Assembly: GCA_947642555.1 (NCBI GenBank)
Contig: CANRSX010000018.1
Coordinates: forward strand, 1 to 64,000
Origin: an uncultured Roseburia sp.
GTDB taxonomy: Bacteria > Bacillota > Clostridia > Lachnospirales > Lachnospiraceae
Length of the DNA stretch: 64,000 bases
Direction of reading: 5' to 3'
Shown here piece after piece: positions 1 through 64,000 of this stretch (the stretch's first letter is position 1; every line of letters starts with the position of its first letter). The notes beneath the pieces are model-generated. The model was not told the origin of the DNA, made no database searches, and was given only the letters and a program-made list of their open reading frames with translations. Made by a program: the position numbers and the translations under genes.

Positions 1-134
1 ATTCGCCGCTCGCCGAATGAACAGGTTCATTCTTCTCGCTAACGCTCATTATATCATGAATCTGCGATTCATGATCAGCATTCGCCGCTCGCCGAATGAA
101 CAGGTTCATTCTTCTCGCTAACGCTCATTATATC
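1..134. repeat. 55-bp direct repeat with internal hairpins
   Basis: Bases 1-55 recur exactly at 80-134. Each copy holds an inverted repeat, GAATGAAC-AG-GTTCATTC, and an ATTCG...CGAAT pair. The 24-bp spacer holds another, ATGAATC-TGC-GATTCAT. No reading frame explains it. The first copy begins at the window edge, so the array may continue to the left. It lies beyond the 3' end of the alpha/beta hydrolase gene. It could be a folded intergenic repeat in the transcript tail; no U-tract was seen, so it is not called a terminator. Confidence 0.85.
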
Positions 135-209
135 GCAGGCAATGGCCGTCTTCAACCGAAAAATGCGAAAAGGATGGCAGGGAGTGTCCGGACGCGACGG
201 CAGATCCGG

Positions 210-1286
210 TCAGGAAAGGTGTTCATCATAAAAAGCCAGAAAATCCCCGAACAACTCCAGATCCAATGAATGACACCATTTTTCCCTGTCAAGGTTCTGA
301 TCGATATAATCGGCTTTATCCTCCGAAAACCGTTCGCTGTTTTCCTCTGCATGATAATCATAGTCAAGCGTTTCGAGCCATTCATCAAAATTCGCATTAA
401 ACTCATTGCGATATGTGTCGTCATTGAAATAGTTATGCCCTTTATTCTCAAAAGGAAGAAAGCGAAACCGGGAATCATCCTTATACGTTTCGTAATACAT
501 TTCGTAGCCGTATTCGACCGGAACCACTTCATCATCAAAGCTGTGCACAATCATAACAGCGGCATTGCTTTCTGAGAAGCCGTCCAGCGCGGTGCTGGAA
601 GCATACCCGCCATATCGAATCCTCTCATGCAGCTTCACAAACGGCAGCATCAGATAAATCCCATTTCCGATCTGCTTTTTCCCCTCTGCCTCAAACAGAT
701 CCGCTGAAGCGTTAAAACCCGAACACGCGATAACGGCTTTCACTTCGGGGTGGTATGTCAGTACGCTACAGACGCTGTAGCCGCCCCAGCTGTGCCCGAA
801 TAAAACGACTGGCAGATCCGGGAATTCCCCGCTTTCTTCGACAAATGTGATTGCATAATCAAGGTCAATTACTCCCTGTGGAAGTCCCCCGACTCCCTCA
901 CCCTCGCTTTCATCATTTCCCGTAGCGTCATAGGCGAAAACATCATATCCATGACAGGCAAAATAGTTCACGCAATCCATATAGGAATTATGTCCGCCTC
1001 CGCCAAAGCCATGTGCCATTACCACGATACCCCGCTGGTTTTCTCCCGAACGATACAGATATCCCGCCAGTTTCTGCCCCTCGTCGGAATGAAACTCATA
1101 TTTCGTGCGCTGAAGTCCGTCAAAGTCCTCCACATAGAACATAAGCGGCTCATAGCTCTCAAATCGCTGGTTAAAATTCTCGTTATATACCATTACAGAT
1201 AATGCCCAGTCGCCGGCAATGATCAGTACGGCCACGATGGCTGCTACAAGAAAGAGAATCTTTTTCTTTTTGGATTTCGGTTTCAT
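210..1286 (-). CDS. membrane-anchored alpha/beta hydrolase
   Basis: A 358-residue serine hydrolase of the alpha/beta fold, probably an esterase or lipase-like enzyme facing outward. Residues 9-26 are a single hydrophobic segment after a Lys-rich start, so it is a signal anchor. The oxyanion region is AHGFGGG (91-97), the nucleophile elbow GHSWGG puts Ser at 166, Asp251/252 in HSFDDEVVP is the likely acid and His284 in KGHNYF the base, so the triad looks intact. An AAAGGA ribosome site precedes the ATG. It stands alone, divergent from the tfoX-like gene with a structured repeat between them. The substrate cannot be told from sequence; peptidase S9-like relatives share this layout. Confidence 0.85.
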   Translation of the reverse strand: MKPKSKKKKILFLVAAIVAVLIIAGDWALSVMVYNENFNQRFESYEPLMFYVEDFDGLQRTKYEFHSDEGQKLAGYLYRSGENQRGIVVMAHGFGGGGHNSYMDCVNYFACHGYDVFAYDATGNDESEGEGVGGLPQGVIDLDYAITFVEESGEFPDLPVVLFGHSWGGYSVCSVLTYHPEVKAVIACSGFNASADLFEAEGKKQIGNGIYLMLPFVKLHERIRYGGYASSTALDGFSESNAAVMIVHSFDDEVVPVEYGYEMYYETYKDDSRFRFLPFENKGHNYFNDDTYRNEFNANFDEWLETLDYDYHAEENSERFSEDKADYIDQNLDREKWCHSLDLELFGDFLAFYDEHLS

Positions 1287-1412
1287 TTTTTCATGTCCTT
1301 TTCAATTTTTTGCTGTGTCGGGAAATCCCTTCTTCTTTACTTCGGCAGAATATCATTCTCACTGAAGAAAACGCGTCTTCGAATTACCGGGTTTATTAAA
1401 TTTGGGAAAAAA

Positions 1413-1589
1413 GTTCAGCCATCCTCGGTGAAACGGGCGAATCATGCTCGCATGAATGAGCACGTTTTGCAGAGGATGAGCGGAGCGCCCGTATATGAGC
1501 CGCGCATATGCCTGTGGCATTTGCGCTGAAGCTTGCGTCAGCAGCGGAGAGCGCTGAAAGCGCGGTTTTGCGAATGGCGCGGGCTGAAC
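1413..1589. repeat. structured intergenic repeat, copy A
   Basis: A 177-bp element bounded by GTTCAGCC and its complement GGCTGAAC. Inside, ATCCTC (1421-1426) pairs with GAGGAT around 1472-1477, enclosing a CATGC-TC-GCATG hairpin. Next comes a conserved block ending CCCGTATATGAGC, then a GCGCATATGCC-TGT-GGCATTTGCGC-like hairpin, then GCGC-TGAAA-GCGC and the conserved TTTTGCGAATGGCGC. The same order is found at 14138-14347 and 53938-54098, in the same orientation. It lies between the divergent hydrolase and tfoX-like genes. Confidence 0.8.
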
Positions 1590-1632
1590 GGACGATAACT
1601 TTTCTCTTTAAAAACAGGGATAGGGAAACGCT

Positions 1633-1790
1633 TTACAGAGTGCCTGTAATCGTGCCTGCCGCCGCTGTATTCCTCCGTTCCCTCTCCTTTTCCCTTATCA
1701 GTGCTATCTCGCTCCGGTAATGTTCCTTAAATTCCGCAAGCTGCCCTGTCGTATGTTTGCGGAGAGCCAGAATACGAGTACAGGTATGCG
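1633..1790 (-). pseudogene. possible decayed gene tail
   Basis: One minus-strand frame reads as a charged, protein-like stretch (Arg/Lys/Glu-rich, containing TGQLAEFKEHYRSEIALIRE) that ends in a stop at 1633-1635. No start codon or ribosome site was found, and the upstream frame becomes unlike protein. I do not recognise a family. It may be the remnant of a lost gene between copy A and the tfoX-like gene, or chance. The rest of 1590-1908 shows nothing I can name. Confidence 0.2.
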
Positions 1791-1908
1791 GAGACTGGAA
1801 CGCAGGAGGATATGGACCGGTTCTGAAAGCAGATTGATATGGCGGCCATTTTCTGCTATGATGGATAGCGGAAAATGGCTGTCTGGATGAAAGGAACGGG
1901 AGAAGGGC

Positions 1909-2166
1909 ATGGCGGAATTAACATCTATGATGAATATTGGTAAGGAGATGGCAAGGAAGCTGGATTCCGTAGGGATTGGTTCAGCGGAGGAACTGGTACG
2001 TCTGGGGGCGGAGCAGGCTTTTCTGAAAGTGAAGGGAACGTATCCGAACGTCTGTCTGGTTCATTTGTATGCGCTGGAGGGCGCGATCCGTAATGTGGAG
2101 TTCAACAGTCTTTCGGAGGGCAGGAAAAGGGAGCTGAAGGAGTTCAGTGATTTTTTGAATGGCTGA
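1909..2166 (+). CDS. TfoX/Sxy C-terminal domain protein
   Basis: An 85-residue protein that matches the stand-alone TfoX C-terminal domain: LTSMMNIGKEMARKLDSVGI at 4-23, then EELVRLGAEQAF and a VCLVHLYALEGAIRN core. The helix-hairpin-helix-like start is typical of the family. In Proteobacteria full-length TfoX/Sxy activates competence genes with CRP; the short Firmicutes versions have no assigned role, so none is claimed. A strong GGGAGAAGGG site precedes the ATG. It is a single gene, separated from aroF by about 160 bp containing the aroF promoter. Confidence 0.85.
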   Translation: MAELTSMMNIGKEMARKLDSVGIGSAEELVRLGAEQAFLKVKGTYPNVCLVHLYALEGAIRNVEFNSLSEGRKRELKEFSDFLNG

Positions 2167-2231
2167 CGGCCATCCGGGATGTGATCTGGAAGCGAAGGAG
2201 ATTTTTCAGAGTGCAAATCTCTGTCCGCCGC

Positions 2232-2260
2232 TTGACATGTCCCCTGATTTTCATTAAGAT
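2232..2260 (+). promoter_or_regulatory. sigma-A promoter of DAHP synthase gene
   Basis: TTGACA at 2232-2237, a 17-bp spacer, and TAAGAT at 2255-2260. The expected start near 2267 falls inside the long hairpin that follows. Confidence 0.65.
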
Positions 2261-2310
2261 GATGCCAGGGATTTCGGACAGACAGAATACGACGAAATCC
2301 GAAGGCATCA
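2260..2310 (+). promoter_or_regulatory. long leader hairpin before aroF
   Basis: TGATGCC (2260-2266) pairs with GGCATCA (2304-2310), and GGATTTCG pairs with CGAAATCC inside it. The hairpin sits between the promoter and the ribosome site of the DAHP synthase gene. It may be an operator or an mRNA 5' structure. No leader peptide rich in aromatic residues was seen, so classical attenuation is not supported. Confidence 0.55.
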
Positions 2311-2326
2311 CAGAACGGAGGAAGTT

Positions 2327-3358
2327 ATGAGCTTTACATTTTTAAATCAGCTGCCGACACCGGCGGAAATCAAACGGGATTATCCGTTTCCAAAGCAATT
2401 ACAGGAATTAAAAAAAGAACGCGATACGGCCATCAGCCGCGTGATCACCGGGCAGGACGATCATCTGCTCGTCATCATCGGCCCCTGCTCCGCGGACAAT
2501 GAGGATGCGGTCTGCGATTATGTCAGCCGCCTCACCGCCGTGCAGGAAAAGGTGCGCGACCGGCTGATCCTGATTCCGCGCGTCTATACAAACAAACCGC
2601 GCACCACCGGCGAGGGGTATAAGGGCATCGCCTCCCAGCCGGACCCGGAAAAGGCGCCCGATATGCTTGAGGGTCTGATCGCAATGCGCAAGATGCACAT
2701 CCGCGCGGTGGCGGAGAGCGGCTTAACCTGTGCGGACGAGATGCTTTATCCGGAGAACTGGGGCTATGTCGAGGATCTGCTCTCCTATGTCGCCATCGGA
2801 GCGCGTTCCGTGGAGGATCAGCATCACCGCCTGACCGTCAGCGGATTTGACGTCGCGTCCGGCATGAAGAACCCTACCAGCGGCGATTTTGCCGTGATGC
2901 TCAATTCCGTCTACGCCGCCCAGCACCCGCATCATTTCATCTACCGCGGCTATGAGGTGGAGACCACCGGAAATCCGCTGGCTCACGTCGTCTTGCGCGG
3001 CGCGGTCAGCAAGCACGGCAACAGCACGCAGAACTACCATTATGAGGATCTGATCCGGCTCTGCGACATGTACGGTAAGATGGATCTTAAAAACCCCGCC
3101 GCCATCGTGGACGTCAACCACTCGAATTCCGGCAAGAAGTTCAAAGAGCAGATCCGCATCGTAAAGGAGATCATGCACAACCGCCAGGTCTCCCCGGAAA
3201 TCCATGAGATGGTAAAAGGCGTGATGATCGAGAGCTATATCGAGGAGGGCTGCCAGAAGATCGGGACCCACGTCTACGGCAGATCCATCACGGACCCGTG
3301 CCTGGGGTGGGAGGACTCCGAGCAGCTGATTTACCAGATCGCCGAGATGTGCCGCTGA
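2327..3358 (+). CDS. aroF: class I DAHP synthase (3-deoxy-7-phosphoheptulonate synthase)
   Basis: A 343-residue enzyme that joins phosphoenolpyruvate and erythrose 4-phosphate, the entry step of the shikimate pathway to aromatic amino acids. Family blocks are intact: IIGPCS near residue 50, the RVYTNKPRTTGEGYKG substrate loop near 84, ARSVEDQHHR, DVASGMKNPTSGDF, and the C-terminal VDVNHSNSGK with a metal-ligand His. The length fits the AroF/G/H (type I-alpha) class. A GGAGG site lies 6 bases before the ATG. Which aromatic amino acid inhibits it cannot be decided by eye, so the F in the symbol is only the class. The MntA/HepT pair follows after 19 bases and may share its transcript. Confidence 0.93.
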   Translation: MSFTFLNQLPTPAEIKRDYPFPKQLQELKKERDTAISRVITGQDDHLLVIIGPCSADNEDAVCDYVSRLTAVQEKVRDRLILIPRVYTNKPRTTGEGYKGIASQPDPEKAPDMLEGLIAMRKMHIRAVAESGLTCADEMLYPENWGYVEDLLSYVAIGARSVEDQHHRLTVSGFDVASGMKNPTSGDFAVMLNSVYAAQHPHHFIYRGYEVETTGNPLAHVVLRGAVSKHGNSTQNYHYEDLIRLCDMYGKMDLKNPAAIVDVNHSNSGKKFKEQIRIVKEIMHNRQVSPEIHEMVKGVMIESYIEEGCQKIGTHVYGRSITDPCLGWEDSEQLIYQIAEMCR

Positions 3359-3377
3359 CGTTTTGCAGGTGAAGAAT

Positions 3378-3671
3378 ATGACATATAATATTCCAGACAG
3401 AGTTTTAAGAGAGATCGCATTCTATGCCCATAAGCATGAGATTGAAAAAGTCATACTTTTCGGCTCCCGTGCCAAAGGTACGCATACAGAGCGAAGCGAC
3501 ATTGACATTGCCGTTTCCGGCGGTGATTCTGACGGCTTTTACTGGGACATAAAAGAAAAGATCCACTCTCTCCTGTCGTTTGATATCGTGGAGTTTAACG
3601 GCAGCGTTTCCGACGAGCTGAAAAAAGAAATCGAAAGGGACGGGATAACGATCTATGAAAAAAATGGATAA
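3378..3671 (+). CDS. MntA-type nucleotidyltransferase (antitoxin)
   Basis: A 97-residue minimal nucleotidyltransferase. The signature GS-X10-DxD is intact: GSRAKG starts near residue 30 and SDIDIAV follows, giving both metal-binding aspartates. In characterised HepT/MntA systems (type VII toxin-antitoxin) this enzyme adds AMP to a tyrosine of the HEPN partner and silences it. The ATG at 3378 is preferred over an in-frame TTG at 3363, because AGGTGA lies correctly before it. The gene overlaps the next one by 17 bases, which indicates translational coupling. Confidence 0.85.
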   Translation: MTYNIPDRVLREIAFYAHKHEIEKVILFGSRAKGTHTERSDIDIAVSGGDSDGFYWDIKEKIHSLLSFDIVEFNGSVSDELKKEIERDGITIYEKNG

Positions 3672-4065
3672 TTTTTCAAACTGTCTGAAGGTGCTGAAGA
3701 GCGCAGATTTTGAATTTGCAAACGAAAATGACATTTACAGAACAGGCGTGATCGGACAGTTCAATCTGACATTCGAACTCGCCTGGAAAGCATTGCAGGC
3801 AGTGTTAAGACTGCATGGCGCAGAAAGCGCGGATACCGGATCGCCCAGAGAAATATTACAGCTTGGCTATAAGGCCGGATTTATAACAGATTCCGCCGTG
3901 TGGCTCACGATGCTGAAAAAGCGCAATGCTTCGGTGCATATCTACAATGAGGACGAGATTGATGAAATGCTTCTGCTGATCCGCGACAGCTTCACACCTG
4001 CATTTCTTGCGCTTGAAACATCACTTTGCGAGAAACTCCGTGAAGCAGGGAGCGACTGGGCATGA
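3655..4065 (+). CDS. HepT/HI0074-like HEPN protein
   Basis: A 136-residue all-helical protein of the HI0074 nucleotidyltransferase-partner family (HEPN superfamily). The RNASVHIYN segment gives an RX4HxY motif, the HEPN RNase motif whose Tyr is the AMPylation target in the HepT/MntA pair. It directly overlaps the nucleotidyltransferase gene, the classic order for a variant of this system. The protein may start at 3655 or at a second ATG at 3664. With motifs intact in both partners, an active toxin-antitoxin pair is likely, but HI0074-type pairs are less studied than MntA/HepT proper. Confidence 0.82.
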   Translation: MKKMDNFSNCLKVLKSADFEFANENDIYRTGVIGQFNLTFELAWKALQAVLRLHGAESADTGSPREILQLGYKAGFITDSAVWLTMLKKRNASVHIYNEDEIDEMLLLIRDSFTPAFLALETSLCEKLREAGSDWA

Positions 4066-4115
4066 AATGTATGGAAGGATTCCGGGCGGCGGATCGATCC
4101 AATTACTGTATCATA

Positions 4116-4171
4116 AAAACGAAGGGTGACAGCCCGTGATACCACGAGTTGTCGCCCTCCGTTTTATTTTT
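4116..4171. terminator. bidirectional terminator between hepT-like and GH59 genes
   Basis: AAAAC plus GGGTGACA-type arm at 4116-4131 pairs with TGTCGCCCT...GTTTT at 4150-4165, with ATTTTT after it and an A-run before it. It serves two converging genes. Confidence 0.8.
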
Positions 4172-4188
4172 ACAGGCTGTTTCTTATC

Positions 4189-7100
4189 TTACTGTTCTTC
4201 TTTCTCCTTCTTTTTCCGGAAAAACAGAAACAGTATCCATGCCGCCGCGGCTGCGGTCAGAAGAATCAGAAGCCATACCAGCGGAGACACGCTGATCTTC
4301 CCTTCCGGCGCCTCTTCCGGCGTTTCGGCAAGCGGCACATCCGCATCACCGGCCTCGACGAGTTCCTGCTTCTCTTCTGTACGCTCTTCCGGCGTCGTAT
4401 CCGGAAGCGTCTCTTCCGCGTTCACTCCCGTCTGCCGTGCATCGGCATCGTCTGCTGCGGCATCATCCGCCGGATTTCCCTGCTGTGCCGCCGTACCGCG
4501 TCCTGCTGCATTTCCCTGCTGTGCTGCTGTGCCGCGTCCTGCTGCATTTCCCTGCTGTGCTGCTGTGCCGCGCCCTGCTGCACTGCCCGGCTGAGCAGGA
4601 TTCTGCTGTGCCGTATTCTGCGGTGTCACCACAGTCTGTCCAGCACCCTGGCCGCCTGTCCCTGCGGTCCCGTTATTCTGGGATCCGGACTGATTGTTTC
4701 CGCCCGGCTGGGTCCCAGACTGGCTGTTTCCGCCCGGCTGCTGCGGATCTGACGGATCGGTCGGATCCGTCGGGTTCACCGGATCGGTCGGATCCACCGG
4801 ATCTGACGGGTCGGTCGGATCCACCGGATCGGTCGGATCCGTCGGGTCCACCGGATCGGTCGGATCCGTCGGGTCCACCGGACCGGTTTTCTCTTCCGTA
4901 AATCCAATCACATACAGTGAAAAGCGGTCGGTTGCGAAGGTGAGCTGTCCGCCTGCCTCGTCAAACGTTACATCCGCAAGCTCCTCCGCCTGCCCCTGGT
5001 GAACGCGGATCACCTTCCAGCTCCGCTTTGCATCCGCGTCCGTCAGCTCTTTCTTAAGGCTTACCGTAATGTCAGCCGGCTGTCCGTCCACGGTCTTTTC
5101 GATCCGTACCGCCCCGCTGTCACCGATCTGTTTATTCAGTGTGATATCAAGGTACAGTGCGGGCGTAATCTCCTTTTCTTTTGCCGCCTGCTCGCACAGA
5201 ATCCGATCGGTTGTGGAAATCGTCTCTGCTGTGACGGCTCTGACCTCAAGCCATACACGGGAAACCGCCCCGTCGTCAATCGCCGCATAGTCTTCCTCTG
5301 TCAGCGCCTTTGACGGCAGGCTTTCCAGATCCACAAGAATCTCCGGCGTATCCTCTCCTGTAACGAGATCGGTGACGGTTTCTGTCTTCTTTCTCTCCAC
5401 CGCCAGCCAGCTGATCACAGGCGCCTGTGAACCGGTCGCTGTCAGTGTATAGGTCACCGTCTGCTCTGCGTCCACAGTAAATTCGACCACATGGATCTGA
5501 TCTCCGCTCCCGCCGCTTAATGCGATTGTCCCGGCGTCCGCCGTCGCTCCGTTTACCGTCAGCGAAGCAGCCATCGGACGATTCTGATTCCACCACTCGC
5601 GATGCCCGGAATAGAGAATATAATCTCCTACCGGAAGCGTCAGCGCGTAGGAAAGCGTCTCGCCTTTTTCATTCTTTGCCCCGTAAATACCGGTCGCCAT
5701 CGGATCCGCCGTGCCTTCGGCGCTCTTTGTACCGGCGTCCGTATCCAGAAGTCCCCAGGCGTTTTCCCCTGTTTTCAGCTGATCGTACGCTTCGTTTAAC
5801 AGCCTCTCACCTGACAGTTCTTTTACACGCTCGTAAGGCTCCGTTGTCGTCACCTTTGCATCGTTTGCCCGGAAGGCGTTTACCGTGTCAATGTAGTAGG
5901 TCAGTTTTCCCGGCAGCACCCATACCGGAGCGGATACCGTCACATCAAAGCCTGCCGTGTTTTTTGCCCCTTCCACAATACCGGTGACAGACGTATTCCG
6001 AAATTCCTTTCCGGCAAGCTGCTCTTCGCTGTAATTCCATATCACGGGCAGCTCTTTTTCCTCACCGCCCGCCGTCCGCACTACAACAGTCTCCGGCAGC
6101 TGTTCCGGCATCCTGCCGGCGATCAGGATCTGCTCTTCTGGCATGGCGGTCAGCACTTCGACCACCGCGTCGTCGTCCGCTTTTGTCCGCTCGCCGATCG
6201 CATACAGCGCGTCAATATTTAAGGTTCCGGATTTTACGACAATACGGATCGTGTGGCTGCCCACTCCAAGGCCATATGCGCTGTAGGTCTCATAGCGCTT
6301 CGGCACAGCCGTCGCGGCGGCATTCTCCTCATACAGCTGTCCGTCCACATAAACGTCCAATGTCACATCGCTCCCGTTTCCTCCGATCACGGAAAATCCG
6401 TCGCCATAGATTGGAAAGCTGAATGCCGCTCCCGCTCCGCCTTTTGACAGCGTCCGGTACCAGTCATCCGCGCTTCCGCCGCCCGGATTGCTGATATTCC
6501 AGGCACCTTCATAGGTAACAGAATCATCCTGTCCGTCCACCATGGACAGAGCGTACGGGATTCCACCCGCCACGGTCTTTACCATCAGATCGTCAAAATA
6601 TACCTGATTCCATCCCGAGCTTAATTTTACACGACCTGCGAGCATCGGGTTCGGATCCTGATAAACCGCAACCACCTTACCGTCGACCGCTGCCGTGACG
6701 GTATCTTTGTTCCCCATCAGGAATAAGGTATAGCTGCCGTCCGCAGAGGCGTCCACTCTGCCGTCCGCCACCTTCGTTCCCACGCGGTACAGGCTCCAGC
6801 TGCCCGCGCCGCTGATCTGGAGCGTATAACCGCTGTTGTTCCAGTTCATTCCGGTCTGCGCGCGGATTCCAAGCCCCGTCCACGCGCCGCTGTCCGCGTT
6901 CGGGATCTGCACCTTAACCTCCGCCGAATAATCCATCCAGCGGAAATCGCCCACAATCGTCGACGGATCGCCGCCGTTCCACTGGCTTACGCCGCGGCCA
7001 AGCTCCTGTTTTAACCGTCCGTTTTCCACCACCCACGCGCCGTGGGTATCTAACATGTAACGCGGTTCATTGCCGCGCGCTTCCATATAAGAGACAGACG

Positions 7101-10100
7101 TCGTCCCTCTCTGTACGTGATACTGCTCCATCGCCGGCTCTTCCGTGTAGTCAAAATCATCCGCATAGAGCACGTCATCTGTCGTATCCTGTTTCCGCCC
7201 GGTCGCATCCGTATCGAGTACCGTACGGTCTTCGTTGTGAATCTCCTCCTTTGGCGTGCGCTCCGGCTGCGTGTCGAGCGTCGTCGCCGTCACCACGCTG
7301 TATGCGGGAAGCGTCACCAGCCAGCTTCCGTTTACGCACGGAACCGCTCCGCTGTTCTGAAGGTAGCTGTCCGTCTCCGTCGTCCAGATGGAAAGCTGCT
7401 GATCCTCCGCAATCCCCAGATCCTCCGCCGTGATGAAAAACAGCTTCTCATTCCTGGTATTGTTGACAAACACCACGGAAAAGGCGCTCTTATCCGGCGC
7501 GGCGAGCGTCATGTAGCCCGCATTGCCGTCGATCCCCGCCGTCGCGTGCTCATTGCTGGTACCCGCAAACGCTCCGTTTGTCGCGGAAGAAATCACCCGC
7601 CAGGTCCCCGCCGTATTGTCCTCATTTTCCCAGCCGGTCTTCGCAAATTTTGCGAAATGCTCCAGCATATCCAGCGCCGGATCGTAGTGGATATAACCGC
7701 TCCACGGATCGCGCGCGGAGAGAAGCTCCTTGTGACCGTACTGAATGCCTTCATAGAAGGATCCGATCGCAGGCTGGAAAATATAATGTGTGCGGCGCGA
7801 GGACGCAAACGCTGTGATAAAGCTGTCCATCAGCGCAAGCGGGCTCTGATAGCCGCCGATGCTCTCATAGCCGTACTCTGTCCGCTTATTTTCCTGCAGC
7901 TCGCTGTAGCCGAAGGTTGCACAGCCCTCGCTGTACCAGACCTCCTTGTCATCCACATCCGCCATTCTCACATAGTCGTCCGTCGCATCCGTCCGATAGT
8001 GGAAACCGATAATATCCACCGCCTCGTAAAGCTCCGGGTCCTTCCGCATATGCGGCACGATATTGAGCCCCTTATTCTCGTCGGATGCGATGATCCGGAT
8101 ACTGTGATAGGCATCCTGCGCGGACGCGTCCATATAGGACGGGAATTCCGTCTCGCCTGCCACACGTGCGGCATACCACTTGATAAACCGGTCGTTCGGG
8201 TTTCCGGTCTCATTGGTATCCGGGTTTACAAAATCAACCACATAGCCGTATTTTTCATACGCGTCAAAAATCGTCTCGCGGTACCATTTGTACATTGCCT
8301 CATAGCCCGCTTCCGTATTATTTCCAAATCCGGCATCTGCGACCCAGGACGGATAGCCCCAGCGAAGAATACTCACCTTCACGTCCGGGTTGATTTTCTT
8401 CGCGTCCGCCGCCATCACAAAGCCCGGCGAGCGCGACGCGTCCGCTTCTTCATCCTCATAGCGCATGGTACACGCTTCCGCTCCGGTTGAGTTGTTGCCG
8501 TCGTTCCCCATCTCCATCTTGATATGGGTAAACAGCGGATACTCGCCGCCGAAGAGATACTCCATCATCTCCCAGTATGCTTCCGGCTGCTCCGCTTTAT
8601 AATCTAACAGAAGATTACTGGTGCTGTTGCCGTTTAACATACCAAAGCCCTTGTACGTCAGACCGTTTACACTGGCCGCTGCCGCATCGACATCGCTTCC
8701 GCTCACCGTGATCTCCTGCGGGCAGTATTTCATCAGCTCGCTGCAGGCCGCATCGACCGCAGGCTGATCCGCAGCTGTCAGCTCCGCCGCCCGGGCGAGA
8801 AGATCCCGCGCCGCCGCAAGCGCCTCCGCAAATCCCTCTGTCTCAAATCCGAACGCAGCAAGCGCCTCCGCCTTTTTCACCGTCTCTTCCAGCGTGAGCG
8901 TGTTCACCGGCGGATGCTCCTTCTGCCATTTCCGCCATTCGGTCTCCGCCAGAAGCGTCGCCTCGTCCGGCGTGCCGCTTAAGACCACGATATTGTCATA
9001 TCTTCCCGGCTGCATAAAGCTCGTGTTAAAGCTTCTGGCAATCATTGCGCTGACATCGTCCATTCCGCTGAGCAGAAAACCGACATCATCGATCTGCGCC
9101 GCCTTTACGCCGTTTACATACAGGCAGACCGCTGCCGTTCCCGCTTCCGTCTCCCGGTAGGTCATTGCGACCGCGTTCCACCCTCCCTGCGTCACGCCGG
9201 CGAGATTTACATGGCTGCTGCTGACGCCGCCGTTATCCGGGCCGTATCCGAATTTCCCGGACCAGGTCAGAAGATGCAGGCTGTTTTTCCCGTTTCCGAT
9301 CGTCATTGCCACGCGCTTGTCCAGATCGCCCGTCGCCGTAGTCGGCGTCTGTCTCACGTCAAAGAGCACGGTAAATTCTTTTTTCTGAAACAGCGAGGCC
9401 GCATCCACAACAGACGCGTGATGCTGATTCTGATTATTCCACTCCGAAGCGGTATCGATCACCGTGTCAAATCCCGATACCTTTGAGACTGTTGTCCCGG
9501 ATGCAGGCTCCATCCGGCCGTTGTCCTCCAGCGGCTGATCCCAGCCCGCAAATGCCTGCAGGGCTTCCACCGGACGTACGGGCTTTGCGTCAGGATCCGG
9601 CTCTTCCTTCGCCTCATCCTGCACAACGGCCAGCCAGCTGATCACCGGCGCCTGACTCCCCGTCGCCGACACGGCAAAGGTCACCGTCTGTTTCTCCGCA
9701 AGCTCAAACGAATAGCTCTTTATCTGCGTCTGTCCATTCGCCTGTTTCGGGAGGGAAGCGTAGGTCACCGTTCCCGCCGATGTCGTCAGGCTTAGCTCCA
9801 TCGGCCGGTCCATACCCCACCATTCCCGGTGCGCCGTTGTGATCGTATACGACCCGGCCGGCAGTGTAAACGCATAGCGGAGCGTGTTCCCGGCTCCATT
9901 CTCGCCGTACAGACCGGTCATATCCTTGTCCGCTTCGTTTCCCGCAAATGCCTTAACGTTTGCATCTCCGATCAGCCCCCATGCGTTGTCCGCTGTTTTC
10001 TTCTGATCGTATGTCCCGTTTAACAGGCCGTCTCCGACCAGCTCCTTTATGGCATTGTAGGGCTTACTCTCCGTCCCTTCCGCAAAGGTAAAGGAATCGA

Positions 10101-10818
10101 TAAAATACATCAGATGCTCCGGCACCACTTCCACCGTATATTCGGTTCCCGCCGTATCCTTCACCTTCACGGTCTGATACGCCGTCTGAAAGATTTCCGC
10201 CGTGACATCCTCCGCCCAGGTCACGCCCTCCGGCTGCGGCACATTTCCTACACATGTAGCAATATGTGTCTCCCCGGGCTGACGGGCAGCCGGCGCTTTC
10301 GCAGTGGAATCTGCCGTCGCATCGTCCGGCACTTCATCCTCTGACTGAGAGGGTACAGCATTTTCCGGCTGATCCTCTGGCGACTTCTCTCCGTCCTCCG
10401 GCTGATTCACATCGCCCTCTGATCCCGAACCCTCTTCTGGATTCTCTGTTTCCTCCGGCTGCTGTGTTTCCCCGCCCTCCGGCTGATCCGCTCCGGCTGC
10501 CGGCTGATCCGGTGTCTCCGGCGCCCCCGGCTGCTGGTTTTCCCCGGCTGCCGGCTGATCCGGTGTCTGATCTGTCCCGGCTGCCGGCTGATCCGGTGTC
10601 TGATCTGTCCCGGCTCCCGGCTGATCCGATGCCTTCGGCGTCTGATCTGCTCCTGCCGGCGTCTCATCCGGCGACTCTGACTGCTGTGTCCCGCCGCTCT
10701 CCGCAGCCGGCTTTATCTCCCCGCCGTATACTCCCCGGGAAGGCGCCACACAGGTGACGAGAATCGCCAGCACCAGCAGCAGACTCATCCTCCGCTGCTT
10801 CTTCCATATGTTTCGCAT
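4189..10818 (-). CDS. giant GH59-like (galactocerebrosidase-type) secreted glycosidase
   Basis: A multidomain secreted protein (about 2,209 residues from the ATG at 10818, which has an AAAGGAGCAGG site; an in-frame ATG at 10878 lacks one). Numbers below count from 10878. Order: signal peptide 21-50; Pro/Gln/Glu-rich linker to ~200; carbohydrate-binding-like module ~256-419; LamG-like module ~430-643; catalytic barrel ~745-1205; GALC-type lectin domain ~1233-1440; another binding-like module ~1446-1563; an Ig-like piece; a second copy of the first module ~1659-1828; Asp-Pro-Thr repeats ~1996-2044; three 12-residue Gln/Gly-rich repeats; a membrane helix ~2196-2217 and a Lys tail. GH59 marks are GFGMLNGNSTSNLLLDY, the acid/base Glu in DTNETGN (~889) and the nucleophile Glu in WYSEGCATFG (~983). 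Family members release beta-galactose. LPDTT before the helix is not a canonical sortase site. A GH30-related clan A enzyme is the alternative. Confidence 0.82.
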   Translation of the reverse strand: MRNIWKKQRRMSLLLVLAILVTCVAPSRGVYGGEIKPAAESGGTQQSESPDETPAGADQTPKASDQPGAGTDQTPDQPAAGTDQTPDQPAAGENQQPGAPETPDQPAAGADQPEGGETQQPEETENPEEGSGSEGDVNQPEDGEKSPEDQPENAVPSQSEDEVPDDATADSTAKAPAARQPGETHIATCVGNVPQPEGVTWAEDVTAEIFQTAYQTVKVKDTAGTEYTVEVVPEHLMYFIDSFTFAEGTESKPYNAIKELVGDGLLNGTYDQKKTADNAWGLIGDANVKAFAGNEADKDMTGLYGENGAGNTLRYAFTLPAGSYTITTAHREWWGMDRPMELSLTTSAGTVTYASLPKQANGQTQIKSYSFELAEKQTVTFAVSATGSQAPVISWLAVVQDEAKEEPDPDAKPVRPVEALQAFAGWDQPLEDNGRMEPASGTTVSKVSGFDTVIDTASEWNNQNQHHASVVDAASLFQKKEFTVLFDVRQTPTTATGDLDKRVAMTIGNGKNSLHLLTWSGKFGYGPDNGGVSSSHVNLAGVTQGGWNAVAMTYRETEAGTAAVCLYVNGVKAAQIDDVGFLLSGMDDVSAMIARSFNTSFMQPGRYDNIVVLSGTPDEATLLAETEWRKWQKEHPPVNTLTLEETVKKAEALAAFGFETEGFAEALAAARDLLARAAELTAADQPAVDAACSELMKYCPQEITVSGSDVDAAAASVNGLTYKGFGMLNGNSTSNLLLDYKAEQPEAYWEMMEYLFGGEYPLFTHIKMEMGNDGNNSTGAEACTMRYEDEEADASRSPGFVMAADAKKINPDVKVSILRWGYPSWVADAGFGNNTEAGYEAMYKWYRETIFDAYEKYGYVVDFVNPDTNETGNPNDRFIKWYAARVAGETEFPSYMDASAQDAYHSIRIIASDENKGLNIVPHMRKDPELYEAVDIIGFHYRTDATDDYVRMADVDDKEVWYSEGCATFGYSELQENKRTEYGYESIGGYQSPLALMDSFITAFASSRRTHYIFQPAIGSFYEGIQYGHKELLSARDPWSGYIHYDPALDMLEHFAKFAKTGWENEDNTAGTWRVISSATNGAFAGTSNEHATAGIDGNAGYMTLAAPDKSAFSVVFVNNTRNEKLFFITAEDLGIAEDQQLSIWTTETDSYLQNSGAVPCVNGSWLVTLPAYSVVTATTLDTQPERTPKEEIHNEDRTVLDTDATGRKQDTTDDVLYADDFDYTEEPAMEQYHVQRGTTSVSYMEARGNEPRYMLDTHGAWVVENGRLKQELGRGVSQWNGGDPSTIVGDFRWMDYSAEVKVQIPNADSGAWTGLGIRAQTGMNWNNSGYTLQISGAGSWSLYRVGTKVADGRVDASADGSYTLFLMGNKDTVTAAVDGKVVAVYQDPNPMLAGRVKLSSGWNQVYFDDLMVKTVAGGIPYALSMVDGQDDSVTYEGAWNISNPGGGSADDWYRTLSKGGAGAAFSFPIYGDGFSVIGGNGSDVTLDVYVDGQLYEENAAATAVPKRYETYSAYGLGVGSHTIRIVVKSGTLNIDALYAIGERTKADDDAVVEVLTAMPEEQILIAGRMPEQLPETVVVRTAGGEEKELPVIWNYSEEQLAGKEFRNTSVTGIVEGAKNTAGFDVTVSAPVWVLPGKLTYYIDTVNAFRANDAKVTTTEPYERVKELSGERLLNEAYDQLKTGENAWGLLDTDAGTKSAEGTADPMATGIYGAKNEKGETLSYALTLPVGDYILYSGHREWWNQNRPMAASLTVNGATADAGTIALSGGSGDQIHVVEFTVDAEQTVTYTLTATGSQAPVISWLAVERKKTETVTDLVTGEDTPEILVDLESLPSKALTEEDYAAIDDGAVSRVWLEVRAVTAETISTTDRILCEQAAKEKEITPALYLDITLNKQIGDSGAVRIEKTVDGQPADITVSLKKELTDADAKRSWKVIRVHQGQAEELADVTFDEAGGQLTFATDRFSLYVIGFTEEKTGPVDPTDPTDPVDPTDPTDPVDPTDPSDPVDPTDPVNPTDPTDPSDPQQPGGNSQSGTQPGGNNQSGSQNNGTAGTGGQGAGQTVVTPQNTAQQNPAQPGSAAGRGTAAQQGNAAGRGTAAQQGNAAGRGTAAQQGNPADDAAADDADARQTGVNAEETLPDTTPEERTEEKQELVEAGDADVPLAETPEEAPEGKISVSPLVWLLILLTAAAAAWILFLFFRKKKEKEEQ

Positions 10819-11007
10819 GCTTTCCTGCTCCTTTCTTTTGGAAAACTCCCCTCCTGTATCAGGATGGAAAATTTTCACCTGATACCTTCATTTTATTTGG
10901 ATTTCCCGCAAAAAACCATGCACATATTACAGAATTGCTGTCCGATTTCTCCCGTTTTTCGTCACATATCACAAAGGAAATGATACACTATTTTTGTAAA
11001 AGCTGTC

Positions 11008-11562
11008 TTATTTTACGATTTTTGCCAGATATTCGAACAGAAGCGGATTGACATAGCTCTCGGCAATGATCCCCGTCATAAGGAGCATCAGCAAAAAAAC
11101 CAGACGGGTCAGGTACGCCGGAAGATTTCCCACCCGGCTCCCGGAAGGAACTATTGCATACTGCTCCTTCCTGCAATTGATATAATAGACAATTCCAGAC
11201 AGATAAAACATCCACTGCGGAAACAGGCCGCCCACTGCAATCAGGATGCCGCGCGCCCCTAAATTTACAATGGACGCCACCGCGAGAAACCCGAAGGTCA
11301 CCCCGATGATTCCCTGCATCAGAATAGAAAACATCTTTCCATTCATCACCTGTCCCAGCAGAAAGATGAGAAAGGCCATCCTGCCACGCTCCAGCAGAAT
11401 ATGGCAGAACAGCCGGTTTCCGTCGATCATCCGCCAGGAATACTGATGCAGATAATAGGTATTAAATATCCCGCTGGTCATAAAAAGCTCCCGCTCCGCA
11501 AGATTCGCCAGAATAATTCCAATGAGGAATGCCGGGATCATGACCCACTGTTCTTTCTTCAC
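11008..11562 (-). CDS. spoIIM: stage II sporulation protein M
   Basis: A 184-residue polytopic membrane protein with about five hydrophobic segments and the C-terminal AESYVNP motif typical of SpoIIM. SpoIIM forms the DMP complex with SpoIID and SpoIIP that remodels septal peptidoglycan and drives engulfment of the forespore. The start is a GTG at 11562 with GGGAGAG upstream. The Nudix gene just upstream supports the call: in Bacillus the ADP-ribose Nudix gene also lies near spoIIM. Confidence 0.85.
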   Translation of the reverse strand: MKKEQWVMIPAFLIGIILANLAERELFMTSGIFNTYYLHQYSWRMIDGNRLFCHILLERGRMAFLIFLLGQVMNGKMFSILMQGIIGVTFGFLAVASIVNLGARGILIAVGGLFPQWMFYLSGIVYYINCRKEQYAIVPSGSRVGNLPAYLTRLVFLLMLLMTGIIAESYVNPLLFEYLAKIVK

Positions 11563-11630
11563 ATGGCTCTCCCAGATCGTTCTTATCTACAATCTATGCC
11601 CGTCAGGCACGTCTCATGTCAGACACAGGA

Positions 11631-11719
11631 CGCTTTTTGCAGGATGACGGTTTAGCGGGGCGCTTTTTGCAGGATGGCAGTTTAGCGGGATGCTTTTACA
11701 GGATGACGGTTTAGCGGGA
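11631..11719. repeat. three 30-bp tandem repeats at the Nudix gene 3' end
   Basis: Units at 11631-11660, 11661-11690 and 11691-11719 share the pattern CGCTTTTTGCAGGATGACGG followed by TTTAGCGGG, with few changes. The last unit includes the stop codon and final codons of the Nudix gene, so the array looks like tandem copies of that gene's 3' end. Each unit carries an in-frame-looking stop TAA on the minus strand. Confidence 0.85.
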
Positions 11720-12265
11720 CGCCTCACGGCTCAGCAGATTTTTGTAGGCGAGAAGGGCCGAAACCGTCTTGGCATCCTGGAGCGTTCCCGCATAGATCAT
11801 GTCGCAGAGCTCGTCGATGTCATGCGCCTCCACATCGATGTACTCCCCCTCGTCCAGATGCTGCGTCCCTCTCTTTAAATCCCTCGCCAGGTAGACGTCG
11901 ATAAATTCATCGCAGAACGCCACCGTCGTCTTTAAGGAAATCAGGAAGGTCAGCCGGTCGCTCTTATAGCCGGTCTCCTCCTCGAGCTCGCGTGCCGCGC
12001 ATACCCTGGTGTCCTCCGTCGTGCTGTCCCGAGAGCCGGCCGGAATCTCAAGCGTCTCACGCTCGATGGCGTTGCGGTACTGCCGCACCATCAGGATTTT
12101 TCCGTCCTCCCGCACCGGCACCACCGCAGCCGCACCTTTTCTGTGCGAGACAAAATCCCACTCCTCCTGCTTTCCGTCCGGAAGGATCATGGTATCCGTA
12201 TAGATATCCAGAATCGCTCCCCTCCGGATCAGCTCTCTCTTTGCCCGTTTAATATGATTCTCCAT
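11711..12265 (-). CDS. Nudix hydrolase, ADP-ribose pyrophosphatase type
   Basis: A 184-residue enzyme likely to split ADP-ribose into AMP and ribose 5-phosphate. The Nudix box reads G-X6-E-X7-RELEEETGY near residues 77-101; the classical spacing is G-X5-E, so there is one extra residue in the loop. REL-EE-G metal ligands are intact. The upstream GAVVPV/MVRQYRNA segment and the EFIDVYLARDL segment fit the ADPRase (NudF) subfamily. GAGGT precedes the ATG. The gene lies immediately upstream of spoIIM on the same strand. Confidence 0.9.
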   Translation of the reverse strand: MENHIKRAKRELIRRGAILDIYTDTMILPDGKQEEWDFVSHRKGAAAVVPVREDGKILMVRQYRNAIERETLEIPAGSRDSTTEDTRVCAARELEEETGYKSDRLTFLISLKTTVAFCDEFIDVYLARDLKRGTQHLDEGEYIDVEAHDIDELCDMIYAGTLQDAKTVSALLAYKNLLSREASR

Positions 12266-12371
12266 TTTTTACCTCATTTCCGCGCAGCTCTCGTGGCTTC
12301 GCTTTTGTCGTTCCCCGGCTGACCGGGCCGTTTTCCTTTATGGTAACACACCTCTTCCCATATTTCCACAG

Positions 12372-12421
12372 AAAAAAGGAAAGTACTGAAGATACTGCAT
12401 CTGATCAATACTTTCCTTTTT
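12372..12421 (-). terminator. intrinsic terminator after rny
   Basis: GGAAAGTA (12378-12385) pairs with TACTTTCC (12409-12416), flanked by an A-run on one side and TTTTT on the other, so it can work in both directions. It closes the RNase Y transcript. Confidence 0.85.
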
Positions 12422-12438
12422 GGTCTTCCTATATCTGC

Positions 12439-13986
12439 TTATTTCGCGTAGTCCGTCACTCTTGATTCACGGATCACATTCACCTTAATCTGTCCCGGAT
12501 ACTCCATCTCCGCCTCAATCTTTTTGGAAATGTCGCGGGCCATCAGCACCATATCCGCGTCGCTGACCTGCTCCGGAACCACCATAACACGAATCTCCCT
12601 GCCTGCCTGAATGGCGAAGGACTTGTCTACTCCCTTAAACCCGTTTGATATATCTTCTAACTGTTTTAACCTGTTCGAATATGTCTCTAATGTCTCTCTT
12701 CTCGCACCCGGTCTCGCCGCACTGATGGTATCAGCCGCCTGCACCAGACAGGCGATCAGAGACTGCGCTTCCACATCGCCGTGGTGCGCTTCCACCGCAT
12801 TGATCACGGTCGCTGATTCCTTATACTTCCGGCACAGCTCTACGCCGAGCTGAATATGGGATCCCTCCATATCGTGGTCGACTGATTTGCCGATGTCGTG
12901 AAGAAGTCCCGCGCGCTTTGCGACCCTGACATCCACACCGATCTCGGCTGCCAGCAGCCCTGAGAGCTGCGCTACCTCGATGGAATGCTTGAGTGCATTC
13001 TGACCATAGCTTGTCCGGAATTTCATCCTTCCAAGCAGCCGTACCAGCTCCGGGTGAATCCCGTGAACGCCAACCTCAAGCGTCGCCGCCTCACCCTCTT
13101 CGCGGATCATCGTCTCGACTTCCTTCTGTGCCTTCTCGACCATCTCCTCGATCCTGGCCGGATGAATGCGCCCGTCCACGATCAGCTTCTCTAACGCGAT
13201 ACGCGCCACCTCACGCCGGATCGGATCGAATCCGGACAAAATCACTGCCTCCGGCGTGTCGTCAATAATCAGATCCACACCGGTCATCGTCTCTAAGGTA
13301 CGGATATTCCGTCCCTCACGTCCGATGATTCTGCCCTTCATCTCGTCATTCGGGAGCTGTACGACAGAAATCGTCGTCTCGGCAACATGATCCGCCGCAC
13401 ACTTCTGAATCGCGGTAACCACGTATTCTTTCGCTTTCTTGTCGGCTTCCTCTTTTGCTCTGTGCTCCATTTCTTTGATTAATTTTGCAGTGTCAAGCTT
13501 TACATCTTCTTCAACGGTTTTTAAGAGATATTCCTTTGCCTGTTCGGAGGTTAACCCGGAGATTCGTTCCAGTTCCTGTAAACGCTCTTCATTGAGCCTT
13601 GCGACCTGCGCTTTCTGTTTGTTAATCTCCTCTTCCTTCGCGGCAAAACCGGCCTCACGCTTCTCGATCGCTTCGAGCTTTCTGTCCAGATTCTCTTCCT
13701 TCTGCACAATCCGCCGTTCGCTTCGCTGAATCTCCGCCCGGCGTTCCTTGACCTCCTTATCCAGATCATTCTTTACCCGGATGGATTCTTCCTTCGCCTC
13801 GAGCATTGCTTCGCGTTTCCTGGTCTCCGCTGTCTTCACCGCCTCATCGATGATCTCTCGCGCCTTTTCGTCCGCATTGCCAATCTTCGCTTCCGATACC
13901 TTCTTATAATAGGCAGTTGTAGCAAAATACACAACGATCGCAGTGACGATCAGAGTAATAACAACAGCAATCACTTCTGTCCACAC
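12439..13986 (-). CDS. rny: ribonuclease Y
   Basis: A 515-residue membrane-tethered endoribonuclease that starts bulk mRNA decay in Firmicutes. It has an N-terminal membrane helix (about 4-26), a long charged coiled coil to about 200, a KH domain with [13 protein letters not shown] near 220-235, and an HD domain with [12 protein letters not shown] near 365, giving the His-Asp metal pair. The length equals the usual family length of about 515-520. The start is GTG at 13986 after a strong AAGGAGGTG site. It has its own promoter and its own terminator, separate from recA-recX. Confidence 0.96.
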
Positions 13987-14067
13987 AGGAGCACCTCCTT
14001 TATAAAATTTTCATTGTACATATAACATTAAAACATACTTGTCGTCTGTCATAATTACAACATATAA

Positions 14068-14096
14068 ATTTTAGTCTATTTTGTGCATTATGTCAA
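14068..14096 (-). promoter_or_regulatory. sigma-A promoter of rny
   Basis: On the minus strand TTGACA (14096-14091), a 17-bp spacer and TAAAAT (14073-14068). It lies about 80 bp before the rny start and just outside structured repeat copy B. Confidence 0.8.
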
Positions 14097-14137
14097 GTGA
14101 ATTGCTGTTGGATCTGAAAAAATCGCAAAATATATGT

Positions 14138-14347
14138 TGCAGTTCACTCGTCAGCCAATATGGAGATAATCACATGCTCGCATGATGATTTCTCCATTTG
14201 TGCTGACGGAGGGAACGCCCGTTTATGAGCAGCGTATATGCCTGTGGCATTTACGCTGTTAGCATGCAAAGCAGCGAGAAAGCAGCGTATATGCCCGTGG
14301 CATTTACGCTGTAAGCGCCTTTGCGAATGGCGTGAAGTGAACTGCAA
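14138..14347. repeat. structured intergenic repeat, copy B
   Basis: A 210-bp element with perfect 12-bp inverted ends, TTGCAGTTCACT and AGTGAACTGCAA. CGTCAGC pairs with GCTGACG and encloses a long hairpin capped by CATGC-TC-GCATG. Then come GAGGGAACGCCCG, TTTATGAGC and an AGCGTATATGCC-TGT-GGCATTTACGCT hairpin that is present twice (from 14228 and from 14281). It closes with CGCC-TTTGCGAAT-GGCG. It has the same order and orientation as copies A and C. It begins 6 bases past the recX stop codon. Confidence 0.85.
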
Positions 14348-14353
14348 TAAATT

Positions 14354-14998
14354 TCAGAATTCCCCATCTGCGGCCATCTGCATGACAGCCAGGACATCGC
14401 CGGTGCGGTAGCCTCTGCGCAGCAGGAACTGACAGACACGCCGCTTCTCCCGCTCGTCTGCGCCCGACGGGTCATACCGTTTCTTCTCTAACAGCTCCCG
14501 GATCATCGCGCGCTCGTCGGATTCGTATTCCTCCGACAGCGCCTGTTCGATGGTCGGCCCGTCGACGCCTTTTCGCATCAGATCCTGCTTCAGCCGCTGT
14601 CTGCTCCTCTTCTGCTGACGGTATCGGATATAGGTCCTGGCATAGCGAAGATCGTCGATATAGTGATACTGCTTCACATAATCGACTGCCGCCGCGATGC
14701 AGCTCTCCGGGTATCCGTTCTGCTTTAACTTCTCATAAAGCTGCCGCTCCGTCCGGTCCATCTGCTCTAACAGATGCATCGCACGCTTTTTTGCCCGCGG
14801 CGCAAGAATCCGCTGCAATACCTTCTGATACAGCTCCTCCGGGATATATGCGCCCTCCTCGAGCAGCAGCGCGCCCTCGCAGACCGAAAGCCCGCGGATC
14901 TCGCTCCGGTACAGCGTACATTCCTCTCCGTTGTCAAAGCGGATCTTCACGCGCCGCTTCTCCCCCGGCACGACCTCCAGAACCTGTAATTCCGCCAT
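14354..14998 (-). CDS. recX: RecX, regulator of RecA
   Basis: A protein of 214 residues from the ATG at 14998; an upstream in-frame ATG at 15022 has no ribosome site, while GGGAGAT lies correctly before 14998. RecX binds RecA filaments and limits recombination. Three-helix RecX repeats are visible: the YHYIDDLRYARTYIRYRQQKR region, the LMRKGVDGPTIEQAL region, and a C-terminal FLLRRGYRTGDVLAVM. It follows recA by about 40 bp, the usual operon order, so it should share SOS control. Structured repeat copy B follows its stop codon directly. Confidence 0.93.
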   Translation of the reverse strand: MAELQVLEVVPGEKRRVKIRFDNGEECTLYRSEIRGLSVCEGALLLEEGAYIPEELYQKVLQRILAPRAKKRAMHLLEQMDRTERQLYEKLKQNGYPESCIAAAVDYVKQYHYIDDLRYARTYIRYRQQKRSRQRLKQDLMRKGVDGPTIEQALSEEYESDERAMIRELLEKKRYDPSGADEREKRRVCQFLLRRGYRTGDVLAVMQMAADGEF

Positions 14999-15037
14999 CT
15001 GATCTCCCGTCCTTTCCGTCATACGGCATGCCGCGCT

Positions 15038-16291
<1,254 letters not shown>

Positions 16292-16323
16292 CTCTCATCC
16301 TCCATGCGAACCATTCGCAGTTG

Positions 16324-16337
16324 CGAACTTATGTTCG
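16324..16337 (-). promoter_or_regulatory. LexA (SOS) box of recA
   Basis: CGAAC-TTAT-GTTCG is an exact match to the Firmicutes consensus CGAACnnnnGTTCG. It lies just past the -10 box, over the expected start of transcription, so LexA would block the polymerase. A second palindrome, TGCGAA-CCA-TTCGCA, lies nearer the gene. Confidence 0.92.
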
Positions 16338-16348
16338 TTTTCTGTTTT

Positions 16349-16377
16349 AATATAGTATACTTCCTGCCTCTTGTCAA
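16349..16377 (-). promoter_or_regulatory. sigma-A promoter of recA
   Basis: TTGACA (16377-16372), a 17-bp spacer and TATATT (16354-16349) on the minus strand, directly followed by the LexA box. Confidence 0.85.
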
Positions 16378-16569
16378 CAACTAAATTATCACACCTGCTG
16401 TCCAATAATCCGGACACCTTCTGTCATGTGGATAAAACCGGTTCTCCCGGCAGATACAGCCGGAACGATATACCGCAGCAGCCTTCGCCCGGCAGAAAGA
16501 TTAACGGAAATGATCTATGCGGAAAGAATATCATACTACAGATGAATAATCAAGAGTCTGAAATAATTT

Positions 16570-16599
16570 TTGTTACATTTTCACAATATATGCTATAAT
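16570..16599 (+). promoter_or_regulatory. promoter of DUF3783 gene
   Basis: TTGTTA (16570-16575), an 18-bp spacer and a perfect TATAAT (16594-16599), about 35 bp before the ATG. The region between this and the recA promoter (16378-16569) shows nothing else. Confidence 0.65.
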
Positions 16600-16634
16600 A
16601 ACAGTTCAGCTGCAGCGGAAAGGAGAACATACCC

Positions 16635-17012
16635 ATGGAAAAACTTCTTGCGTTTCATTTCAGCGATACAGAATTTAAAACACTGCGCCGGGCTGCGCGC
16701 AGCCTGCAGATTCCCTGTGAAGCAGTGGATCCCGCAGATTACACGCAGACACTGGAAGCGCTCGCCGCGGGCAGAAAGAACCCCGCCGTATGTCCCCATA
16801 CCGGCGGGGTTCCAGAAAAACGTCTGATCTTAATCTGCGGCTTATCCGACAAACGTCTCGACGCACTGCTCGCCGCTTTAAAGAAAGCAGGCGTGCAGAC
16901 GGACTATAAAGCAGTCCTCACCGCATCCAACCGCAGATGGACCGTCCTCCGTCTGCTCCTTGCGCTTGACGCGGAAGCCGGCGCTTATGCCAGCTCGAAC
17001 CAGTCCTTATAG
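16635..17012 (+). CDS. DUF3783 family protein
   Basis: A 125-residue protein. The C-terminal two thirds match DUF3783: LILICGLSDKRLDALLAALK near 64-83, then KAGVQ..YKAVLTASNRRWT and a Leu-rich end. The family is common in Clostridia and has no known function, so none is given. AAAGGAG precedes the ATG. Its 3' end overlaps the converging sugar-isomerase gene by 28 bp. It ends in TAG, which shows that this codon is an ordinary stop in this genome. Confidence 0.8.
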   Translation: MEKLLAFHFSDTEFKTLRRAARSLQIPCEAVDPADYTQTLEALAAGRKNPAVCPHTGGVPEKRLILICGLSDKRLDALLAALKKAGVQTDYKAVLTASNRRWTVLRLLLALDAEAGAYASSNQSL

Positions 17013-17851
17013 CCCATGGCGATCAGGTTGTCGCGGCTGATCTTAAGGCTCTCAAACGGATCGCGCCCGTAGGTGCTGTCCTGCTCGATCAGGAAATACT
17101 CGCTTCCGCCTGCAAGACCGGCTTCAATACACGCCTTGATGGGGAGCGATCCCTCTCCGACCTCTGCGAATTCAATCAGGTTAAAGAAGGATCCCATAAA
17201 CGCCTTGATGTCAAATTCGCCCTCCGGCATCTCCGGCGGTGCGATCCGGTAATCTTTCAGATGAAGCAGACGAATCCTTCCTGCGTACTGCTTAATGAAC
17301 TCCACCGGATTCTCGCCGCCGCGGTGGATCCAGTGAATATCGAGCTCAAAGCCCATCTTCTTCGTATTGTCCTTAATGATGTCGAGCAGATACTGGCCGT
17401 CATATTTGACAAACTCCACATGATGGTTGTGATAATACAGATCGATGCCGTGCTCGCCTAAGCGCTCCGCCATCTCATCCGCTCTTTTCACAAAATCAAG
17501 TGCCTTCTCACGGCTGCCCATGCAGGTCATCGGAAGCATACCGATGCGGAGCATATCCGTGTTCAGCGCCTTGCAGTCCTCCACGATCTTGTCAAAATCC
17601 GTGGTCAGGTATTCACCCGGCATACCCGGCAGCATCGGCTCGAGTGAAGCCGTATTCGCCGCGATCTTAATCCCGAATTCGTCGCAGGCTTTTCTCATAC
17701 CGGAAACATTTTCCTTTGTCATGGGGATCTGGCTGACCTCCATGCAGTGATATCCCATTTCAGCGCATGCCTTTAAGGTCTCGTATGCGCCCAGTTCATC
17801 TACCTTTGCCTTGATGGTACTCATCTGAATACCGATTAATCCTCTGTCCAT
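16985..17851 (-). CDS. sugar phosphate isomerase/epimerase-like TIM barrel
   Basis: A 288-residue xylose-isomerase-like (AP endonuclease family 2 fold) protein. Metal-ligand segments are visible: LYYHNHHVEFVKYDG near 145-160, FELDIHWIHRGG near 180, RLLHLKDYRI near 212 and EYFLIEQDSTYG near 260. Such enzymes move carbonyl groups or epimerise sugars and inositol derivatives using a divalent metal. It is the last gene of a four-gene co-directional cluster with two Gfo/Idh/MocA oxidoreductases and a second isomerase, which suggests oxidation of a sugar or cyclitol followed by isomerisation. Exact substrate unknown. GGAGG precedes the ATG. Confidence 0.85.
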   Translation of the reverse strand: MDRGLIGIQMSTIKAKVDELGAYETLKACAEMGYHCMEVSQIPMTKENVSGMRKACDEFGIKIAANTASLEPMLPGMPGEYLTTDFDKIVEDCKALNTDMLRIGMLPMTCMGSREKALDFVKRADEMAERLGEHGIDLYYHNHHVEFVKYDGQYLLDIIKDNTKKMGFELDIHWIHRGGENPVEFIKQYAGRIRLLHLKDYRIAPPEMPEGEFDIKAFMGSFFNLIEFAEVGEGSLPIKACIEAGLAGGSEYFLIEQDSTYGRDPFESLKISRDNLIAMGYKDWFELA

Positions 17852-17908
17852 ATTTTTCCTCCATTTCCGCGGTGCAGAGCAGGCCTCTGCCCGCCTGATG
17901 TACGCCTG

Positions 17909-18910
17909 TTATACGCTTACCGCATGCCCGCTCTTCGACGACTCATGAATCGCGTCGATCAGCCGGATGCTCATCACCGCATCCCGCACATGCAGATAAT
18001 CCTGCGACCCGTTCTCGAGCGCCTGATAAAACTTTGCAATCAGCTTGCCGTGGCTCGCCCCGTAATAGAACTTCGTGCCCGGCAGCTTCGCGTCCTCCAT
18101 CAGAAGCTCCTTTGACCCGTCGTCTCCGATCCGGTACAGGATATTGTCCATAATCAGAAACCGCGCGCGCTCCGTCCGAACGGAAATCTGCACGCTCTCA
18201 TTTTCGTAGTTGGCGATTGTCGCTAAAAATACGCCGTTCGCACCGTTCTCGAACGTCAGTCTGGCTGCCACCGTGTCCTCGACCTCAATGCCGTAATCCA
18301 GAAGCTGCGCCGTCACTGCCTTTATCTCACGTACCGGCCCTCCGAGATGATACATCAGGTCTAACGTATGTACGGACTGATTGATCATACAGCCGCCTCC
18401 GGCCGTCTCCCATTTTCCGCGCCAGGGCTGAACCTCATAATATTCCTTCTCGCGATACCACGGAACCGTGCCGCGGATCCCGGTCACAGCGCCGTATTCC
18501 CCGCTGTCAATCAGCTCCTTTAACCGCTCCACCGACTCGTTCGAACGGTTCTGTAAGCAGATTCCCATGTGGATCTGGGGGTGCGCAGCCTCAAACTCCG
18601 CAAATTCCTGCGCTTCCTTTCTGTTCATAGCCACCGGCTTCTCGCAGAAGACGTGAACCCCCATGCGCGCCGCCTCTTCCGATACCGGCACATGCAGGTA
18701 GTGCGGCAGGCAGATGTGAACCACATCCGGTTTTACCTCACGGATCATCTCTTTATAATCGGTAAAAAACGGGACGCCCTCCGGCGCTTCGGCACGTTTT
18801 CCCTCCTCGATATCGCAGACGCCGACAAGTGTAATGTTCTGATTGTCCTTTATCGCCGCAAAATGAATCGGGGCGATCACGCCCATTCCGATCACAGCTG
18901 CTTTTTTCAT
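17909..18910 (-). CDS. Gfo/Idh/MocA family oxidoreductase
   Basis: A NAD(P)-dependent sugar or inositol dehydrogenase of 333 residues from the ATG at 18910 (GAGGGAT upstream; the ATG at 18922 has no site). The Rossmann start is AAVIGMGVIAPIHFAAI, and VFCEKPVAMN carries the conserved EKP with its catalytic Lys. In the C-terminal domain GGGCMINQSVHTLDLMYHLGG supplies the usual Asp and His of the active site. It lies between the isomerase-like gene and a second, longer oxidoreductase, 57 bp and 93 bp apart. Confidence 0.9.
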   Translation of the reverse strand: MKKAAVIGMGVIAPIHFAAIKDNQNITLVGVCDIEEGKRAEAPEGVPFFTDYKEMIREVKPDVVHICLPHYLHVPVSEEAARMGVHVFCEKPVAMNRKEAQEFAEFEAAHPQIHMGICLQNRSNESVERLKELIDSGEYGAVTGIRGTVPWYREKEYYEVQPWRGKWETAGGGCMINQSVHTLDLMYHLGGPVREIKAVTAQLLDYGIEVEDTVAARLTFENGANGVFLATIANYENESVQISVRTERARFLIMDNILYRIGDDGSKELLMEDAKLPGTKFYYGASHGKLIAKFYQALENGSQDYLHVRDAVMSIRLIDAIHESSKSGHAVSV

Positions 18911-19003
18911 GCTATCCCTCATTTCTTCGCCGGCAGACCGGCGTCACTTTTCCTGCGGGCGGCCTCGTCAGGAACATCGCCGGCCGCCCGCGCACTCTCC
19001 GTG

Positions 19004-20197
19004 TTATCTCGTCGGGAACTTTCCTTCCTCCGCAATCTTCTTATTCAGCTCAGCCAGGTAGAGATCCTCGTCCACCGGAAGGTCGACTTCCTTTCCAAGC
19101 CAGGAGGAGAGCAGGATCGCATTCGCCAGGTTGACGCCGTTGATGCCGTCGGAACCCGGAGCCAGAAGCGGCGTGCCCTCAAGGATGTTCATCGCGAAAT
19201 TCTCCATGACCGTGGTGTGCTGCTTGCCCCAGCCGTCGACGTTTTCGATCGTCTCTATCGTAAATAAGCCGCCGCCCGCGGAATTTCCGGAAGTAAGCTT
19301 CGCGACCTCCAGCATATCCATGGTCTCGTTCATCTCGTTCTCCGTTTTTGTCATGCGGTAAACGGTCGCTGTTTTGCTGTTCTCCACCACAATCTTTCCG
19401 CCGTCTAAGTCAATCTCCAGACGGTCTGTTCCGATCGCGTCATGCGTACAGGTCACAAACGTTCCGGTCGCGCCGTTCGGGTACTCCGTCACCACCGTCA
19501 CGTCGTTTTCCACAACGATGTCCCTGTGGCAGCCGTAAAGGCATTTTGCGTAAACCTTATTCGGCACGCCGCACATCCACTGCCAGAGATCCAGCTGATG
19601 CGGAGCCTGATTGACCAGGACGCCGCCACCCTCTCCGCCCCAGGTCGCGCGCCAGTCGCTCTGACGGTAATAGCTGTCCGGACGCCACCAGGAATTGATG
19701 ATCCAGCTCGTGCGGCGGATCTCTCCGAGCTCGCCGGAGGCGATCAGCGCTTTCACCTTCTGATACAGAACATTTGTTCTCTGATTGAACATCACGCCGA
19801 AGGAAACCTCCGGATGCGCTGCCGCGCACTCGTTCATCAGGCGCACTTCTTTGGAATAAACGCCTGCAGGCTTCTCCACCAGCACATGCATGCCGTGCTC
19901 TAAGCAGTAGATCGCGATCTCAGTGTGCAGATAATGCGGCACCGTCGTGATCACGGCGTCGACATCGCCGGAATTCACCATCTCCTTCCAGTCTTTGTAG
20001 AAGGGGTACTCCGGATATTTTTCTTTGCACATCTCCTCCTTGGCCGGATCATTGTCGCAGAGCGCTCCCAGCGCGCAGTGCGGCGGGCACTCCGGAGCCG
20101 GCATTCCGGCGAAACCGCCCTTTCCGGTCAGAAATCCCGCATACGCGCCTCCCTGTGCCCCGATTCCAATCAGTCCGAAACGAATCTTCTTGTCCAT
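19004..20197 (-). CDS. Gfo/Idh/MocA family oxidoreductase
   Basis: A 397-residue oxidoreductase. FGLIGIGAQGGAYAGFL is the nucleotide-binding start, VLVEKPAGVYS holds the EKP motif, and GGGVLVNQAPHQLDLWQWM the active-site Asp/His block. It is longer than its neighbour, with an insertion around DNDPAKEEMCKEKYPEYPFY. A strong AAAGGAG site precedes the ATG. In the cluster context it probably oxidises or reduces a sugar at C3 or a cyclitol, but the substrate is not readable. Confidence 0.9.
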   Translation of the reverse strand: MDKKIRFGLIGIGAQGGAYAGFLTGKGGFAGMPAPECPPHCALGALCDNDPAKEEMCKEKYPEYPFYKDWKEMVNSGDVDAVITTVPHYLHTEIAIYCLEHGMHVLVEKPAGVYSKEVRLMNECAAAHPEVSFGVMFNQRTNVLYQKVKALIASGELGEIRRTSWIINSWWRPDSYYRQSDWRATWGGEGGGVLVNQAPHQLDLWQWMCGVPNKVYAKCLYGCHRDIVVENDVTVVTEYPNGATGTFVTCTHDAIGTDRLEIDLDGGKIVVENSKTATVYRMTKTENEMNETMDMLEVAKLTSGNSAGGGLFTIETIENVDGWGKQHTTVMENFAMNILEGTPLLAPGSDGINGVNLANAILLSSWLGKEVDLPVDEDLYLAELNKKIAEEGKFPTR

Positions 20198-20260
20198 AGT
20201 CTTCTTCTCCTTTTTTGTTATTTAACATAAGAACAGTTCCTAAAGCGCACTGTCCGTTGT

Positions 20261-21142
20261 TTATGATGCAATCTCATTTAAAATATCACACAGCGCATGA
20301 TACTGCATCGCGTATCCTTCGGCGCCGTCCTTTGCCTTGTTTTCCTTAATGATATTCTTCGCGTCCGTCGTCTCTAAGGATGCCAGCGAGTCAAACAGCA
20401 CCAGGTGCGGCTCAAGCGTGAGGAACCCCTCGTATCCCTCCTGATTGATCGCCCGGTCGAGGATCTCCTTAATCTTACCCTCCCCGGTACCGCAGACGAC
20501 ATTTTCCTTATCGTCTGAAACCGCGTCCTTGATGTGGATGTACGTGACATACTCATGCAGCTGATCCCAGCACGCTTCGGTGTCTTCCCCGCACTGCACG
20601 AAGTTTGCAAAATCAAATGCGCTCTGAAACTGCGGATCCGATATGCTCTCCATCAGATCCAGGCAGCGCGCCGCGGTATCGCCGTAAATATCCTTCTCAT
20701 TCTCATGCATCAGGACCACATCGTATTTCTTCGCCACCGCAAGAAACCTCTTAAGCTTCTCTATCACCGCATCGCGGTAGTCCGCCGGGTCCTTTCCCTC
20801 CGGCATAAAAAAGCTGAACATGCGGATATAGCGGCAGTCCAGAAGCTGCGCGATCTGGCAGAGCTCATCCAGCCGCACAAGCTGCTTTTCAAAACCCTCC
20901 TCATCCGCGATCCCGACCTTCCCGATGGGCGAACCGATGGAGGAAACCTTCACCCCGGCGGCGTCAAGCCGCGGCATGAGCCTCTCCCTCACTTCCTCCA
21001 CCGTATAGTCCGCAATTCCCGTCCCGTCCGCGGAGCGCAGGGAAATATACTTCATCCCAAGCTCTGTCACTGTCTTTAACTGCACGTCAAAGTCGGAGCT
21101 GATCTCGTCCGCAAATCCGGAAATCATCAGATGTTCCTTCAT
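20261..21142 (-). CDS. sugar phosphate isomerase/epimerase-like TIM barrel
   Basis: A 293-residue xylose-isomerase-like barrel from the ATG at 21142, chosen because AAGGAAGG precedes it (an ATG at 21217 has no site). Ligand segments: VVLMHENEKDIYGD, FQSAFDFANFVQCGE, YVTYIHIKDAVSD and GFLTLEPHL. It is the first gene of the sugar cluster and lies behind a promoter with a GntR-like palindrome. Paired isomerase and Gfo/Idh/MocA genes recall systems that handle 3-keto sugars or inositols; this is context, not proof. Confidence 0.87.
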   Translation of the reverse strand: MKEHLMISGFADEISSDFDVQLKTVTELGMKYISLRSADGTGIADYTVEEVRERLMPRLDAAGVKVSSIGSPIGKVGIADEEGFEKQLVRLDELCQIAQLLDCRYIRMFSFFMPEGKDPADYRDAVIEKLKRFLAVAKKYDVVLMHENEKDIYGDTAARCLDLMESISDPQFQSAFDFANFVQCGEDTEACWDQLHEYVTYIHIKDAVSDDKENVVCGTGEGKIKEILDRAINQEGYEGFLTLEPHLVLFDSLASLETTDAKNIIKENKAKDGAEGYAMQYHALCDILNEIAS

Positions 21143-21234
21143 CCCAATACCTTCCTTTCCCCCAAAATTCATACAATCTGCCCTCTTTCGGACAGCCGGC
21201 CACAGCATCTTTCCCAAAAAGGAAAAGGCCGTTC

Positions 21235-21254
21235 CTTGTATACAAGTAATTATA
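21235..21254 (-). promoter_or_regulatory. promoter with GntR-like operator for sugar cluster
   Basis: On the minus strand TATAAT (21254-21249) is preceded by TG-n, an extended -10; no good -35 was seen. Three bases further is the perfect palindrome CTTGTATACAAG (21246-21235), a shape typical of GntR-family operators, placed over the expected start site. A weak hairpin (AAGGCCGTTCC with GGGACGGTCTT) brackets it. No gntR-like gene is present nearby. Confidence 0.6.
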
Positions 21255-21410
21255 GCACACAGGGGACGGTCTTGCGAGAAAAATTTTTCGTTATATTGGT
21301 AAAAATATTGTATTGCCTCCCTTCCATGTTCCGCATAAATCCTATATCACTTGAAGTCAGCGACAATTTCATGTATCATTACAACGAACCTGCTGCACAA
21401 AGGAGACGTC

Positions 21411-22244
21411 ATGCGGATCATAAATGCCTGTTTACAACTGGATACCCTGTTTCCCCAAAACCGCTTCAGCATGCATGTCTGGACAACGTATATGGATCGC
21501 GTCATTCCTGGTTCGTCCGGACTTTTCCTTGCGGATATCAGAGACTACGATTTTGAGCGTCAGTGCCTGCCGGTGATCGAACACGCACTGCTGCATTCAG
21601 AAAAGCGCGCCGAAGCGGCTGCCTCTTTTAAATCGGTCACTGACGGGCTGGAGGAAAAGATAAGACGTACGTTTCACCGGGGTCTGACGGCGGATATCAT
21701 TTTATATCTGGGTCTTTGCAACGCCGCCGGCTGGGTAAAGAAATGGAACGGTACCGCCACGATACTGCTGGGAATCGAGAAGATCATCGAACTGGACTGG
21801 TGTTCGGAAAAAGAAATGTACGGCCTCATTTATCACGAGCTCGGGCACGTGTATCAGGCGCAGTACGGCGTTCTGAAAAGAAACTGCACCGATACCGCCG
21901 ACGCGTTTCTCTGGCAGCTGTTCACGGAAGGGATTGCCATGTACTTTGAGCAGTCACTTGCAGGTGATCCTGATTTTTATCATCAGGACAGGGACGGATG
22001 GGCCGGTTTTATGAAAGCGCATCTGGACGAATTAAAGCAGGATTTTTTCAGGGATCTGAATACCATGGACAGCCGGACCCAGCGATACTTCGGGGACTGG
22101 GTGAAGTATCGCGGCTTCGGCGACGCCGGATATTATCTCGGCACAGAATTTGTCCGTTTCATTTTGGAACGCTATGACTTTGATCGGATTCTTTCGTTTG
22201 ATCTGCCGGAACTAAAGGCTTTATCCAGGGAGTTCCTGCGCTGA
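21411..22244 (+). CDS. uncharacterised HExxH zinc metallopeptidase
   Basis: A 277-residue cytosolic protein from the ATG at 21411 (AAAGGAG upstream; an in-frame ATG at 21351 lacks one). YHELGHVYQ gives His142, Glu143 and His146, and FTEGIAMYFEQ supplies Glu173 as the likely third zinc ligand, so it is a gluzincin-type peptidase. There is no signal peptide. I cannot name the family; DUF2268-like peptidases have a comparable layout. It stands alone, divergent from the sugar cluster and converging on a flavoprotein gene. Confidence 0.75.
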   Translation: MRIINACLQLDTLFPQNRFSMHVWTTYMDRVIPGSSGLFLADIRDYDFERQCLPVIEHALLHSEKRAEAAASFKSVTDGLEEKIRRTFHRGLTADIILYLGLCNAAGWVKKWNGTATILLGIEKIIELDWCSEKEMYGLIYHELGHVYQAQYGVLKRNCTDTADAFLWQLFTEGIAMYFEQSLAGDPDFYHQDRDGWAGFMKAHLDELKQDFFRDLNTMDSRTQRYFGDWVKYRGFGDAGYYLGTEFVRFILERYDFDRILSFDLPELKALSREFLR

Positions 22245-22245
22245 G

Positions 22246-22271
22246 AAGGCCCCCTGTTCTGACGCGGCCTT
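22246..22271. terminator. small hairpin between converging genes
   Basis: AAGGCC (22246-22251) pairs with GGCCTT (22266-22271), followed by TATATTT. It sits between the stop codons of the converging metallopeptidase and flavoprotein genes, and overlaps the end of the latter. Confidence 0.45.
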
Positions 22272-22719
22272 ATATTTCACAGTCGTCGATTTCCCCTCGC
22301 ACCGATTCCCAGTCTATAAACAGGCTGTAGCGCCGTGTGGTGAAGCGTATCACACACAGATTGGGATCATCGGGACCGGAAAAATGGTTTGCCAGGCCGT
22401 CATACCACATCTTTCGGCAGGTTTCCGGATCCGTACAGACCTCCGCCGTACCGGTAAGGGAAATGTGATAAGTCGGGGAATTCAGGCACACGGCAGCCTT
22501 ATTGTTCTGCCCGAGACGCACGGGGCCTGGCGCACCCCGGCCTGTACAAAACGTAATCCAGCGGATTCCCTCGCTGCGGGAAGGGCTGATGGTCGTGGGC
22601 ACAGGGGAACCGTCCGGGTCGATGGTGACGAGCGTGCCAAAGCTGTCCCTGTCCTGACGCACGGTACGCTGAGCGATAATTTCAGCGGCACGTGCCAGAA
22701 TCGCTTCTTTTGTGTTCAT
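22270..22719 (-). CDS. pyridoxamine 5'-phosphate oxidase-fold protein
   Basis: A 149-residue protein from the ATG at 22719, which follows GGAGGAGGTAG; an in-frame ATG at 22845 lacks a site. The FGTLVTIDPDGSPVPTTI start, GIRWITFCTGRG, KAAVCLNSPTYHISLTGTAE and the end YSLFIDWESVRG match the split-barrel FMN-binding family of general-stress or PNPOx-like proteins. Short members of this family often bind FMN, F420 or heme; the cofactor is not certain. A strong inverted repeat lies upstream (22761-22789). Confidence 0.82.
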   Translation of the reverse strand: MNTKEAILARAAEIIAQRTVRQDRDSFGTLVTIDPDGSPVPTTISPSRSEGIRWITFCTGRGAPGPVRLGQNNKAAVCLNSPTYHISLTGTAEVCTDPETCRKMWYDGLANHFSGPDDPNLCVIRFTTRRYSLFIDWESVRGEIDDCEI

Positions 22720-22760
22720 GGAACTACCTCCTCCCTGCAATGAAAATGCAGTTAATATGA

Positions 22761-22789
22761 CATGTTTTCGTCCATACAACGAAAACATG
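22761..22789. promoter_or_regulatory. perfect inverted repeat, candidate operator
   Basis: CATGTTTTCGT (22761-22771) and ACGAAAACATG (22779-22789) form a perfect 11-bp inverted repeat around 7 bases, 42 bp before the PNPOx-like start. It has no U-tract, so it is more likely a repressor site than a terminator. Confidence 0.55.
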
Positions 22790-22863
22790 CCTTTCATGAT
22801 ACAGCATACCGGAATGTCTGTATTGTATATTTCCGACATCCGCATATTCCCGGGAGCGATCGG

Positions 22864-23346
22864 CTACCGTTCCATCAGCAGCTCCCTGCACTTCCATTCT
22901 TCGCCCAGAATCTGATAGGTTTCGACCGGCTCCTTTCTCACGTCACAGAACCCGGCTGCCTTATAGCAGTAATATGCAGCCGGATTATTTTCAAAAACCC
23001 CCAGGGATACCCGCTTCGCGCCGTAAAGCTCAAACGCAAATATAAGCCCCAGACGAAGCATTTCTTTTCCATATCCCATTCCGCGCTTTTCGGGATTTAT
23101 GATCACAAACCCGAAGCGCAACTCCTCCGGCGATTCGCCGGGATTTCTCAGTGTAAAAAATCCCATGATCCCCGATTCGTCAAATGCCGTGAAGGGCATC
23201 AGGGATTCCACAAAGCGGAACGCACATTTCGTGACCGGGTATTCTCCCAGCACCCCTGCTGTCCACTGATAACATGATGTTTTGTCCGGACACCACGACA
23301 GAATGATATCTGCGTCTGTAGTTTTGTATGGTCTTATTCTGATCAT
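22864..23346 (-). CDS. GNAT family N-acetyltransferase
   Basis: A 160-residue acetyl-CoA-dependent transferase of the RimJ/RimL-like group. It opens with IRIRPYKTTDADIILSWC, and the acetyl-CoA loop is NPEKRGMGYGKEML near 104-117, followed by KRVSLGVFENNPAAYYCYKAAGF. Substrate unknown. It is a single gene upstream of the PNPOx-like gene on the same strand. Confidence 0.9.
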   Translation of the reverse strand: MIRIRPYKTTDADIILSWCPDKTSCYQWTAGVLGEYPVTKCAFRFVESLMPFTAFDESGIMGFFTLRNPGESPEELRFGFVIINPEKRGMGYGKEMLRLGLIFAFELYGAKRVSLGVFENNPAAYYCYKAAGFCDVRKEPVETYQILGEEWKCRELLMER

Positions 23347-23418
23347 CTGCTCTTCTCCGTTCTGTCCACTTCCAGGGGCGTTTTCTTTTCATACTCCATT
23401 TTTCGTCACCTCATGATG

Positions 23419-23454
23419 TAAAAAGACGAGGTCAACTGGTAATAGTCAGCCTCG
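23419..23454 (-). terminator. intrinsic terminator after ABC permease
   Basis: CGAGG (23427-23431) and CCTCG (23450-23454) form a stem with further ACT/AGT pairing. Read on the minus strand, TCTTTTT follows it, which fits the end of the regulator-kinase-ABC operon. Confidence 0.65.
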
Positions 23455-23598
23455 CCAGGGTTTCTTCGCCCGGTCAGTTTTTATTTTACCGATGTGTCAG
23501 AACCGTCACACATCATCATTTCGCGAGGGAAAGAAATTCTTCTTTCACTTATATCATATGTGAAAACAGGCTTTTCATCAAGAGAAATTTATCCTTTT

Positions 23599-26340
23599 TC
23601 ACACGTTTTCCTCCCGCACCGCCTCTATGATGGTATCCTTCCGGATCTTCCCGGCGCACAGCCGGTAGGACAGGGCCACCGCGGCCATCACCGCCGCGAT
23701 ACTGACGAAGACCTTCCCCCAGGGGATCCACGGCAGAAATTCCAGCCAGGAAACGTCCACGATATGCATCAGGATCCCGAGGAGCACAGCGACCGCGGGC
23801 ACGGAAAGAAGCACCGGCGTCACCGCCATGCGGATCCCCTCCAGGGTAAGCAGCCGGCCGATCCCGTCCGAATCCATCCCGACGGAGCGCAGCATGGCAA
23901 ACTCCCTGCGGCGCCGCAGAAGGGTGTGGGTGACCGCCGAGAATGTGTTGGAAATACCGATTCCGCCGAGCAGAAGTCCGATGGCATGGATCACCATCTC
24001 CATGGCCCGGGACGACGCCGCATTGTCACGGATCTCCTCCGCCGCACTGATGATAAGAAAGTCCTCCGCAGCCATCACTGATCCACACAGCGACCGGATC
24101 TGTTCTGTCACGAAAAGGTCATCCTCCGGTGCTGTTTTCACCTTTACCGTCATGTAATAGCTTCCCGCCTTCTCGCCGGCGAGGTTCTCCAGGACGGAAT
24201 AATAGACCGGCAGGGGCACATACAGGCAGATCGTATAGTTGTTTCTGACGTCATTCAGGTCCGGCGCGTTCTGCGCCACCGCCCCGATCTCCACCGAAAA
24301 TACGACATCTGTCTTCATATCATCTTCCGTCTTCTCCTGAATCATAAGCTCCTGTCCCACGGACAGATTTAAATGGGAATAAGACAGACCGGACTTCTGC
24401 ACATTGTTTACCACATCCGGGTACAGCGGCGCCGCGCTCTGCGCCACTGCCATCACACGATCGGTCCGGTAAAACTCCTTCGGATCTGCGCCAAGCCCGC
24501 GGCAGTATTCGTCAAAACATGCTTCCTGCATCCCATACAGGTATACGCGGATCCGGTACTTCCCGTCACGGTTTATGATCGCCCATCTGTTTAAATCCAG
24601 CCCCGCAAAACCGCCCCGCTCCTTAAATTCCTCCGACTCCTCTTTCTGCGCGGCCTGATAAGCCAGCCTGGTCACGCAGTAAGAAACGCTCTTCTCCTCC
24701 CCGGGAATTGACGTCAGCGCCGAGATCAGCTTCGGATCCGCCTCCGCCGCCAGCGAAAGGCGCGTATAAATATTGTAGGAATCCGCGCTCCTGTTGCGCG
24801 CACTCAGATAGTCATTCAGTCTCATCAGCGTAAAAAATCCGATGAGAAGCATCAGGCAGAACGTCAGTGAGAGGACACCGGCGCGAAACGCGCTTCGGTT
24901 TGCGCGGTAAGACGCCCGGGCCAGCTCCGCCACGCAGCCGGACTGCCATCCGCGCACATGGTTTTTCTCACGCACACCGCGCCGGCAGCGCGTCGTACCT
25001 TCGTTTTTTGCTGCCCGGGTGTGCCTTCCCCCGCGCACACCGCGCCGGCGGCCTCGTCCTCTCCCCGCCGCCCCGGTCTCCTGCATCCGGATCGCTTCAA
25101 GCGGTGAGAGCTTCATCGCCTTTCGCGCCGGTCCTGCCACAGCCAGCAGCACCGTGAGAAAAGAGGCCGCCGCGGAAAGGAGCGCCACCGGAAGGGAAAA
25201 ACGGACGGTGACCGGAGCATACAAAAGCCCGCCAGCCAGCTCTGTATAACCCCTCATTATTACGACCGTAAACCAGTGGCCGGCCCCGATGGCAGCCGCA
25301 ATCGGCAGCGCCGAGAGCATCACCCCTTCCATCAGGATGGCTGCACCGATCTGCCCGGGCGTCGCCCCCACGGAGCGGAACATGCCCAGCTGACGCATCC
25401 TTGCTGCGGCGGACACGGAGAACGCGCTGCAGATGATCACCGCAAACGCCCCCATCACGAGAAGCAGGATCGCCCCGTAGACCAGCAGCACGCCGATATC
25501 TTTAAGCGTCACCCTCATATCCGGCGGGAACACAAAGTGCAGCGCCAGAAGCATTGTGTGATACTCAAAATGATTGCGGTAATCCCCGTACTCGTCTTTT
25601 TCGATGCCGAGCGTATCCGCAAGCTGCGGCATCACCCGGTAGGTGTCCCGGATGTCCCGGAATTTCACATAGACCACCAGATCCTCCGTCCCGGCAAGCG
25701 CTGCCCGGTCCAGATAACCCATGGCATAATATCCCGGAATCGTCGTGTTTGTGGTGATATCCATGGATCCCACCAGGGTCACCGTCGCCTCCCCGGTCTC
25801 GTCAAACGTCTCGCCTTCCTGTCTGGTTTTCGCCGCATCGAGCCGCTCCCCGTCCCGGACGCGGTCTCCCGCCGGCAGCGTCACCGTATCCCCCAGCCGG
25901 TAATGGGGATTCTGCTCAAAAAAGGATTTGGAGACCACGATCTCACCCGGACGTTTCGGCAGACGTCCCTCCAGGATCAGATTTTTCTCCCCCATATACG
26001 TCCAGTAGTTTTCATCCGCATCCCGCAGCAGCAGATAGGGAAGCCCGCTGTCCTCCGAAAGCGCAAGGCAGGTAAACGGCCCCTTTATCATGGTGGCTTC
26101 CACGGCCAGATGATGGTCGGCCACGGAGAGCTGCTCTGCACAGATCTCCCCGCCCAGCTCCCCGTGCCACGCGCCGGATCCATACTCCTCGATCTCAATC
26201 CGCCAGTTCAGCTCCGTGTAAGCAAAGGTGCACATGGCGCAAAGCAGTGTGGAAGCCAGCAGGACGGAGGCCATGATGGAAAGGGACGTGCGCCGGTTCT
26301 TCCGGATGGATTGAAGCGTATAAGAAAATAAGACCCTCAT
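23599..26340 (-). CDS. FtsX-type ABC transporter permease
   Basis: A 913-residue permease with an N-terminal membrane helix (about 18-39), a large outer domain, three helices around 285-410, a cytoplasmic linker, then a second half with another outer domain and three C-terminal helices, i.e. two FtsX/MacB-like cores. The start overlaps the ATPase stop (TGA/ATG), so the two are translated together. The middle linker (about 425-470) is unusually Arg/Gly-rich (GRGRGRRRGVRGG). With a response regulator and kinase upstream, it resembles peptide-sensing and export or cell-envelope stress systems (Bce, Vex types); the ligand is not known. Confidence 0.9.
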   Translation of the reverse strand: MRVLFSYTLQSIRKNRRTSLSIMASVLLASTLLCAMCTFAYTELNWRIEIEEYGSGAWHGELGGEICAEQLSVADHHLAVEATMIKGPFTCLALSEDSGLPYLLLRDADENYWTYMGEKNLILEGRLPKRPGEIVVSKSFFEQNPHYRLGDTVTLPAGDRVRDGERLDAAKTRQEGETFDETGEATVTLVGSMDITTNTTIPGYYAMGYLDRAALAGTEDLVVYVKFRDIRDTYRVMPQLADTLGIEKDEYGDYRNHFEYHTMLLALHFVFPPDMRVTLKDIGVLLVYGAILLLVMGAFAVIICSAFSVSAAARMRQLGMFRSVGATPGQIGAAILMEGVMLSALPIAAAIGAGHWFTVVIMRGYTELAGGLLYAPVTVRFSLPVALLSAAASFLTVLLAVAGPARKAMKLSPLEAIRMQETGAAGRGRGRRRGVRGGRHTRAAKNEGTTRCRRGVREKNHVRGWQSGCVAELARASYRANRSAFRAGVLSLTFCLMLLIGFFTLMRLNDYLSARNRSADSYNIYTRLSLAAEADPKLISALTSIPGEEKSVSYCVTRLAYQAAQKEESEEFKERGGFAGLDLNRWAIINRDGKYRIRVYLYGMQEACFDEYCRGLGADPKEFYRTDRVMAVAQSAAPLYPDVVNNVQKSGLSYSHLNLSVGQELMIQEKTEDDMKTDVVFSVEIGAVAQNAPDLNDVRNNYTICLYVPLPVYYSVLENLAGEKAGSYYMTVKVKTAPEDDLFVTEQIRSLCGSVMAAEDFLIISAAEEIRDNAASSRAMEMVIHAIGLLLGGIGISNTFSAVTHTLLRRRREFAMLRSVGMDSDGIGRLLTLEGIRMAVTPVLLSVPAVAVLLGILMHIVDVSWLEFLPWIPWGKVFVSIAAVMAAVALSYRLCAGKIRKDTIIEAVREENV

Positions 26341-27002
26341 GCCCTCACCTCCCCGTCCTCGATGGTGATGATCCGGTCCGCCTCCAGCGCAATTCGTTCG
26401 TCGTGTGTAATCAGAAGAATCGTCTGTTTATATTTTTTGTTCGAGAGCTTTAGGAGCGCAAGGATTTCTTCTGAATTGCGGCGGTCGAGATTGCCGGTCG
26501 GCTCGTCCGCCAGAAGGATCGCCGGCCGGTAGATCAGGGCCCTGGCGATGGCCGCCCGCTGCTGCTGGCCGCCTGAGAGCTGGTTTGGCAGATGAGCGAG
26601 CCGCCCGGTGAGCCCGAGCGTCTCCGCCAGCTCCGCAAACCGCGCTTCGTCCGGCCTCTGGTTGTCAAGAAGCATGGGCAGGAGGATATTCTGCCGGACG
26701 GTCAGGGAGGGGATCAGGTTATAAAACTGATAGACCAGTCCCACCTTGCGCCGCCGGAAGATGGCCAGCTGTTTCTCGCCAAGCGTCGAGAGATCCGTCC
26801 CCTCGATCCAGATCCTGCCGCCGTCGGGACGGTCCACCCCGCCCAGCAGATGAAGCAGCGTGGATTTACCGGAGCCGGAAGTGCCGGTGATCGCCACGAA
26901 TTCACCCTTTTCCACCATAAGATCCACGTGGTCTAACGCCCTTACCTCCGCCGGGCCGCTGCCATAAATTTTCGATAAGGATTCACATTTTAAAAGTTCC
27001 AT
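26337..27002 (-). CDS. ABC transporter ATP-binding protein (MacB/LolD type)
   Basis: A 221-residue ATPase partnering the FtsX permease. Walker A GTSGSGKST near 39-47, Q-loop near VYQFYNLIPSL, signature LSGGQQQRAAIARAL, Walker B ILLADEPTGNLD and the switch His in LLITHDERIA are all intact. The VYQFYNLIPSLTV and EPTGNLDRRNSEEIL segments are typical of the LolD/MacB/BceA class. It ends four bases into the permease gene. Confidence 0.95.
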   Translation of the reverse strand: MELLKCESLSKIYGSGPAEVRALDHVDLMVEKGEFVAITGTSGSGKSTLLHLLGGVDRPDGGRIWIEGTDLSTLGEKQLAIFRRRKVGLVYQFYNLIPSLTVRQNILLPMLLDNQRPDEARFAELAETLGLTGRLAHLPNQLSGGQQQRAAIARALIYRPAILLADEPTGNLDRRNSEEILALLKLSNKKYKQTILLITHDERIALEADRIITIEDGEVRA

Positions 27003-27109
27003 GTCATCCGCCTTTCTGGTGTGATATATGATCTGTTCTCACCGCAGTGTAGCGCTCCAGCATGACATTCTGGTGACATTTATGCAGAATGCGAAAAAAA
27101 GTTGTCCGC

Positions 27110-28312
27110 CTATTCGAAACTATCCTTATAGAATTTTATCACAAACCGTGCTCCGCCTTCCTTCCGGTTTTCCGCGCGGATCTGCCCGTTCTGCGCCTCA
27201 ATCAGCGCTTTTGCGAGAGAAAGTCCGATGCCGGCCCCCTCCGCTTTGTTTCCCTCCCCGCGGTAAAACCGCTCGAACAGATGCGGCAGATCCTTTGCCG
27301 AAAATCCGGCTCCCTCGTCCTCCACCACGATCGCCGTAAAGAGCGGATTGTCCCACGCGCGGATATACAGCCCGGTTTTCTCCGGGGCATGCTCGGACGC
27401 ATTTCTGATCAGGTTGGAAAGCGCTTCCTTCGTCCAGCCCAGGTCGCAGCGCAGCAGGATCGGACCGCCCTCCCCTGTTTCTTCCGATATGTGTAGTTTC
27501 TGTTCTTTTTTCTCAAGCAGCGGCGTCATGGCCTCCACACTGCATTCGATCAGCTCACGCAGCGGTACCTCGCGGATCGACAGGTCCAGCACGCCGGCAT
27601 CCGCCCTCGAGAGCGCAAGCAGCGCGGCGGTCAGATCTGCCAGCCGCTCCGTCTGTCCCACGATCCTGCCGGCCAGGCGGGCGTCCTCCGTCCCTGCGTT
27701 ATGGCGTCCGAGAAGCTCTGCCGTGAGGGTGATGGCGGTGAGGGGCGTCTTAAACTGGTGAGAGATATCCGCGAGATTGTCGGCGAGCCGTTTCTTTTCC
27801 AGCGCAAGCCTCTCCCGGCTTTCCCGAAGGGCGAGTACCGTCTTATAGATTTCATCCTCCAGATTCGAAAACAGATCCTGCCTTCTCTCCGGGAAAAGGA
27901 GCCCGTCTCCCCGCTCCACCCCGCGCAGATACTCCGTCAGTTCCCCGATCCGCCTGCGCTGCCGTGATCCGATCCTCCACAGGAAAACAAAAAAAGACGC
28001 GGTGACGGCTCCCGCAAACAGGATACCGCCTCCCGCGAAGACCGGGTACAGCTCTCCCCCGGACAGAAGTCCCTCATAGCCGTAACGGCGCAGCCGCTCT
28101 GCTCCCGCCGCGATGCTCTCCGGATCCGGCTCCTTTATCGCCTCCATCAGCGCTTCCTCATCCCCGTCACAGGAAGAGGCCACCGCAGCCATCCGTTCAT
28201 AAAACACCTGCTCCATACGGCGCCAGCTTCCCCAGAACGCCGCGCATCCAAAGAAAAAGCTGGCCCCAAAGACCAGCATAAGATACCGCAGCTGTGTGTT
28301 CCTCTCACTCAT
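27110..28312 (-). CDS. sensor histidine kinase
   Basis: A 400-residue membrane kinase: helix at 9-27, an outer domain of about 65 residues, helix at 92-113, a HAMP-like linker, then DISHQFKTPLTAI with His185 as the phosphate acceptor. N box NLIRNASEHA, G1 VEDEGAGF, F box HLFERFYRG and G2 GAGIGLSLAK are present. The outer domain is longer than the loop of true BceS intramembrane kinases, so it may sense its ligand directly, as in VncS-like kinases. The start overlaps the regulator gene by 8 bases. Confidence 0.93.
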   Translation of the reverse strand: MSERNTQLRYLMLVFGASFFFGCAAFWGSWRRMEQVFYERMAAVASSCDGDEEALMEAIKEPDPESIAAGAERLRRYGYEGLLSGGELYPVFAGGGILFAGAVTASFFVFLWRIGSRQRRRIGELTEYLRGVERGDGLLFPERRQDLFSNLEDEIYKTVLALRESRERLALEKKRLADNLADISHQFKTPLTAITLTAELLGRHNAGTEDARLAGRIVGQTERLADLTAALLALSRADAGVLDLSIREVPLRELIECSVEAMTPLLEKKEQKLHISEETGEGGPILLRCDLGWTKEALSNLIRNASEHAPEKTGLYIRAWDNPLFTAIVVEDEGAGFSAKDLPHLFERFYRGEGNKAEGAGIGLSLAKALIEAQNGQIRAENRKEGGARFVIKFYKDSFE

Positions 28313-28991
28313 CCCGCACCTCCATCCGGTAACCGATCCCCCGGACCGTCTTTATCATCCCGCCGGCTTCCTTCCCCAGCTTTTCCCGCAGACGCCGTAC
28401 CGTCACGGTGAGCGTGTTGTCATTGACGAACTCCCCGTCGTTATCCCACCGGTAGGACAACAGCATATTCCGCGTCAGGGTGCGTCCCCGGTTTTCCATA
28501 AAATAGGTCAGGAGCCGGAATTCACCGGCCGTAAGCCGTACTTCCCGCCCCTCTGTCGTGACCAGCGTTTTCTCCGGGTCCAGACGGATTCCGCCGCAGG
28601 AAAGAATCCGCTCCTCTCTGCCCCTCCGCTCCTGCCGCCGCAGCACCGCGCGGATGCGCGAGAGCAGCACGCCCGCCCGAAAGGGCTTGGTCACATAGTC
28701 GTCCGCCCCTGCATCCAGCCCCTGCATAATATCCGCCTCCCCATCCCGGGCGGTCAGGATGATCACCGGCGGCGCGTCATGTTTCCGGGCAGCCAGCTCT
28801 CTTAAAAAGGTCAGTCCCTCCCCGTCCGGCAGACCGAGGTCCAGAAGGATCAGGTCATATTTTCTTACATCCGTCCCCCACGCTTCTTTTAAGGAGAAGG
28901 CCGTCTCTGTCAGAAATCCCTCCTCCTTCAGAAGCCCGGACAGCCCGCATACAATCGCATCGTCATCCTCGATGAGCAGAATCCGTCTCAT
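28305..28991 (-). CDS. OmpR-family response regulator
   Basis: A 228-residue regulator. The receiver domain has acidic D9/D10/D11, phospho-acceptor Asp51 (LILLDLGLPDG), Thr80 and Lys102. The winged-helix C-terminal domain ends VRRLREKLG...IKTVRGIGYRMEV. It heads the kinase, ABC ATPase and permease genes, so it most likely activates the transporter genes. It begins 18 bp after the thioredoxin gene, so read-through from there is possible. Confidence 0.95.
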   Translation of the reverse strand: MRRILLIEDDDAIVCGLSGLLKEEGFLTETAFSLKEAWGTDVRKYDLILLDLGLPDGEGLTFLRELAARKHDAPPVIILTARDGEADIMQGLDAGADDYVTKPFRAGVLLSRIRAVLRRQERRGREERILSCGGIRLDPEKTLVTTEGREVRLTAGEFRLLTYFMENRGRTLTRNMLLSYRWDNDGEFVNDNTLTVTVRRLREKLGKEAGGMIKTVRGIGYRMEVRDE

Positions 28992-29009
28992 TTTTTCTGT
29001 CCCGTGTCC

Positions 29010-29336
29010 TTATTCCTTTTCCGCGCTCTTTAACAGCTCCGTCAGCGCTTCCTTTGTCTGCAGGCCGATGGCCTTTGTCTGAAAGACGCCGTGATTCATC
29101 ACGACAAGTGTCGGTATGCTCATCACCTGATACTTTAACGCCAGTGCAGACTCCTCATCCACATTCACCTTGCCGAACTTCACTTTACCGTCCATCTCCT
29201 CCGCCAGGGCGTCGAAGATCGGTCCCTGCATTTTGCACGGACCGCACCAGTCCGCCCAGAAGTCGAGGATCACAGGCGTATCCGCCGCCAGTACCTCTGT
29301 TTCAAAGTTGTCGTTCGTGATTTTTACCACTGCCAT
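29010..29336 (-). CDS. trxA: thioredoxin
   Basis: A 108-residue thiol-disulfide reductant. The active site WCGPCK has Cys31 and Cys34; FWADWCGPCKMQGPIFDALA and the cis-Pro segment SIPTLVV are canonical. AAAGGGG precedes the ATG. It follows prfC by about 50 bp on the same strand. Confidence 0.95.
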   Translation of the reverse strand: MAVVKITNDNFETEVLAADTPVILDFWADWCGPCKMQGPIFDALAEEMDGKVKFGKVNVDEESALALKYQVMSIPTLVVMNHGVFQTKAIGLQTKEALTELLKSAEKE

Positions 29337-29389
29337 AGTAGTTACCCCTTTCTTCTATTTGATTTTATCATCTCTCCTGCGGCCGCATT

Positions 29390-30979
29390 TTATTCCCGTC
29401 CGAATTCCGAGAGGATCAGCCCTTTGTTGCGGTCTAAGACCATGCCGACGCTCCACGCGTTCACAAACAGCAGCAGCGGACGGCCTTTTAAATCCTGGAT
29501 TTTTCGCATATCCGAGGTGCCTGTCAGATGATCCATATCCACATCCGGATTCTCGATCCAGCGGATGTGCTCATAGGGCAGATTGTCCATGCGGATATCC
29601 ACGTTGTACTCATTCTCCAGCCGGTATTTTAAGACGTCAAACTGTAAGACGCCCACCACGCCGACGATGACCTCTTCCATCCCCATATTGTATTCCTGGA
29701 AAATCTGGATTGCTCCCTCCTGGGCGATCTGCTGCATGCCCTTCATAAACTGCTTGCGCTTCATGGTGTCCACCTGTCGCACCTTTGCAAAGTGCTCCGG
29801 CGCAAACGTCGGGATCCCTTCAAACCGGAACGGTTTTGCCGTTGTGATCGTATCGCCGATCGAAAAAATCCCCGGGTCGAACACGCCGATGATATCCCCG
29901 GCGTACGCCTCCTCCACAATGTGACGCTCCTGCGCCATCATCTGCTGGGGCTGGGAAAGCCGCATCTTTTTATTGCCTCCCTGCACGTGGGTGACCTCCA
30001 TGCCCGCGGTAAATTTTCCGGAGCAGATGCGCATAAAGGCGATGCGGTCGCGGTGCGCTTTATTCATGTTTGCCTGTATTTTAAAGACAAACGCGGAGAA
30101 TTCCTCCCCGAACGGGTCGATCTGGCCGATATCCGAATTGCGCGGCAGGGGAGAATACGTCATTTGTAAAAAATGCTGTAAAAACGTCTCCACGCCGAAA
30201 TTCGTCAGCGCGGATCCGAAAAAGACCGGGGAGAGCTCGCCCTTTGTCACAAGCTCCTGGTCAAACTCCGCGCTCGCGCCGTCCAGAAGCTCGATCTCCT
30301 CCAGAAGCTTCTCCATGGCCTCCTGCCCGATCTGGCCGGCAAGCGCCGGATCGTCGATCGCGATCTGCGTCTCCACGCCCTCCTTCGTCCCCTTTAAGGT
30401 GTCGGAGAAGGTCATGACCTTTTTCGTATTGCGGTCGTAGACGCCCTTAAAGCCTTTTCCCGACCCGATGGGCCAGTTCACCGGACAGGTCGCGATGCCA
30501 AGCTCCTTCTCGATCTCGTCCAGAAGCTCAAACGTGTCGTTCGCGTCCCGGTCCATCTTGTTGATAAACGTAAAAATCGGGATGTGGCGCATCACGCAGA
30601 CCTTAAAGAGCTTCCTCGTCTGCGCCTCCACGCCCTTCGCGCCGTCGATCACCATGACCGCGGAATCCGCCGCCATTAACGTCCGGTAGGTGTCCTCCGA
30701 AAAATCCTGATGTCCCGGGGTGTCTAAGATGTTGATGCAGTATCCTCCGTAGTTAAACTGCAGCACCGAGGAGGTCACGGAGATTCCTCTCTCCTTCTCG
30801 ATCTCCATCCAGTCCGACACCGCGTGGCGCGCCGTCGCCTTTCCTTTTACGGAGCCGGCCAGGTTGATCGCGCCGCCGTAGAGTAAGAACTTCTCCGTCA
30901 GCGTCGTCTTTCCAGCGTCCGGATGGGAAATGATTGCGAATGTGCGCCTCTTTTCTATCTCTTTCCTTAAATCAGCCAA
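29390..30979 (-). CDS. prfC: peptide chain release factor 3
   Basis: A translational GTPase that removes RF1/RF2 from the ribosome after termination. The start is best placed at the TTG of 30979 (529 residues): GGAGG lies 9 bases before it and MADLRKEIEKRRTFAII then matches the family N-terminus; the ATG at 31021 would add 14 unrelated residues and leave almost no leader. G1 is SHPDAGKTT, G2 and G3 (DTPGHQDF) follow, G4 is NKMD, and the RF3-specific domains II and III are complete. A promoter lies at 31040-31068. Confidence 0.95.
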   Translation of the reverse strand: MADLRKEIEKRRTFAIISHPDAGKTTLTEKFLLYGGAINLAGSVKGKATARHAVSDWMEIEKERGISVTSSVLQFNYGGYCINILDTPGHQDFSEDTYRTLMAADSAVMVIDGAKGVEAQTRKLFKVCVMRHIPIFTFINKMDRDANDTFELLDEIEKELGIATCPVNWPIGSGKGFKGVYDRNTKKVMTFSDTLKGTKEGVETQIAIDDPALAGQIGQEAMEKLLEEIELLDGASAEFDQELVTKGELSPVFFGSALTNFGVETFLQHFLQMTYSPLPRNSDIGQIDPFGEEFSAFVFKIQANMNKAHRDRIAFMRICSGKFTAGMEVTHVQGGNKKMRLSQPQQMMAQERHIVEEAYAGDIIGVFDPGIFSIGDTITTAKPFRFEGIPTFAPEHFAKVRQVDTMKRKQFMKGMQQIAQEGAIQIFQEYNMGMEEVIVGVVGVLQFDVLKYRLENEYNVDIRMDNLPYEHIRWIENPDVDMDHLTGTSDMRKIQDLKGRPLLLFVNAWSVGMVLDRNKGLILSEFGRE

Positions 30980-31039
30980 AATATCCGTTCCTCCAGTAGT
31001 TCTGTCGTTCTCTGCGGACATAAAAAGCAGTCCGAAGGA

Positions 31040-31068
31040 ACTATACCATATTTTACCCGGAAATGCAA
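31040..31068 (-). promoter_or_regulatory. sigma-A promoter of prfC
   Basis: On the minus strand TTGCAT (31068-31063), a 17-bp spacer and TATAGT (31045-31040). It gives a leader of about 54 nt to the TTG start, which separates prfC from the giant-protein operon. Confidence 0.7.
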
Positions 31069-31075
31069 AAGATTC

Positions 31076-31807
31076 TTACTCGTCGTCCTCCCCGGCATCC
31101 GCCTCATCCGCGTCCCCGTCCTCTTCTGTCAGGATTTCCATCAGCTCCGCCGCAATATCCGCAAACCGCTTATGGCGCGGATTGCCGGTGCGCGCATACA
31201 TCTGCTCCGAAACAGAGCGCATCTGTTCCGCCAGCTCGTATTTTTCCTCATCCTCCGTGCCATTGTGAATGAGCACTTTATAGAGCGCAACTACATAATT
31301 ATCGAGATTTGCCACCGTGCCATGCGCCGCGGCCAACCGACTGCCCCAGGCAAGTCCCTTCCGGTAATATTTTAACGCTTCCTCCGAATCAGCGTCCTGT
31401 GCCTTTAACAGATCACCCAGCGACATGCTGCAAACCATAAGAACCTGGCTGGCATATACGGCTTCCGGTTTGTCGACAATCGTCTCCGCTATGTCGACAG
31501 CGCGTTTATAACAGGCGATGCCTTCTTCCCCGTGTGCCTCTCCTCCTGCTGCCGCGCAGAGCCTTCCATGATTCATCAGACACAGGGCATAGTTATCTCC
31601 TGTTTCTGTCGTCGGAGTCTGTTCTATAAAAGCTTTTGCGATCCGGCAGGCTTTTTCGGAATAGGGAAACGCCTCTTCATATGCTTCCCTGTTTCCCTTT
31701 GTCATATAAACCGAAGCAAGATTCATGCAGATCTTCATGCGGTCTGTGCGGTCCTCCACGCTCTCCTCCGGATCGCCTTCCTCATGCGCAAAATACGTAA
31801 GCGCTTT
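31076..31807 (-). pseudogene. severed C-terminal part of DUF4062-NTPase-TPR protein, copy 1
   Basis: The frame of copy 1 continues without break from the amber codon at 31810-31808 to a stop at 31076. The 243 codons read KALTYFAHEEGDPEES, then EDRTDRMKICMNLASVYM and more TPR units, and align along the whole length with the C-terminus of the intact sister (37665-44273). An internal ATG at 31759 could start a 227-residue product, but there is no clear ribosome site. The end is Glu/Asp-rich and differs from the sister's end. It may be a dead tail or made only by read-through. Confidence 0.85.
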
Positions 31808-34800
31808 CTAGTATGCCGCTGCCGCCTGCTCACATGCGTCCTCCCCGCCCAGCGCGCGATGCAGGGAAGCCGTCATCTGCCATGCGATGCACAGCGCATC
31901 CTCCTCCCCTTCCAGGATGCCCTCCTGTACCATATCCTCCGCCCGGGCGATATATGCCTGGTACAGCGCCAGCGCCTTCTCCTTCTCCTCCCGGCTGTCT
32001 CCCTCCGCCAGGAGCTTTCCCAGCTTACGGCAGCCTGTGATATATTCCTGTAACGCTTTTGGCGTGCCCAGTTTCTCCGCCACTTCCCGGTCAAAAGAAA
32101 GCTTCTCTTCCCGCAGCTTTATCTCCTGCCTGCGGCTCTCTTCCCCGGAACGCTTCTGGTATACGGATGCCTGTTTTCCCAGCGTGAAGGATAAGCCTCT
32201 TTTTGCATCCACCGTATCAAGCGCCTCGATGAGCCTCCGCCAGATCTCCTCCTCTTTCCGGTAATAAGACAGCGCCTCATCGTCCGCGGTTTCTCCTTTT
32301 CTGTGTTCCAGATCCCCGAGCCGTTCATAGCACACCGCAATGCCACGCTCATCCTGAATCAGGCCGGATTCCTCCGCAAGCTGCTGCCAGAAGACGAGCG
32401 ACCGACGGATACAGGCCGCGGCATGCTCCGCCGCCCCCTCTTCCTCCATCGACTGGTACGCCATCCCCTGCTTCTGCCAGGCGATGGCGATTCCGCGAAG
32501 ATAATCCAGCCGCTCCAGCCGCTCTTTTAACTGCTCCCAGACATCCTGTTCCAGCCCAAAGAGACGGACTGCCTCCTTAAGATCCTCCTGTGTCCCGGTC
32601 TCCATACAGATATCGCCGTTTTTTTCATACGCGACGGCAACGCTGCGGGCGTCATCTGTCAGCGCAGATTCCTGCGCGATCTCTTTTGCCATCTGAAGGT
32701 ATTGTCCGTACACCTCCCTGGCCCGGGCCAGATTCTTAACGCCGCCAATCCGGCACAGGACATTTCCCAGATTCTCACAGGTGCCGGACAGATACGCCCG
32801 AAGCCTGGATGTCCCGATCCGCTCCTTCTGTGATAGCAGCAATTCCTGCTCCTCCTCGTGCAGCGCCAGCGATCGCCTCAGATCCTGCTCTGTCTCCAGT
32901 TTATAATGAAGACCCCCTAAGTCCCGGCAGCTCATAGCAGCGTTTAATACGTTCTGTACACTGTCATCCTCCTGCATATTCTCTTTTCGCAGCGCATACG
33001 CCTTTTGGTATCCCTCCAGCGCTTTCTGCATATGTCCGCTGTCCCGATACAGCTCATACAGCCTGGCAAGCTGTTCCTGGCACCACGCCAGGTACTCCCG
33101 GCCCCCCACGGTCTCCGGCTCCGCCTCTGGGGCGGTACAAAGCGACAGCGCCTCCAGGAATGCCTGCTCCGCCTGTTTGAAATCCTCCGCCCCCCTGCAG
33201 CTTTTAAGAACCGTTCCTGTCTTCAGCCATGTATACGCCACGGCCCGCAGGTTCTGCGTGGTTCTGTGCTCTGCCAGGTTCCGCCTGTACTGCTCTCTGG
33301 CATCCCGGATACAGGAAAGCGCCTTTCTGTTATTTTCGTCGCCTCCAAGCTTTGCATAAAACGTACCGATCGCCATTTCGCATGCCGGCAATCCATCTTT
33401 TTCTGCCCCGTCGTTCCCCTCCTCTTTCAGACTCTGCCAGATACGTTGTGCCCTCCGGTACAGTTCCTCCGCCTGCCGGATAGAAACGCTGTCGGAATCT
33501 CCCGCATAAAAATCTCCCAGCCGCAGCCACGCTTCCGCCAGATAAACTCTGTCAGAAGCTGTCCCCTGCTGCCGTGCGATCTCCTCCCACAGAGCGGCCG
33601 CCTTTAACAAAAGCCCCTCTGCTTTCTCCTTCTGATCCGTTTTCAGCGTCGCCCGGCAGACAAGTGCAAAATTACTACAGCAGTACGCAAGCCACTTCCG
33701 ATCCGACACCATGCCGTTCTCTTTTACCTGCCGCTCAAAAACCGCACAGGCTTCTTCATACATCCCATATGCCACGGAAAGGTCGCTGCTGCCGCCCAGC
33801 AGATAATATATATCTCCCATATCTGCAAGAAGTTTTCCGCGCAGACACTCTTCGTCAGGACCGGTCTCCCAGCCCTGCACATGCTTCACCTGCTCTGCCT
33901 GTCTGTAAAAATCCAGCGCATGCTCTAAAGAAGCCCTGCTGCCCGATGTGGCGCTGATCTTTCCTGCCTGCATATAGAGCCTCACAAGCGTATTCCAGGC
34001 AGCAGTCGTATTTCTGCTTTCAGCCACTTTTTTCTGCAGACGGATTCCTTCCCGGCACATCATTTCTGCATGTTTTAACCGCTCCTCTCCGCCGGCGTTG
34101 AAATATGCCTTCGCCAGATGAAAGCAGACGTTTGCCAGGCGCTGTCTGCTTTCATCGGTTCCCAGTTCCCTGTCGACCTCTGTGAGAAGCTCCTTCTCTC
34201 GCCGGATATACGGCATATATTCTTCAAAATCCTGGCTCATCTCCATCAGAAGAAATCCGATTGCCTTCATACTTTTCACAAGATCCAGGCGGCTTGCTGC
34301 CGTTTTCTGTTCCGCTGCAAGTTCCTCCCGGATTTCCTTCGCCTTCTGGCACAGCTGCAGCGCTTCCTCATAATCCTTCTGTCTGCCCTGTATCCGCAGC
34401 GCTTCCGCCATACCGTGCCAGGCGTCCGCCAGCAGCTTTTTGCTTTCTGACGTCCGAAGCTCCTCTGCAAGCTCCTCGTGGATTCCGGCTGCCCTTTTGT
34501 ACCAGACAATCGCCTCCGACAGGCTGTCCTGATCGCCACACATCACCAGGGCGTCGGCCAGGTACAGATCACTCCGCGCCACATCGTCCCGGCTGTCCGC
34601 CGTACCCAGCTCCTGCATCAGCTGTTCATAGATCGCCGCAGCCTTTCTAAAATACTCCACCGCCCTTTCGCGCATTTCAGCCCTTGGGCTGGCTGTACAA
34701 AGCCCGCCACGTCTCATAGAAATCTGTGCCACATCCTTCCTGCTCGACACACTTTTCCGGATGCGGTCTGTCTGCACATAAAGTTCCTCTGCACGGGCAA

Positions 34801-37651
34801 AGAGCTCATCCGCCAGACGAAACATCGGAAGGCTTCCGATATTCTCACAGACCACTCCAAAGCCCTTACAGGTATCCGCCAGTCTCCATCCGTCTGACAC
34901 GGTGTCTTCCTTTTCCAGCAGCTCCTCCCGCAGTTTTACTGCACGCTGGTACAGCTCATACGCTTCCGCAAGCGACTCCTTTGTCGCCCGATTCACACCG
35001 GCATCACCGAGATCCTCGCAGGCATCCGAAAGAGACCGGACATTTTCCGGCGAAGGCTCTTCTTTTGCAAGCTCTTCCCGCAGCGCAAGTCTCTGCCGGC
35101 GAAGCGCTTCCATCTGCTCCAGCGCTTTGGCGCTTTCCTCCGATGAATAGGCATACGACAGTTTACCCATGGCATACGCCAGGGATTTTTTCCGTGCCAG
35201 GCTGTTATTTTTTTCATACAGTTCCTTCCGGATGGCAAACGCTTCCTCGTACATTTGTACGTTCCGCCTTCGCAGATCTTTTCCTCCGAGTGTACTGCAG
35301 ACCGCGCCCATCGTGTAATAGCAGGTCGTGAGATCCCGGCGGCTCTGATCCGTCCCGTTTTTCTTTAAAAGCTCCCTGGCCAGTCCGATTGCGGCCTCCG
35401 CGATCCGCTGTTCCGTCAGCAGCTCCTTCTGTGAAATCCCGAAGGCATCATCCAGCCAGAAATTTACAAACAAAAGCAGTTCACGTCCGGGCATACCGGT
35501 CCCCCTGTGCTCCAGAAGAGATGAAAACAGTGCCCCGCCGTCTGCCAGCGAATCGTCATGAATATCTTTCGCCGCCGCGGTCAGGATCTCCTCTCGCACA
35601 GGGATGCTGTCCGACGCTTCATACCGGGTGAGATAGCGCACCAGAAATTCCCGATCCCCCGCCATGCAGGCGTGGTATGTAATCTCCCGGATCCGCACCG
35701 GATCCTCCTCCTTCAGCCCTTCCAAATGGGCAAGGATCTCACCATGCAGTAACCGGATCCTGTCTGCCGCTTCCTCCTGCCCTGCATCCGTCTCCATATC
35801 CTCCCTGCAATCTGCGAGTATCCCCTCCCGGATGCTCCGGTGGGCAAAGTCATAGCGCCCGTCGTCGCGCAGGATGAAAAAACTCCTCATATACCGGATA
35901 AAAAAAGAAAAATCCAGACTGTTATACTCCACCCCGGCACGCATGAGCAGTGACTCGATGTCGCTCTCCCGCAGTCCGTGCCGTGAGACCGCCATGTAGC
36001 GCGCCGCCATCTTTACAAACCCGCCGCCGATCCGGGCGGACGCCGCCTCCAGAAGATCCACACAGACCCCTTCCAGCGTGTCGTCCGCCTCGTCAAGAAG
36101 CGCGAGCTGATGGGCCGAAATCGCCGCCATGCCGTCCCCTCCGGCCGTGATCTGATCAAAATCGTGCCTGTTCATCATCAGAAGCCGCTGGATCAGAAGA
36201 CTTAAGTAGAGCGGACTCGCCGACGCGCGCTTCTGCGCCATTTTCTCAATTACAATCGTCTCAAGTTCCCGCCCCTGAAAGGAAAGAATGCCGCGAATCA
36301 CCTCGCCCCGGTCCGCCTCCTCAAGGGAAGACACCGCCTCCATCTCATCGGCACGGACGCCAGGCAGGGAAAAGGTATCCAGGCAGGAGATCACCATCTG
36401 CACCTTTTCCGAGAGATTCGACGGTATAAAAAACAGCCTGTCCCTCGCATCATCCGGCATCAGCTGATCCAGCGCGTCCAAAAGAATCATCAGGCGTTTC
36501 CCGCCGGAGGACGTATAAGCAGCCACAAGCTCCGCCAGCCGCGTCACAGAGCGCTGCACCGGATCCGCCTGCCCGGACGTTTTGCGGTCTGCCGCATCCT
36601 GTGCGTTTTCCTCCCCGGCCTGCTCTGCGGCATCCTGTGCGTTTTCCTCCCCGGATTCCCCCCTCAGCTCTTTCCCGGCTGCCAGCTGCTCCTGATGGGG
36701 CAGACCCAGCTGTTCCTCCAGCCAGTATATCTGATACCGGATGAGATCCAGCGTATCATTGCTCATCGCGGTATGGCCGCAGAAGACCGGCAGTACAATC
36801 TCCCCGGCCTCCGACAGGCGCACCGCAAGCCTTGCCATCAGCGTGCTCTTGCCGCTGCCCGTCGCTCCTTTTAAGGCGAGCAGACGCTGCCCGCCGTTTA
36901 TCTTCCCGATATAGTCCTCCACCAGTGCTTCCCGCGCGGCAAACTGGTCGGACTTCTGCCGTGCCATATCCCACTGCGCCCGCTGGTCCCGCTCAAACGG
37001 CGAAAGAAGCGCATACTCCTGCCATTCCTGCTCCATCAGTGCCTTCACGTCCTGCGTTACCAGTTCCACAAATGTATCCAGGCCGGTGATGCACTCCGAT
37101 TCCCCGTCCCAGCCGACGGCATAGGTCTTCACCCGGCCGCCGGTGAGCCTTCGGATCCGCTCTTTTAGCTGTAACAGTTTCTCCTCATGCCGGTCATCCT
37201 CCTTCCGGTAAATGGCCGGGAGGTCGTCAGATGTAAATTCCCTGAAATAAAAAAGTGTCCGCGAAAGCTGATCCGGGCGGCTTAACGCCCCGTACTCGAT
37301 CTCTAACGCCGTGACGCTCTTCTCCAGCTCATCCAGTGCAAAGTCGCGCTTCGACTGCACCGCGTCCGCGATCAGCTCCTCCTCCGGAATCCAGCCGTAA
37401 CGCTCCCCGAGAATCACGATCATGTACGGGCGGCAGCGGTCGATCTCGTCGAGACAGACCGCGAGCACTTTTTTCGAGCCCTCCTCATTCTCCAGATCGC
37501 CGGTATTGACCCCCCAGCGCAGATCGCAGAACGACACACTCTCCCCGTAGCGGGCGGTGTATTCGTTCAGCTCCGGCATCACTTTTTCATGGATGATGTC
37601 CCGCTCAAAATGCATATCCTTAAAGGTACTCGATATAAAAATGGTTTTCAT
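31808..37651 (-). CDS. DUF4062-NTPase-TPR giant protein, copy 1 (amber-truncated)
   Basis: A 1,947-residue protein as it stands. Residues 1-170: DUF4062, opening MKTIFISSTFKDMHFERD. Then a linker, a NACHT/STAND-like NTPase with Walker A GATGSGKST near 262-270 and Walker B LMILLDALDQL near 385-395, a winged-helix-like region, and from about 750 onward a long array of TPR units with LGD, YYTMGAVCSTLGG and similar motifs. A TAG at 31810-31808 replaces the Lys codon AAA found at the same place in the sister gene, and the frame stays open for 243 more codons. Other genes here end in TAG, so it is a true stop. It starts 13 bp after the sister's stop with GAGAGGA as its site. Proteins of this plan act as NLR-like sensors. 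Confidence 0.88.
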   Translation of the reverse strand: MKTIFISSTFKDMHFERDIIHEKVMPELNEYTARYGESVSFCDLRWGVNTGDLENEEGSKKVLAVCLDEIDRCRPYMIVILGERYGWIPEEELIADAVQSKRDFALDELEKSVTALEIEYGALSRPDQLSRTLFYFREFTSDDLPAIYRKEDDRHEEKLLQLKERIRRLTGGRVKTYAVGWDGESECITGLDTFVELVTQDVKALMEQEWQEYALLSPFERDQRAQWDMARQKSDQFAAREALVEDYIGKINGGQRLLALKGATGSGKSTLMARLAVRLSEAGEIVLPVFCGHTAMSNDTLDLIRYQIYWLEEQLGLPHQEQLAAGKELRGESGEENAQDAAEQAGEENAQDAADRKTSGQADPVQRSVTRLAELVAAYTSSGGKRLMILLDALDQLMPDDARDRLFFIPSNLSEKVQMVISCLDTFSLPGVRADEMEAVSSLEEADRGEVIRGILSFQGRELETIVIEKMAQKRASASPLYLSLLIQRLLMMNRHDFDQITAGGDGMAAISAHQLALLDEADDTLEGVCVDLLEAASARIGGGFVKMAARYMAVSRHGLRESDIESLLMRAGVEYNSLDFSFFIRYMRSFFILRDDGRYDFAHRSIREGILADCREDMETDAGQEEAADRIRLLHGEILAHLEGLKEEDPVRIREITYHACMAGDREFLVRYLTRYEASDSIPVREEILTAAAKDIHDDSLADGGALFSSLLEHRGTGMPGRELLLFVNFWLDDAFGISQKELLTEQRIAEAAIGLARELLKKNGTDQSRRDLTTCYYTMGAVCSTLGGKDLRRRNVQMYEEAFAIRKELYEKNNSLARKKSLAYAMGKLSYAYSSEESAKALEQMEALRRQRLALREELAKEEPSPENVRSLSDACEDLGDAGVNRATKESLAEAYELYQRAVKLREELLEKEDTVSDGWRLADTCKGFGVVCENIGSLPMFRLADELFARAEELYVQTDRIRKSVSSRKDVAQISMRRGGLCTASPRAEMRERAVEYFRKAAAIYEQLMQELGTADSRDDVARSDLYLADALVMCGDQDSLSEAIVWYKRAAGIHEELAEELRTSESKKLLADAWHGMAEALRIQGRQKDYEEALQLCQKAKEIREELAAEQKTAASRLDLVKSMKAIGFLLMEMSQDFEEYMPYIRREKELLTEVDRELGTDESRQRLANVCFHLAKAYFNAGGEERLKHAEMMCREGIRLQKKVAESRNTTAAWNTLVRLYMQAGKISATSGSRASLEHALDFYRQAEQVKHVQGWETGPDEECLRGKLLADMGDIYYLLGGSSDLSVAYGMYEEACAVFERQVKENGMVSDRKWLAYCCSNFALVCRATLKTDQKEKAEGLLLKAAALWEEIARQQGTASDRVYLAEAWLRLGDFYAGDSDSVSIRQAEELYRRAQRIWQSLKEEGNDGAEKDGLPACEMAIGTFYAKLGGDENNRKALSCIRDAREQYRRNLAEHRTTQNLRAVAYTWLKTGTVLKSCRGAEDFKQAEQAFLEALSLCTAPEAEPETVGGREYLAWCQEQLARLYELYRDSGHMQKALEGYQKAYALRKENMQEDDSVQNVLNAAMSCRDLGGLHYKLETEQDLRRSLALHEEEQELLLSQKERIGTSRLRAYLSGTCENLGNVLCRIGGVKNLARAREVYGQYLQMAKEIAQESALTDDARSVAVAYEKNGDICMETGTQEDLKEAVRLFGLEQDVWEQLKERLERLDYLRGIAIAWQKQGMAYQSMEEEGAAEHAAACIRRSLVFWQQLAEESGLIQDERGIAVCYERLGDLEHRKGETADDEALSYYRKEEEIWRRLIEALDTVDAKRGLSFTLGKQASVYQKRSGEESRRQEIKLREEKLSFDREVAEKLGTPKALQEYITGCRKLGKLLAEGDSREEKEKALALYQAYIARAEDMVQEGILEGEEDALCIAWQMTASLHRALGGEDACEQAAAAY

Positions 37652-37664
37652 ATACTCTGTCCTC

Positions 37665-40600
37665 TCATATCACCGGGATCTCTCCCTTTACGATTTCGAG
37701 CAGCTCTTCCGACATCTCCACAAAATTTTTGTGCCGCGGGTTCCCCGTGCGCTCATACAGCTGGCCCGATATCGCGCACATCTGCTCCGCCAGCTCGCGC
37801 TTTTCCTCCACCGGCGTGGCTCTGTGGGCAATCACACGATACAGCGCCACGATATAATTGTCGATATTCGCCACGGTACTGTGCGAAGCGGCAAACCGGC
37901 TGCCCCAGGCCAGCCCCTTCCGGTAGTATGCGAGCGCTTCCTCCGAATCCGCGTCCTGCGCTTTTAACAGGTCTCCCAGGAGCATACTGCAGGAGGTCAG
38001 AATCTGGCCGCTGTACTGCGCCCCATCTTCCCCGGCCAGCTCCTCCGACAGGGCAACGGCCTCCTTTAAAAGGGCGATCCCTTCCTCGCGGTGCGCCTCA
38101 TCCCCCAAGGAGCTGCACAGCCTCCCGTGATTCATCAGACAGAGGGCATAGTGGTCTCTATTTTCTACAGATGACGTATTTTCTGCAAAATCCTTTGCGA
38201 TCCGGCAGGCCGTTTCGGAGTATGGAAACGCTTTTTCATATGCTTCCTGATCGCCCTGTGCCATATAAGACGACGCGAGATTCATGCAGATCTTCATGCG
38301 GTCTGTGCGATCTTCCCCGCTCTCCGCCGGATCTCCATCCTCATGAGACAGGTATGTGAGGGCTTTCTTATATGCTGCTGCCGCCTGCTCACACGCATCC
38401 TCCCCACCCAGGGCGCGGTGCAGGGAAGCTGTCATCTGCCAGGCGACGCACAGCGCATCCTCCTCCCCTTCCAGGACGCCCTCCTGCACCATATCCTCCG
38501 CCTGGGCAATATACGCCTGATACAGCGCTAAGGCCTGCTCTTTTTCCTCCCGGCTGTCGCCGTCCGCCAGAAGCCTGCCCAGCTTACGGCAGCTTAACAT
38601 ATATTCCTTCAGCGCCTTTACTGTGCCCAGCTCCTCCGCCACTTCCCGGTCAAGCGAAAGCTTCTCTGCCCGCAGCTCCATCTCCTTCCTGCGGCTCTCC
38701 TCACCAAAACGCGTCTGGCAGACTGCCGCCTGTTTTCCCAGGGTAAAGGACAGTCCCCTTCTCGCATCCGCCGTGCCCAGGGCCTTAATCAGCCTCCTCC
38801 AGATCTCCTCCTCTTTCCCGTAATATTCCAGTGCCTCGTCCTCTGCCGCGCCGCCTGTTCTGTGTGCCAGATCCCCAAGCCGCTCATAGCAGATTGCAAT
38901 GTCACGCTCGTTCTGAATCAGGCCGGATTCCTCCGCGAGCTGCTGCCAGAAGGAGAGCGCCTGCCGGATACAGGCCGCGGACTGCTCCGCCGCCCCTTCC
39001 TCAGACAGCTCCTTATATGCCGTCCCCTGCTTCTGCCAGGCGATGGCGATTCCGCGAAGATAATCCAGCCGCTCCAGCCGCTCTTTTAACTGCTCCCAGA
39101 TATCCCGTTCCAGCCCGTACAGCCGGACCGCCTCCTTTATATCCTCCTGCGTCCCGGCCTCCATACAGATATCGCCGTTTCTTTCATAGGCGACGGCAAC
39201 GCTGCGCTCATCCTCCGTCAGCGCCGATTCCTCCGCGATCTCTTCTGACATCTGAAGGTATTGTACGTACGCCTCCCTGGCCCGGGCCAGGTTCTTAACG
39301 CCGCCCATCCGACGCAGGACATCACCCAGATTCGCATAGGTTATGGACAGGTACGTCCTTAGTCTGGATGTTCCGACTCTCTCCTCTGACGAAAGCAGAA
39401 GCGCAAGCTCCTCCTCGTACAGCGCCAGCGACTGCTTCAGATCCTGCGCTGTCTCGAGCTTATAGTAAAGCCCCCCTAAGCTCCGGCAGCTCATGGCGGC
39501 GTTTAACACGCTCTGTACGTTGTCCTCCTCCCGCAGGCTTTCTTTCCGCAGCTCATATGCGTTTCCGTATCCCTCCAGTGCCATCCGCATATGCGCGCTG
39601 TCCCCGTATGCCTCGTACAGTCCGGCAAGACATTCCTCACACCGCGCCAGATACGCCCGTCCCGCTGCGGTGTCCGGCTCCGCCTCCGCCATACCGCAGA
39701 GGGTCCGCGCCTTAAGGAAGGCCTGCTCTGCCTGTTTTAAATCCTCCGCCCCCCTGCAGGCCAGAAGAATCTCCCCCGTCCGGATCCAGGTATCCGCCAC
39801 CGCCCGCAGATTGCTCGTGGATCTGTGTTCCGCCAGGCTGGTCTCATACTGCTCCCTGGTCCTCTGCATACAGGAGAGAGCCTTCCTGTTATATTCTTCT
39901 CCCCCAAGCTTTGCATAGAACCTGCCGAGGGCCAGGTCACATGCCGGCAGACCGTTTTTTTCCGCCCTGGCATATCCCTCCTCCTTCAGGCTCTGCCAGA
40001 TGCGCCGGGCCCTCTCATACATTTCCTCCGCCTGCCGGATGGAAGCGCCGTCCGATTCTTTTACATAAAAATCTCCCAGCAGGAACCAGGCCTGCGCCAG
40101 ATTGTCCCTGCTGAAAACCGTTCCCTGCTGCCGTACCGTCTCTTCCCGCAGGGCAGCCACCTTTAACAGCAGTTCCTTTGCCTTCTCCCTCTGATCCGCC
40201 TCCTGCGTCATCTGACAGATGAGGGCCAGATTGCAGTAGCAGTGTACCAGCCATCCCTGATCCCCCGCCATGCCGGTCTCTTCCGCCACCCGCTCAAAGA
40301 CTTCACAGGCTTTTTCATACCTCTCATATGCCATGGAAAGGCCGTCTCTGCCGCCCAGCAGGAAATAGATATTTCCCGTATCCGCAAGAAATCTGCCGCG
40401 CAGGGTCTCCTCGTCAAAACCGGCTTCCCAGCCCTGCTCCTGTTTCACCTGCTCCGCCTGTCTGTAAAAATCCAGCGCGCGCTCTAAGGAGGCCCTGCTG
40501 CCCGATGTTGCGCTGATCTCTCCCGCCTGCATGTACAGCATCACAAGAACATTCCAGGTGGCACGCGTATTCCTGTTTTCCGCCACATTTCTCTGCAGAC

Positions 40601-43600
40601 GGATCCCTTCCCGACACATCTCTTCCGCGCGCTTTATCCGCTCTCCTCCTCCGGCGCGGGAATATGCCTGCGCCAGCTGAAATGAAACATCCGCCAGGCG
40701 CTGCCTGCTGTCGTCCGTCCCCCGCTCCCGGTCGACCTCTGTGAGAAGTTCCTGCTCACGCCAAAAATACGGGATGTATGTTTCAAAATCCTGTCCCATC
40801 TCCATCAGCAGAAATCCCATGGTCTTCATGCTTTCCGCGAGATCCAGCCGGCTTGCTGCCGTTTTCTGTTCATCTACAAGTGTCTCGCGAAGCTCCTGCG
40901 CCTTCCGGTACAGATGCAGGGCTTCCTCATAGTCCTTCTGCCCGCCCAGCATCCGCCGCGCATCCGCCATTCCGTGCCAGGCGTCCGCCAGCAGCTCCCT
41001 GCTCTCCGGCGTCTGAAGCTCCTCTGCAAGCGCCTCCCGGATGCCGACCGCCTTTTCATACCACACGAGGGCTTCCGACAGACTGTTCTGATCGCCGCAC
41101 ATCGCCAGAGCGCCGGCCAGGTCCAGATCACTCTGCGCCACATCGTCCCGGCTGTCCGCCGTCCCCAGCTCATGCATCAGCTGTTCATAGATCGCCGCAG
41201 CTTTTCGATAATACTCCACCGCCCGTTCGAATGACCCTCCGCTCTGCCTGACGGCACAAAGGCTGCCCCGTCTCATCAAAATCTGCGCCACATCCTTCCG
41301 GCTCGACACGCTTTTTTTGATATGATCCGTCTGTACATACAGCTCCTGTGCGCGGGCGAACAGCTCCTCCGCCTTCTGCAGCATCGGAAGACTTCCGATT
41401 CTCTCGCAAATCATTCCAAAGCCCTTACAGGCATCCGCCAGCCTCCAGCGGTCTGCCACGGTGTCTTCCTGTTCCAGCATCTCCTCCCGCAGCTTTAGCG
41501 CGCGCTCATACAGCTCATATGCTTCCTTAAGCGACTCCTTTGTCCCCTGATCCCGGCAGGCGTCGCCCAGATCCTCGCAGGCATTCAGAAAACGTCTGAT
41601 ATTTTTCGGGGAGGGATCTTCCTTCGCGATCTCTTCCCGCAGCGCAAAAGCCCGCCGGCGAAGCGCATTCATCCGCTCCAGCGCCCCGGCGCTTCCCTCC
41701 GTCATACAGGCATCGGACAATTTTCCCAAGGCATGCGCCAGGGATGTTTTCCGGGCCATGCTGCCTTCCTTTTTATACAGCTCCTCCCGGATGGCCAGCG
41801 CTTCCTCGTACATCTGTATGGTCCGCTTCTGCCGTTCATTTCCCCCGAGCGTATTGCAGACCGCGCCCATGGTGTAATAACAGACTGTGAGATCCCTGCG
41901 GCTCTGATCCGTCCCGTTTCTCTTTAAAAGCTCTCTGGCCAGCCCGATCGCGGCCTCCGCGATCCGCTGTTCCGTCAGAAGCTCCTTTTGGGAAATGCCA
42001 AAGGAATCATCCAGCTCGAAGTTTACGAATACGAGTAATTCCCGTCCGGGCAGATCCGACCCCCTGTGATTCAGGAGGGACTCAAAAAACACCCCGCCGT
42101 CCGTAAGCGAGAAATCCCGCACATCCTTTGCCGCCGCCGCGAGGATCTCATCCGCCAGGGGTTCCCCGGCTTTCGGCTCATACCGGCTTATGTATCGCGT
42201 CAGAAATTCCCGGTCCCCCGCCGCACAGGCATGATATGTCATCTCCCGGATCCGCACCGGGTCCTCCTCCTTTAAGCCTTCCAAATGGGCAAGGATCTCG
42301 CCGTGCAGCGCTTTTATTCTGTCTGCGGGGACACCCCCGGCGATTCTGCTCACGGCGCCATCCCGCTCCCCGGCAGTCCTCACATCCTCCCTGCAGTCCG
42401 CGAGGATCCCCTCCCGGATACTCCGGTGGGCAAAATCGTAGCGTCCGTCGTCGCGCAGGAGAAAGAAGCTTCTCATATACCGGATAAAAAGAGAAAAATC
42501 AAGGCTGTTATACGCTACCCCGGCACGCGTGAGCAGAGACTCAATATCGCTCTCCCTGAGCCCGTGTCGGGAGACCGCCATATAGCGCGCCGCCGTCTTT
42601 ACAAATCCGCCGCCGATCCGGGCGGACGCCGCCTCCAGAAGATCCACACAGACCCCTTCCAGCGAGTCGTCCGCCTCGTCAAGAAGCGCGAGCTGATGGG
42701 CCGAAATGGCCGCCATGCCGTCCCCGCTGGCCGTGATCTGATCAAAATCATGCTTGTTCATCATCAGCAGCCGCTGGATCAGAAGGCTTAAATAAAGCGG
42801 ACTTCCCGAGGCGCGCTTCTGCGCCATTCTGTCAATTACAATCGTCTCCAGCTCCCGCCCCTGAAAGGAAAGAATGCCGCGAATCACCTCGCCGCGGTCC
42901 GCCTCCTCAAGGGATGACACCGTCTCCGTCTCATCGGCACGAATGCCGGGCAGAGGAAAGGTATCCAGGCAGGAGATCACCATCTGCACCCGGTCCGAAA
43001 GATTCGGCGGAACAAAAAACAGCCTGTCCCTTGCGTCATCCGGCATCAGCTGATCCAGCGCGTCCAGAAGAATGATCAGGCGCGGTCCGCCGGACGACGT
43101 ATAAGCGGCCACAAGCTCCGCCAGCCGCGCGGTAAAGAGCTGCACCGGATCCGTCTGCCCGGACGTTTTGCGGTCTGCGGCGTCCTGTGCGTTTCCCGGC
43201 ACGTCCCCTCCTGCGGTCTCCTGCGTCCCAAAATCCGTCTGGTCCGCTCCGGCAGCAGAGGCGTTTTCCTCCCCGGATTCCCCCCTCATCTCCTTCCCGG
43301 CTTCCAGCGGCTCCTGATGCGGCAGGCCCAGCCGCTCCTCCAGCCAGTATACCTGATACCGGATGAGGTCCAGGGCGTCATTGCTCATGGCGGTATGGCC
43401 GCAGAACACCGGCAGCACGATCTCCCCGGCTTCCGACAGACACACCGCAAGCCTTGCCATCAGCGTGCTCTTGCCGCTTCCGGCCGCTCCTTTTAAAGCC
43501 AGAAGGCGCTGCCCGCCTTTTAATTTTTCCATATATCGATCGACGAGTGTCTCGCGCGCTGCAAACTGGCCGGACTTCTGCCGTGCCATATCCCACTGCG

Positions 43601-44273
43601 CCCGCTGGTCCCGCTCAAACGGCGTGAGAAGCGCATACTCCTGCCAGTCCTGCTCCATCAGGCCTTTCACATCCTGCGTCACCAGCTCCACAAATGTCTC
43701 CAGCCCGGTGATGCATTCCGCTTCCCCGTCCCAGCCGACGGCATAGGTCTTCACCCGGCCGCCGGTGAGTGTCCGGATCCGCTCTTTTAACTGTAACAGC
43801 TTCTCCTCATGCCGGTCGTCCTCCTTCCGGTAGACCGGCGGGAGATCGTCAGATGTAAATTCTCTGAAATAAAAAAGCGTCCGCGCCAGCTGATCCGGGC
43901 GGCTTAACGCCCCGTACTCAATCTCTAACGCCGTGACACTTTTCTCCAGCTCATCCAGCGCAAAGTCGCGCTTCGACTGCACCGCGTCCGCGATCAGCTC
44001 CTCCTCCGGGATCCAGCCGTAGCGCTCCCCGAGGATCACGATCATGTACGGACGGCAGCGGTCGATCTCGTCGAGACAGACCGAAAGAACCTTTTTCGAC
44101 CCCTCCTCATTCTCCAGATCACCGGTGTTGACGCCCCATCGCAGATCGCAGAACGACACGCTCTCCCCGTAGCGCGCCGCGTATTCGTTCAGCTCCGGCA
44201 TCACCTTTTCGTGGATGATGTCGCGCTCAAAATGCATGTCCTTAAAGGTACTCGATATAAAAATGGTTTTCAT
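37665..44273 (-). CDS. DUF4062-NTPase-TPR giant protein, copy 2 (intact)
   Basis: A 2,202-residue protein with the same plan as copy 1: DUF4062 at 1-170, linker, P-loop NTPase with GAAGSGKST at 262-270 and LIILLDALDQL at 399-409, about 300 residues of helical and winged-helix-like sequence with DDGRYDFAHRSIREGI, then about 1,400 residues of TPR. The DUF4062 part is nearly identical to copy 1, the linker at 325-380 differs and the TPR array differs much more. DUF4062 also caps animal NLR-like proteins such as nephrocystin-3 and TEP1-related NTPases. STAND proteins with TPR ends act in bacteria as ligand-triggered immune sensors; that role is inferred. GGAGGGG precedes the ATG. It is in one run with the AEC transporter, KGGVGR ATPase and HEPN-like genes. 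Confidence 0.88.
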   Translation of the reverse strand: MKTIFISSTFKDMHFERDIIHEKVMPELNEYAARYGESVSFCDLRWGVNTGDLENEEGSKKVLSVCLDEIDRCRPYMIVILGERYGWIPEEELIADAVQSKRDFALDELEKSVTALEIEYGALSRPDQLARTLFYFREFTSDDLPPVYRKEDDRHEEKLLQLKERIRTLTGGRVKTYAVGWDGEAECITGLETFVELVTQDVKGLMEQDWQEYALLTPFERDQRAQWDMARQKSGQFAARETLVDRYMEKLKGGQRLLALKGAAGSGKSTLMARLAVCLSEAGEIVLPVFCGHTAMSNDALDLIRYQVYWLEERLGLPHQEPLEAGKEMRGESGEENASAAGADQTDFGTQETAGGDVPGNAQDAADRKTSGQTDPVQLFTARLAELVAAYTSSGGPRLIILLDALDQLMPDDARDRLFFVPPNLSDRVQMVISCLDTFPLPGIRADETETVSSLEEADRGEVIRGILSFQGRELETIVIDRMAQKRASGSPLYLSLLIQRLLMMNKHDFDQITASGDGMAAISAHQLALLDEADDSLEGVCVDLLEAASARIGGGFVKTAARYMAVSRHGLRESDIESLLTRAGVAYNSLDFSLFIRYMRSFFLLRDDGRYDFAHRSIREGILADCREDVRTAGERDGAVSRIAGGVPADRIKALHGEILAHLEGLKEEDPVRIREMTYHACAAGDREFLTRYISRYEPKAGEPLADEILAAAAKDVRDFSLTDGGVFFESLLNHRGSDLPGRELLVFVNFELDDSFGISQKELLTEQRIAEAAIGLARELLKRNGTDQSRRDLTVCYYTMGAVCNTLGGNERQKRTIQMYEEALAIREELYKKEGSMARKTSLAHALGKLSDACMTEGSAGALERMNALRRRAFALREEIAKEDPSPKNIRRFLNACEDLGDACRDQGTKESLKEAYELYERALKLREEMLEQEDTVADRWRLADACKGFGMICERIGSLPMLQKAEELFARAQELYVQTDHIKKSVSSRKDVAQILMRRGSLCAVRQSGGSFERAVEYYRKAAAIYEQLMHELGTADSRDDVAQSDLDLAGALAMCGDQNSLSEALVWYEKAVGIREALAEELQTPESRELLADAWHGMADARRMLGGQKDYEEALHLYRKAQELRETLVDEQKTAASRLDLAESMKTMGFLLMEMGQDFETYIPYFWREQELLTEVDRERGTDDSRQRLADVSFQLAQAYSRAGGGERIKRAEEMCREGIRLQRNVAENRNTRATWNVLVMLYMQAGEISATSGSRASLERALDFYRQAEQVKQEQGWEAGFDEETLRGRFLADTGNIYFLLGGRDGLSMAYERYEKACEVFERVAEETGMAGDQGWLVHCYCNLALICQMTQEADQREKAKELLLKVAALREETVRQQGTVFSRDNLAQAWFLLGDFYVKESDGASIRQAEEMYERARRIWQSLKEEGYARAEKNGLPACDLALGRFYAKLGGEEYNRKALSCMQRTREQYETSLAEHRSTSNLRAVADTWIRTGEILLACRGAEDLKQAEQAFLKARTLCGMAEAEPDTAAGRAYLARCEECLAGLYEAYGDSAHMRMALEGYGNAYELRKESLREEDNVQSVLNAAMSCRSLGGLYYKLETAQDLKQSLALYEEELALLLSSEERVGTSRLRTYLSITYANLGDVLRRMGGVKNLARAREAYVQYLQMSEEIAEESALTEDERSVAVAYERNGDICMEAGTQEDIKEAVRLYGLERDIWEQLKERLERLDYLRGIAIAWQKQGTAYKELSEEGAAEQSAACIRQALSFWQQLAEESGLIQNERDIAICYERLGDLAHRTGGAAEDEALEYYGKEEEIWRRLIKALGTADARRGLSFTLGKQAAVCQTRFGEESRRKEMELRAEKLSLDREVAEELGTVKALKEYMLSCRKLGRLLADGDSREEKEQALALYQAYIAQAEDMVQEGVLEGEEDALCVAWQMTASLHRALGGEDACEQAAAAYKKALTYLSHEDGDPAESGEDRTDRMKICMNLASSYMAQGDQEAYEKAFPYSETACRIAKDFAENTSSVENRDHYALCLMNHGRLCSSLGDEAHREEGIALLKEAVALSEELAGEDGAQYSGQILTSCSMLLGDLLKAQDADSEEALAYYRKGLAWGSRFAASHSTVANIDNYIVALYRVIAHRATPVEEKRELAEQMCAISGQLYERTGNPRHKNFVEMSEELLEIVKGEIPVI

Positions 44274-44310
44274 CCCGGACTCCCCTCCATGTGAATTCGC
44301 GCCACGAATC

Positions 44311-45342
44311 TTAAATCCCGGTCAGCATGGACACCACAGGCATCGTCGCCACCGAGAGCAGCGTCGTGAGCGCCACGCCCTTGGACGCCAGCTTAAAATT
44401 TCCGTCATACTGCTGCGCCATCATGGCTGTCATGCTCCCCGCCGGCGTGGAAAGCACCACCATGCACAGGATCAGTATCGCCTCGTTCGACACAAACTGC
44501 CGGATCAGCAGGAGCCCCGCGACCGGAACCACCAGAAGCTTGATCACGGAAAACAAAATCAGTCTTACATCTGTAAATAATTCTTTTACATGGAAGCCCG
44601 TAAACGACTGGCCGATCACGATCATGCTAAGCGGCAGCGTCAGCCCGCTTAAGTTCTCAAGGAGCGTCATGACAAAGCCCGGCATCTTCACCCCGCCAAA
44701 GAAGAACATCAGCGAGATAATACAGGCGATCAGTCCGGCGTTGAACATCTGCCGCCACCATGGCCTGTGCCCGCCCACGTCGCTTCCAGCTCCGGCCGCT
44801 TTTGCTTTCGCGCCGGCTCCCGCCTCCCTGGCTTTCGCACCGGCTCCCAGGTCGTCGACTCCCTCCTCCCCCGCTTTCGTGCCGGCATCGACGGCATCCT
44901 TCTGAATCATCACAATCCCGTAGGTGTAGATCAGCACGCAGAACACCAGCTGGAAAAAGGTGTAATACAGCACCGCCTCCGATCCGCTTAAGGCCGAGAG
45001 CAACGGAATCCCCATAAAACCGATATTGGAAAACACAAACATAACGCGGTAGATCCCGCGGTCCCCCTGCTTTGCCCGAAGGAGAAAGGGAAGCGCCGCC
45101 GCGATCAGAAGGAGCGCCGCGTACACCGCGACCGCAAGCCCTCCGACCAGGATAAAATTCTGCCGCGAGATCCCGGACGCGTCGCTTACGCCCGCCTTTA
45201 AGATCAGGGCCACATTCGCTATGTTTACGACAAGCCAGGAAATGGCCTTCGTCTCCCTCTCGTGCAGCACGCCCTTTCTGCCGCCGAAATAACCGATCAG
45301 CATCATGCCTGAAATGGCCAGCATTTGTTGTAGTAAAATCAT
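44311..45342 (-). CDS. AEC family transporter (auxin efflux carrier-like)
   Basis: A 343-residue membrane protein with about ten hydrophobic segments in two halves, typical of the AEC/BART group that exports organic anions such as malate or unknown metabolites. The start MLAISGMMLIGYFGGRKG and the VLSTPAGSMTAMMAQQYDG end are characteristic. The central cytoplasmic loop (about 155-195) is expanded with imperfect Ala-Gly-Ala-Lys repeats. It sits 14 bp after the KGGVGR ATPase gene and 37 bp before the giant copy 2, so it is inside the presumed operon. It may be a passenger or supply transport; its role there is unknown. Confidence 0.9.
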   Translation of the reverse strand: MILLQQMLAISGMMLIGYFGGRKGVLHERETKAISWLVVNIANVALILKAGVSDASGISRQNFILVGGLAVAVYAALLLIAAALPFLLRAKQGDRGIYRVMFVFSNIGFMGIPLLSALSGSEAVLYYTFFQLVFCVLIYTYGIVMIQKDAVDAGTKAGEEGVDDLGAGAKAREAGAGAKAKAAGAGSDVGGHRPWWRQMFNAGLIACIISLMFFFGGVKMPGFVMTLLENLSGLTLPLSMIVIGQSFTGFHVKELFTDVRLILFSVIKLLVVPVAGLLLIRQFVSNEAILILCMVVLSTPAGSMTAMMAQQYDGNFKLASKGVALTTLLSVATMPVVSMLTGI

Positions 45343-45356
45343 GCTGTAAATCCTTT

Positions 45357-47981
45357 CTATTTTGCGAGAAGCGATAAAACCTTCGGGCGGGCGCCCTTTT
45401 CATAAGTAAATCCGAGCGCAAACCGGATGATCTCCGGCAGATAGTATTTCTTATCCGACGTGATCAGAAATCCCTGGCTCTCAAGTCTTGCGATCTCCTC
45501 ATTGGTCATGCTGATTTTATCCAACGTCAGCGGAAGCTTCTTATCCCCTGCCTCCATATCCTCAAATCGTTTCAGCACGGAATAAAGCGTTTTCATCTCA
45601 ACCTGTATTTCTTTATATTTATCCGCGGAACACTCAGGAATCGCCTTTCTGATCTCAGAGGGCATAAGATACCGGTCCGGATACGGGGGCATGCTCTCCG
45701 GATAATTTCTAGAGGCGCATTTTAAAAACCGGACGATATCCCGCGCCTGCAGCTGACCGGTAAAATCGGACAACGCCGCAATAATCCAGCGCGCCGAAAT
45801 CGCTTCCCTGGAATCGCTTTTTCCCAGCTTTTTCCCCCACAACAGCTCCAGACGTTCCTCGAGCGCATCCCTGCTTGCTTTTAAAATATCGATACCATTG
45901 CCAAATACCGGATCCGCCTGCGCGGCAACCCAAAGCGCCAGCCGCAGCGCCTCTGTCGGCGTCCATTTCAGTTCATATCGAAAATACTGGCTCTTAAACT
46001 GTTCAAAGTTAACCCCGATTGCCTCTTCTGCCATATCTTTTCGGACAAAGACAATCATTCCGATATTTCCAAATTTCAGATTTCTCAGATCGTTGATCAG
46101 ATTCTGACACAGCGCACGGATGGCATATTTCCAGCTCTCTTCCTCTCTGACCTGTGAATCCATAAACAGATCTTCCAGCCCGTCCACAAGAAAGATCAGC
46201 CTCTTTTTTTTCGTTTCCAGATATGCATCCACATCCGCCAGTTTTGAAAAATCATCTCCCAGCATCTGCATGATCAGATTTTCCCATACTGCCGCCCAGT
46301 CTGTCAGAGAAAGCGTCTGTTCAGAACATTTCTGAATTTTGTTGTAATTGATCCCCACTGCATCCGTATCAATCCGCTCTTCCCCAAGCGCCTGATTCGC
46401 ATACCAGATACATTCCCGGATCGGTCTGTGAAGATATTTTAAATTTACGGATGAGATCAGTGGAACCACAAGCGTCTCATTCTCGGAACGGACAGCTTTC
46501 TGATCCGCCGTAACCTGAAACTCCTCCCATGTTTTTTTCACAAGCATCTGCTTATAGATATATGTTTTTCCGGACCCCTTTGCACCCAGCACCACAATCT
46601 GCGGGATACCGTCCCGGTAGTCTTTTGCAATTTCCCGTATGGATGCCGTAGAAAGCATATTGGAAGAATCATTTCCCTCCGCCGTGATTTCTCTCTCTGC
46701 AATCCGGTTCAGGTTGTTCAGCGTGATCTTTGCATCCTCCCATGAAATCCCGCTTTCTTCCTGCACAGATTTTTTCTGAAACAGATCCGGGGCCAGCTCC
46801 AACATCGTATTGCTTAATTCTTTTCCTTTCAGCATCCCGCAGATCTCATGAAAATTTCCCAAAGAGATAAACGTCTGATCAAACCCTATACGGATCAGAT
46901 AGCTCTCCCGCAGGCCGGCTGTCTCCGACTCAATCTCTTTTTCGAGCGGCAACGCCAGCCGATCCTCAATCCGGATCAGCGTTCCCGTCTCCATCTCCGG
47001 CGGTATCACGGTAAGAAGCACCTTTGAATTGCGAAGGCCATATTCCTCCCTTTCATGAATTTCATTTAAAATCTGCACTGTTCCCTCCACCGACTGCATG
47101 GATGTCGAGGAGACAAAAAACTTCTGTACGCGGGAGTCAAACAGAAACGGCGCGGAAAATTCTGTAACACCGGCTCTTAAATCCACCAGAATCAGATCCG
47201 CGTGCAGCGCCGCTCCGATTCTGGAGATAAATTCCGTGATGATATATTTATTGTTCTGTGACTGAATCACTTTCTCCGGACTTGAGAAAATACGGAACAC
47301 CTGATCCTTCCTCCGGTATACCGGCAGAAAGTAATGTTCCACCTGCAGGCGCTCCGTTTCAACCACAATATTGGACGTTTTTATCACTGCCGCGATCTTT
47401 TCCGCAAGCCCTTCGTCAGCAGAGTGAACATGCATCAGCGATAAAAGATCCAGATAGCTGACCGATCCTTTTTCCTCTCCATCCCCAAGCATCCAGGTAA
47501 GCCCCGGCGCTTCCAGATCCGCATCGATGATCAGTAATTTTTTATACTCCCCATACCGTTCCGATATCTCCCTGGCCAGAGAAATCAGCGACAACGTTCT
47601 GCCAACGCCTCCCTTATAGGAATGAAACGCGACAATCGGAGTTCCCGGCAGCTCATCCTTTTTCTCAGACCTGTCGTCTCTCATGTATATATCCTGAAAC
47701 AGGGGCATTCTGCCCGGAGAAAACCGCTCTCCTTCGTCCCCGTCCGCATATGCAACGGAAAGACTGCTCCCGTCAAAATCGATTCGGATTTCTCCGTCAT
47801 CATAATTCTTCCCAAAAATAGCTTTTAATGTCTCCTCATCTTCCTCCCACTGACGGTTCCCCACATCAGACTCAATCACAATCTCATCCTGATACACTTC
47901 CACCCGCTTCCAGCTTTTCGGCCACTGGTTACTGTGCCTCATGAGTTCTGTCTCCACATCAAACCATGTAAATAAACGCAT
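45357..47981 (-). CDS. double-P-loop KGGVGR-type ATPase
   Basis: An 874-residue protein with two nucleotide-binding modules. After about 110 N-terminal residues, FHSYKGGVGRT at 119-129 is a deviant Walker A of the ParA/MinD (SIMIBI) class with Arg in the KGGxGR position; DADLEAPG at 153-160 and LVDLRAG near 265 are the switch motifs. A second, ordinary P-loop GAKGSGKT is at 466-473 with Walker B RLIFLVDGLED at 594-604, like a STAND/AAA ATPase. The end (about 790-874) looks like a winged helix. No membrane segment. AGGAGGG precedes the ATG. It lies 10 bp after a HEPN-like gene and upstream of the giants. KGGVGR ATPases are often found in conflict loci; the activity here is inferred. Confidence 0.8.
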   Translation of the reverse strand: MRLFTWFDVETELMRHSNQWPKSWKRVEVYQDEIVIESDVGNRQWEEDEETLKAIFGKNYDDGEIRIDFDGSSLSVAYADGDEGERFSPGRMPLFQDIYMRDDRSEKKDELPGTPIVAFHSYKGGVGRTLSLISLAREISERYGEYKKLLIIDADLEAPGLTWMLGDGEEKGSVSYLDLLSLMHVHSADEGLAEKIAAVIKTSNIVVETERLQVEHYFLPVYRRKDQVFRIFSSPEKVIQSQNNKYIITEFISRIGAALHADLILVDLRAGVTEFSAPFLFDSRVQKFFVSSTSMQSVEGTVQILNEIHEREEYGLRNSKVLLTVIPPEMETGTLIRIEDRLALPLEKEIESETAGLRESYLIRIGFDQTFISLGNFHEICGMLKGKELSNTMLELAPDLFQKKSVQEESGISWEDAKITLNNLNRIAEREITAEGNDSSNMLSTASIREIAKDYRDGIPQIVVLGAKGSGKTYIYKQMLVKKTWEEFQVTADQKAVRSENETLVVPLISSVNLKYLHRPIRECIWYANQALGEERIDTDAVGINYNKIQKCSEQTLSLTDWAAVWENLIMQMLGDDFSKLADVDAYLETKKKRLIFLVDGLEDLFMDSQVREEESWKYAIRALCQNLINDLRNLKFGNIGMIVFVRKDMAEEAIGVNFEQFKSQYFRYELKWTPTEALRLALWVAAQADPVFGNGIDILKASRDALEERLELLWGKKLGKSDSREAISARWIIAALSDFTGQLQARDIVRFLKCASRNYPESMPPYPDRYLMPSEIRKAIPECSADKYKEIQVEMKTLYSVLKRFEDMEAGDKKLPLTLDKISMTNEEIARLESQGFLITSDKKYYLPEIIRFALGFTYEKGARPKVLSLLAK

Positions 47982-47991
47982 TGCTTCCCTC

Positions 47992-48438
47992 CTACACCAT
48001 CGTTTTCAGCCACTCCGCAACCTTTACCAGCGTTTTTTCCGCCTTTTCCTCTTCCCCTGGATCCGCTGTCTCTATCCCGTAGCGCCACAACTCATTAAAC
48101 CGGGACGGAGGTACTGATCCACCGCCATGTTTCAGCTGAATATCCCGAAGTATGAAATCATTCCGCGGGTTCACTTCTTTTATCATATCCTTTACATTAT
48201 GCCCCATCCATCTGCCCTGACCGGATGCACAGTACTCTTCATATGAATTCTTTCCGCTGTTTTTCAGAATCAGATATTTTAATCCGCATTCTACTGAATA
48301 AAACAGAATCAGCCGCCTTGTCTTTTCACTTCCGTCGGATTGATTGTAAAGACGATAATGCATCCGAAAGCTGTTTTTAAACTCCTTCTGCGTTACATTC
48401 AGTTTTTTGTCCGCCATTTTCTCTCCCGTCTCTCCCAC
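47992..48438 (-). CDS. small HEPN-like helical protein
   Basis: A 148-residue protein, first gene of the block. It starts at a GTG (48438) with AGGGAGA upstream; an ATG at 48417 is the alternative. The RRLILFYSVECGLKYLILK stretch followed by GHNVKDMIKEV matches the layout of small HEPN proteins, in which a helix pair is followed by a GH-D-L segment. No clear RX4-6H RNase motif is seen (only GRWMGH), so it may be a non-catalytic adaptor. It ends in TAG, 10 bp before the ATPase gene, so the two are surely co-transcribed. The family call is tentative. Confidence 0.6.
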   Translation of the reverse strand: MGETGEKMADKKLNVTQKEFKNSFRMHYRLYNQSDGSEKTRRLILFYSVECGLKYLILKNSGKNSYEEYCASGQGRWMGHNVKDMIKEVNPRNDFILRDIQLKHGGGSVPPSRFNELWRYGIETADPGEEEKAEKTLVKVAEWLKTMV

Positions 48439-48452
48439 CAGATTCTCCCTGC

Positions 48453-48481
48453 ATTATAACCGATTTACGTCCGCAATACAA
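48453..48481 (-). promoter_or_regulatory. promoter of the HEPN-ATPase-giant operon
   Basis: On the minus strand TTGTAT (48481-48476), a 17-bp spacer and a perfect TATAAT (48458-48453). The leader to the GTG at 48438 would be short, about 8-10 nt. It directly follows the terminator of the GH36 gene. Confidence 0.65.
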
Positions 48482-48483
48482 TG

Positions 48484-48525
48484 AAAAAGAAAAGGCGGAG
48501 TTCATTCCATACTGCAATGAACTCC
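48484..48525 (-). terminator. intrinsic terminator after GH36 gene
   Basis: GGAGTTCATT (48497-48506) and AATGAACTCC (48516-48525) form a perfect 10-bp stem. On the minus strand it is followed by GCC and a U-rich run (TTTTCTTTTT). Confidence 0.88.
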
Positions 48526-48572
48526 ACCATATCTGATCACTATATTTTCACGTGCGGTATCCTGTAAAACCT

Positions 48573-50774
48573 TCAGCTCCCACCGTCCTCCACCGCCCGA
48601 AGCTCCATCTCATACGCCGGATATTCCCCCGGCTCCACCGGCATCGGGATCCCGGCCTCCATCAGCGCGGAACCGTAATGCCTGCGGCGCGTTCTCTGAT
48701 CCTCATACAGCACGTCCGGCCGAAGGCCCTGAAACCGCACATAGGTCACCGCCATATTTCCGTGGGTCTCGAGCATCACCACGCTTAAAAGAACCCTTTT
48801 TTTATCCTCCGAGACAAACATCCATGCCGCATACGCGTCCCGGTACGGATCGGACAGACGGTAATAGCGGCCGCATCTTACCACGGACTCGCGGTCCTTA
48901 TAGCGGCGGATCTGTTCCCGGATCTCCTCCCGCTCCTCACCGGTGAGCTTCGCCGGGTCGAGCTCATAGCCGAAGGTGCCCGCCATCGCCACCACGCCCC
49001 GTGTGTGAAGGCTTACGCTGCGCCCGGTCTGATGATTCGGCACCGCGGACACGTGGGATCCCGCCACAGATACCGGATAGAAAAAGGACGTCCCGTACTG
49101 GATGCGCACCCGGTCGACCGCGTCGGTGTTGTCGCTGCACCAGATCTGCGGCGTATAGTACAGCATCCCGGCGTCAAACCGTCCGCCGCCGCCGCTGCAG
49201 CCCTCGATCAGCATGTCCGGGTAACGCTCCATCAGACGCTCCAGAAAATCGTAGACACCCAGCACATAGTCATAGGTCACACGCCCCTGGCATCCCGCCG
49301 GCAGCGCCGCCGAATATACGTCCGCGATGCTGCGGTTCATATCCCACTTCACATACTCGATGTTTCCCTGGTCGAGCACAGCGCAGATCTGCTCAAACAC
49401 CGCGTCCCGCACATCCTTCCTGGAAAAATCGAGCACGAGCTGGTTTCTCCCGTAAACCGGTTTTCTCCCGGGGACGCGCATCGCCCAGTCCGGATGCTGC
49501 CGGTAGAGATCGCTGTCCTCCGAGACCATCTCCGGCTCAATCCAGATGCCGAATTTCACCCCGAGCCCGTTCACCCGGCGGATCAGCTCCCCCAGGCTGC
49601 ACCCGAGCTTCTCTTCGTTCACCTGCCAGTCCCCGAGGCCGCTGTTGTCATCCGGCCGCTTGCCGAACCACCCGTCGTCCATCACGACCATATCGATCCC
49701 AAGATCCGCAGCCTCCCGTGCCAGAGAGAGGATCGTCTCCCCGGAAAAATCAAAATATGACGCCTCCCAGCTGTTGATGAGCACCGGACGCGGACAATCG
49801 GCATATCTGCCGCGGATCAGATACTTCCGGATCAGCCGGTGATAACGCCCGGAGAGCACGCCAAAGCCCTCCCCCGAATAGCACAGCACGGTTTCCGGAA
49901 CAGCCAGGGATTCCCCTGACCCCAGCGGATAGTGGAACTTATCGCTCTGTAAGCCCATCACGACTCTTGTCTGCTCGTACTGATCCCGCTGCGCCTCGCA
50001 CTGAAAATTCCCGCTGTAGACAAACATCAGGCCATAGCAGCCGCCCGCATCCTCCGTCGCGCTTTGCTCCGCGAGGATCACGGCCGGGTTATACTGATGG
50101 CTCGAGGTTCCCCTCAGGCTCCCGATCATCAGGCTTCCGTGCGCAACGGGCGTCCTCTGCACGTTTCGTTCCATCGTATGGCGTCCGTAGAAGCTGATCA
50201 GGTCATACTCTCCCGTGATAAAATCCAGGCAGGCGGACGCCGCCTTTTCCACGATGATTTCTTCGCTGCCGCAGTTGCGGATCACAGCGCTGCGCGTGAT
50301 GATATCCTCCGCCGCAAGCACGCCGTACAGCAGGCGCACCTGCACATGGCTCACCGGATCCTCCAGCACAATCTCTAACGTCTGCGCCTCCCCTTCCCCG
50401 GCAGATACGGCGGGCAGACCGGTTAACCCGTATTTCCCATCCCGGATCTGATGGCGGACATAGCGCAGGTCGCAGCAGTCCGAACCGTCCGCGTTGTGGA
50501 CGATGAGCGCATGGTTCCGGTAATCCCCGGTTCCCATCACCGCATATTCCTGCGGAAGCATATCAAGAGAATAAGTCCGGTCTCCGGCCACATCGGCCGG
50601 ATTCCCGGAAAATCCTCTGTCGTAGTAGGTCAGAAGGTAATCCATATCACCGTCCGTTTTTCCACCGTAATAGAGATGCAGAAGAAACCCGTACGCATCC
50701 ACCTTCATCTGATAGGTTGTGTGTGCGGTCTGCAGTGTAAAAATCCGTGTATCCTGATGATAAACAATTGCCAT
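48573..50774 (-). CDS. alpha-galactosidase, GH36
   Basis: A 733-residue retaining enzyme that removes terminal alpha-galactose from melibiose, raffinose and similar sugars. It has the N-terminal super-sandwich, then the barrel with MDDGWFGKR, KFGIWIEPEMV, YVKWDMNR (nucleophile Asp478) and EGCSGGGGRFD, with WCSDNTDA (acid/base Asp548); both fall at the positions expected for the 730-residue GH36 group. There is no signal peptide, so it acts in the cytoplasm on sugars brought in by the ABC transporter encoded immediately upstream (10 bp). GAGGTAGG precedes the ATG. Confidence 0.96.
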   Translation of the reverse strand: MAIVYHQDTRIFTLQTAHTTYQMKVDAYGFLLHLYYGGKTDGDMDYLLTYYDRGFSGNPADVAGDRTYSLDMLPQEYAVMGTGDYRNHALIVHNADGSDCCDLRYVRHQIRDGKYGLTGLPAVSAGEGEAQTLEIVLEDPVSHVQVRLLYGVLAAEDIITRSAVIRNCGSEEIIVEKAASACLDFITGEYDLISFYGRHTMERNVQRTPVAHGSLMIGSLRGTSSHQYNPAVILAEQSATEDAGGCYGLMFVYSGNFQCEAQRDQYEQTRVVMGLQSDKFHYPLGSGESLAVPETVLCYSGEGFGVLSGRYHRLIRKYLIRGRYADCPRPVLINSWEASYFDFSGETILSLAREAADLGIDMVVMDDGWFGKRPDDNSGLGDWQVNEEKLGCSLGELIRRVNGLGVKFGIWIEPEMVSEDSDLYRQHPDWAMRVPGRKPVYGRNQLVLDFSRKDVRDAVFEQICAVLDQGNIEYVKWDMNRSIADVYSAALPAGCQGRVTYDYVLGVYDFLERLMERYPDMLIEGCSGGGGRFDAGMLYYTPQIWCSDNTDAVDRVRIQYGTSFFYPVSVAGSHVSAVPNHQTGRSVSLHTRGVVAMAGTFGYELDPAKLTGEEREEIREQIRRYKDRESVVRCGRYYRLSDPYRDAYAAWMFVSEDKKRVLLSVVMLETHGNMAVTYVRFQGLRPDVLYEDQRTRRRHYGSALMEAGIPMPVEPGEYPAYEMELRAVEDGGS

Positions 50775-50784
50775 ATCCTACCTC

Positions 50785-51621
50785 TTATTTTACCGCTCCG
50801 TTCACGACGCCGTTTAAGATCTGCTTCTGACAGATGATGTAGAAGATCAGAATCGGGATCAGCGACAGCAGGTACGAGGCGAACGCCAGGTTATAATTCG
50901 TTCCGAACTGCGACTGGAAATTTAACTGTGCCAGCGGCAGCGTATTCTGTCCGGAGCCCGCCATAATGACGAGCGGCGTCATCACGTCGTTCCACACCGC
51001 AAGCGCCGTCAGAACCGCAACCGTCGCATGCATCGGCTTCATCACCGGGAAGATGATCGACCAGTAGGTCCGCCATGTGCTCGCCCCGTCCACTCTCGCG
51101 GCCTCCTCGAGCGCAACCGGAATATTGACCAGATACCCCGCGTAAAGCATGGTATTCATCGGCATATAAAAGACGACATATAACAGGACGACGCCGACCC
51201 AGTTTCCAAGCCCCATCTCCGCCGTCTGCTTTGCGAGCGGCATCATCAGGATCGCAAACGGCACGAACATACCGCTGACGATAAATAGGTACACCAGATT
51301 ATAAAATTTACTCTTCGCCTTATTTCTCCCCAGCGCATATCCCATCAGGGAATGGATGATCAGGGAGAGCACCACGGTCACAACGCTGATTAACAGGCTG
51401 TTTAACAGTGAATGCCAGAAATCCGTCACCCGCATGGCCTCGCGGAAATTGTCAAGGCTCCAGTGCTGCGGCAGGGACAAAATCCCGCTGATGCTCGTCG
51501 TCATCTCGGACGGCTGTTTGAAGGCGATAATGATTGTCATGTAAAGCGGAAACGCAATGGTGGAAAGGCCCAGGATCAGAAGCGCCATCACAGGCCAGTT
51601 TGTCTTTTTATTCTCTATCAT
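50785..51621 (-). CDS. carbohydrate ABC transporter permease (MalG type)
   Basis: A 278-residue inner-membrane permease with six helices and the EAA motif EEAARVDGASTWRTYWSIIFP. It is the MalG-type half of an alpha-galactoside importer. Its start overlaps the stop of the MalF-type gene by four bases, with GGAGGAG as its site. It is followed by the GH36 gene. Confidence 0.93.
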   Translation of the reverse strand: MIENKKTNWPVMALLILGLSTIAFPLYMTIIIAFKQPSEMTTSISGILSLPQHWSLDNFREAMRVTDFWHSLLNSLLISVVTVVLSLIIHSLMGYALGRNKAKSKFYNLVYLFIVSGMFVPFAILMMPLAKQTAEMGLGNWVGVVLLYVVFYMPMNTMLYAGYLVNIPVALEEAARVDGASTWRTYWSIIFPVMKPMHATVAVLTALAVWNDVMTPLVIMAGSGQNTLPLAQLNFQSQFGTNYNLAFASYLLSLIPILIFYIICQKQILNGVVNGAVK

Positions 51622-52484
51622 AACTGCTCCTCCTTCTTACCCGAAAAACTTGTCTGCGCGACAGAAACCGCGACAATGACAATAAAGAAGATTACCGCGT
51701 TCGCACTCTGAAAACCGAACTGTCCGCCCGACATACCGTTATTGTAAATCAGGTAGGAGATCGACTCCGTGCTCTGCGCCGGGCCGCCCTTCGTCAACGC
51801 CATGATCTGGTCAAACACCATCAGGAAGTTTTTCACACACAGCACCATGTTGATCGAGAAAAACGGGATGATGAGCGGGAAGGTCAGATAACGGAACTGC
51901 TTCCATCCGGTCGCGCCGTCCAGCCCGCCTGCCTCATACACATCCTCCGGCACAGTCTGTAAGCCGGAGATATAAATGATCGTGTTCATCGCGATCGCCT
52001 GCCATGCACAGACAATCATCACGCCGATCCACGCCCGGTTCGGATTCGAGAGAATGCTCGTGCTTAAGGAATCAATGCCCGCCATGTCCGCCATCGCCGG
52101 AAGGATATAGGTGAAAAAGTAGTTGAATATGTAGCCGACAACCAGCGATCCTAAGATATTCGGCAGAAAGTACGCGCCGCGGAAAAAGCTTTTCGCGCGG
52201 ATTTTGCTGTTTAACGCCAGCGCGAGCATCAGGCTGATTACATTTGTGACAATTGTAGAAATAACTGCCAGCTTAAATGTAAACAGGTAGGATTTTCCTA
52301 CGCGGGAATCCGTAAACAGATCCATATAATTGCGCAGCCCGACCCAGTCATAGCTTCCGAAGCCCTTAAAATTCGTAAAACTGTAATACACGCCGCGGAT
52401 CAGTGGGATCGTATTAAAACAGATAAATAACGCAAGAATCGGAATCGTAATCAGTAAAAACGTTCTTTTTCTATCATTCTTCAT
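51618..52484 (-). CDS. carbohydrate ABC transporter permease (MalF type)
   Basis: A 288-residue permease with six helices and the EAA motif YEAGGLDGATGWKQFRYLTFP. It pairs with the MalG-type protein, and with the lipoprotein encoded 28 bp upstream. No ATPase gene is in the locus, so a shared MsmK/MalK-type ATPase encoded elsewhere must power it, as is common in Firmicutes. Confidence 0.93.
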   Translation of the reverse strand: MKNDRKRTFLLITIPILALFICFNTIPLIRGVYYSFTNFKGFGSYDWVGLRNYMDLFTDSRVGKSYLFTFKLAVISTIVTNVISLMLALALNSKIRAKSFFRGAYFLPNILGSLVVGYIFNYFFTYILPAMADMAGIDSLSTSILSNPNRAWIGVMIVCAWQAIAMNTIIYISGLQTVPEDVYEAGGLDGATGWKQFRYLTFPLIIPFFSINMVLCVKNFLMVFDQIMALTKGGPAQSTESISYLIYNNGMSGGQFGFQSANAVIFFIVIVAVSVAQTSFSGKKEEQL

Positions 52485-52512
52485 GGTATTCCTCCTTCAT
52501 ACCTGCCAGCCT

Positions 52513-53793
52513 CTATTTGCCCTGCGACGCTTCGTATTCCTGCACCATGCGGATGATGTCGCGGTTGTAGCGCTGCCAGTCCGTGTCGAATTTCTGCAGG
52601 AACGCGTCCACATCCTGCTCGATCAGGAAGGTCTGGATCTGCGCATCCACCGCCATCTCGGACGGGTAATAGTGATCCTGATAGTCCGTCATGTTTCCGG
52701 CCGCGATGTCCTCCGTCATGCCGTCAAGCATGGACGGCAGCGTGAAATCGCCCGTCTTACAGGGAATTGCCGTCTGTGCGTCGATGTATTTCTGAAGGTT
52801 CTCCTGTGCGAGCAGGAAATCGAGCACCTCGTAGGCCGCTTCCTTATTCTTACAGTCAGCCGTCACGCAGAACTGAAGGTCGATACCGGAATTTAAGATG
52901 TTCCCTTCCGCGTTATCATTCGCCGGCATCATGAAGGAATCGACATTCATCTCCGGGTTCACGGATAAGATCTGCGGCACCGCATAGCTTCCGATCGTGT
53001 ACATCGCGGACTCTCCGCGCGCAAACGCGGTACACGCGTCATTGTAGTTGTAGGCAAAGGGATCGTCCGGCCCGTATTTTAAGAGCTCTAAGTACTTCTC
53101 GGAAACCTCCCGGTACTCGGTCGAAAAGGTGGTCTCACCGCGGTTCACCTGCTTTGCCGTATCCGCCGGCGCCAGATCTACCGCCATCGCGTTCCAGGGT
53201 GCCAGACAGGTCCAGGTATCCTTAAATCCAAAATAAAACGGAAGGATCCCCTCGCCCTCAATCTGATCGCACAGCGCCATCAGCTCCTGCCAGTTCGTCG
53301 GGATCTCCCAGCCGTGCTCCTCGAACATATCACGGTTGTAAAGAATCCCGGCCGCATTCGCCACATAGGGCACCGCAAAGGTTCCGTCCATCGGCACGAG
53401 CTCGAGCGCCTCATCAATCTCCAAATAAGCCGGATTGATGTCCGCCAGACCCGGATAATCCGAGACATCCGCCAGAATCCCCGCATCCACAAAATAAGAG
53501 TAATTGATGTCGCCGCCGATCCCGATGATATCCGGATAATCCTCCCGGATAAATCTGGTACGCAGGATCGTCATGGCATCATTCGGAGAGCTGATGGTCA
53601 GATGAATGTTGTCGTGGGTCGCATTGAACTCTTCTTCCACCATCGTAAAATAATTTGCCGCTTCCGGCTTGTACTGGACAATCTCGATCTGAATCTTCCC
53701 GTCATCTGCAGAGTTCCCGCATCCGGCAAAAGAAAGTGCACCGGTCAGACAGCACGCGATCATCCCAAAGCATTTTACACGTTTTCCTTTCAT
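52513..53793 (-). CDS. sugar-binding lipoprotein of ABC importer
   Basis: A family 1 extracellular solute-binding protein of 426 residues from the ATG at 53793 (AGAAGGAG upstream). The lipobox LSFAGC puts the lipid-bearing Cys near residue 25, so it is tethered outside the membrane. Blocks such as YPDIIGIGGDINYSYFVDAG, IPTNWQELMALCDQI and GESAMYTIGSYAVP are typical. It is the first gene of the alpha-galactoside operon, and probably binds raffinose-type sugars given the GH36 gene. Confidence 0.92.
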   Translation of the reverse strand: MKGKRVKCFGMIACCLTGALSFAGCGNSADDGKIQIEIVQYKPEAANYFTMVEEEFNATHDNIHLTISSPNDAMTILRTRFIREDYPDIIGIGGDINYSYFVDAGILADVSDYPGLADINPAYLEIDEALELVPMDGTFAVPYVANAAGILYNRDMFEEHGWEIPTNWQELMALCDQIEGEGILPFYFGFKDTWTCLAPWNAMAVDLAPADTAKQVNRGETTFSTEYREVSEKYLELLKYGPDDPFAYNYNDACTAFARGESAMYTIGSYAVPQILSVNPEMNVDSFMMPANDNAEGNILNSGIDLQFCVTADCKNKEAAYEVLDFLLAQENLQKYIDAQTAIPCKTGDFTLPSMLDGMTEDIAAGNMTDYQDHYYPSEMAVDAQIQTFLIEQDVDAFLQKFDTDWQRYNRDIIRMVQEYEASQGK

Positions 53794-53904
53794 AGCTTTT
53801 CTCCTTCTATAACTTGATAAGCGCATTTTATCATACCTTTATGCTACCATAAATAGCAGTATTTTTGATGATTTATGCCGTAATGCGATTTTTTAGGGAT
53901 ATAG

Positions 53905-53934
53905 TTGAAGTCATGACGCATTTTGATATATAAT
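53905..53934 (+). promoter_or_regulatory. promoter of the araC-family gene
   Basis: TTGAAG (53905-53910), an 18-bp spacer and a perfect TATAAT (53929-53934). Transcription would begin near 53941, at the first bases of structured repeat copy C. The TGCTA...TAGCA inverted repeat nearby (about 53841-53857) may be an operator of the divergent pair. Confidence 0.6.
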
Positions 53935-53937
53935 GAA

Positions 53938-54098
53938 AAAGTTCAGCCAGTCGGAATCGTATGGGTGAAAATCGTGCTCGCACGAATTTTCATCCATCGG
54001 TTTCGACTGAGGGAGCTTCCGTATATGAGCAAAAATAAGCTGCGTCAGCAGCAGAGAGCGCGTCAGCGCGATTTTGCGAATGGCGCGGGCTGAACTTT
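53938..54098. repeat. structured intergenic repeat, copy C
   Basis: A 161-bp element with perfect 11-bp inverted ends, AAAGTTCAGCC and GGCTGAACTTT. AGTCG pairs with CGACT and encloses a stem of about 17 bp (ATGGGTGAAAATCGTGC-TC-GC...). Then come GAGGGAGCTTCCG, TATATGAGC, GCTGC-GTCA-GCAGC, CGCG-TCAG-CGCG and TTTTGCGAATGG. It matches copies A and B in order and orientation, but lacks the CATATGCC-TGT-GGCAT hairpin. It fills most of the predicted 5' leader of the downstream araC-family gene. Confidence 0.85.
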
Positions 54099-54131
54099 AA
54101 CTTTTACCGAAGACCAGAACGGAGGTATCTT

Positions 54132-54980
54132 ATGAGCGAAGTGATTTTTTCTGTCTTTCCAAGTGAAAATTTTGTCGACCTCGGTCTCTACCAGTACGGC
54201 TGGGAGCAGTGCGATCCCTCTCACTCCTTCGGCCCGGCCGCCAGAAACCACTATCTCTTCCACTACTGCCTTTCCGGCACCGGGACACTCTATGCGGAAA
54301 ATTCCAAAGGAGAGTCCGTCACGTATCAGATCAAAAGCGGCCAGGGGTTTCTGCTTTTTCCGCATCAGATCTGCACCTATATCGCGGATCGTGAGCTTCC
54401 CTGGGAATATGTCTGGCTGGAATTCGACGGGCTGCGCGCAAAAGAGACGGTTGAGCTCGCAGGCTTAAGCAGAGATCAGCCGGTGTATAAAACGCGCTAT
54501 AAGGATATTGCGGAAGCCATGAAAAACGAGATGCTCTATCTCGTAAACCACAGAGACGAATCCCCGTTTCACCTGATCGGACATCTCTATCTGTTTATTG
54601 ACAGTTTTGTCCGCTCCTGCGCGTCGACCAATATTCGGCACGAAAACAGTCTGCGCGATTTTTATATAAAGGAAGCAATCTCCTACATCGAGCAGAATTT
54701 TCAGAACGACATCTCCGTGGAGGATATCGCCGCGACCTGCGGCTTAAACCGGAGCTATTTCGGAAAGATTTTTCATGAGACAATGGGAAAGTCCCCGCAG
54801 GAATTTTTAATCTCCTACCGCATGACAAAGGCCGCCGAGCTCTTAAAGCTCACCGGCCTCTCCATCGCGGATATCGGGAACGCAGTCGGTTACCCGAACC
54901 AGCTGCACTTCTCCCGGGCGTTTAAAAATGTGTACGGAATCTCGCCGCGGCAGTGGCGGTATGAGCATGGGGGGAGTTAA
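54132..54980 (+). CDS. AraC-family transcriptional regulator
   Basis: A 282-residue regulator with an N-terminal cupin-like sugar-sensing domain (HYCLSGTGTLY, SGQGFLLFPHQICTY) and two helix-turn-helix motifs at the end: ISVEDIAATCGLNRSYFGKIFHE and GLSIADIGNAVGYPNQLHFSRAFKN. It is divergent from the alpha-galactoside operon, and most likely activates it, as MsmR-type regulators do. GGAGG precedes the ATG. Its last 168 bases are repeated at 55267-55434. Confidence 0.93.
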   Translation: MSEVIFSVFPSENFVDLGLYQYGWEQCDPSHSFGPAARNHYLFHYCLSGTGTLYAENSKGESVTYQIKSGQGFLLFPHQICTYIADRELPWEYVWLEFDGLRAKETVELAGLSRDQPVYKTRYKDIAEAMKNEMLYLVNHRDESPFHLIGHLYLFIDSFVRSCASTNIRHENSLRDFYIKEAISYIEQNFQNDISVEDIAATCGLNRSYFGKIFHETMGKSPQEFLISYRMTKAAELLKLTGLSIADIGNAVGYPNQLHFSRAFKNVYGISPRQWRYEHGGS

Positions 54981-55001
54981 AAAAAGCTTGAAACAATGTG
55001 C

Positions 55002-55031
55002 TTTACACCGTTCAGACAATCCTTTATAATA
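55002..55031 (+). promoter_or_regulatory. promoter of 58-residue gene
   Basis: TTTACA (55002-55007), an 18-bp spacer and a perfect TATAAT (55026-55031), about 50 bp before the ATG of the small gene. Confidence 0.75.
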
Positions 55032-55082
55032 AACGTGTAGCAGTATATACTGACAGCAGACAATCAAAAAGGCGGTGAAAGG

Positions 55083-55259
55083 ATGGTACAGGAAATGACA
55101 CTTGATGAATTAAAACAGGTCACAATCGATTATTACGTAAATCTGCAGCGTATTAAAAAAGCTGACACCGGCAACAATCCCGAATTAGAATATCAGTTAA
55201 AGATTTACAAAAACAAACTTGCCTCTTTGGGGATTCCGTCTGAAGAATACGAGATGTAA
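55083..55259 (+). CDS. 58-residue protein of unknown function
   Basis: A short gene with its own promoter and a GGTGAAAGG site before the ATG. The product is charged and probably helical: it starts MVQEMTLDELKQVTIDYY, continues through a Lys/Asn-rich middle (KKADTGNNPELEYQLKIY) and ends GIPSEEYEM. No signal peptide or membrane segment. I do not recognise a family. It lies between the araC-family gene and a 168-bp duplicate of that gene's end, so it may have been carried in by a duplication event. Confidence 0.7.
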   Translation: MVQEMTLDELKQVTIDYYVNLQRIKKADTGNNPELEYQLKIYKNKLASLGIPSEEYEM

Positions 55260-55266
55260 TCCGACT

Positions 55267-55434
55267 TCCTGCCGCATGACAAAGGCCGCCGGGCTCTTAA
55301 AGCTCACCGGCCTCTCCATCGCGGATATCGGGAACGCAGTCGGTTACCCGAACCAGCTGCACTTCTCCCGGGCGTTTAAAAATGTGTACGGGATCTCACC
55401 GAGGCAGTGGCGGTGTGAGCATGGGGGGAGTTAA
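55267..55434 (+). pseudogene. duplicated 3' end of the araC-family gene
   Basis: These 168 bases repeat 54813-54980 with about six differences. They encode the last 55 residues of the regulator (MTKAAGLLKLTGLSIADIGN onward), including the second helix-turn-helix, and the same stop. There is no proper start or ribosome site, so it is a fragment. Its final bases overlap the stop codon of the converging GH3 gene. Confidence 0.92.
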
Positions 55435-57830
55435 AAGACCTCCGCATAAAATCCCCTGGTCTTCCCCTCCACATACGCGTCCGCCGTCACACGGAAGGTA
55501 TCGGTAAATTTCAAATCCACGGAGGAGCTGCCCACGGATACCTCATACTCACCGGCCTCGATCTTCCAGCGCATCGTACAATCCAGAAACGCCAGCTGTC
55601 CCGGCTTCACGCGGAAGGTGAGCTCCCGCTTCTCTCCCGGCGCGAGATGAATCCTCTTAAAACCGGCCAGCTCTAAGACCGGACGGCTCATGCTGGCGCA
55701 GAGATCCCGGATGTAGAGCTGTATCACCTCATCCCCGGCGCACGCTCCGGTATTTTCCACCGTCACATGAATCACCGGTGCTTCTCCCGGCCAAAGCTCC
55801 TTTTTCTCCAGTGAAAATTCTGTGTAGTCAAACGTCGTGTAGGAAAGCCCGTGCCCGAAATAATACCGCGGCGCGTGCGGGCAGTCCACATAATCCGGGA
55901 ACGCGATGCTCCCCTGCTGGTGCCAGGAGGAGTTATTTTTATGGTTGTAGTATATTGGAATCTGTCCCGCATGCCGCGCGACGGTCACCGGCAGCTTTCC
56001 GCCCGGATTATACTCCCCGGTCAGCGCGGCAGCAATGGCCTCCGCCCCGCCCTCCGCCGGGTTCCAGGCCTCAAGGATCGCATCCGCATACCGGTCCGCG
56101 GCGTCGCTGGAGATGGCCCTGCCGTTAAAATGCACAGCTGCCACCGGTTTGTGTAACGCGCCCAGCTTTTCAAGAAACGCCTCCTGGCAGACCGGCAGAT
56201 TGATGTCCGACGCGTCGATGCCCTCTCCCATGGAGGCAATGGAGCTGGTACCGTGCTTGCCTCCCAGGGTCACGATCACAAGATCCGCCTCCTTCGCCAG
56301 CGCAAGGGCCTCCTCATGACCGGACAAATCATCACCGGCAAAGGGATAGCCGTACGCCCAGTCAGTCTGCACATCCGGCAGCTTCTCCCGCAGCGCATCC
56401 AGCAGACTCTTCACCCCGGGATTCTGCCGGCGCAGCACCTCCCAGAACGCCTCCTGATCCGCCTGGATCGGGGTTCCCGGTATGGTCTCCATCTCCACCG
56501 CCTTTCCGTTCTTTGTGGCGTCGATGCCTGCCATGGTGGAGATTGCGGCAACTTCTCCCTCCGCCATGGAAAAATGGGTGTATCCACCGTAATAAATCTT
56601 CGGATCCGCCGCATGACAGCCGATCACCGCGATCTTTTTCACATCCTTTGCAATCGGAAGCACGCCCGTATTTTTTAACAGCACCAGCGACTCCTTTGCC
56701 GCGTCAAGCGCCGTCTCTTTATCTCCTTCCCGGAAAAACACGCACCGTAACTCCTCCCCGGTCAGGGCGTACGGATGCTCGAACAGCCCCATCCTAAACT
56801 TCGTCTCCAGCACACGCAGTACTGCCTGATCGAGCACACGGATATCCGCGCTCCCCTCCGCAAACCGTGCGAGCAGCTTCTCATCATAACAGCACATCAT
56901 CGGCAGCTCCACATCCATCCCGGCCTCCATCGCGCGAAGCCCCGCGTCCGTCCGGCTCTCCGCCGCCCGCTGCACCGTATAAATATTTTCGATGGCCCCG
57001 TAATCCGACACGGCGATCCCGTCAAATCCCATCTCCTCCCGTAACAGACCTGTCAGGATCTCTACAGTTGACGATACCGGCTGCCCGTTGATCGTGTTGT
57101 AACAGGGCATCACGCCACGCAGACCGCCCTCTGTGATGGCTGCCTGGAAGGGTTTCGCATAGATCTCCCGCAGCTGACGCTCTGAGATGTCGCACTCCGT
57201 CCCGTGGATTCCGCCGATGGAGGCATGAAACCCCAGGAAATGCTTTGCCACGCCCTCGGTGCGCATGCCGCCCTCGTCCGTTCCCTGGAGCCCTTTCACA
57301 TACGCAGTTCCCATCGCCGCCGCAAGCGCGGGATCCTCCCCGTAGGTCTCACCCTGCCTGCCCATGCGGGCATCTCTTGAAATATCAAGCACCGGCGCTA
57401 AGGTCTCGGACACGCCGATGGCCCGTTCCTGCCTGCCGACGATTTCACCGACGCGCTCCTCAAGCGCCGGATCCCAGGAGGAAGCCCGTCCGATCCCGGA
57501 GGGAAAACTGGTCGCCCCCTGGATATACGCGCCGCAGAGCCCCTCCATATGAAAGATCGCCGGGATGTGATGTTCGCTTTTACGCATCACGATATCCTGA
57601 ATCTCACGCTGAAACTCTGCCCCTTCCTCCAGTGTCTTTAGCCCGCGCATCTGCAGGCAGCTGATGTGACCGGCCCCCTGCGGAAAATCCCGCTCCAACG
57701 TCTCATACGCCCCTTTCTGCGCCGGCGGAAAACAAATCAGCTGGGAAAGCTTCTCCTCCAGGCTCATCTGCGAGAGCAGCAGTTCGGCACGCCGTGCCGG
57801 GGATAAGTTCGTGTTCATGTATTCCTTCAT
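55431..57830 (-). CDS. GH3 beta-glycosidase
   Basis: A 799-residue cytoplasmic enzyme, from the ATG at 57830 (GGAGGAA upstream; an in-frame ATG at 57941 would run through the antisense RNA promoter). It has the GH3 barrel with the nucleophile in GIAVSDYGAI (Asp276), then the alpha/beta sandwich domain and a C-terminal fibronectin-III-like domain (HVTVENTGACAGDEVIQLYI). Beta-glucosidase or beta-xylosidase activity fits; the EGLCGAYIQGATSFP and GETYGEDPALAAAMG blocks resemble the xylan-active group. It is a single gene converging on the araC fragment. Confidence 0.92.
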   Translation of the reverse strand: MKEYMNTNLSPARRAELLLSQMSLEEKLSQLICFPPAQKGAYETLERDFPQGAGHISCLQMRGLKTLEEGAEFQREIQDIVMRKSEHHIPAIFHMEGLCGAYIQGATSFPSGIGRASSWDPALEERVGEIVGRQERAIGVSETLAPVLDISRDARMGRQGETYGEDPALAAAMGTAYVKGLQGTDEGGMRTEGVAKHFLGFHASIGGIHGTECDISERQLREIYAKPFQAAITEGGLRGVMPCYNTINGQPVSSTVEILTGLLREEMGFDGIAVSDYGAIENIYTVQRAAESRTDAGLRAMEAGMDVELPMMCCYDEKLLARFAEGSADIRVLDQAVLRVLETKFRMGLFEHPYALTGEELRCVFFREGDKETALDAAKESLVLLKNTGVLPIAKDVKKIAVIGCHAADPKIYYGGYTHFSMAEGEVAAISTMAGIDATKNGKAVEMETIPGTPIQADQEAFWEVLRRQNPGVKSLLDALREKLPDVQTDWAYGYPFAGDDLSGHEEALALAKEADLVIVTLGGKHGTSSIASMGEGIDASDINLPVCQEAFLEKLGALHKPVAAVHFNGRAISSDAADRYADAILEAWNPAEGGAEAIAAALTGEYNPGGKLPVTVARHAGQIPIYYNHKNNSSWHQQGSIAFPDYVDCPHAPRYYFGHGLSYTTFDYTEFSLEKKELWPGEAPVIHVTVENTGACAGDEVIQLYIRDLCASMSRPVLELAGFKRIHLAPGEKRELTFRVKPGQLAFLDCTMRWKIEAGEYEVSVGSSSVDLKFTDTFRVTADAYVEGKTRGFYAEVF

Positions 57831-57886
57831 TTTGTTCCTCCATTCTGACTCATTCTGACTTTTCCTGTTACAGCCAGAAAAAGCAC

Positions 57887-57915
57887 TTGAACCTGATGAA
57901 TCGCTGTGGTATGAT
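57887..57915 (+). promoter_or_regulatory. promoter of type I antitoxin RNA
   Basis: TTGAAC (57887-57892), a 17-bp spacer and TATGAT (57910-57915) on the plus strand, giving a start near 57922. Confidence 0.65.
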
Positions 57916-57921
57916 ACATTA

Positions 57922-58013
57922 TAGAAGGAGCAACCGCCCACAAAGTGGTTGACCTCCCGGTTTGGCTATATAAGCCTACCTGTTTAGGGCAAGAAACAAG
58001 GTAGGCTTATTTA
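57922..58013 (+). ncRNA. predicted type I antitoxin RNA
   Basis: A roughly 90-nt RNA predicted from the promoter at 57887-57915 to the terminator hairpin at 57971-58009. It runs against the toxin transcript and shares the terminator with it. ACCTCCC at 57952-57958 is complementary to the GGGAGGT ribosome site of the toxin (58118-58112), so the RNA could both pair with the toxin 3' end and cover its ribosome site, as RNA II does for Fst. Confidence 0.65.
57971..58009. terminator. bidirectional terminator of the type I toxin-antitoxin locus
   Basis: TAAGCCTACC (57971-57980) pairs with GGTAGGCTTA (58000-58009), with TTATTT beyond it on the plus strand and a T-rich side on the minus strand. Confidence 0.85.
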
Positions 58014-58103
58014 TTTGCGCTTAGTCCTATCTATGTAGGTAAGCAATGCGATCAGAAACGAACCGCCTATAAACAGCAGGCTGAAAACTTCGTATGTACT
58101 CAT
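58011..58103 (-). CDS. holin-like type I toxin (30 residues)
   Basis: A 30-residue peptide: a short polar start MSTYEVFSL, one membrane helix (about 8-24) and a basic end DRTKRK. This is the pattern of the putative holin-like toxin family (Fst/TxpA-like type I toxins) found in Firmicutes. A very strong GGGAGGTGG site lies 6 bases before the ATG. A CCTCCC in the long 5' leader (about 58189-58194, minus strand) can hide that site. The antitoxin RNA is encoded opposite its 3' end. Such toxins insert into the membrane when the RNA is lost. Confidence 0.82.
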   Translation of the reverse strand: MSTYEVFSLLFIGGSFLIALLTYIDRTKRK

Positions 58104-58224
58104 TTCGCACCACCTCCCTCTTCCTGTATTTCCCATGACGGGATCATGCCGAAGGGCCTCGCGGCGAATGCCGCTTCAGAAAGGTCGGGAGGCTACCACC
58201 TTGTAACACGGTTACTCAGTTAGC

Positions 58225-58253
58225 ATATTAACACATATCCATATTTTCTACAA
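58225..58253 (-). promoter_or_regulatory. candidate promoter of toxin mRNA
   Basis: On the minus strand TTGTAG (58253-58248), a 17-bp spacer and TAATAT (58230-58225), giving a leader of about 115 nt that carries hairpins. The -35 is weak. Confidence 0.45.
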
Positions 58254-58352
58254 TCATCCTTCAAATTTCTGGTAATAGTTCACAATCATTTTCATACCGA
58301 ATGCTACGACTCTCTGACCGCCAGCACCGCTATTCCTTTTTTCTCTATAACC

Positions 58353-58640
58353 TCACTCCTTCACGCCGCCCAGCGTAATTCCCTTCACAAAGTACTTTTG
58401 GAAAAAGGGATACGCGATGACAACCGGCAGGATCCCGACCACCGCAATCGCCATACGGATTGTCGTGGACGGCAGATCCGCCGTGCTCGCTGTGATCATC
58501 TGGGAACTGGAGGATCTTAAAATCGACTGGATATTCTCGTTTATGTTATTGAGAATATTCTGAATCGTATACAACCTCGCCCCGTCACGCTTCGACAGAT
58601 AATACAGTCCGTTCGTCCAGAATTTATCCCATATCAGTCT
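58353..58640 (-). pseudogene. C-terminal fragment of LplC/YtcP-type sugar ABC permease
   Basis: The last 80-90 residues of a permease of the LplC group: DGARLYTIQNILNNINENIQ, then the SSTIRM-like block, PVVIAYPFFQKYFVKGITLG and GGVKE. Normal members have about 300 residues with an EAA loop, which is missing here. The frame is open to 58727, but the upstream 30 residues do not look like the family, so it is a truncated relic. No partner genes remain. Confidence 0.82.
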
Positions 58641-58716
58641 CCTTTCCTCAGCTGTCATGCATCGCGTTTCTATCGCATCGCTTCGCCATACCGTCAGATT
58701 ATAAAAAGAAAAAGTG

Positions 58717-58757
58717 GCCTGCACCATACCGGTATCAAACCCCTTTTTTATCAGATC
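58717..58757. repeat. GC-box repeat, copy 1 (copy 2 at 60367-60410)
   Basis: About 42 bases, GCCTGCACCATACCGGTATC followed by a poly-T run and TCAGATCAAAC, recur at 60367-60410 with small changes. In each case the repeat lies just upstream (minus strand) of a broken gene, and the second copy forms a terminator-like hairpin. Confidence 0.65.
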
Positions 58758-59748
58758 AAACTCTTTTCTTCCTTACCTCATCAATCATCTTCTGCCCGCA
58801 TTCCGCGATCGCCATGATATCCTCATCCGGCATTCCGCGGCGCAGCATATTTCCCACAATCCGCTCCGTCTTCTCATCCATTCCAAGAGAGCGGCCCTCG
58901 CTTAAGCCCTTCTCCATACTCTCCTCCATGATCTTCCTGATCGCTGTACACATATCGATCCTGCCGTCCTTTCTGTAATAATCCTTCTTCCCGATCAGCT
59001 CCTGCGCATTCGTGCAGCATGTCACCACATCAAACGCATCCTCTTCCATCTCCTGATAATACGGATCCTGATTCACCAGGGCAAGAAGCTCCTTCTCATC
59101 CTCCGCACACCGTATGAAGTCAAACACCTGCCGGATATCCGTCCGGAAGACACCGGTGTCCTTCCACTTCCGGATCTCAATCAGGTTGATCCGGTAGTCC
59201 GGCGTCACACGTCTGAGCTCTTCTGGCATATCGGCAAAATCCAGCATTCCGTGCAGTGATTCCGGTCCGTCCCATGCCGTTTCCCCGCTGTAAAGAATGA
59301 ATGTCACAACCGGATGCAGCCTGCTGTCTTTCCGAAAGCCGTAGAGATATTCTCCCGCACCAAGCCCCCCGGCCTGTTTTCTGACCTGCTTACGGATCCC
59401 TGCCGCCTGCTTCTCATATTCCCCAACATCATACGCCAGGCTGCGCAGCGGAATGGAATAATCAATGGTCTTTTGATTCTCGATTCCGATCACCGCAAAG
59501 TTCACCCCGAAGGCTGCCTTCCGTATTGCATCGCGTATTCTGTTCCTTTTCCGCAGTCCGCTTTTCCTGCCTCCTGCGGGCCTGCCCGTCTGCAGTCTGT
59601 GGCTTCGGAAGAATCCCGTCTGCGTGTCCAGCTCCTGCAGATCCGTCTCTGATACCACCGGACTGCCTGTAAAGACGATCCCGTTGATCAGATCCGCGTA
59701 CCGGCCGTTATCCGCAAAGAATTCTTTCCATCCTGTGTCCTGATTCAT
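58756..59748 (-). CDS. Rpn family PD-(D/E)XK nuclease/transposase-like protein
   Basis: A 330-residue protein of the Rpn (recombination-promoting nuclease, formerly transposase_31) family. FAVIGIENQKTIDYSIPLRS near 84-103 holds the E-x-Q of the PD-(D/E)XK core; the preceding Asp is less obvious. VVTFILYSGETAWDGPESLH and a Glu/Met-rich end with MEESMEKGLSEGRSLGMDEK are typical. Members cut DNA and promote RecA-independent recombination; several are now viewed as defence or toxin proteins. It lies in a decayed region between two gene relics. Confidence 0.85.
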   Translation of the reverse strand: MNQDTGWKEFFADNGRYADLINGIVFTGSPVVSETDLQELDTQTGFFRSHRLQTGRPAGGRKSGLRKRNRIRDAIRKAAFGVNFAVIGIENQKTIDYSIPLRSLAYDVGEYEKQAAGIRKQVRKQAGGLGAGEYLYGFRKDSRLHPVVTFILYSGETAWDGPESLHGMLDFADMPEELRRVTPDYRINLIEIRKWKDTGVFRTDIRQVFDFIRCAEDEKELLALVNQDPYYQEMEEDAFDVVTCCTNAQELIGKKDYYRKDGRIDMCTAIRKIMEESMEKGLSEGRSLGMDEKTERIVGNMLRRGMPDEDIMAIAECGQKMIDEVRKKRV

Positions 59749-60019
59749 CTCCTCTTCCTCCTGTACCGCGCAGGAGCTCTTTGGAAACCCCTGCTTTTTT
59801 GTGTGAATAAAAGCATGAATTTCCCGACTGGTGACGGCCCGCAGACGAACTACTGCCGGTCACATAGATATGACAGATGACGGGGATATCCCCGAAACAC
59901 AGAAAACCGGTATGATTTTCTGCAATATAGAAAATATGCTTTGACCTGACTATAATACTCTCAGAAGCATATTTCAAGCTTTTCATTTTTATTTGTTACA
60001 AATTACCAGAAAACTGGTG
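59749..60019. other. intergenic region with palindromes
   Basis: No gene is seen. The region holds a perfect palindrome CGGGGATATCCCCG (59881-59894), an inverted repeat AAATATGCTT (59932-59941) with AAGCATATTT (59965-59974), and a GTGACGGC...GCCGGTCAC pair. They may be operator sites for the Rpn gene or relics of a lost element. Confidence 0.5.
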
Positions 60020-60387
60020 TCATCCCTTCTTCCCGTAATTCACCGGGCTGCACCCGTAATATTTCTTAAACGCATTGGAAAACCCGGCCGCGCTCTGATA
60101 GCCGGTCTGCAGCGCGACAGCCTCCACTCCCAGCCGGCCGGATTCCGCTCCCCGTCATAGCGAAGGAGCATGTCCCAGAGATCCGCCACCAGTTGTCCCT
60201 TCCCGTCCGAATTTCCGTACACCACGCCGTCCCGCCGGTCCGGGAAATAATAAAAATAGCCGTCCGCCCCGTCCGCTGTCTCCGCCATATTTTTCAGACG
60301 GTAAAAAAACTTCATCCGGTTCTTTTTTACAGTATACTCCGCTTTTATCATATCATCAAAAAGAAGCCTGCGCCATACCGGCATCAA
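60020..60387 (-). pseudogene. decayed AraC-family regulator
   Basis: The minus strand encodes the last 35-40 residues of an AraC helix-turn-helix (GRLGVEAVALQTGYQSAAGFS, then NAFKKYYGCSPVNYG) ending at a TGA at 60022-60020. Upstream, a different frame reads protein-like sequence (GYFYYFPDRRDGVVYGNSDG) to about 60387. The two frames join near 60140, so there is a frameshift or deletion, and the first helix-turn-helix is missing. It is a relic. Confidence 0.75.
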
Positions 60388-60398
60388 GCTTCTTTTTT
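60356..60398. terminator. terminator of spoIIIA operon
   Basis: AAGAAGC (60361-60367) pairs with GCTTCTT (60388-60394) around an inner GCC-ATACC-GGC hairpin, with T-runs on both strands. On the minus strand it follows spoIIIAH. Confidence 0.6.
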
Positions 60399-60414
60399 GT
60401 CAGATCAAACCGTT

Positions 60415-60452
60415 GTCCCCCGGCCGTTCCTCTGTCGGACCGGCCGGGGGAC
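60415..60452. other. strong GC hairpin after spoIIIAH
   Basis: GTCCCCCGGCCG (60415-60426) and CGGCCGGGGGAC (60441-60452) form a perfect 12-bp stem. There is no U-tract directly after it on either strand; it may protect the spoIIIA mRNA end ahead of the terminator. Confidence 0.7.
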
Positions 60453-60488
60453 ATGCTCCCTGTCTCTATGTAGCTGTGATTCTATTCC

Positions 60489-61340
60489 TCACTCCTGCGC
60501 CGTATTGTCAATCACGATCGGCGTGATAATAATATTTTCCGCGGAGACATTTGTCTTTCTCTTTACGATGTCCTCGACCTGCGCGCGCTTCGCGTCCGTC
60601 ACCTCGCCCATATTTAAGACGACGTCGCAGCTGTCGTCCGTGATACTCACCACCACATCGGTAAAGCCCTTTGCCTCTAAAAGCATCTCCGCAGCGGCCT
60701 CCCGCTCCGCGATATCCGTCATCGCGATCATCTTATTCACAGCGTCCTGCTTTAATCCCTCGGCGATCGTCGTGTTATTTACGATCTCTAAGAGCGCTTC
60801 CTTGTTCTTCGAGCGGATCTGCTCACGGTTTAATTTCATCTCCGCCGCATAGTCGAGATTTGCCACCGATGTGCTTGTGAGTACAGCCTCTCCCGGATTC
60901 TCCACGCCTTCCACGCCGGACGCGTCCGCCACGACATCCCCGGTCCCTGCCGCGTCTGTACCTGCAACGTCAGTTCCTGCCGTGTCTGTTCCTGCAACGT
61001 CAGTTCCTGCCGTGTCTGTTCCTGCTGCAACATCGGCCGGCTCACCCGCGGTATCCGCGAACTCCAGCGGATTCTCCGCCCCCGCTGCCGCGGTATCCGC
61101 AGTCTGCGTATCTCCCGTCTGAGCCAGCTCCTCACCGGTTCCCTCGTCCGTAAAAATCTCTCCCTCCATCAGCGCGTCGTCCGAAATCTCATAATCCAGA
61201 TTCATATTGTCCGCGTTTGCGCTCGCCGCGATGTCTTCATCCTCAATGTTGTTGTTCATGTAGCTGAAATACCCGGCTACCGCAATCATAAGTGCCAGCG
61301 CTGTGATGATCAGCTGGTTTTTCCGAAATATTTTTTTCAC
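60489..61340 (-). CDS. spoIIIAH: stage III sporulation protein AH
   Basis: A mother-cell membrane protein (283 residues) whose outer domain meets SpoIIQ across the intermembrane space and forms the feeding channel to the forespore. The start is GTG at 61340 after AAGGAGG; upstream in-frame sequence is not used. One helix at about 9-28 is followed by an acidic linker with repeats of a ten-residue Ala-Gly-Thr-Asp-rich unit (two exact 30-bp DNA copies at 60961-61020). The C-terminal YscJ/FliF-like ring domain follows (LNREQIRSKNKEALLEIVNN onward). It overlaps spoIIIAG by four bases. Confidence 0.92.
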   Translation of the reverse strand: MKKIFRKNQLIITALALMIAVAGYFSYMNNNIEDEDIAASANADNMNLDYEISDDALMEGEIFTDEGTGEELAQTGDTQTADTAAAGAENPLEFADTAGEPADVAAGTDTAGTDVAGTDTAGTDVAGTDAAGTGDVVADASGVEGVENPGEAVLTSTSVANLDYAAEMKLNREQIRSKNKEALLEIVNNTTIAEGLKQDAVNKMIAMTDIAEREAAAEMLLEAKGFTDVVVSITDDSCDVVLNMGEVTDAKRAQVEDIVKRKTNVSAENIIITPIVIDNTAQE

Positions 61341-62002
61341 TTCGATTCCTCCTTGGAACACATCTTAACTACCTTAATTCTATGCACCTCCACCGGCAAT
61401 AATGCCATCACCGAGTCCGAAATATCAGAAATTACGGACGGATGATCCGCGCCCTCCGCAACCACAACCACGCCTGTGATCTCCGGAAGTTTTTCCTTTT
61501 GTACATAGGGCCGGGATTCCTGTCCGTTCTCCACGCAGACCGTCTGCTCCTGCGTCTGTGTCTCCGAAACCGTCCGGCTTCCCCCCGCCGCATCGCTCTC
61601 CTCCGTCACCGTCGTCTGGGCCGTCCGGTCCTTTTCCACGACAATCTCCCCCGCATCGGCAACCGTGATCATAACCTCCACCTCACCCACGCCTTCCATC
61701 TTTGAGAGCACTTCTTTTAACCGCTCCTCCAGATACTCCGCATATGCCTGCGGATCCCGGCCGGCCACAATGCCGGCGGATGCTTCCCCGACATTGCTTT
61801 CGGCACGATCCACGGATTTTGCGCTGTCATCCTGCGCCCCGCCCAGGGCTCCGCCGGCTTCCCCGTTTCGCGACGAGGCCGCCTTCTCAAACGGCGTCGC
61901 AATGACCAAAAGCAGAACCCCTGTGAGCGCGAGCACAACCCAGTCGCTCTTTTTTAACTGCCGCCATTTTTTCTGTGCAATCCAGTCCTTCCACCCTTTC
62001 AC
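61337..62002 (-). CDS. spoIIIAG: stage III sporulation protein AG
   Basis: A 221-residue channel-ring protein. The start GTG at 62002 (VKGWKDWI) is preferred to an in-frame ATG at 62101 that overlaps spoIIIAF. A basic N-terminus is followed by a membrane helix (SDWVVLALTGVLLLVI), an Ala-rich linker and the ring-building domain with EYLEERLKEVLSKMEGVGEV and the KLPEITGVVVVAEGAD motif. It forms the large ring of the SpoIIIA-SpoIIQ channel. Confidence 0.92.
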   Translation of the reverse strand: MKGWKDWIAQKKWRQLKKSDWVVLALTGVLLLVIATPFEKAASSRNGEAGGALGGAQDDSAKSVDRAESNVGEASAGIVAGRDPQAYAEYLEERLKEVLSKMEGVGEVEVMITVADAGEIVVEKDRTAQTTVTEESDAAGGSRTVSETQTQEQTVCVENGQESRPYVQKEKLPEITGVVVVAEGADHPSVISDISDSVMALLPVEVHRIKVVKMCSKEESK

Positions 62003-62021
62003 CTTTCTTTCCCCACCTTTC

Positions 62022-62663
62022 TCAGTGTATCCGCACCACGGAAGGATCCACCCGGTAATATGACGCAATCTCACGCGCCAGCTCCCCGTGCTCTCCCGCA
62101 CCGGACGTATCCCCGGCGTTCTTCCCGCCGGCCGCTCCGGACGTATCCCCGGCGTTCTTCCCGCCGGCCGCTTCGGACGTATCCCCGGCTCCCGGTCCCT
62201 CCCCCAGCACGATCTCCCCGATCACAATCTCCCCGACCGTCTGCCCGTCGTCTTCTACATCCGTCTCCGAAATCCACAGCTCGATCTCCGCCACCTCATA
62301 TGACTCCGAGAGGCGCACCCGTGCGTCGGCCGTCTCATATCCGTACTGTCCGGCGAGCTGCATCACATCCTCCGCGATTGCCCTCTCATACTGCGCGGCC
62401 ATATAATCCTTCTCCATATATTCCATCCGCTCCATATCCCGCGAGATCCCGGAAAGCTCCTCCGCAAATTCCTCATAGCGGACCATCTTAAGAAACGTCT
62501 CGCTGTCAAAAAGCACGGACAGCACGGGGGACAGCAGCCCCATGGTCAGGATCATTCCCGCAAAAAAACGGATATACTTCGAAAGCCGCTTTCCGGGCGG
62601 CAGATAAAGCAGCAGTGCAAGCAGCACAAACAGCACGAGAAAGCTTTTCACATATGCAGTCAT
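62022..62663 (-). CDS. spoIIIAF: stage III sporulation protein AF
   Basis: A 213-residue protein with two N-terminal membrane helices (about 5-24 and 31-51) and a soluble domain (AIAEDVMQLAGQYGYETADA). The linker near the end has a 12-residue repeat, GDTSGAAGGKNA, from 36-bp DNA copies at 62102-62173, which is not usual. The end VDPSVVRIH is family-like. It lies between spoIIIAE (27 bp) and spoIIIAG (19 bp). Confidence 0.9.
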   Translation of the reverse strand: MTAYVKSFLVLFVLLALLLYLPPGKRLSKYIRFFAGMILTMGLLSPVLSVLFDSETFLKMVRYEEFAEELSGISRDMERMEYMEKDYMAAQYERAIAEDVMQLAGQYGYETADARVRLSESYEVAEIELWISETDVEDDGQTVGEIVIGEIVLGEGPGAGDTSEAAGGKNAGDTSGAAGGKNAGDTSGAGEHGELAREIASYYRVDPSVVRIH

Positions 62664-62690
62664 CCTCTTCTCCCCTTCCCGGCGCCGGCA

Positions 62691-63938
62691 TCAGAAAAAT
62701 CCGGAGGCGGCCGTCGTCAGCGCAACCGTCAGAAATAACAGCGCCACACAGTAAACCACCAGCTTCAGATACAAAAAACCGCCCTCCGACATCCCTTTTA
62801 AGCAGCCGGCAATCCGCTTGTCCGTCACCGGCTCCACGAGCACAGCCGCCAGCTTATACAGCACGGACATCGCGAAAATCCGAATCACCGGCAGCAGCCC
62901 GAGCACCACAAGAATCACAAGCGCGGCCGCGCCGACACAGTTTTTGATCAGCACACCGGAGCCGACAAGCATTTCCCCTACCCCGTTTATGACATTTCCA
63001 ACGCCGGGAATCATGGATGCCGCGCGGTTTAACGTTCCGCTGATCAGCTTATCCTTCACCGGGGAAATCAGCCCCTGCACCACATTTAACCCGAGCACAA
63101 GAATCCCCGCGCTCTTCATTCCCCACTCGATCCCGTTTTTTAACAGCTCCGTCAGATTTTCAAACTTTTCATCCTCAAAAAAATGGTTGAACAGCTCCAT
63201 GATGACGTAAATGTGGATCAGCGGCAGCAGCAGATGTAAAAACAGCCACTGTACCAGATAAATCACAAGAAAGGCCAGCTGATAAAACCCGGCCGAGCTT
63301 TCCGGCCCCGCGGAAAACACCATACTGACGCAAAGCGTCGGCACAAGCGCCTTCATAAAATCCGTGCTCTGGCCCAGGGCTTCCCTCGCGATTTCTGCAC
63401 AGGCCAGAAACGACTGCATCAGAAGCACGGCAAGCACACAGTAGAGAAACAGGAAGCTGATCTCCGAGATATACGGGGAGCCAAACCCTCCGGAAACATT
63501 TTTTAACACCGAACATGCCACGGCAAGCATCACCGCCGTCACCAGAAGCTTCCGGTGCGTCTCCATCTCATAAAACAGCATGTCCAGAAACCAGTCCGCA
63601 AGGCTTCCGTAATCAAATCCCATAATCCCGTCCGCGAGAAACGATTCCACGATCCCGGAAAATGTAAGCTTTTCCCGCTGCTCTGGAAACAGCTCCTGCG
63701 CAAGCAGCTCGTCCAGTCCGTCAAAATCCAGCTCGCCCAGCCAGTGATCCAGATACTCCGCTTCCTCATCCGCCGCGCCATCCGCCTGCCCCGATCCACG
63801 CGACACGCTTCCCGCCTGCCCCGATCCACGCGGCATGCCCGCTTCCGACGGCCGGGCAGAGACGCAGTCCGCTGCCAGCGCCATAAAACACCCCAGAAGA
63901 AGCATCAGAATCCGTCGCCCCCATTTACGCCCTCTCAT
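62691..63938 (-). CDS. spoIIIAE: stage III sporulation protein AE
   Basis: A 415-residue polytopic membrane protein with a signal-like N-terminus (MLLLGCFMALAADCVSA), a polar segment containing a repeated RGSGQAG/RGSGQADG unit, and about eight hydrophobic segments. VVQGLISPVKDKLISGTLNR and SMIPGVGNVINGVGEML are strongly conserved family blocks. It is part of the channel between the mother cell and forespore. The ATG overlaps the spoIIIAD stop. Confidence 0.93.
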   Translation of the reverse strand: MRGRKWGRRILMLLLGCFMALAADCVSARPSEAGMPRGSGQAGSVSRGSGQADGAADEEAEYLDHWLGELDFDGLDELLAQELFPEQREKLTFSGIVESFLADGIMGFDYGSLADWFLDMLFYEMETHRKLLVTAVMLAVACSVLKNVSGGFGSPYISEISFLFLYCVLAVLLMQSFLACAEIAREALGQSTDFMKALVPTLCVSMVFSAGPESSAGFYQLAFLVIYLVQWLFLHLLLPLIHIYVIMELFNHFFEDEKFENLTELLKNGIEWGMKSAGILVLGLNVVQGLISPVKDKLISGTLNRAASMIPGVGNVINGVGEMLVGSGVLIKNCVGAAALVILVVLGLLPVIRIFAMSVLYKLAAVLVEPVTDKRIAGCLKGMSEGGFLYLKLVVYCVALLFLTVALTTAASGFF

Positions 63939-64000
63939 AGAAAACTCCCGATCGTCTCAAGAAAAACGTTTAACACCGGTATGCTCACCACCAGGATCGA
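63935..64000 (-). CDS. spoIIIAD: stage III sporulation protein AD, C-terminal end (partial)
   Basis: The last 21 codons read SILVVSIPVLNVFLETIGSF and Leu, then TGA at 63937-63935, which overlaps the ATG of spoIIIAE (ATGA). The hydrophobic end and the position match SpoIIIAD. The rest lies outside the window. Confidence 0.8.
   Translation of the reverse strand, partial: SILVVSIPVLNVFLETIGSFL

Follow-up and report, generated by a model that had tools for sequence, protein, structure and literature searches.

The accessible part of a 2026 preprint reports that DUF4062 is TIR-like and acts as an NADase against phages (PMC13174449). There, DUF4062 is found beside a NACHT ATPase in human TEP1, NPHP3, NWD1 and NWD2, of which TEP1 alone is active and NPHP3, whose layout is closest to that of the giant proteins discussed below, shows no NADase activity, and the five tested bacterial DUF4062 proteins carry another C-terminal domain (PMC13174449). 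As described in that part of the text, the Swarozyc proteins have a C-terminal auxiliary domain with an HTH/winged-helix core, which is portal-binding in KpSwz (PMC13174449).

Here, we analysed a window of 64,000 nucleotides, i.e. the whole stretch of DNA under study, in which the minus strand carries five coding regions as open reading frames with gaps of 10, 14, 37 and 13 bp: a HEPN-like gene, a KGGVGR double-ATPase gene, an AEC transporter gene and two giant genes. The open reading frames of 874-2202 aa are not chance products, given their length and their hundreds of relatives. The sequence-only reading had taken the five genes for one candidate conflict operon; their common strand and gaps stand, and the second giant as a single open gene does not, because of an in-frame TAG. 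We moderately favour a reading in which HEPN-ATPase and the giants are two independent accessory cassettes beside a resident AEC gene, the giants being putative NADase sensors of the abortive-infection kind.

Giant 1 (37665..44273, minus strand, 2202 aa) and giant 2 (31808..37651, minus strand, 1947 aa open up to the TAG) both contain DUF4062 (PF13271, 48.5 and 49.4 bits at a cut-off of 24.7; giant 1 E 9.9e-13 in Pfam). The match to the solved TEP1 chain of DUF4062 (11gz) spans giant residues 4-207 at E 2e-21, and E117, within the motif SVTALEIEYG, aligns with E115 of this chain, its equation with E1008 of TEP1 being based on an assumed numbering offset. E117 is kept in all 104 sequences that have a residue there (best 120 relatives listed, our own two included, 16 gapped) and is the probable catalytic glutamate, present in both giants. 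The NTPase motifs of giant 1 are intact, with Walker A GAAGSGKS at 262 and Walker B IILLDALD at 400; AAA_16 (cut-off 32.6) scores 39.2 in giant 2 and 31.9 in giant 1, NPHP3_N (cut-off 24.8) scores 28.6 and 23.3, respectively, and HTH_NWD1 matches the giants below the Pfam cut-off. The helical repeat arm spans about 1500 residues in about 31 units; lags of 50, 100 and 150 residues top the autocorrelation, and TPR models match below cut-off only. The effector/NTPase/repeat layout of STAND sensors that had been proposed for the giants was thus borne out by DUF4062, the Walker motifs and the 50-residue period.

How do the giants compare with the described proteins? Like the Swarozyc proteins, as far as the accessible text describes them, they combine DUF4062 and its conserved glutamate with an accessory, patchy occurrence (PMC13174449). 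They differ by the STAND-like NTPase and the repeats that follow DUF4062 in Pfam, the comparison with KpSwz being one with its description. With TEP1, NPHP3 and NWD1 the giants share a DUF4062 domain adjoining a NACHT ATPase, including the sequence match to the TEP1 chain, but they are bacterial and WD40 repeats were not found in them by Pfam. NPHP3 also has TPRs. Avs and other bacterial NLR-like STAND systems have an effector-NTPase-repeat layout, and the giants resemble Avs in this layout and in the mechanism proposed below; membership in Avs was rejected, as the PADLOC Avs models, which we presume to be in the library, match neither giant at E 0.1. A literature search by name, which can miss papers, returned nothing joining nephrocystin and antiphage.

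From their sequences, the giants are tandem paralogues. They are 77% identical overall, with 95% identity in DUF4062 and 73% in the repeats, and dN/dS between them is 0.06 in DUF4062 and 0.28 in the repeats. However, dS also falls from 0.58 in the repeats to 0.36-0.37 in the DUF4062 and NTPase regions, so that this identity gradient may in part be due to gene conversion. The frame of giant 2 runs from 37651 to the TAG at 31810-31808 and continues in the same frame to 31076, the remnant past the TAG (31076..31759, minus strand) being a 227-aa open reading frame from a GTG; an intact database relative of giant 2 (P0199) has 2191 aa. Giant matches, many of them weak, occur patchily, in 16 of 298 other genomes of the family.

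The double-ATPase gene (45357..47981, minus strand), second in the HEPN cassette, encodes a ParA/MinD-like KGGVGRT domain at about residues 114-308 (NF047398, 148 bits, cut-off 90), a second P-loop, GAKGSGKT, at 466, and, over residues 586-831, a region that matches the Sll1717-type ATPase model (NF047389, 80 bits, cut-off 75). These matches and motif positions confirm the earlier description of a KGGVGRT site joined to a second P-loop. The KGGVGRT motif is invariant in 16 of 16 aligned ATPase sequences and the structure model gave ParA-type Foldseek matches; due to its mean pLDDT of 74.7 and pTM of 0.48, the model was little used beyond the ParA-like half. Chains of BrxC and plant NLRs also among the Foldseek matches were discarded for very poor superposition. 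The PADLOC models PDC-M28B and PDC-M28C match the ATPase in part, at residues 108-282 and 462-677, and three of four distant relatives match both models, the fourth (L095) B only. Unlike the PADLOC candidate system PDC-M28, the cassette combines the B- and C-like parts in one protein with a HEPN partner alongside, and the PDC-M28 models match none of the HEPN proteins tested.

The first gene of the cassette (47992..48417, minus strand) encodes a protein that is likely to have a HEPN fold; the comparison of models here agrees with the identity suggested earlier. Its open reading frame opens at GTG 48438, but the start is more probably ATG 48417, where the relatives start. Four residues (H27, R41, H80 and R119) are invariant in 18 aligned HEPN proteins and do not form an RX4-6H motif, and strings of the RX4-6H type are found in 33 of 77 HEPN relatives at scattered positions. 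A canonical HEPN RNase was rejected, since RX4-6H is unconserved among the relatives. Five distant HEPN relatives gave zero Pfam matches, and the HEPN alignment, searched against PDB sequences, found a single weak, unrelated match. In comparison with HEPN-MNT toxin-antitoxin systems and AbiV, the cassette lacks a conserved RX4-6H and pairs its HEPN protein with a double ATPase instead of a nucleotidyltransferase.

The HEPN-like and KGGVGR double-ATPase genes form a two-gene cassette. Among the best 80 of 85 ATPase loci, 77 have a HEPN relative at most 400 bp upstream of the ATPase relative; of the other three, L029 ends at a contig edge, L078 has its HEPN gene about 415 bp upstream, and L093 has a broken ATPase, with HEPN not found. 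Looser counts of HEPN beside ATPase gave 69 and 70 of 80 when single sequences were searched, and clustering gave 73 of 80. In a Mantel test restricted to the 60 loci at which HEPN and ATPase are both close to full length, the similarities of the two proteins were correlated with r 0.953, a value reached by none of 2000 permutations. We counted 1173 ATPase relatives among 7992 scored, and the full-length ATPase is found patchily, in one of 59 other relatives of the host.

No widely common third gene accompanies the pair in the best 80 loci within five open reading frames on each side of the ATPase: the largest non-HEPN neighbour clusters occur in 11, 9 and 8 of the 80 loci, their positions being mixed, and in five loci the second upstream gene belongs to one cluster. 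PADLOC matches at E 1e-10 comprised 16 families among 128 genes neighbouring ATPase relatives (drawn at random from 280 eligible, the nearest two of at least 150 aa on each side) and 6 in 128 control genes (drawn at random from one genus, at its prfC and AEC loci, and not genus-matched), a weak difference in favour of defence genes with one-genus controls. Close carriage of the ATPase on plasmids or phages was not seen, six plasmid records and one phage record matching, none over 80% of the query; a scan of viral_contigs found zero relatives. No named system for the pair was found in PADLOC or the literature by name searches, which can miss accented spellings, and nothing relevant was found in the literature under KGGVGR, PDC-M28 or Sll1717, name searches of this kind being able to miss papers. 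The pair is kept together across several phyla, which, with no named system found, makes these two genes a clean candidate to be cloned and challenged with phages.

Between the two cassettes lies the AEC-family membrane transporter gene (44311..45342, minus strand), whose identity, already read from the letters, is upheld by PF03547 (E 2.9e-34). It is probably a resident gene of the neighbourhood of the gene at 29390..31021 (minus strand), which we take to be prfC (peptide chain release factor 3), itself resident and outside both systems, as a same-genus survey found prfC in 55 of 60 genomes at E 1e-100, our own genome counted. In two genomes of the same genus, an AEC gene (57-60% identical over the two) is close to prfC: in G367 it lies upstream at a distance of 128 bp, and in G374 one gene separates them. 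Among 31 prfC loci fetched, 2 have AEC beside prfC. In G373, a genome in a single contig, the AEC relative is broken (pieces 59 and 44% identical) and lies about 1.6 Mb from prfC. A further AEC candidate beside prfC in L232 was rejected, as it proved to be an EamA transporter. The prfC promoter region (31022..31075, minus strand), directly after giant 2, forms the downstream border of the giants; 29 of 39 bases are kept in G367, a score reached by none of 500 shuffles. The giants lie between the AEC gene and this conserved promoter.

Do the two cassettes belong together? Within the flanks covered, a giant relative lies beside none, and an AEC gene beside one, of the best 80 of 85 ATPase loci. 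HEPN, ATPase and AEC relatives were found neither at 12 giant loci spread over ten other genomes nor at three other giant loci of our own genome; the ten were taken from 16 other matching genomes, the remaining six holding weaker or partial matches. HEPN-ATPase and the giants are rare in relatives, in agreement with the earlier view that the five genes are not all conserved core genes. The G373 AEC gene and the dS results somewhat lowered our confidence in two independent cassettes with NADase sensors and slightly raised it in both alternatives discussed below.

Both cassettes are probably antiviral. In the HEPN-ATPase cassette, the ATPase would sense or switch, with the HEPN protein as its partner, which would either bind RNA or serve as a toxin-like effector lacking the usual RX4-6H site. 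The giants would work like a TIR-NLR, as a tandem pair: the repeat arm would bind an invader protein, the STAND-like NTPase would then oligomerise, and the clustered DUF4062 domains would split NAD+, leading to growth stop or cell death. The computed results bear out the domain content, the conserved, probably catalytic glutamate, the HEPN-ATPase pairing, the separateness of the cassettes and the position of the giants between AEC and prfC; sensing, oligomerisation, NADase activity and the antiphage role are inferred, and a direct phage link was not seen in the analysis. Tentatively, and a little short of even likelihood, we propose that two undescribed antiphage systems adjoin here, a cross-phylum pair of non-canonical HEPN and KGGVGR double ATPase, and NPHP3/TEP1-type receptors that join a DUF4062 NADase to a STAND switch and a sensor arm of about 31 repeat units, and that would multiply as the genes duplicate in tandem and their sensors diverge. 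If true, the animal DUF4062-NACHT family would have its bacterial counterparts in the giants. Giant 1 with its own-genome paralogues offers a testable bacterial version of the animal layout and so bears on whether this layout started out as an immune receptor with NADase activity.

We consider it unlikely that the giants, instead of being immune sensors, are scaffolds for signalling in some cell process and carry a DUF4062 that is inactive like that of NPHP3, and that HEPN-ATPase is a selfish pair resembling a toxin-antitoxin or partition system. NPHP3, which shares the layout, is described in the accessible text as being without NADase activity, but the same text reports other DUF4062 members in defence (PMC13174449). 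Relatives of the giants lie beside glutamate synthase genes (one) or a Mur-ligase or HD-domain gene (others), which speaks for this alternative, yet the probable catalytic glutamate is kept throughout the best 120 relatives listed wherever a residue is present, and diverged repeats stand next to a fixed effector. The weak defence enrichment and the ParA-like nature of one ATPase domain would suit a selfish pair, while the patchy occurrence of both ATPase and giants argues against this alternative as a whole.

Quite improbable is one five-part defence operon, in which a signal would be processed or passed on by HEPN and ATPase, the giants would be both sensor and killer, and AEC would have its role at the membrane: the common strand and the compact gaps of 10-37 bp, in none of which a scan found minus-strand terminator-like sites, fit co-transcription of all five genes, but the surveys (giants at 0/80 and AEC at 1/80 of the best ATPase loci, HEPN, ATPase or AEC at 0/12 foreign giant loci), AEC by prfC in G367 and G374, and a base composition of HEPN-ATPase unlike that of AEC and giants (GC3 of 0.50 for HEPN and 0.55 for ATPase versus 0.58-0.77 in 20 other coding pieces measured) led us to reject it. 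The sequence-only reading had itself named homologous giants never occurring near the ATPase or HEPN-like gene in other genomes as evidence against such an operon, and no such neighbours were found at the loci surveyed. Of the promoter it placed at 48453-48481, the sequence TTGTAT-17-TATAAT is present at 48481-48453, its first hexamer being a 3/6 match only, and our scan lists TTTACA-18-TATAGT at 48568-48539 in its place. Its role as the single promoter is unsupported, as the scan counted 14 promoter-like sites, several of which lie within the genes, and shuffles gave 8.4 (sd 3.1). Distant DUF4062 proteins were also found in two plasmid records, in a search that covered plasmids.

Here, we found five coding regions on the minus strand, from 48438 to 31076, with gaps of 10, 14, 37 and 13 bp, as the sequence-only reading had described: a HEPN-like gene (47992-48417), a KGGVGR double-ATPase gene (45357-47981), a transporter gene (44311-45342) and two giants (giant 1, 37665-44273; giant 2, from 37651). 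All five are real coding regions, but the last, giant 2, is broken by an in-frame TAG at 31810-31808. Two candidate promoters, at 48568-48539 and 48481-48453, precede the HEPN gene within 48439-48572.

Do these genes form a single conflict operon, as had been proposed, and do giants accompany the ATPase in other genomes? In the flanks of 80 ATPase loci, the best 80 of 85 (up to 10 kb, less near contig ends), a giant relative was found in none and an AEC transporter relative in one (L041). No HEPN, ATPase or AEC relative was found near giants in 12 loci of ten other genomes and three further loci of this genome. The parts of the row are real, but a joint five-gene system is not supported.

The HEPN-like gene and the ATPase, in turn, are a strict unit. 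A same-strand HEPN relative lies at most 400 bp upstream of the ATPase relative in 77 of the 80 loci, and the more alike two loci are in one protein, the more alike they are in the other (pairwise identities, r = 0.953; 60 loci; 0 of 2000 permutations reach that value). ATG 48417, the position at which its relatives begin, is the probable start of the HEPN-like protein. No further partner gene within five ORFs of the ATPase is common to more than 11 of the 80 loci, and the commonest Pfam families, among the first 25 of 168, each occur in at most 3 of 128 neighbours. PADLOC families, including ShosA, AbiLii, PsyrA, AriA and type I restriction, are in slight excess, with 16 in these 128 neighbours versus 6 in 128 control genes from prfC and AEC loci of one genus. 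Beyond Lachnospiraceae, ATPase relatives were found, as their records are titled, in Domibacillus, Tumebacillus and Actinospica strains and in metagenome bins of Synechococcus, Treponema and Bacteroidales, the latter two on short, possibly misbinned contigs. Of 59 other relatives, one has the ATPase over its whole length. In six loci (L076, L086, L089, L091, L092, L093) the ATPase relative is split into several ORFs, so decay of the HEPN-ATPase cassette is frequent. Two or three copies are present in some records, e.g. DKVC01 (L044, L061, L093). Within the window, GC3 is 0.50 for HEPN and 0.55 for the ATPase, below the range of 0.58-0.77 spanned by the 20 remaining coding pieces measured. We propose that the ATPase would act as switch or sensor, with HEPN as its partner.

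The effector/NTPase/repeat layout read from the giants was borne out: both carry an N-terminal DUF4062 and a STAND-like NTPase, and the long arm of giant 1 has a sharp 50-residue period, corresponding to ~31 units as estimated from its length. The solved DUF4062 chain of TEP1 (11gz) matches giant 1 residues 4-207 (E 2e-21), with E117 aligned to a Glu; if the chain starts at residue 894, an assumed offset, E117 would be the counterpart of the reported catalytic E1008. Glu occupies this column in all 104 sequences with a residue there (among the best 120 listed from 777, counting the two giants themselves; 16 have a gap at this column). Relatives of the giants, many of them weak, occur in 17 of 299 family genomes, own genome counted.

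A 2026 preprint (PMC13174449) reports DUF4062 to be a TIR-like NADase, active in human TEP1 but not in NPHP3, NWD1 and NWD2. It also reports bacterial examples, named Swarozyc, that act by abortive infection; KpSwz, one of these, is triggered by a phage portal. Where Swarozyc combines DUF4062 with an auxiliary domain, the giants instead carry an NTPase plus repeats. We propose a cycle like that of TIR-NLRs: the repeats would bind a trigger, the NTPase would then oligomerise, and the clustered DUF4062 domains would deplete NAD+.

Between the giants, identity falls from 95% in DUF4062 (dN/dS 0.06) through 86% in the NTPase region (0.20) to 73% in the repeats (0.28), and dN/dS stays below 0.6 in all 100-residue windows. 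Because dS drops from 0.58 in the repeats to 0.36-0.37 in the DUF4062 and NTPase regions, gene conversion may, besides selection, have kept the N termini alike.

Beyond its TAG, giant 2 carries on without a frame shift as far as 31076. An intact 2191-aa database protein, P0199, is identical to the two pieces at 1933/1947 and 222/226 residues, so the break would be either recent, at strain level, or an assembly error. Three more giant-type DUF4062 genes of the genome, on contigs C5, C56 and C12, keep the same Glu; a motif scan found no standard Walker A string in the C5 copy, and the C12 gene is truncated by the contig end. The giant-type sequence of these further genes was located at L014:5681-11071, L015:3517-8133, L016:2-2746 and L017:26-2101, and the stretches covered there contain no HEPN, ATPase or AEC relative. 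Contigs C11 and C12 each terminate in sequence of this type, perhaps the two halves of a single gene.

The transporter belongs to the AEC family (PF03547). Its closest matches in 60 same-genus genomes are in G367 and G374 (57-60% identical across matched halves), followed by G026 and G019 (48-57%). Across 31 prfC loci of the genus that were compared, AEC stands beside prfC (release factor 3; 29390-31021 in the window) in G367 and G374 only: it ends 128 bp ahead of prfC in G367, and a single gene separates the two in G374. In G026 and G019 they are on separate contigs. G373, a genome in one contig, has a broken AEC relative (pieces 59 and 44% identical) ~1.6 Mb from prfC, and the adjacency is therefore not general. 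The G367 prfC promoter region is kept directly after giant 2 (29 of 39 bases; score reached in 0 of 500 shuffles). In the simplest history, AEC-prfC is ancestral, the giants were later inserted between them and HEPN-ATPase was placed upstream of AEC, a direction of change that we infer from few genomes. Around residues 150-190, the AEC protein is rich in alanine, glycine and lysine, and the matches of several relatives stop there. Elsewhere in the window, a 2229-aa minus-strand product (4189-10878) carries a glycosyl hydrolase 59 domain.
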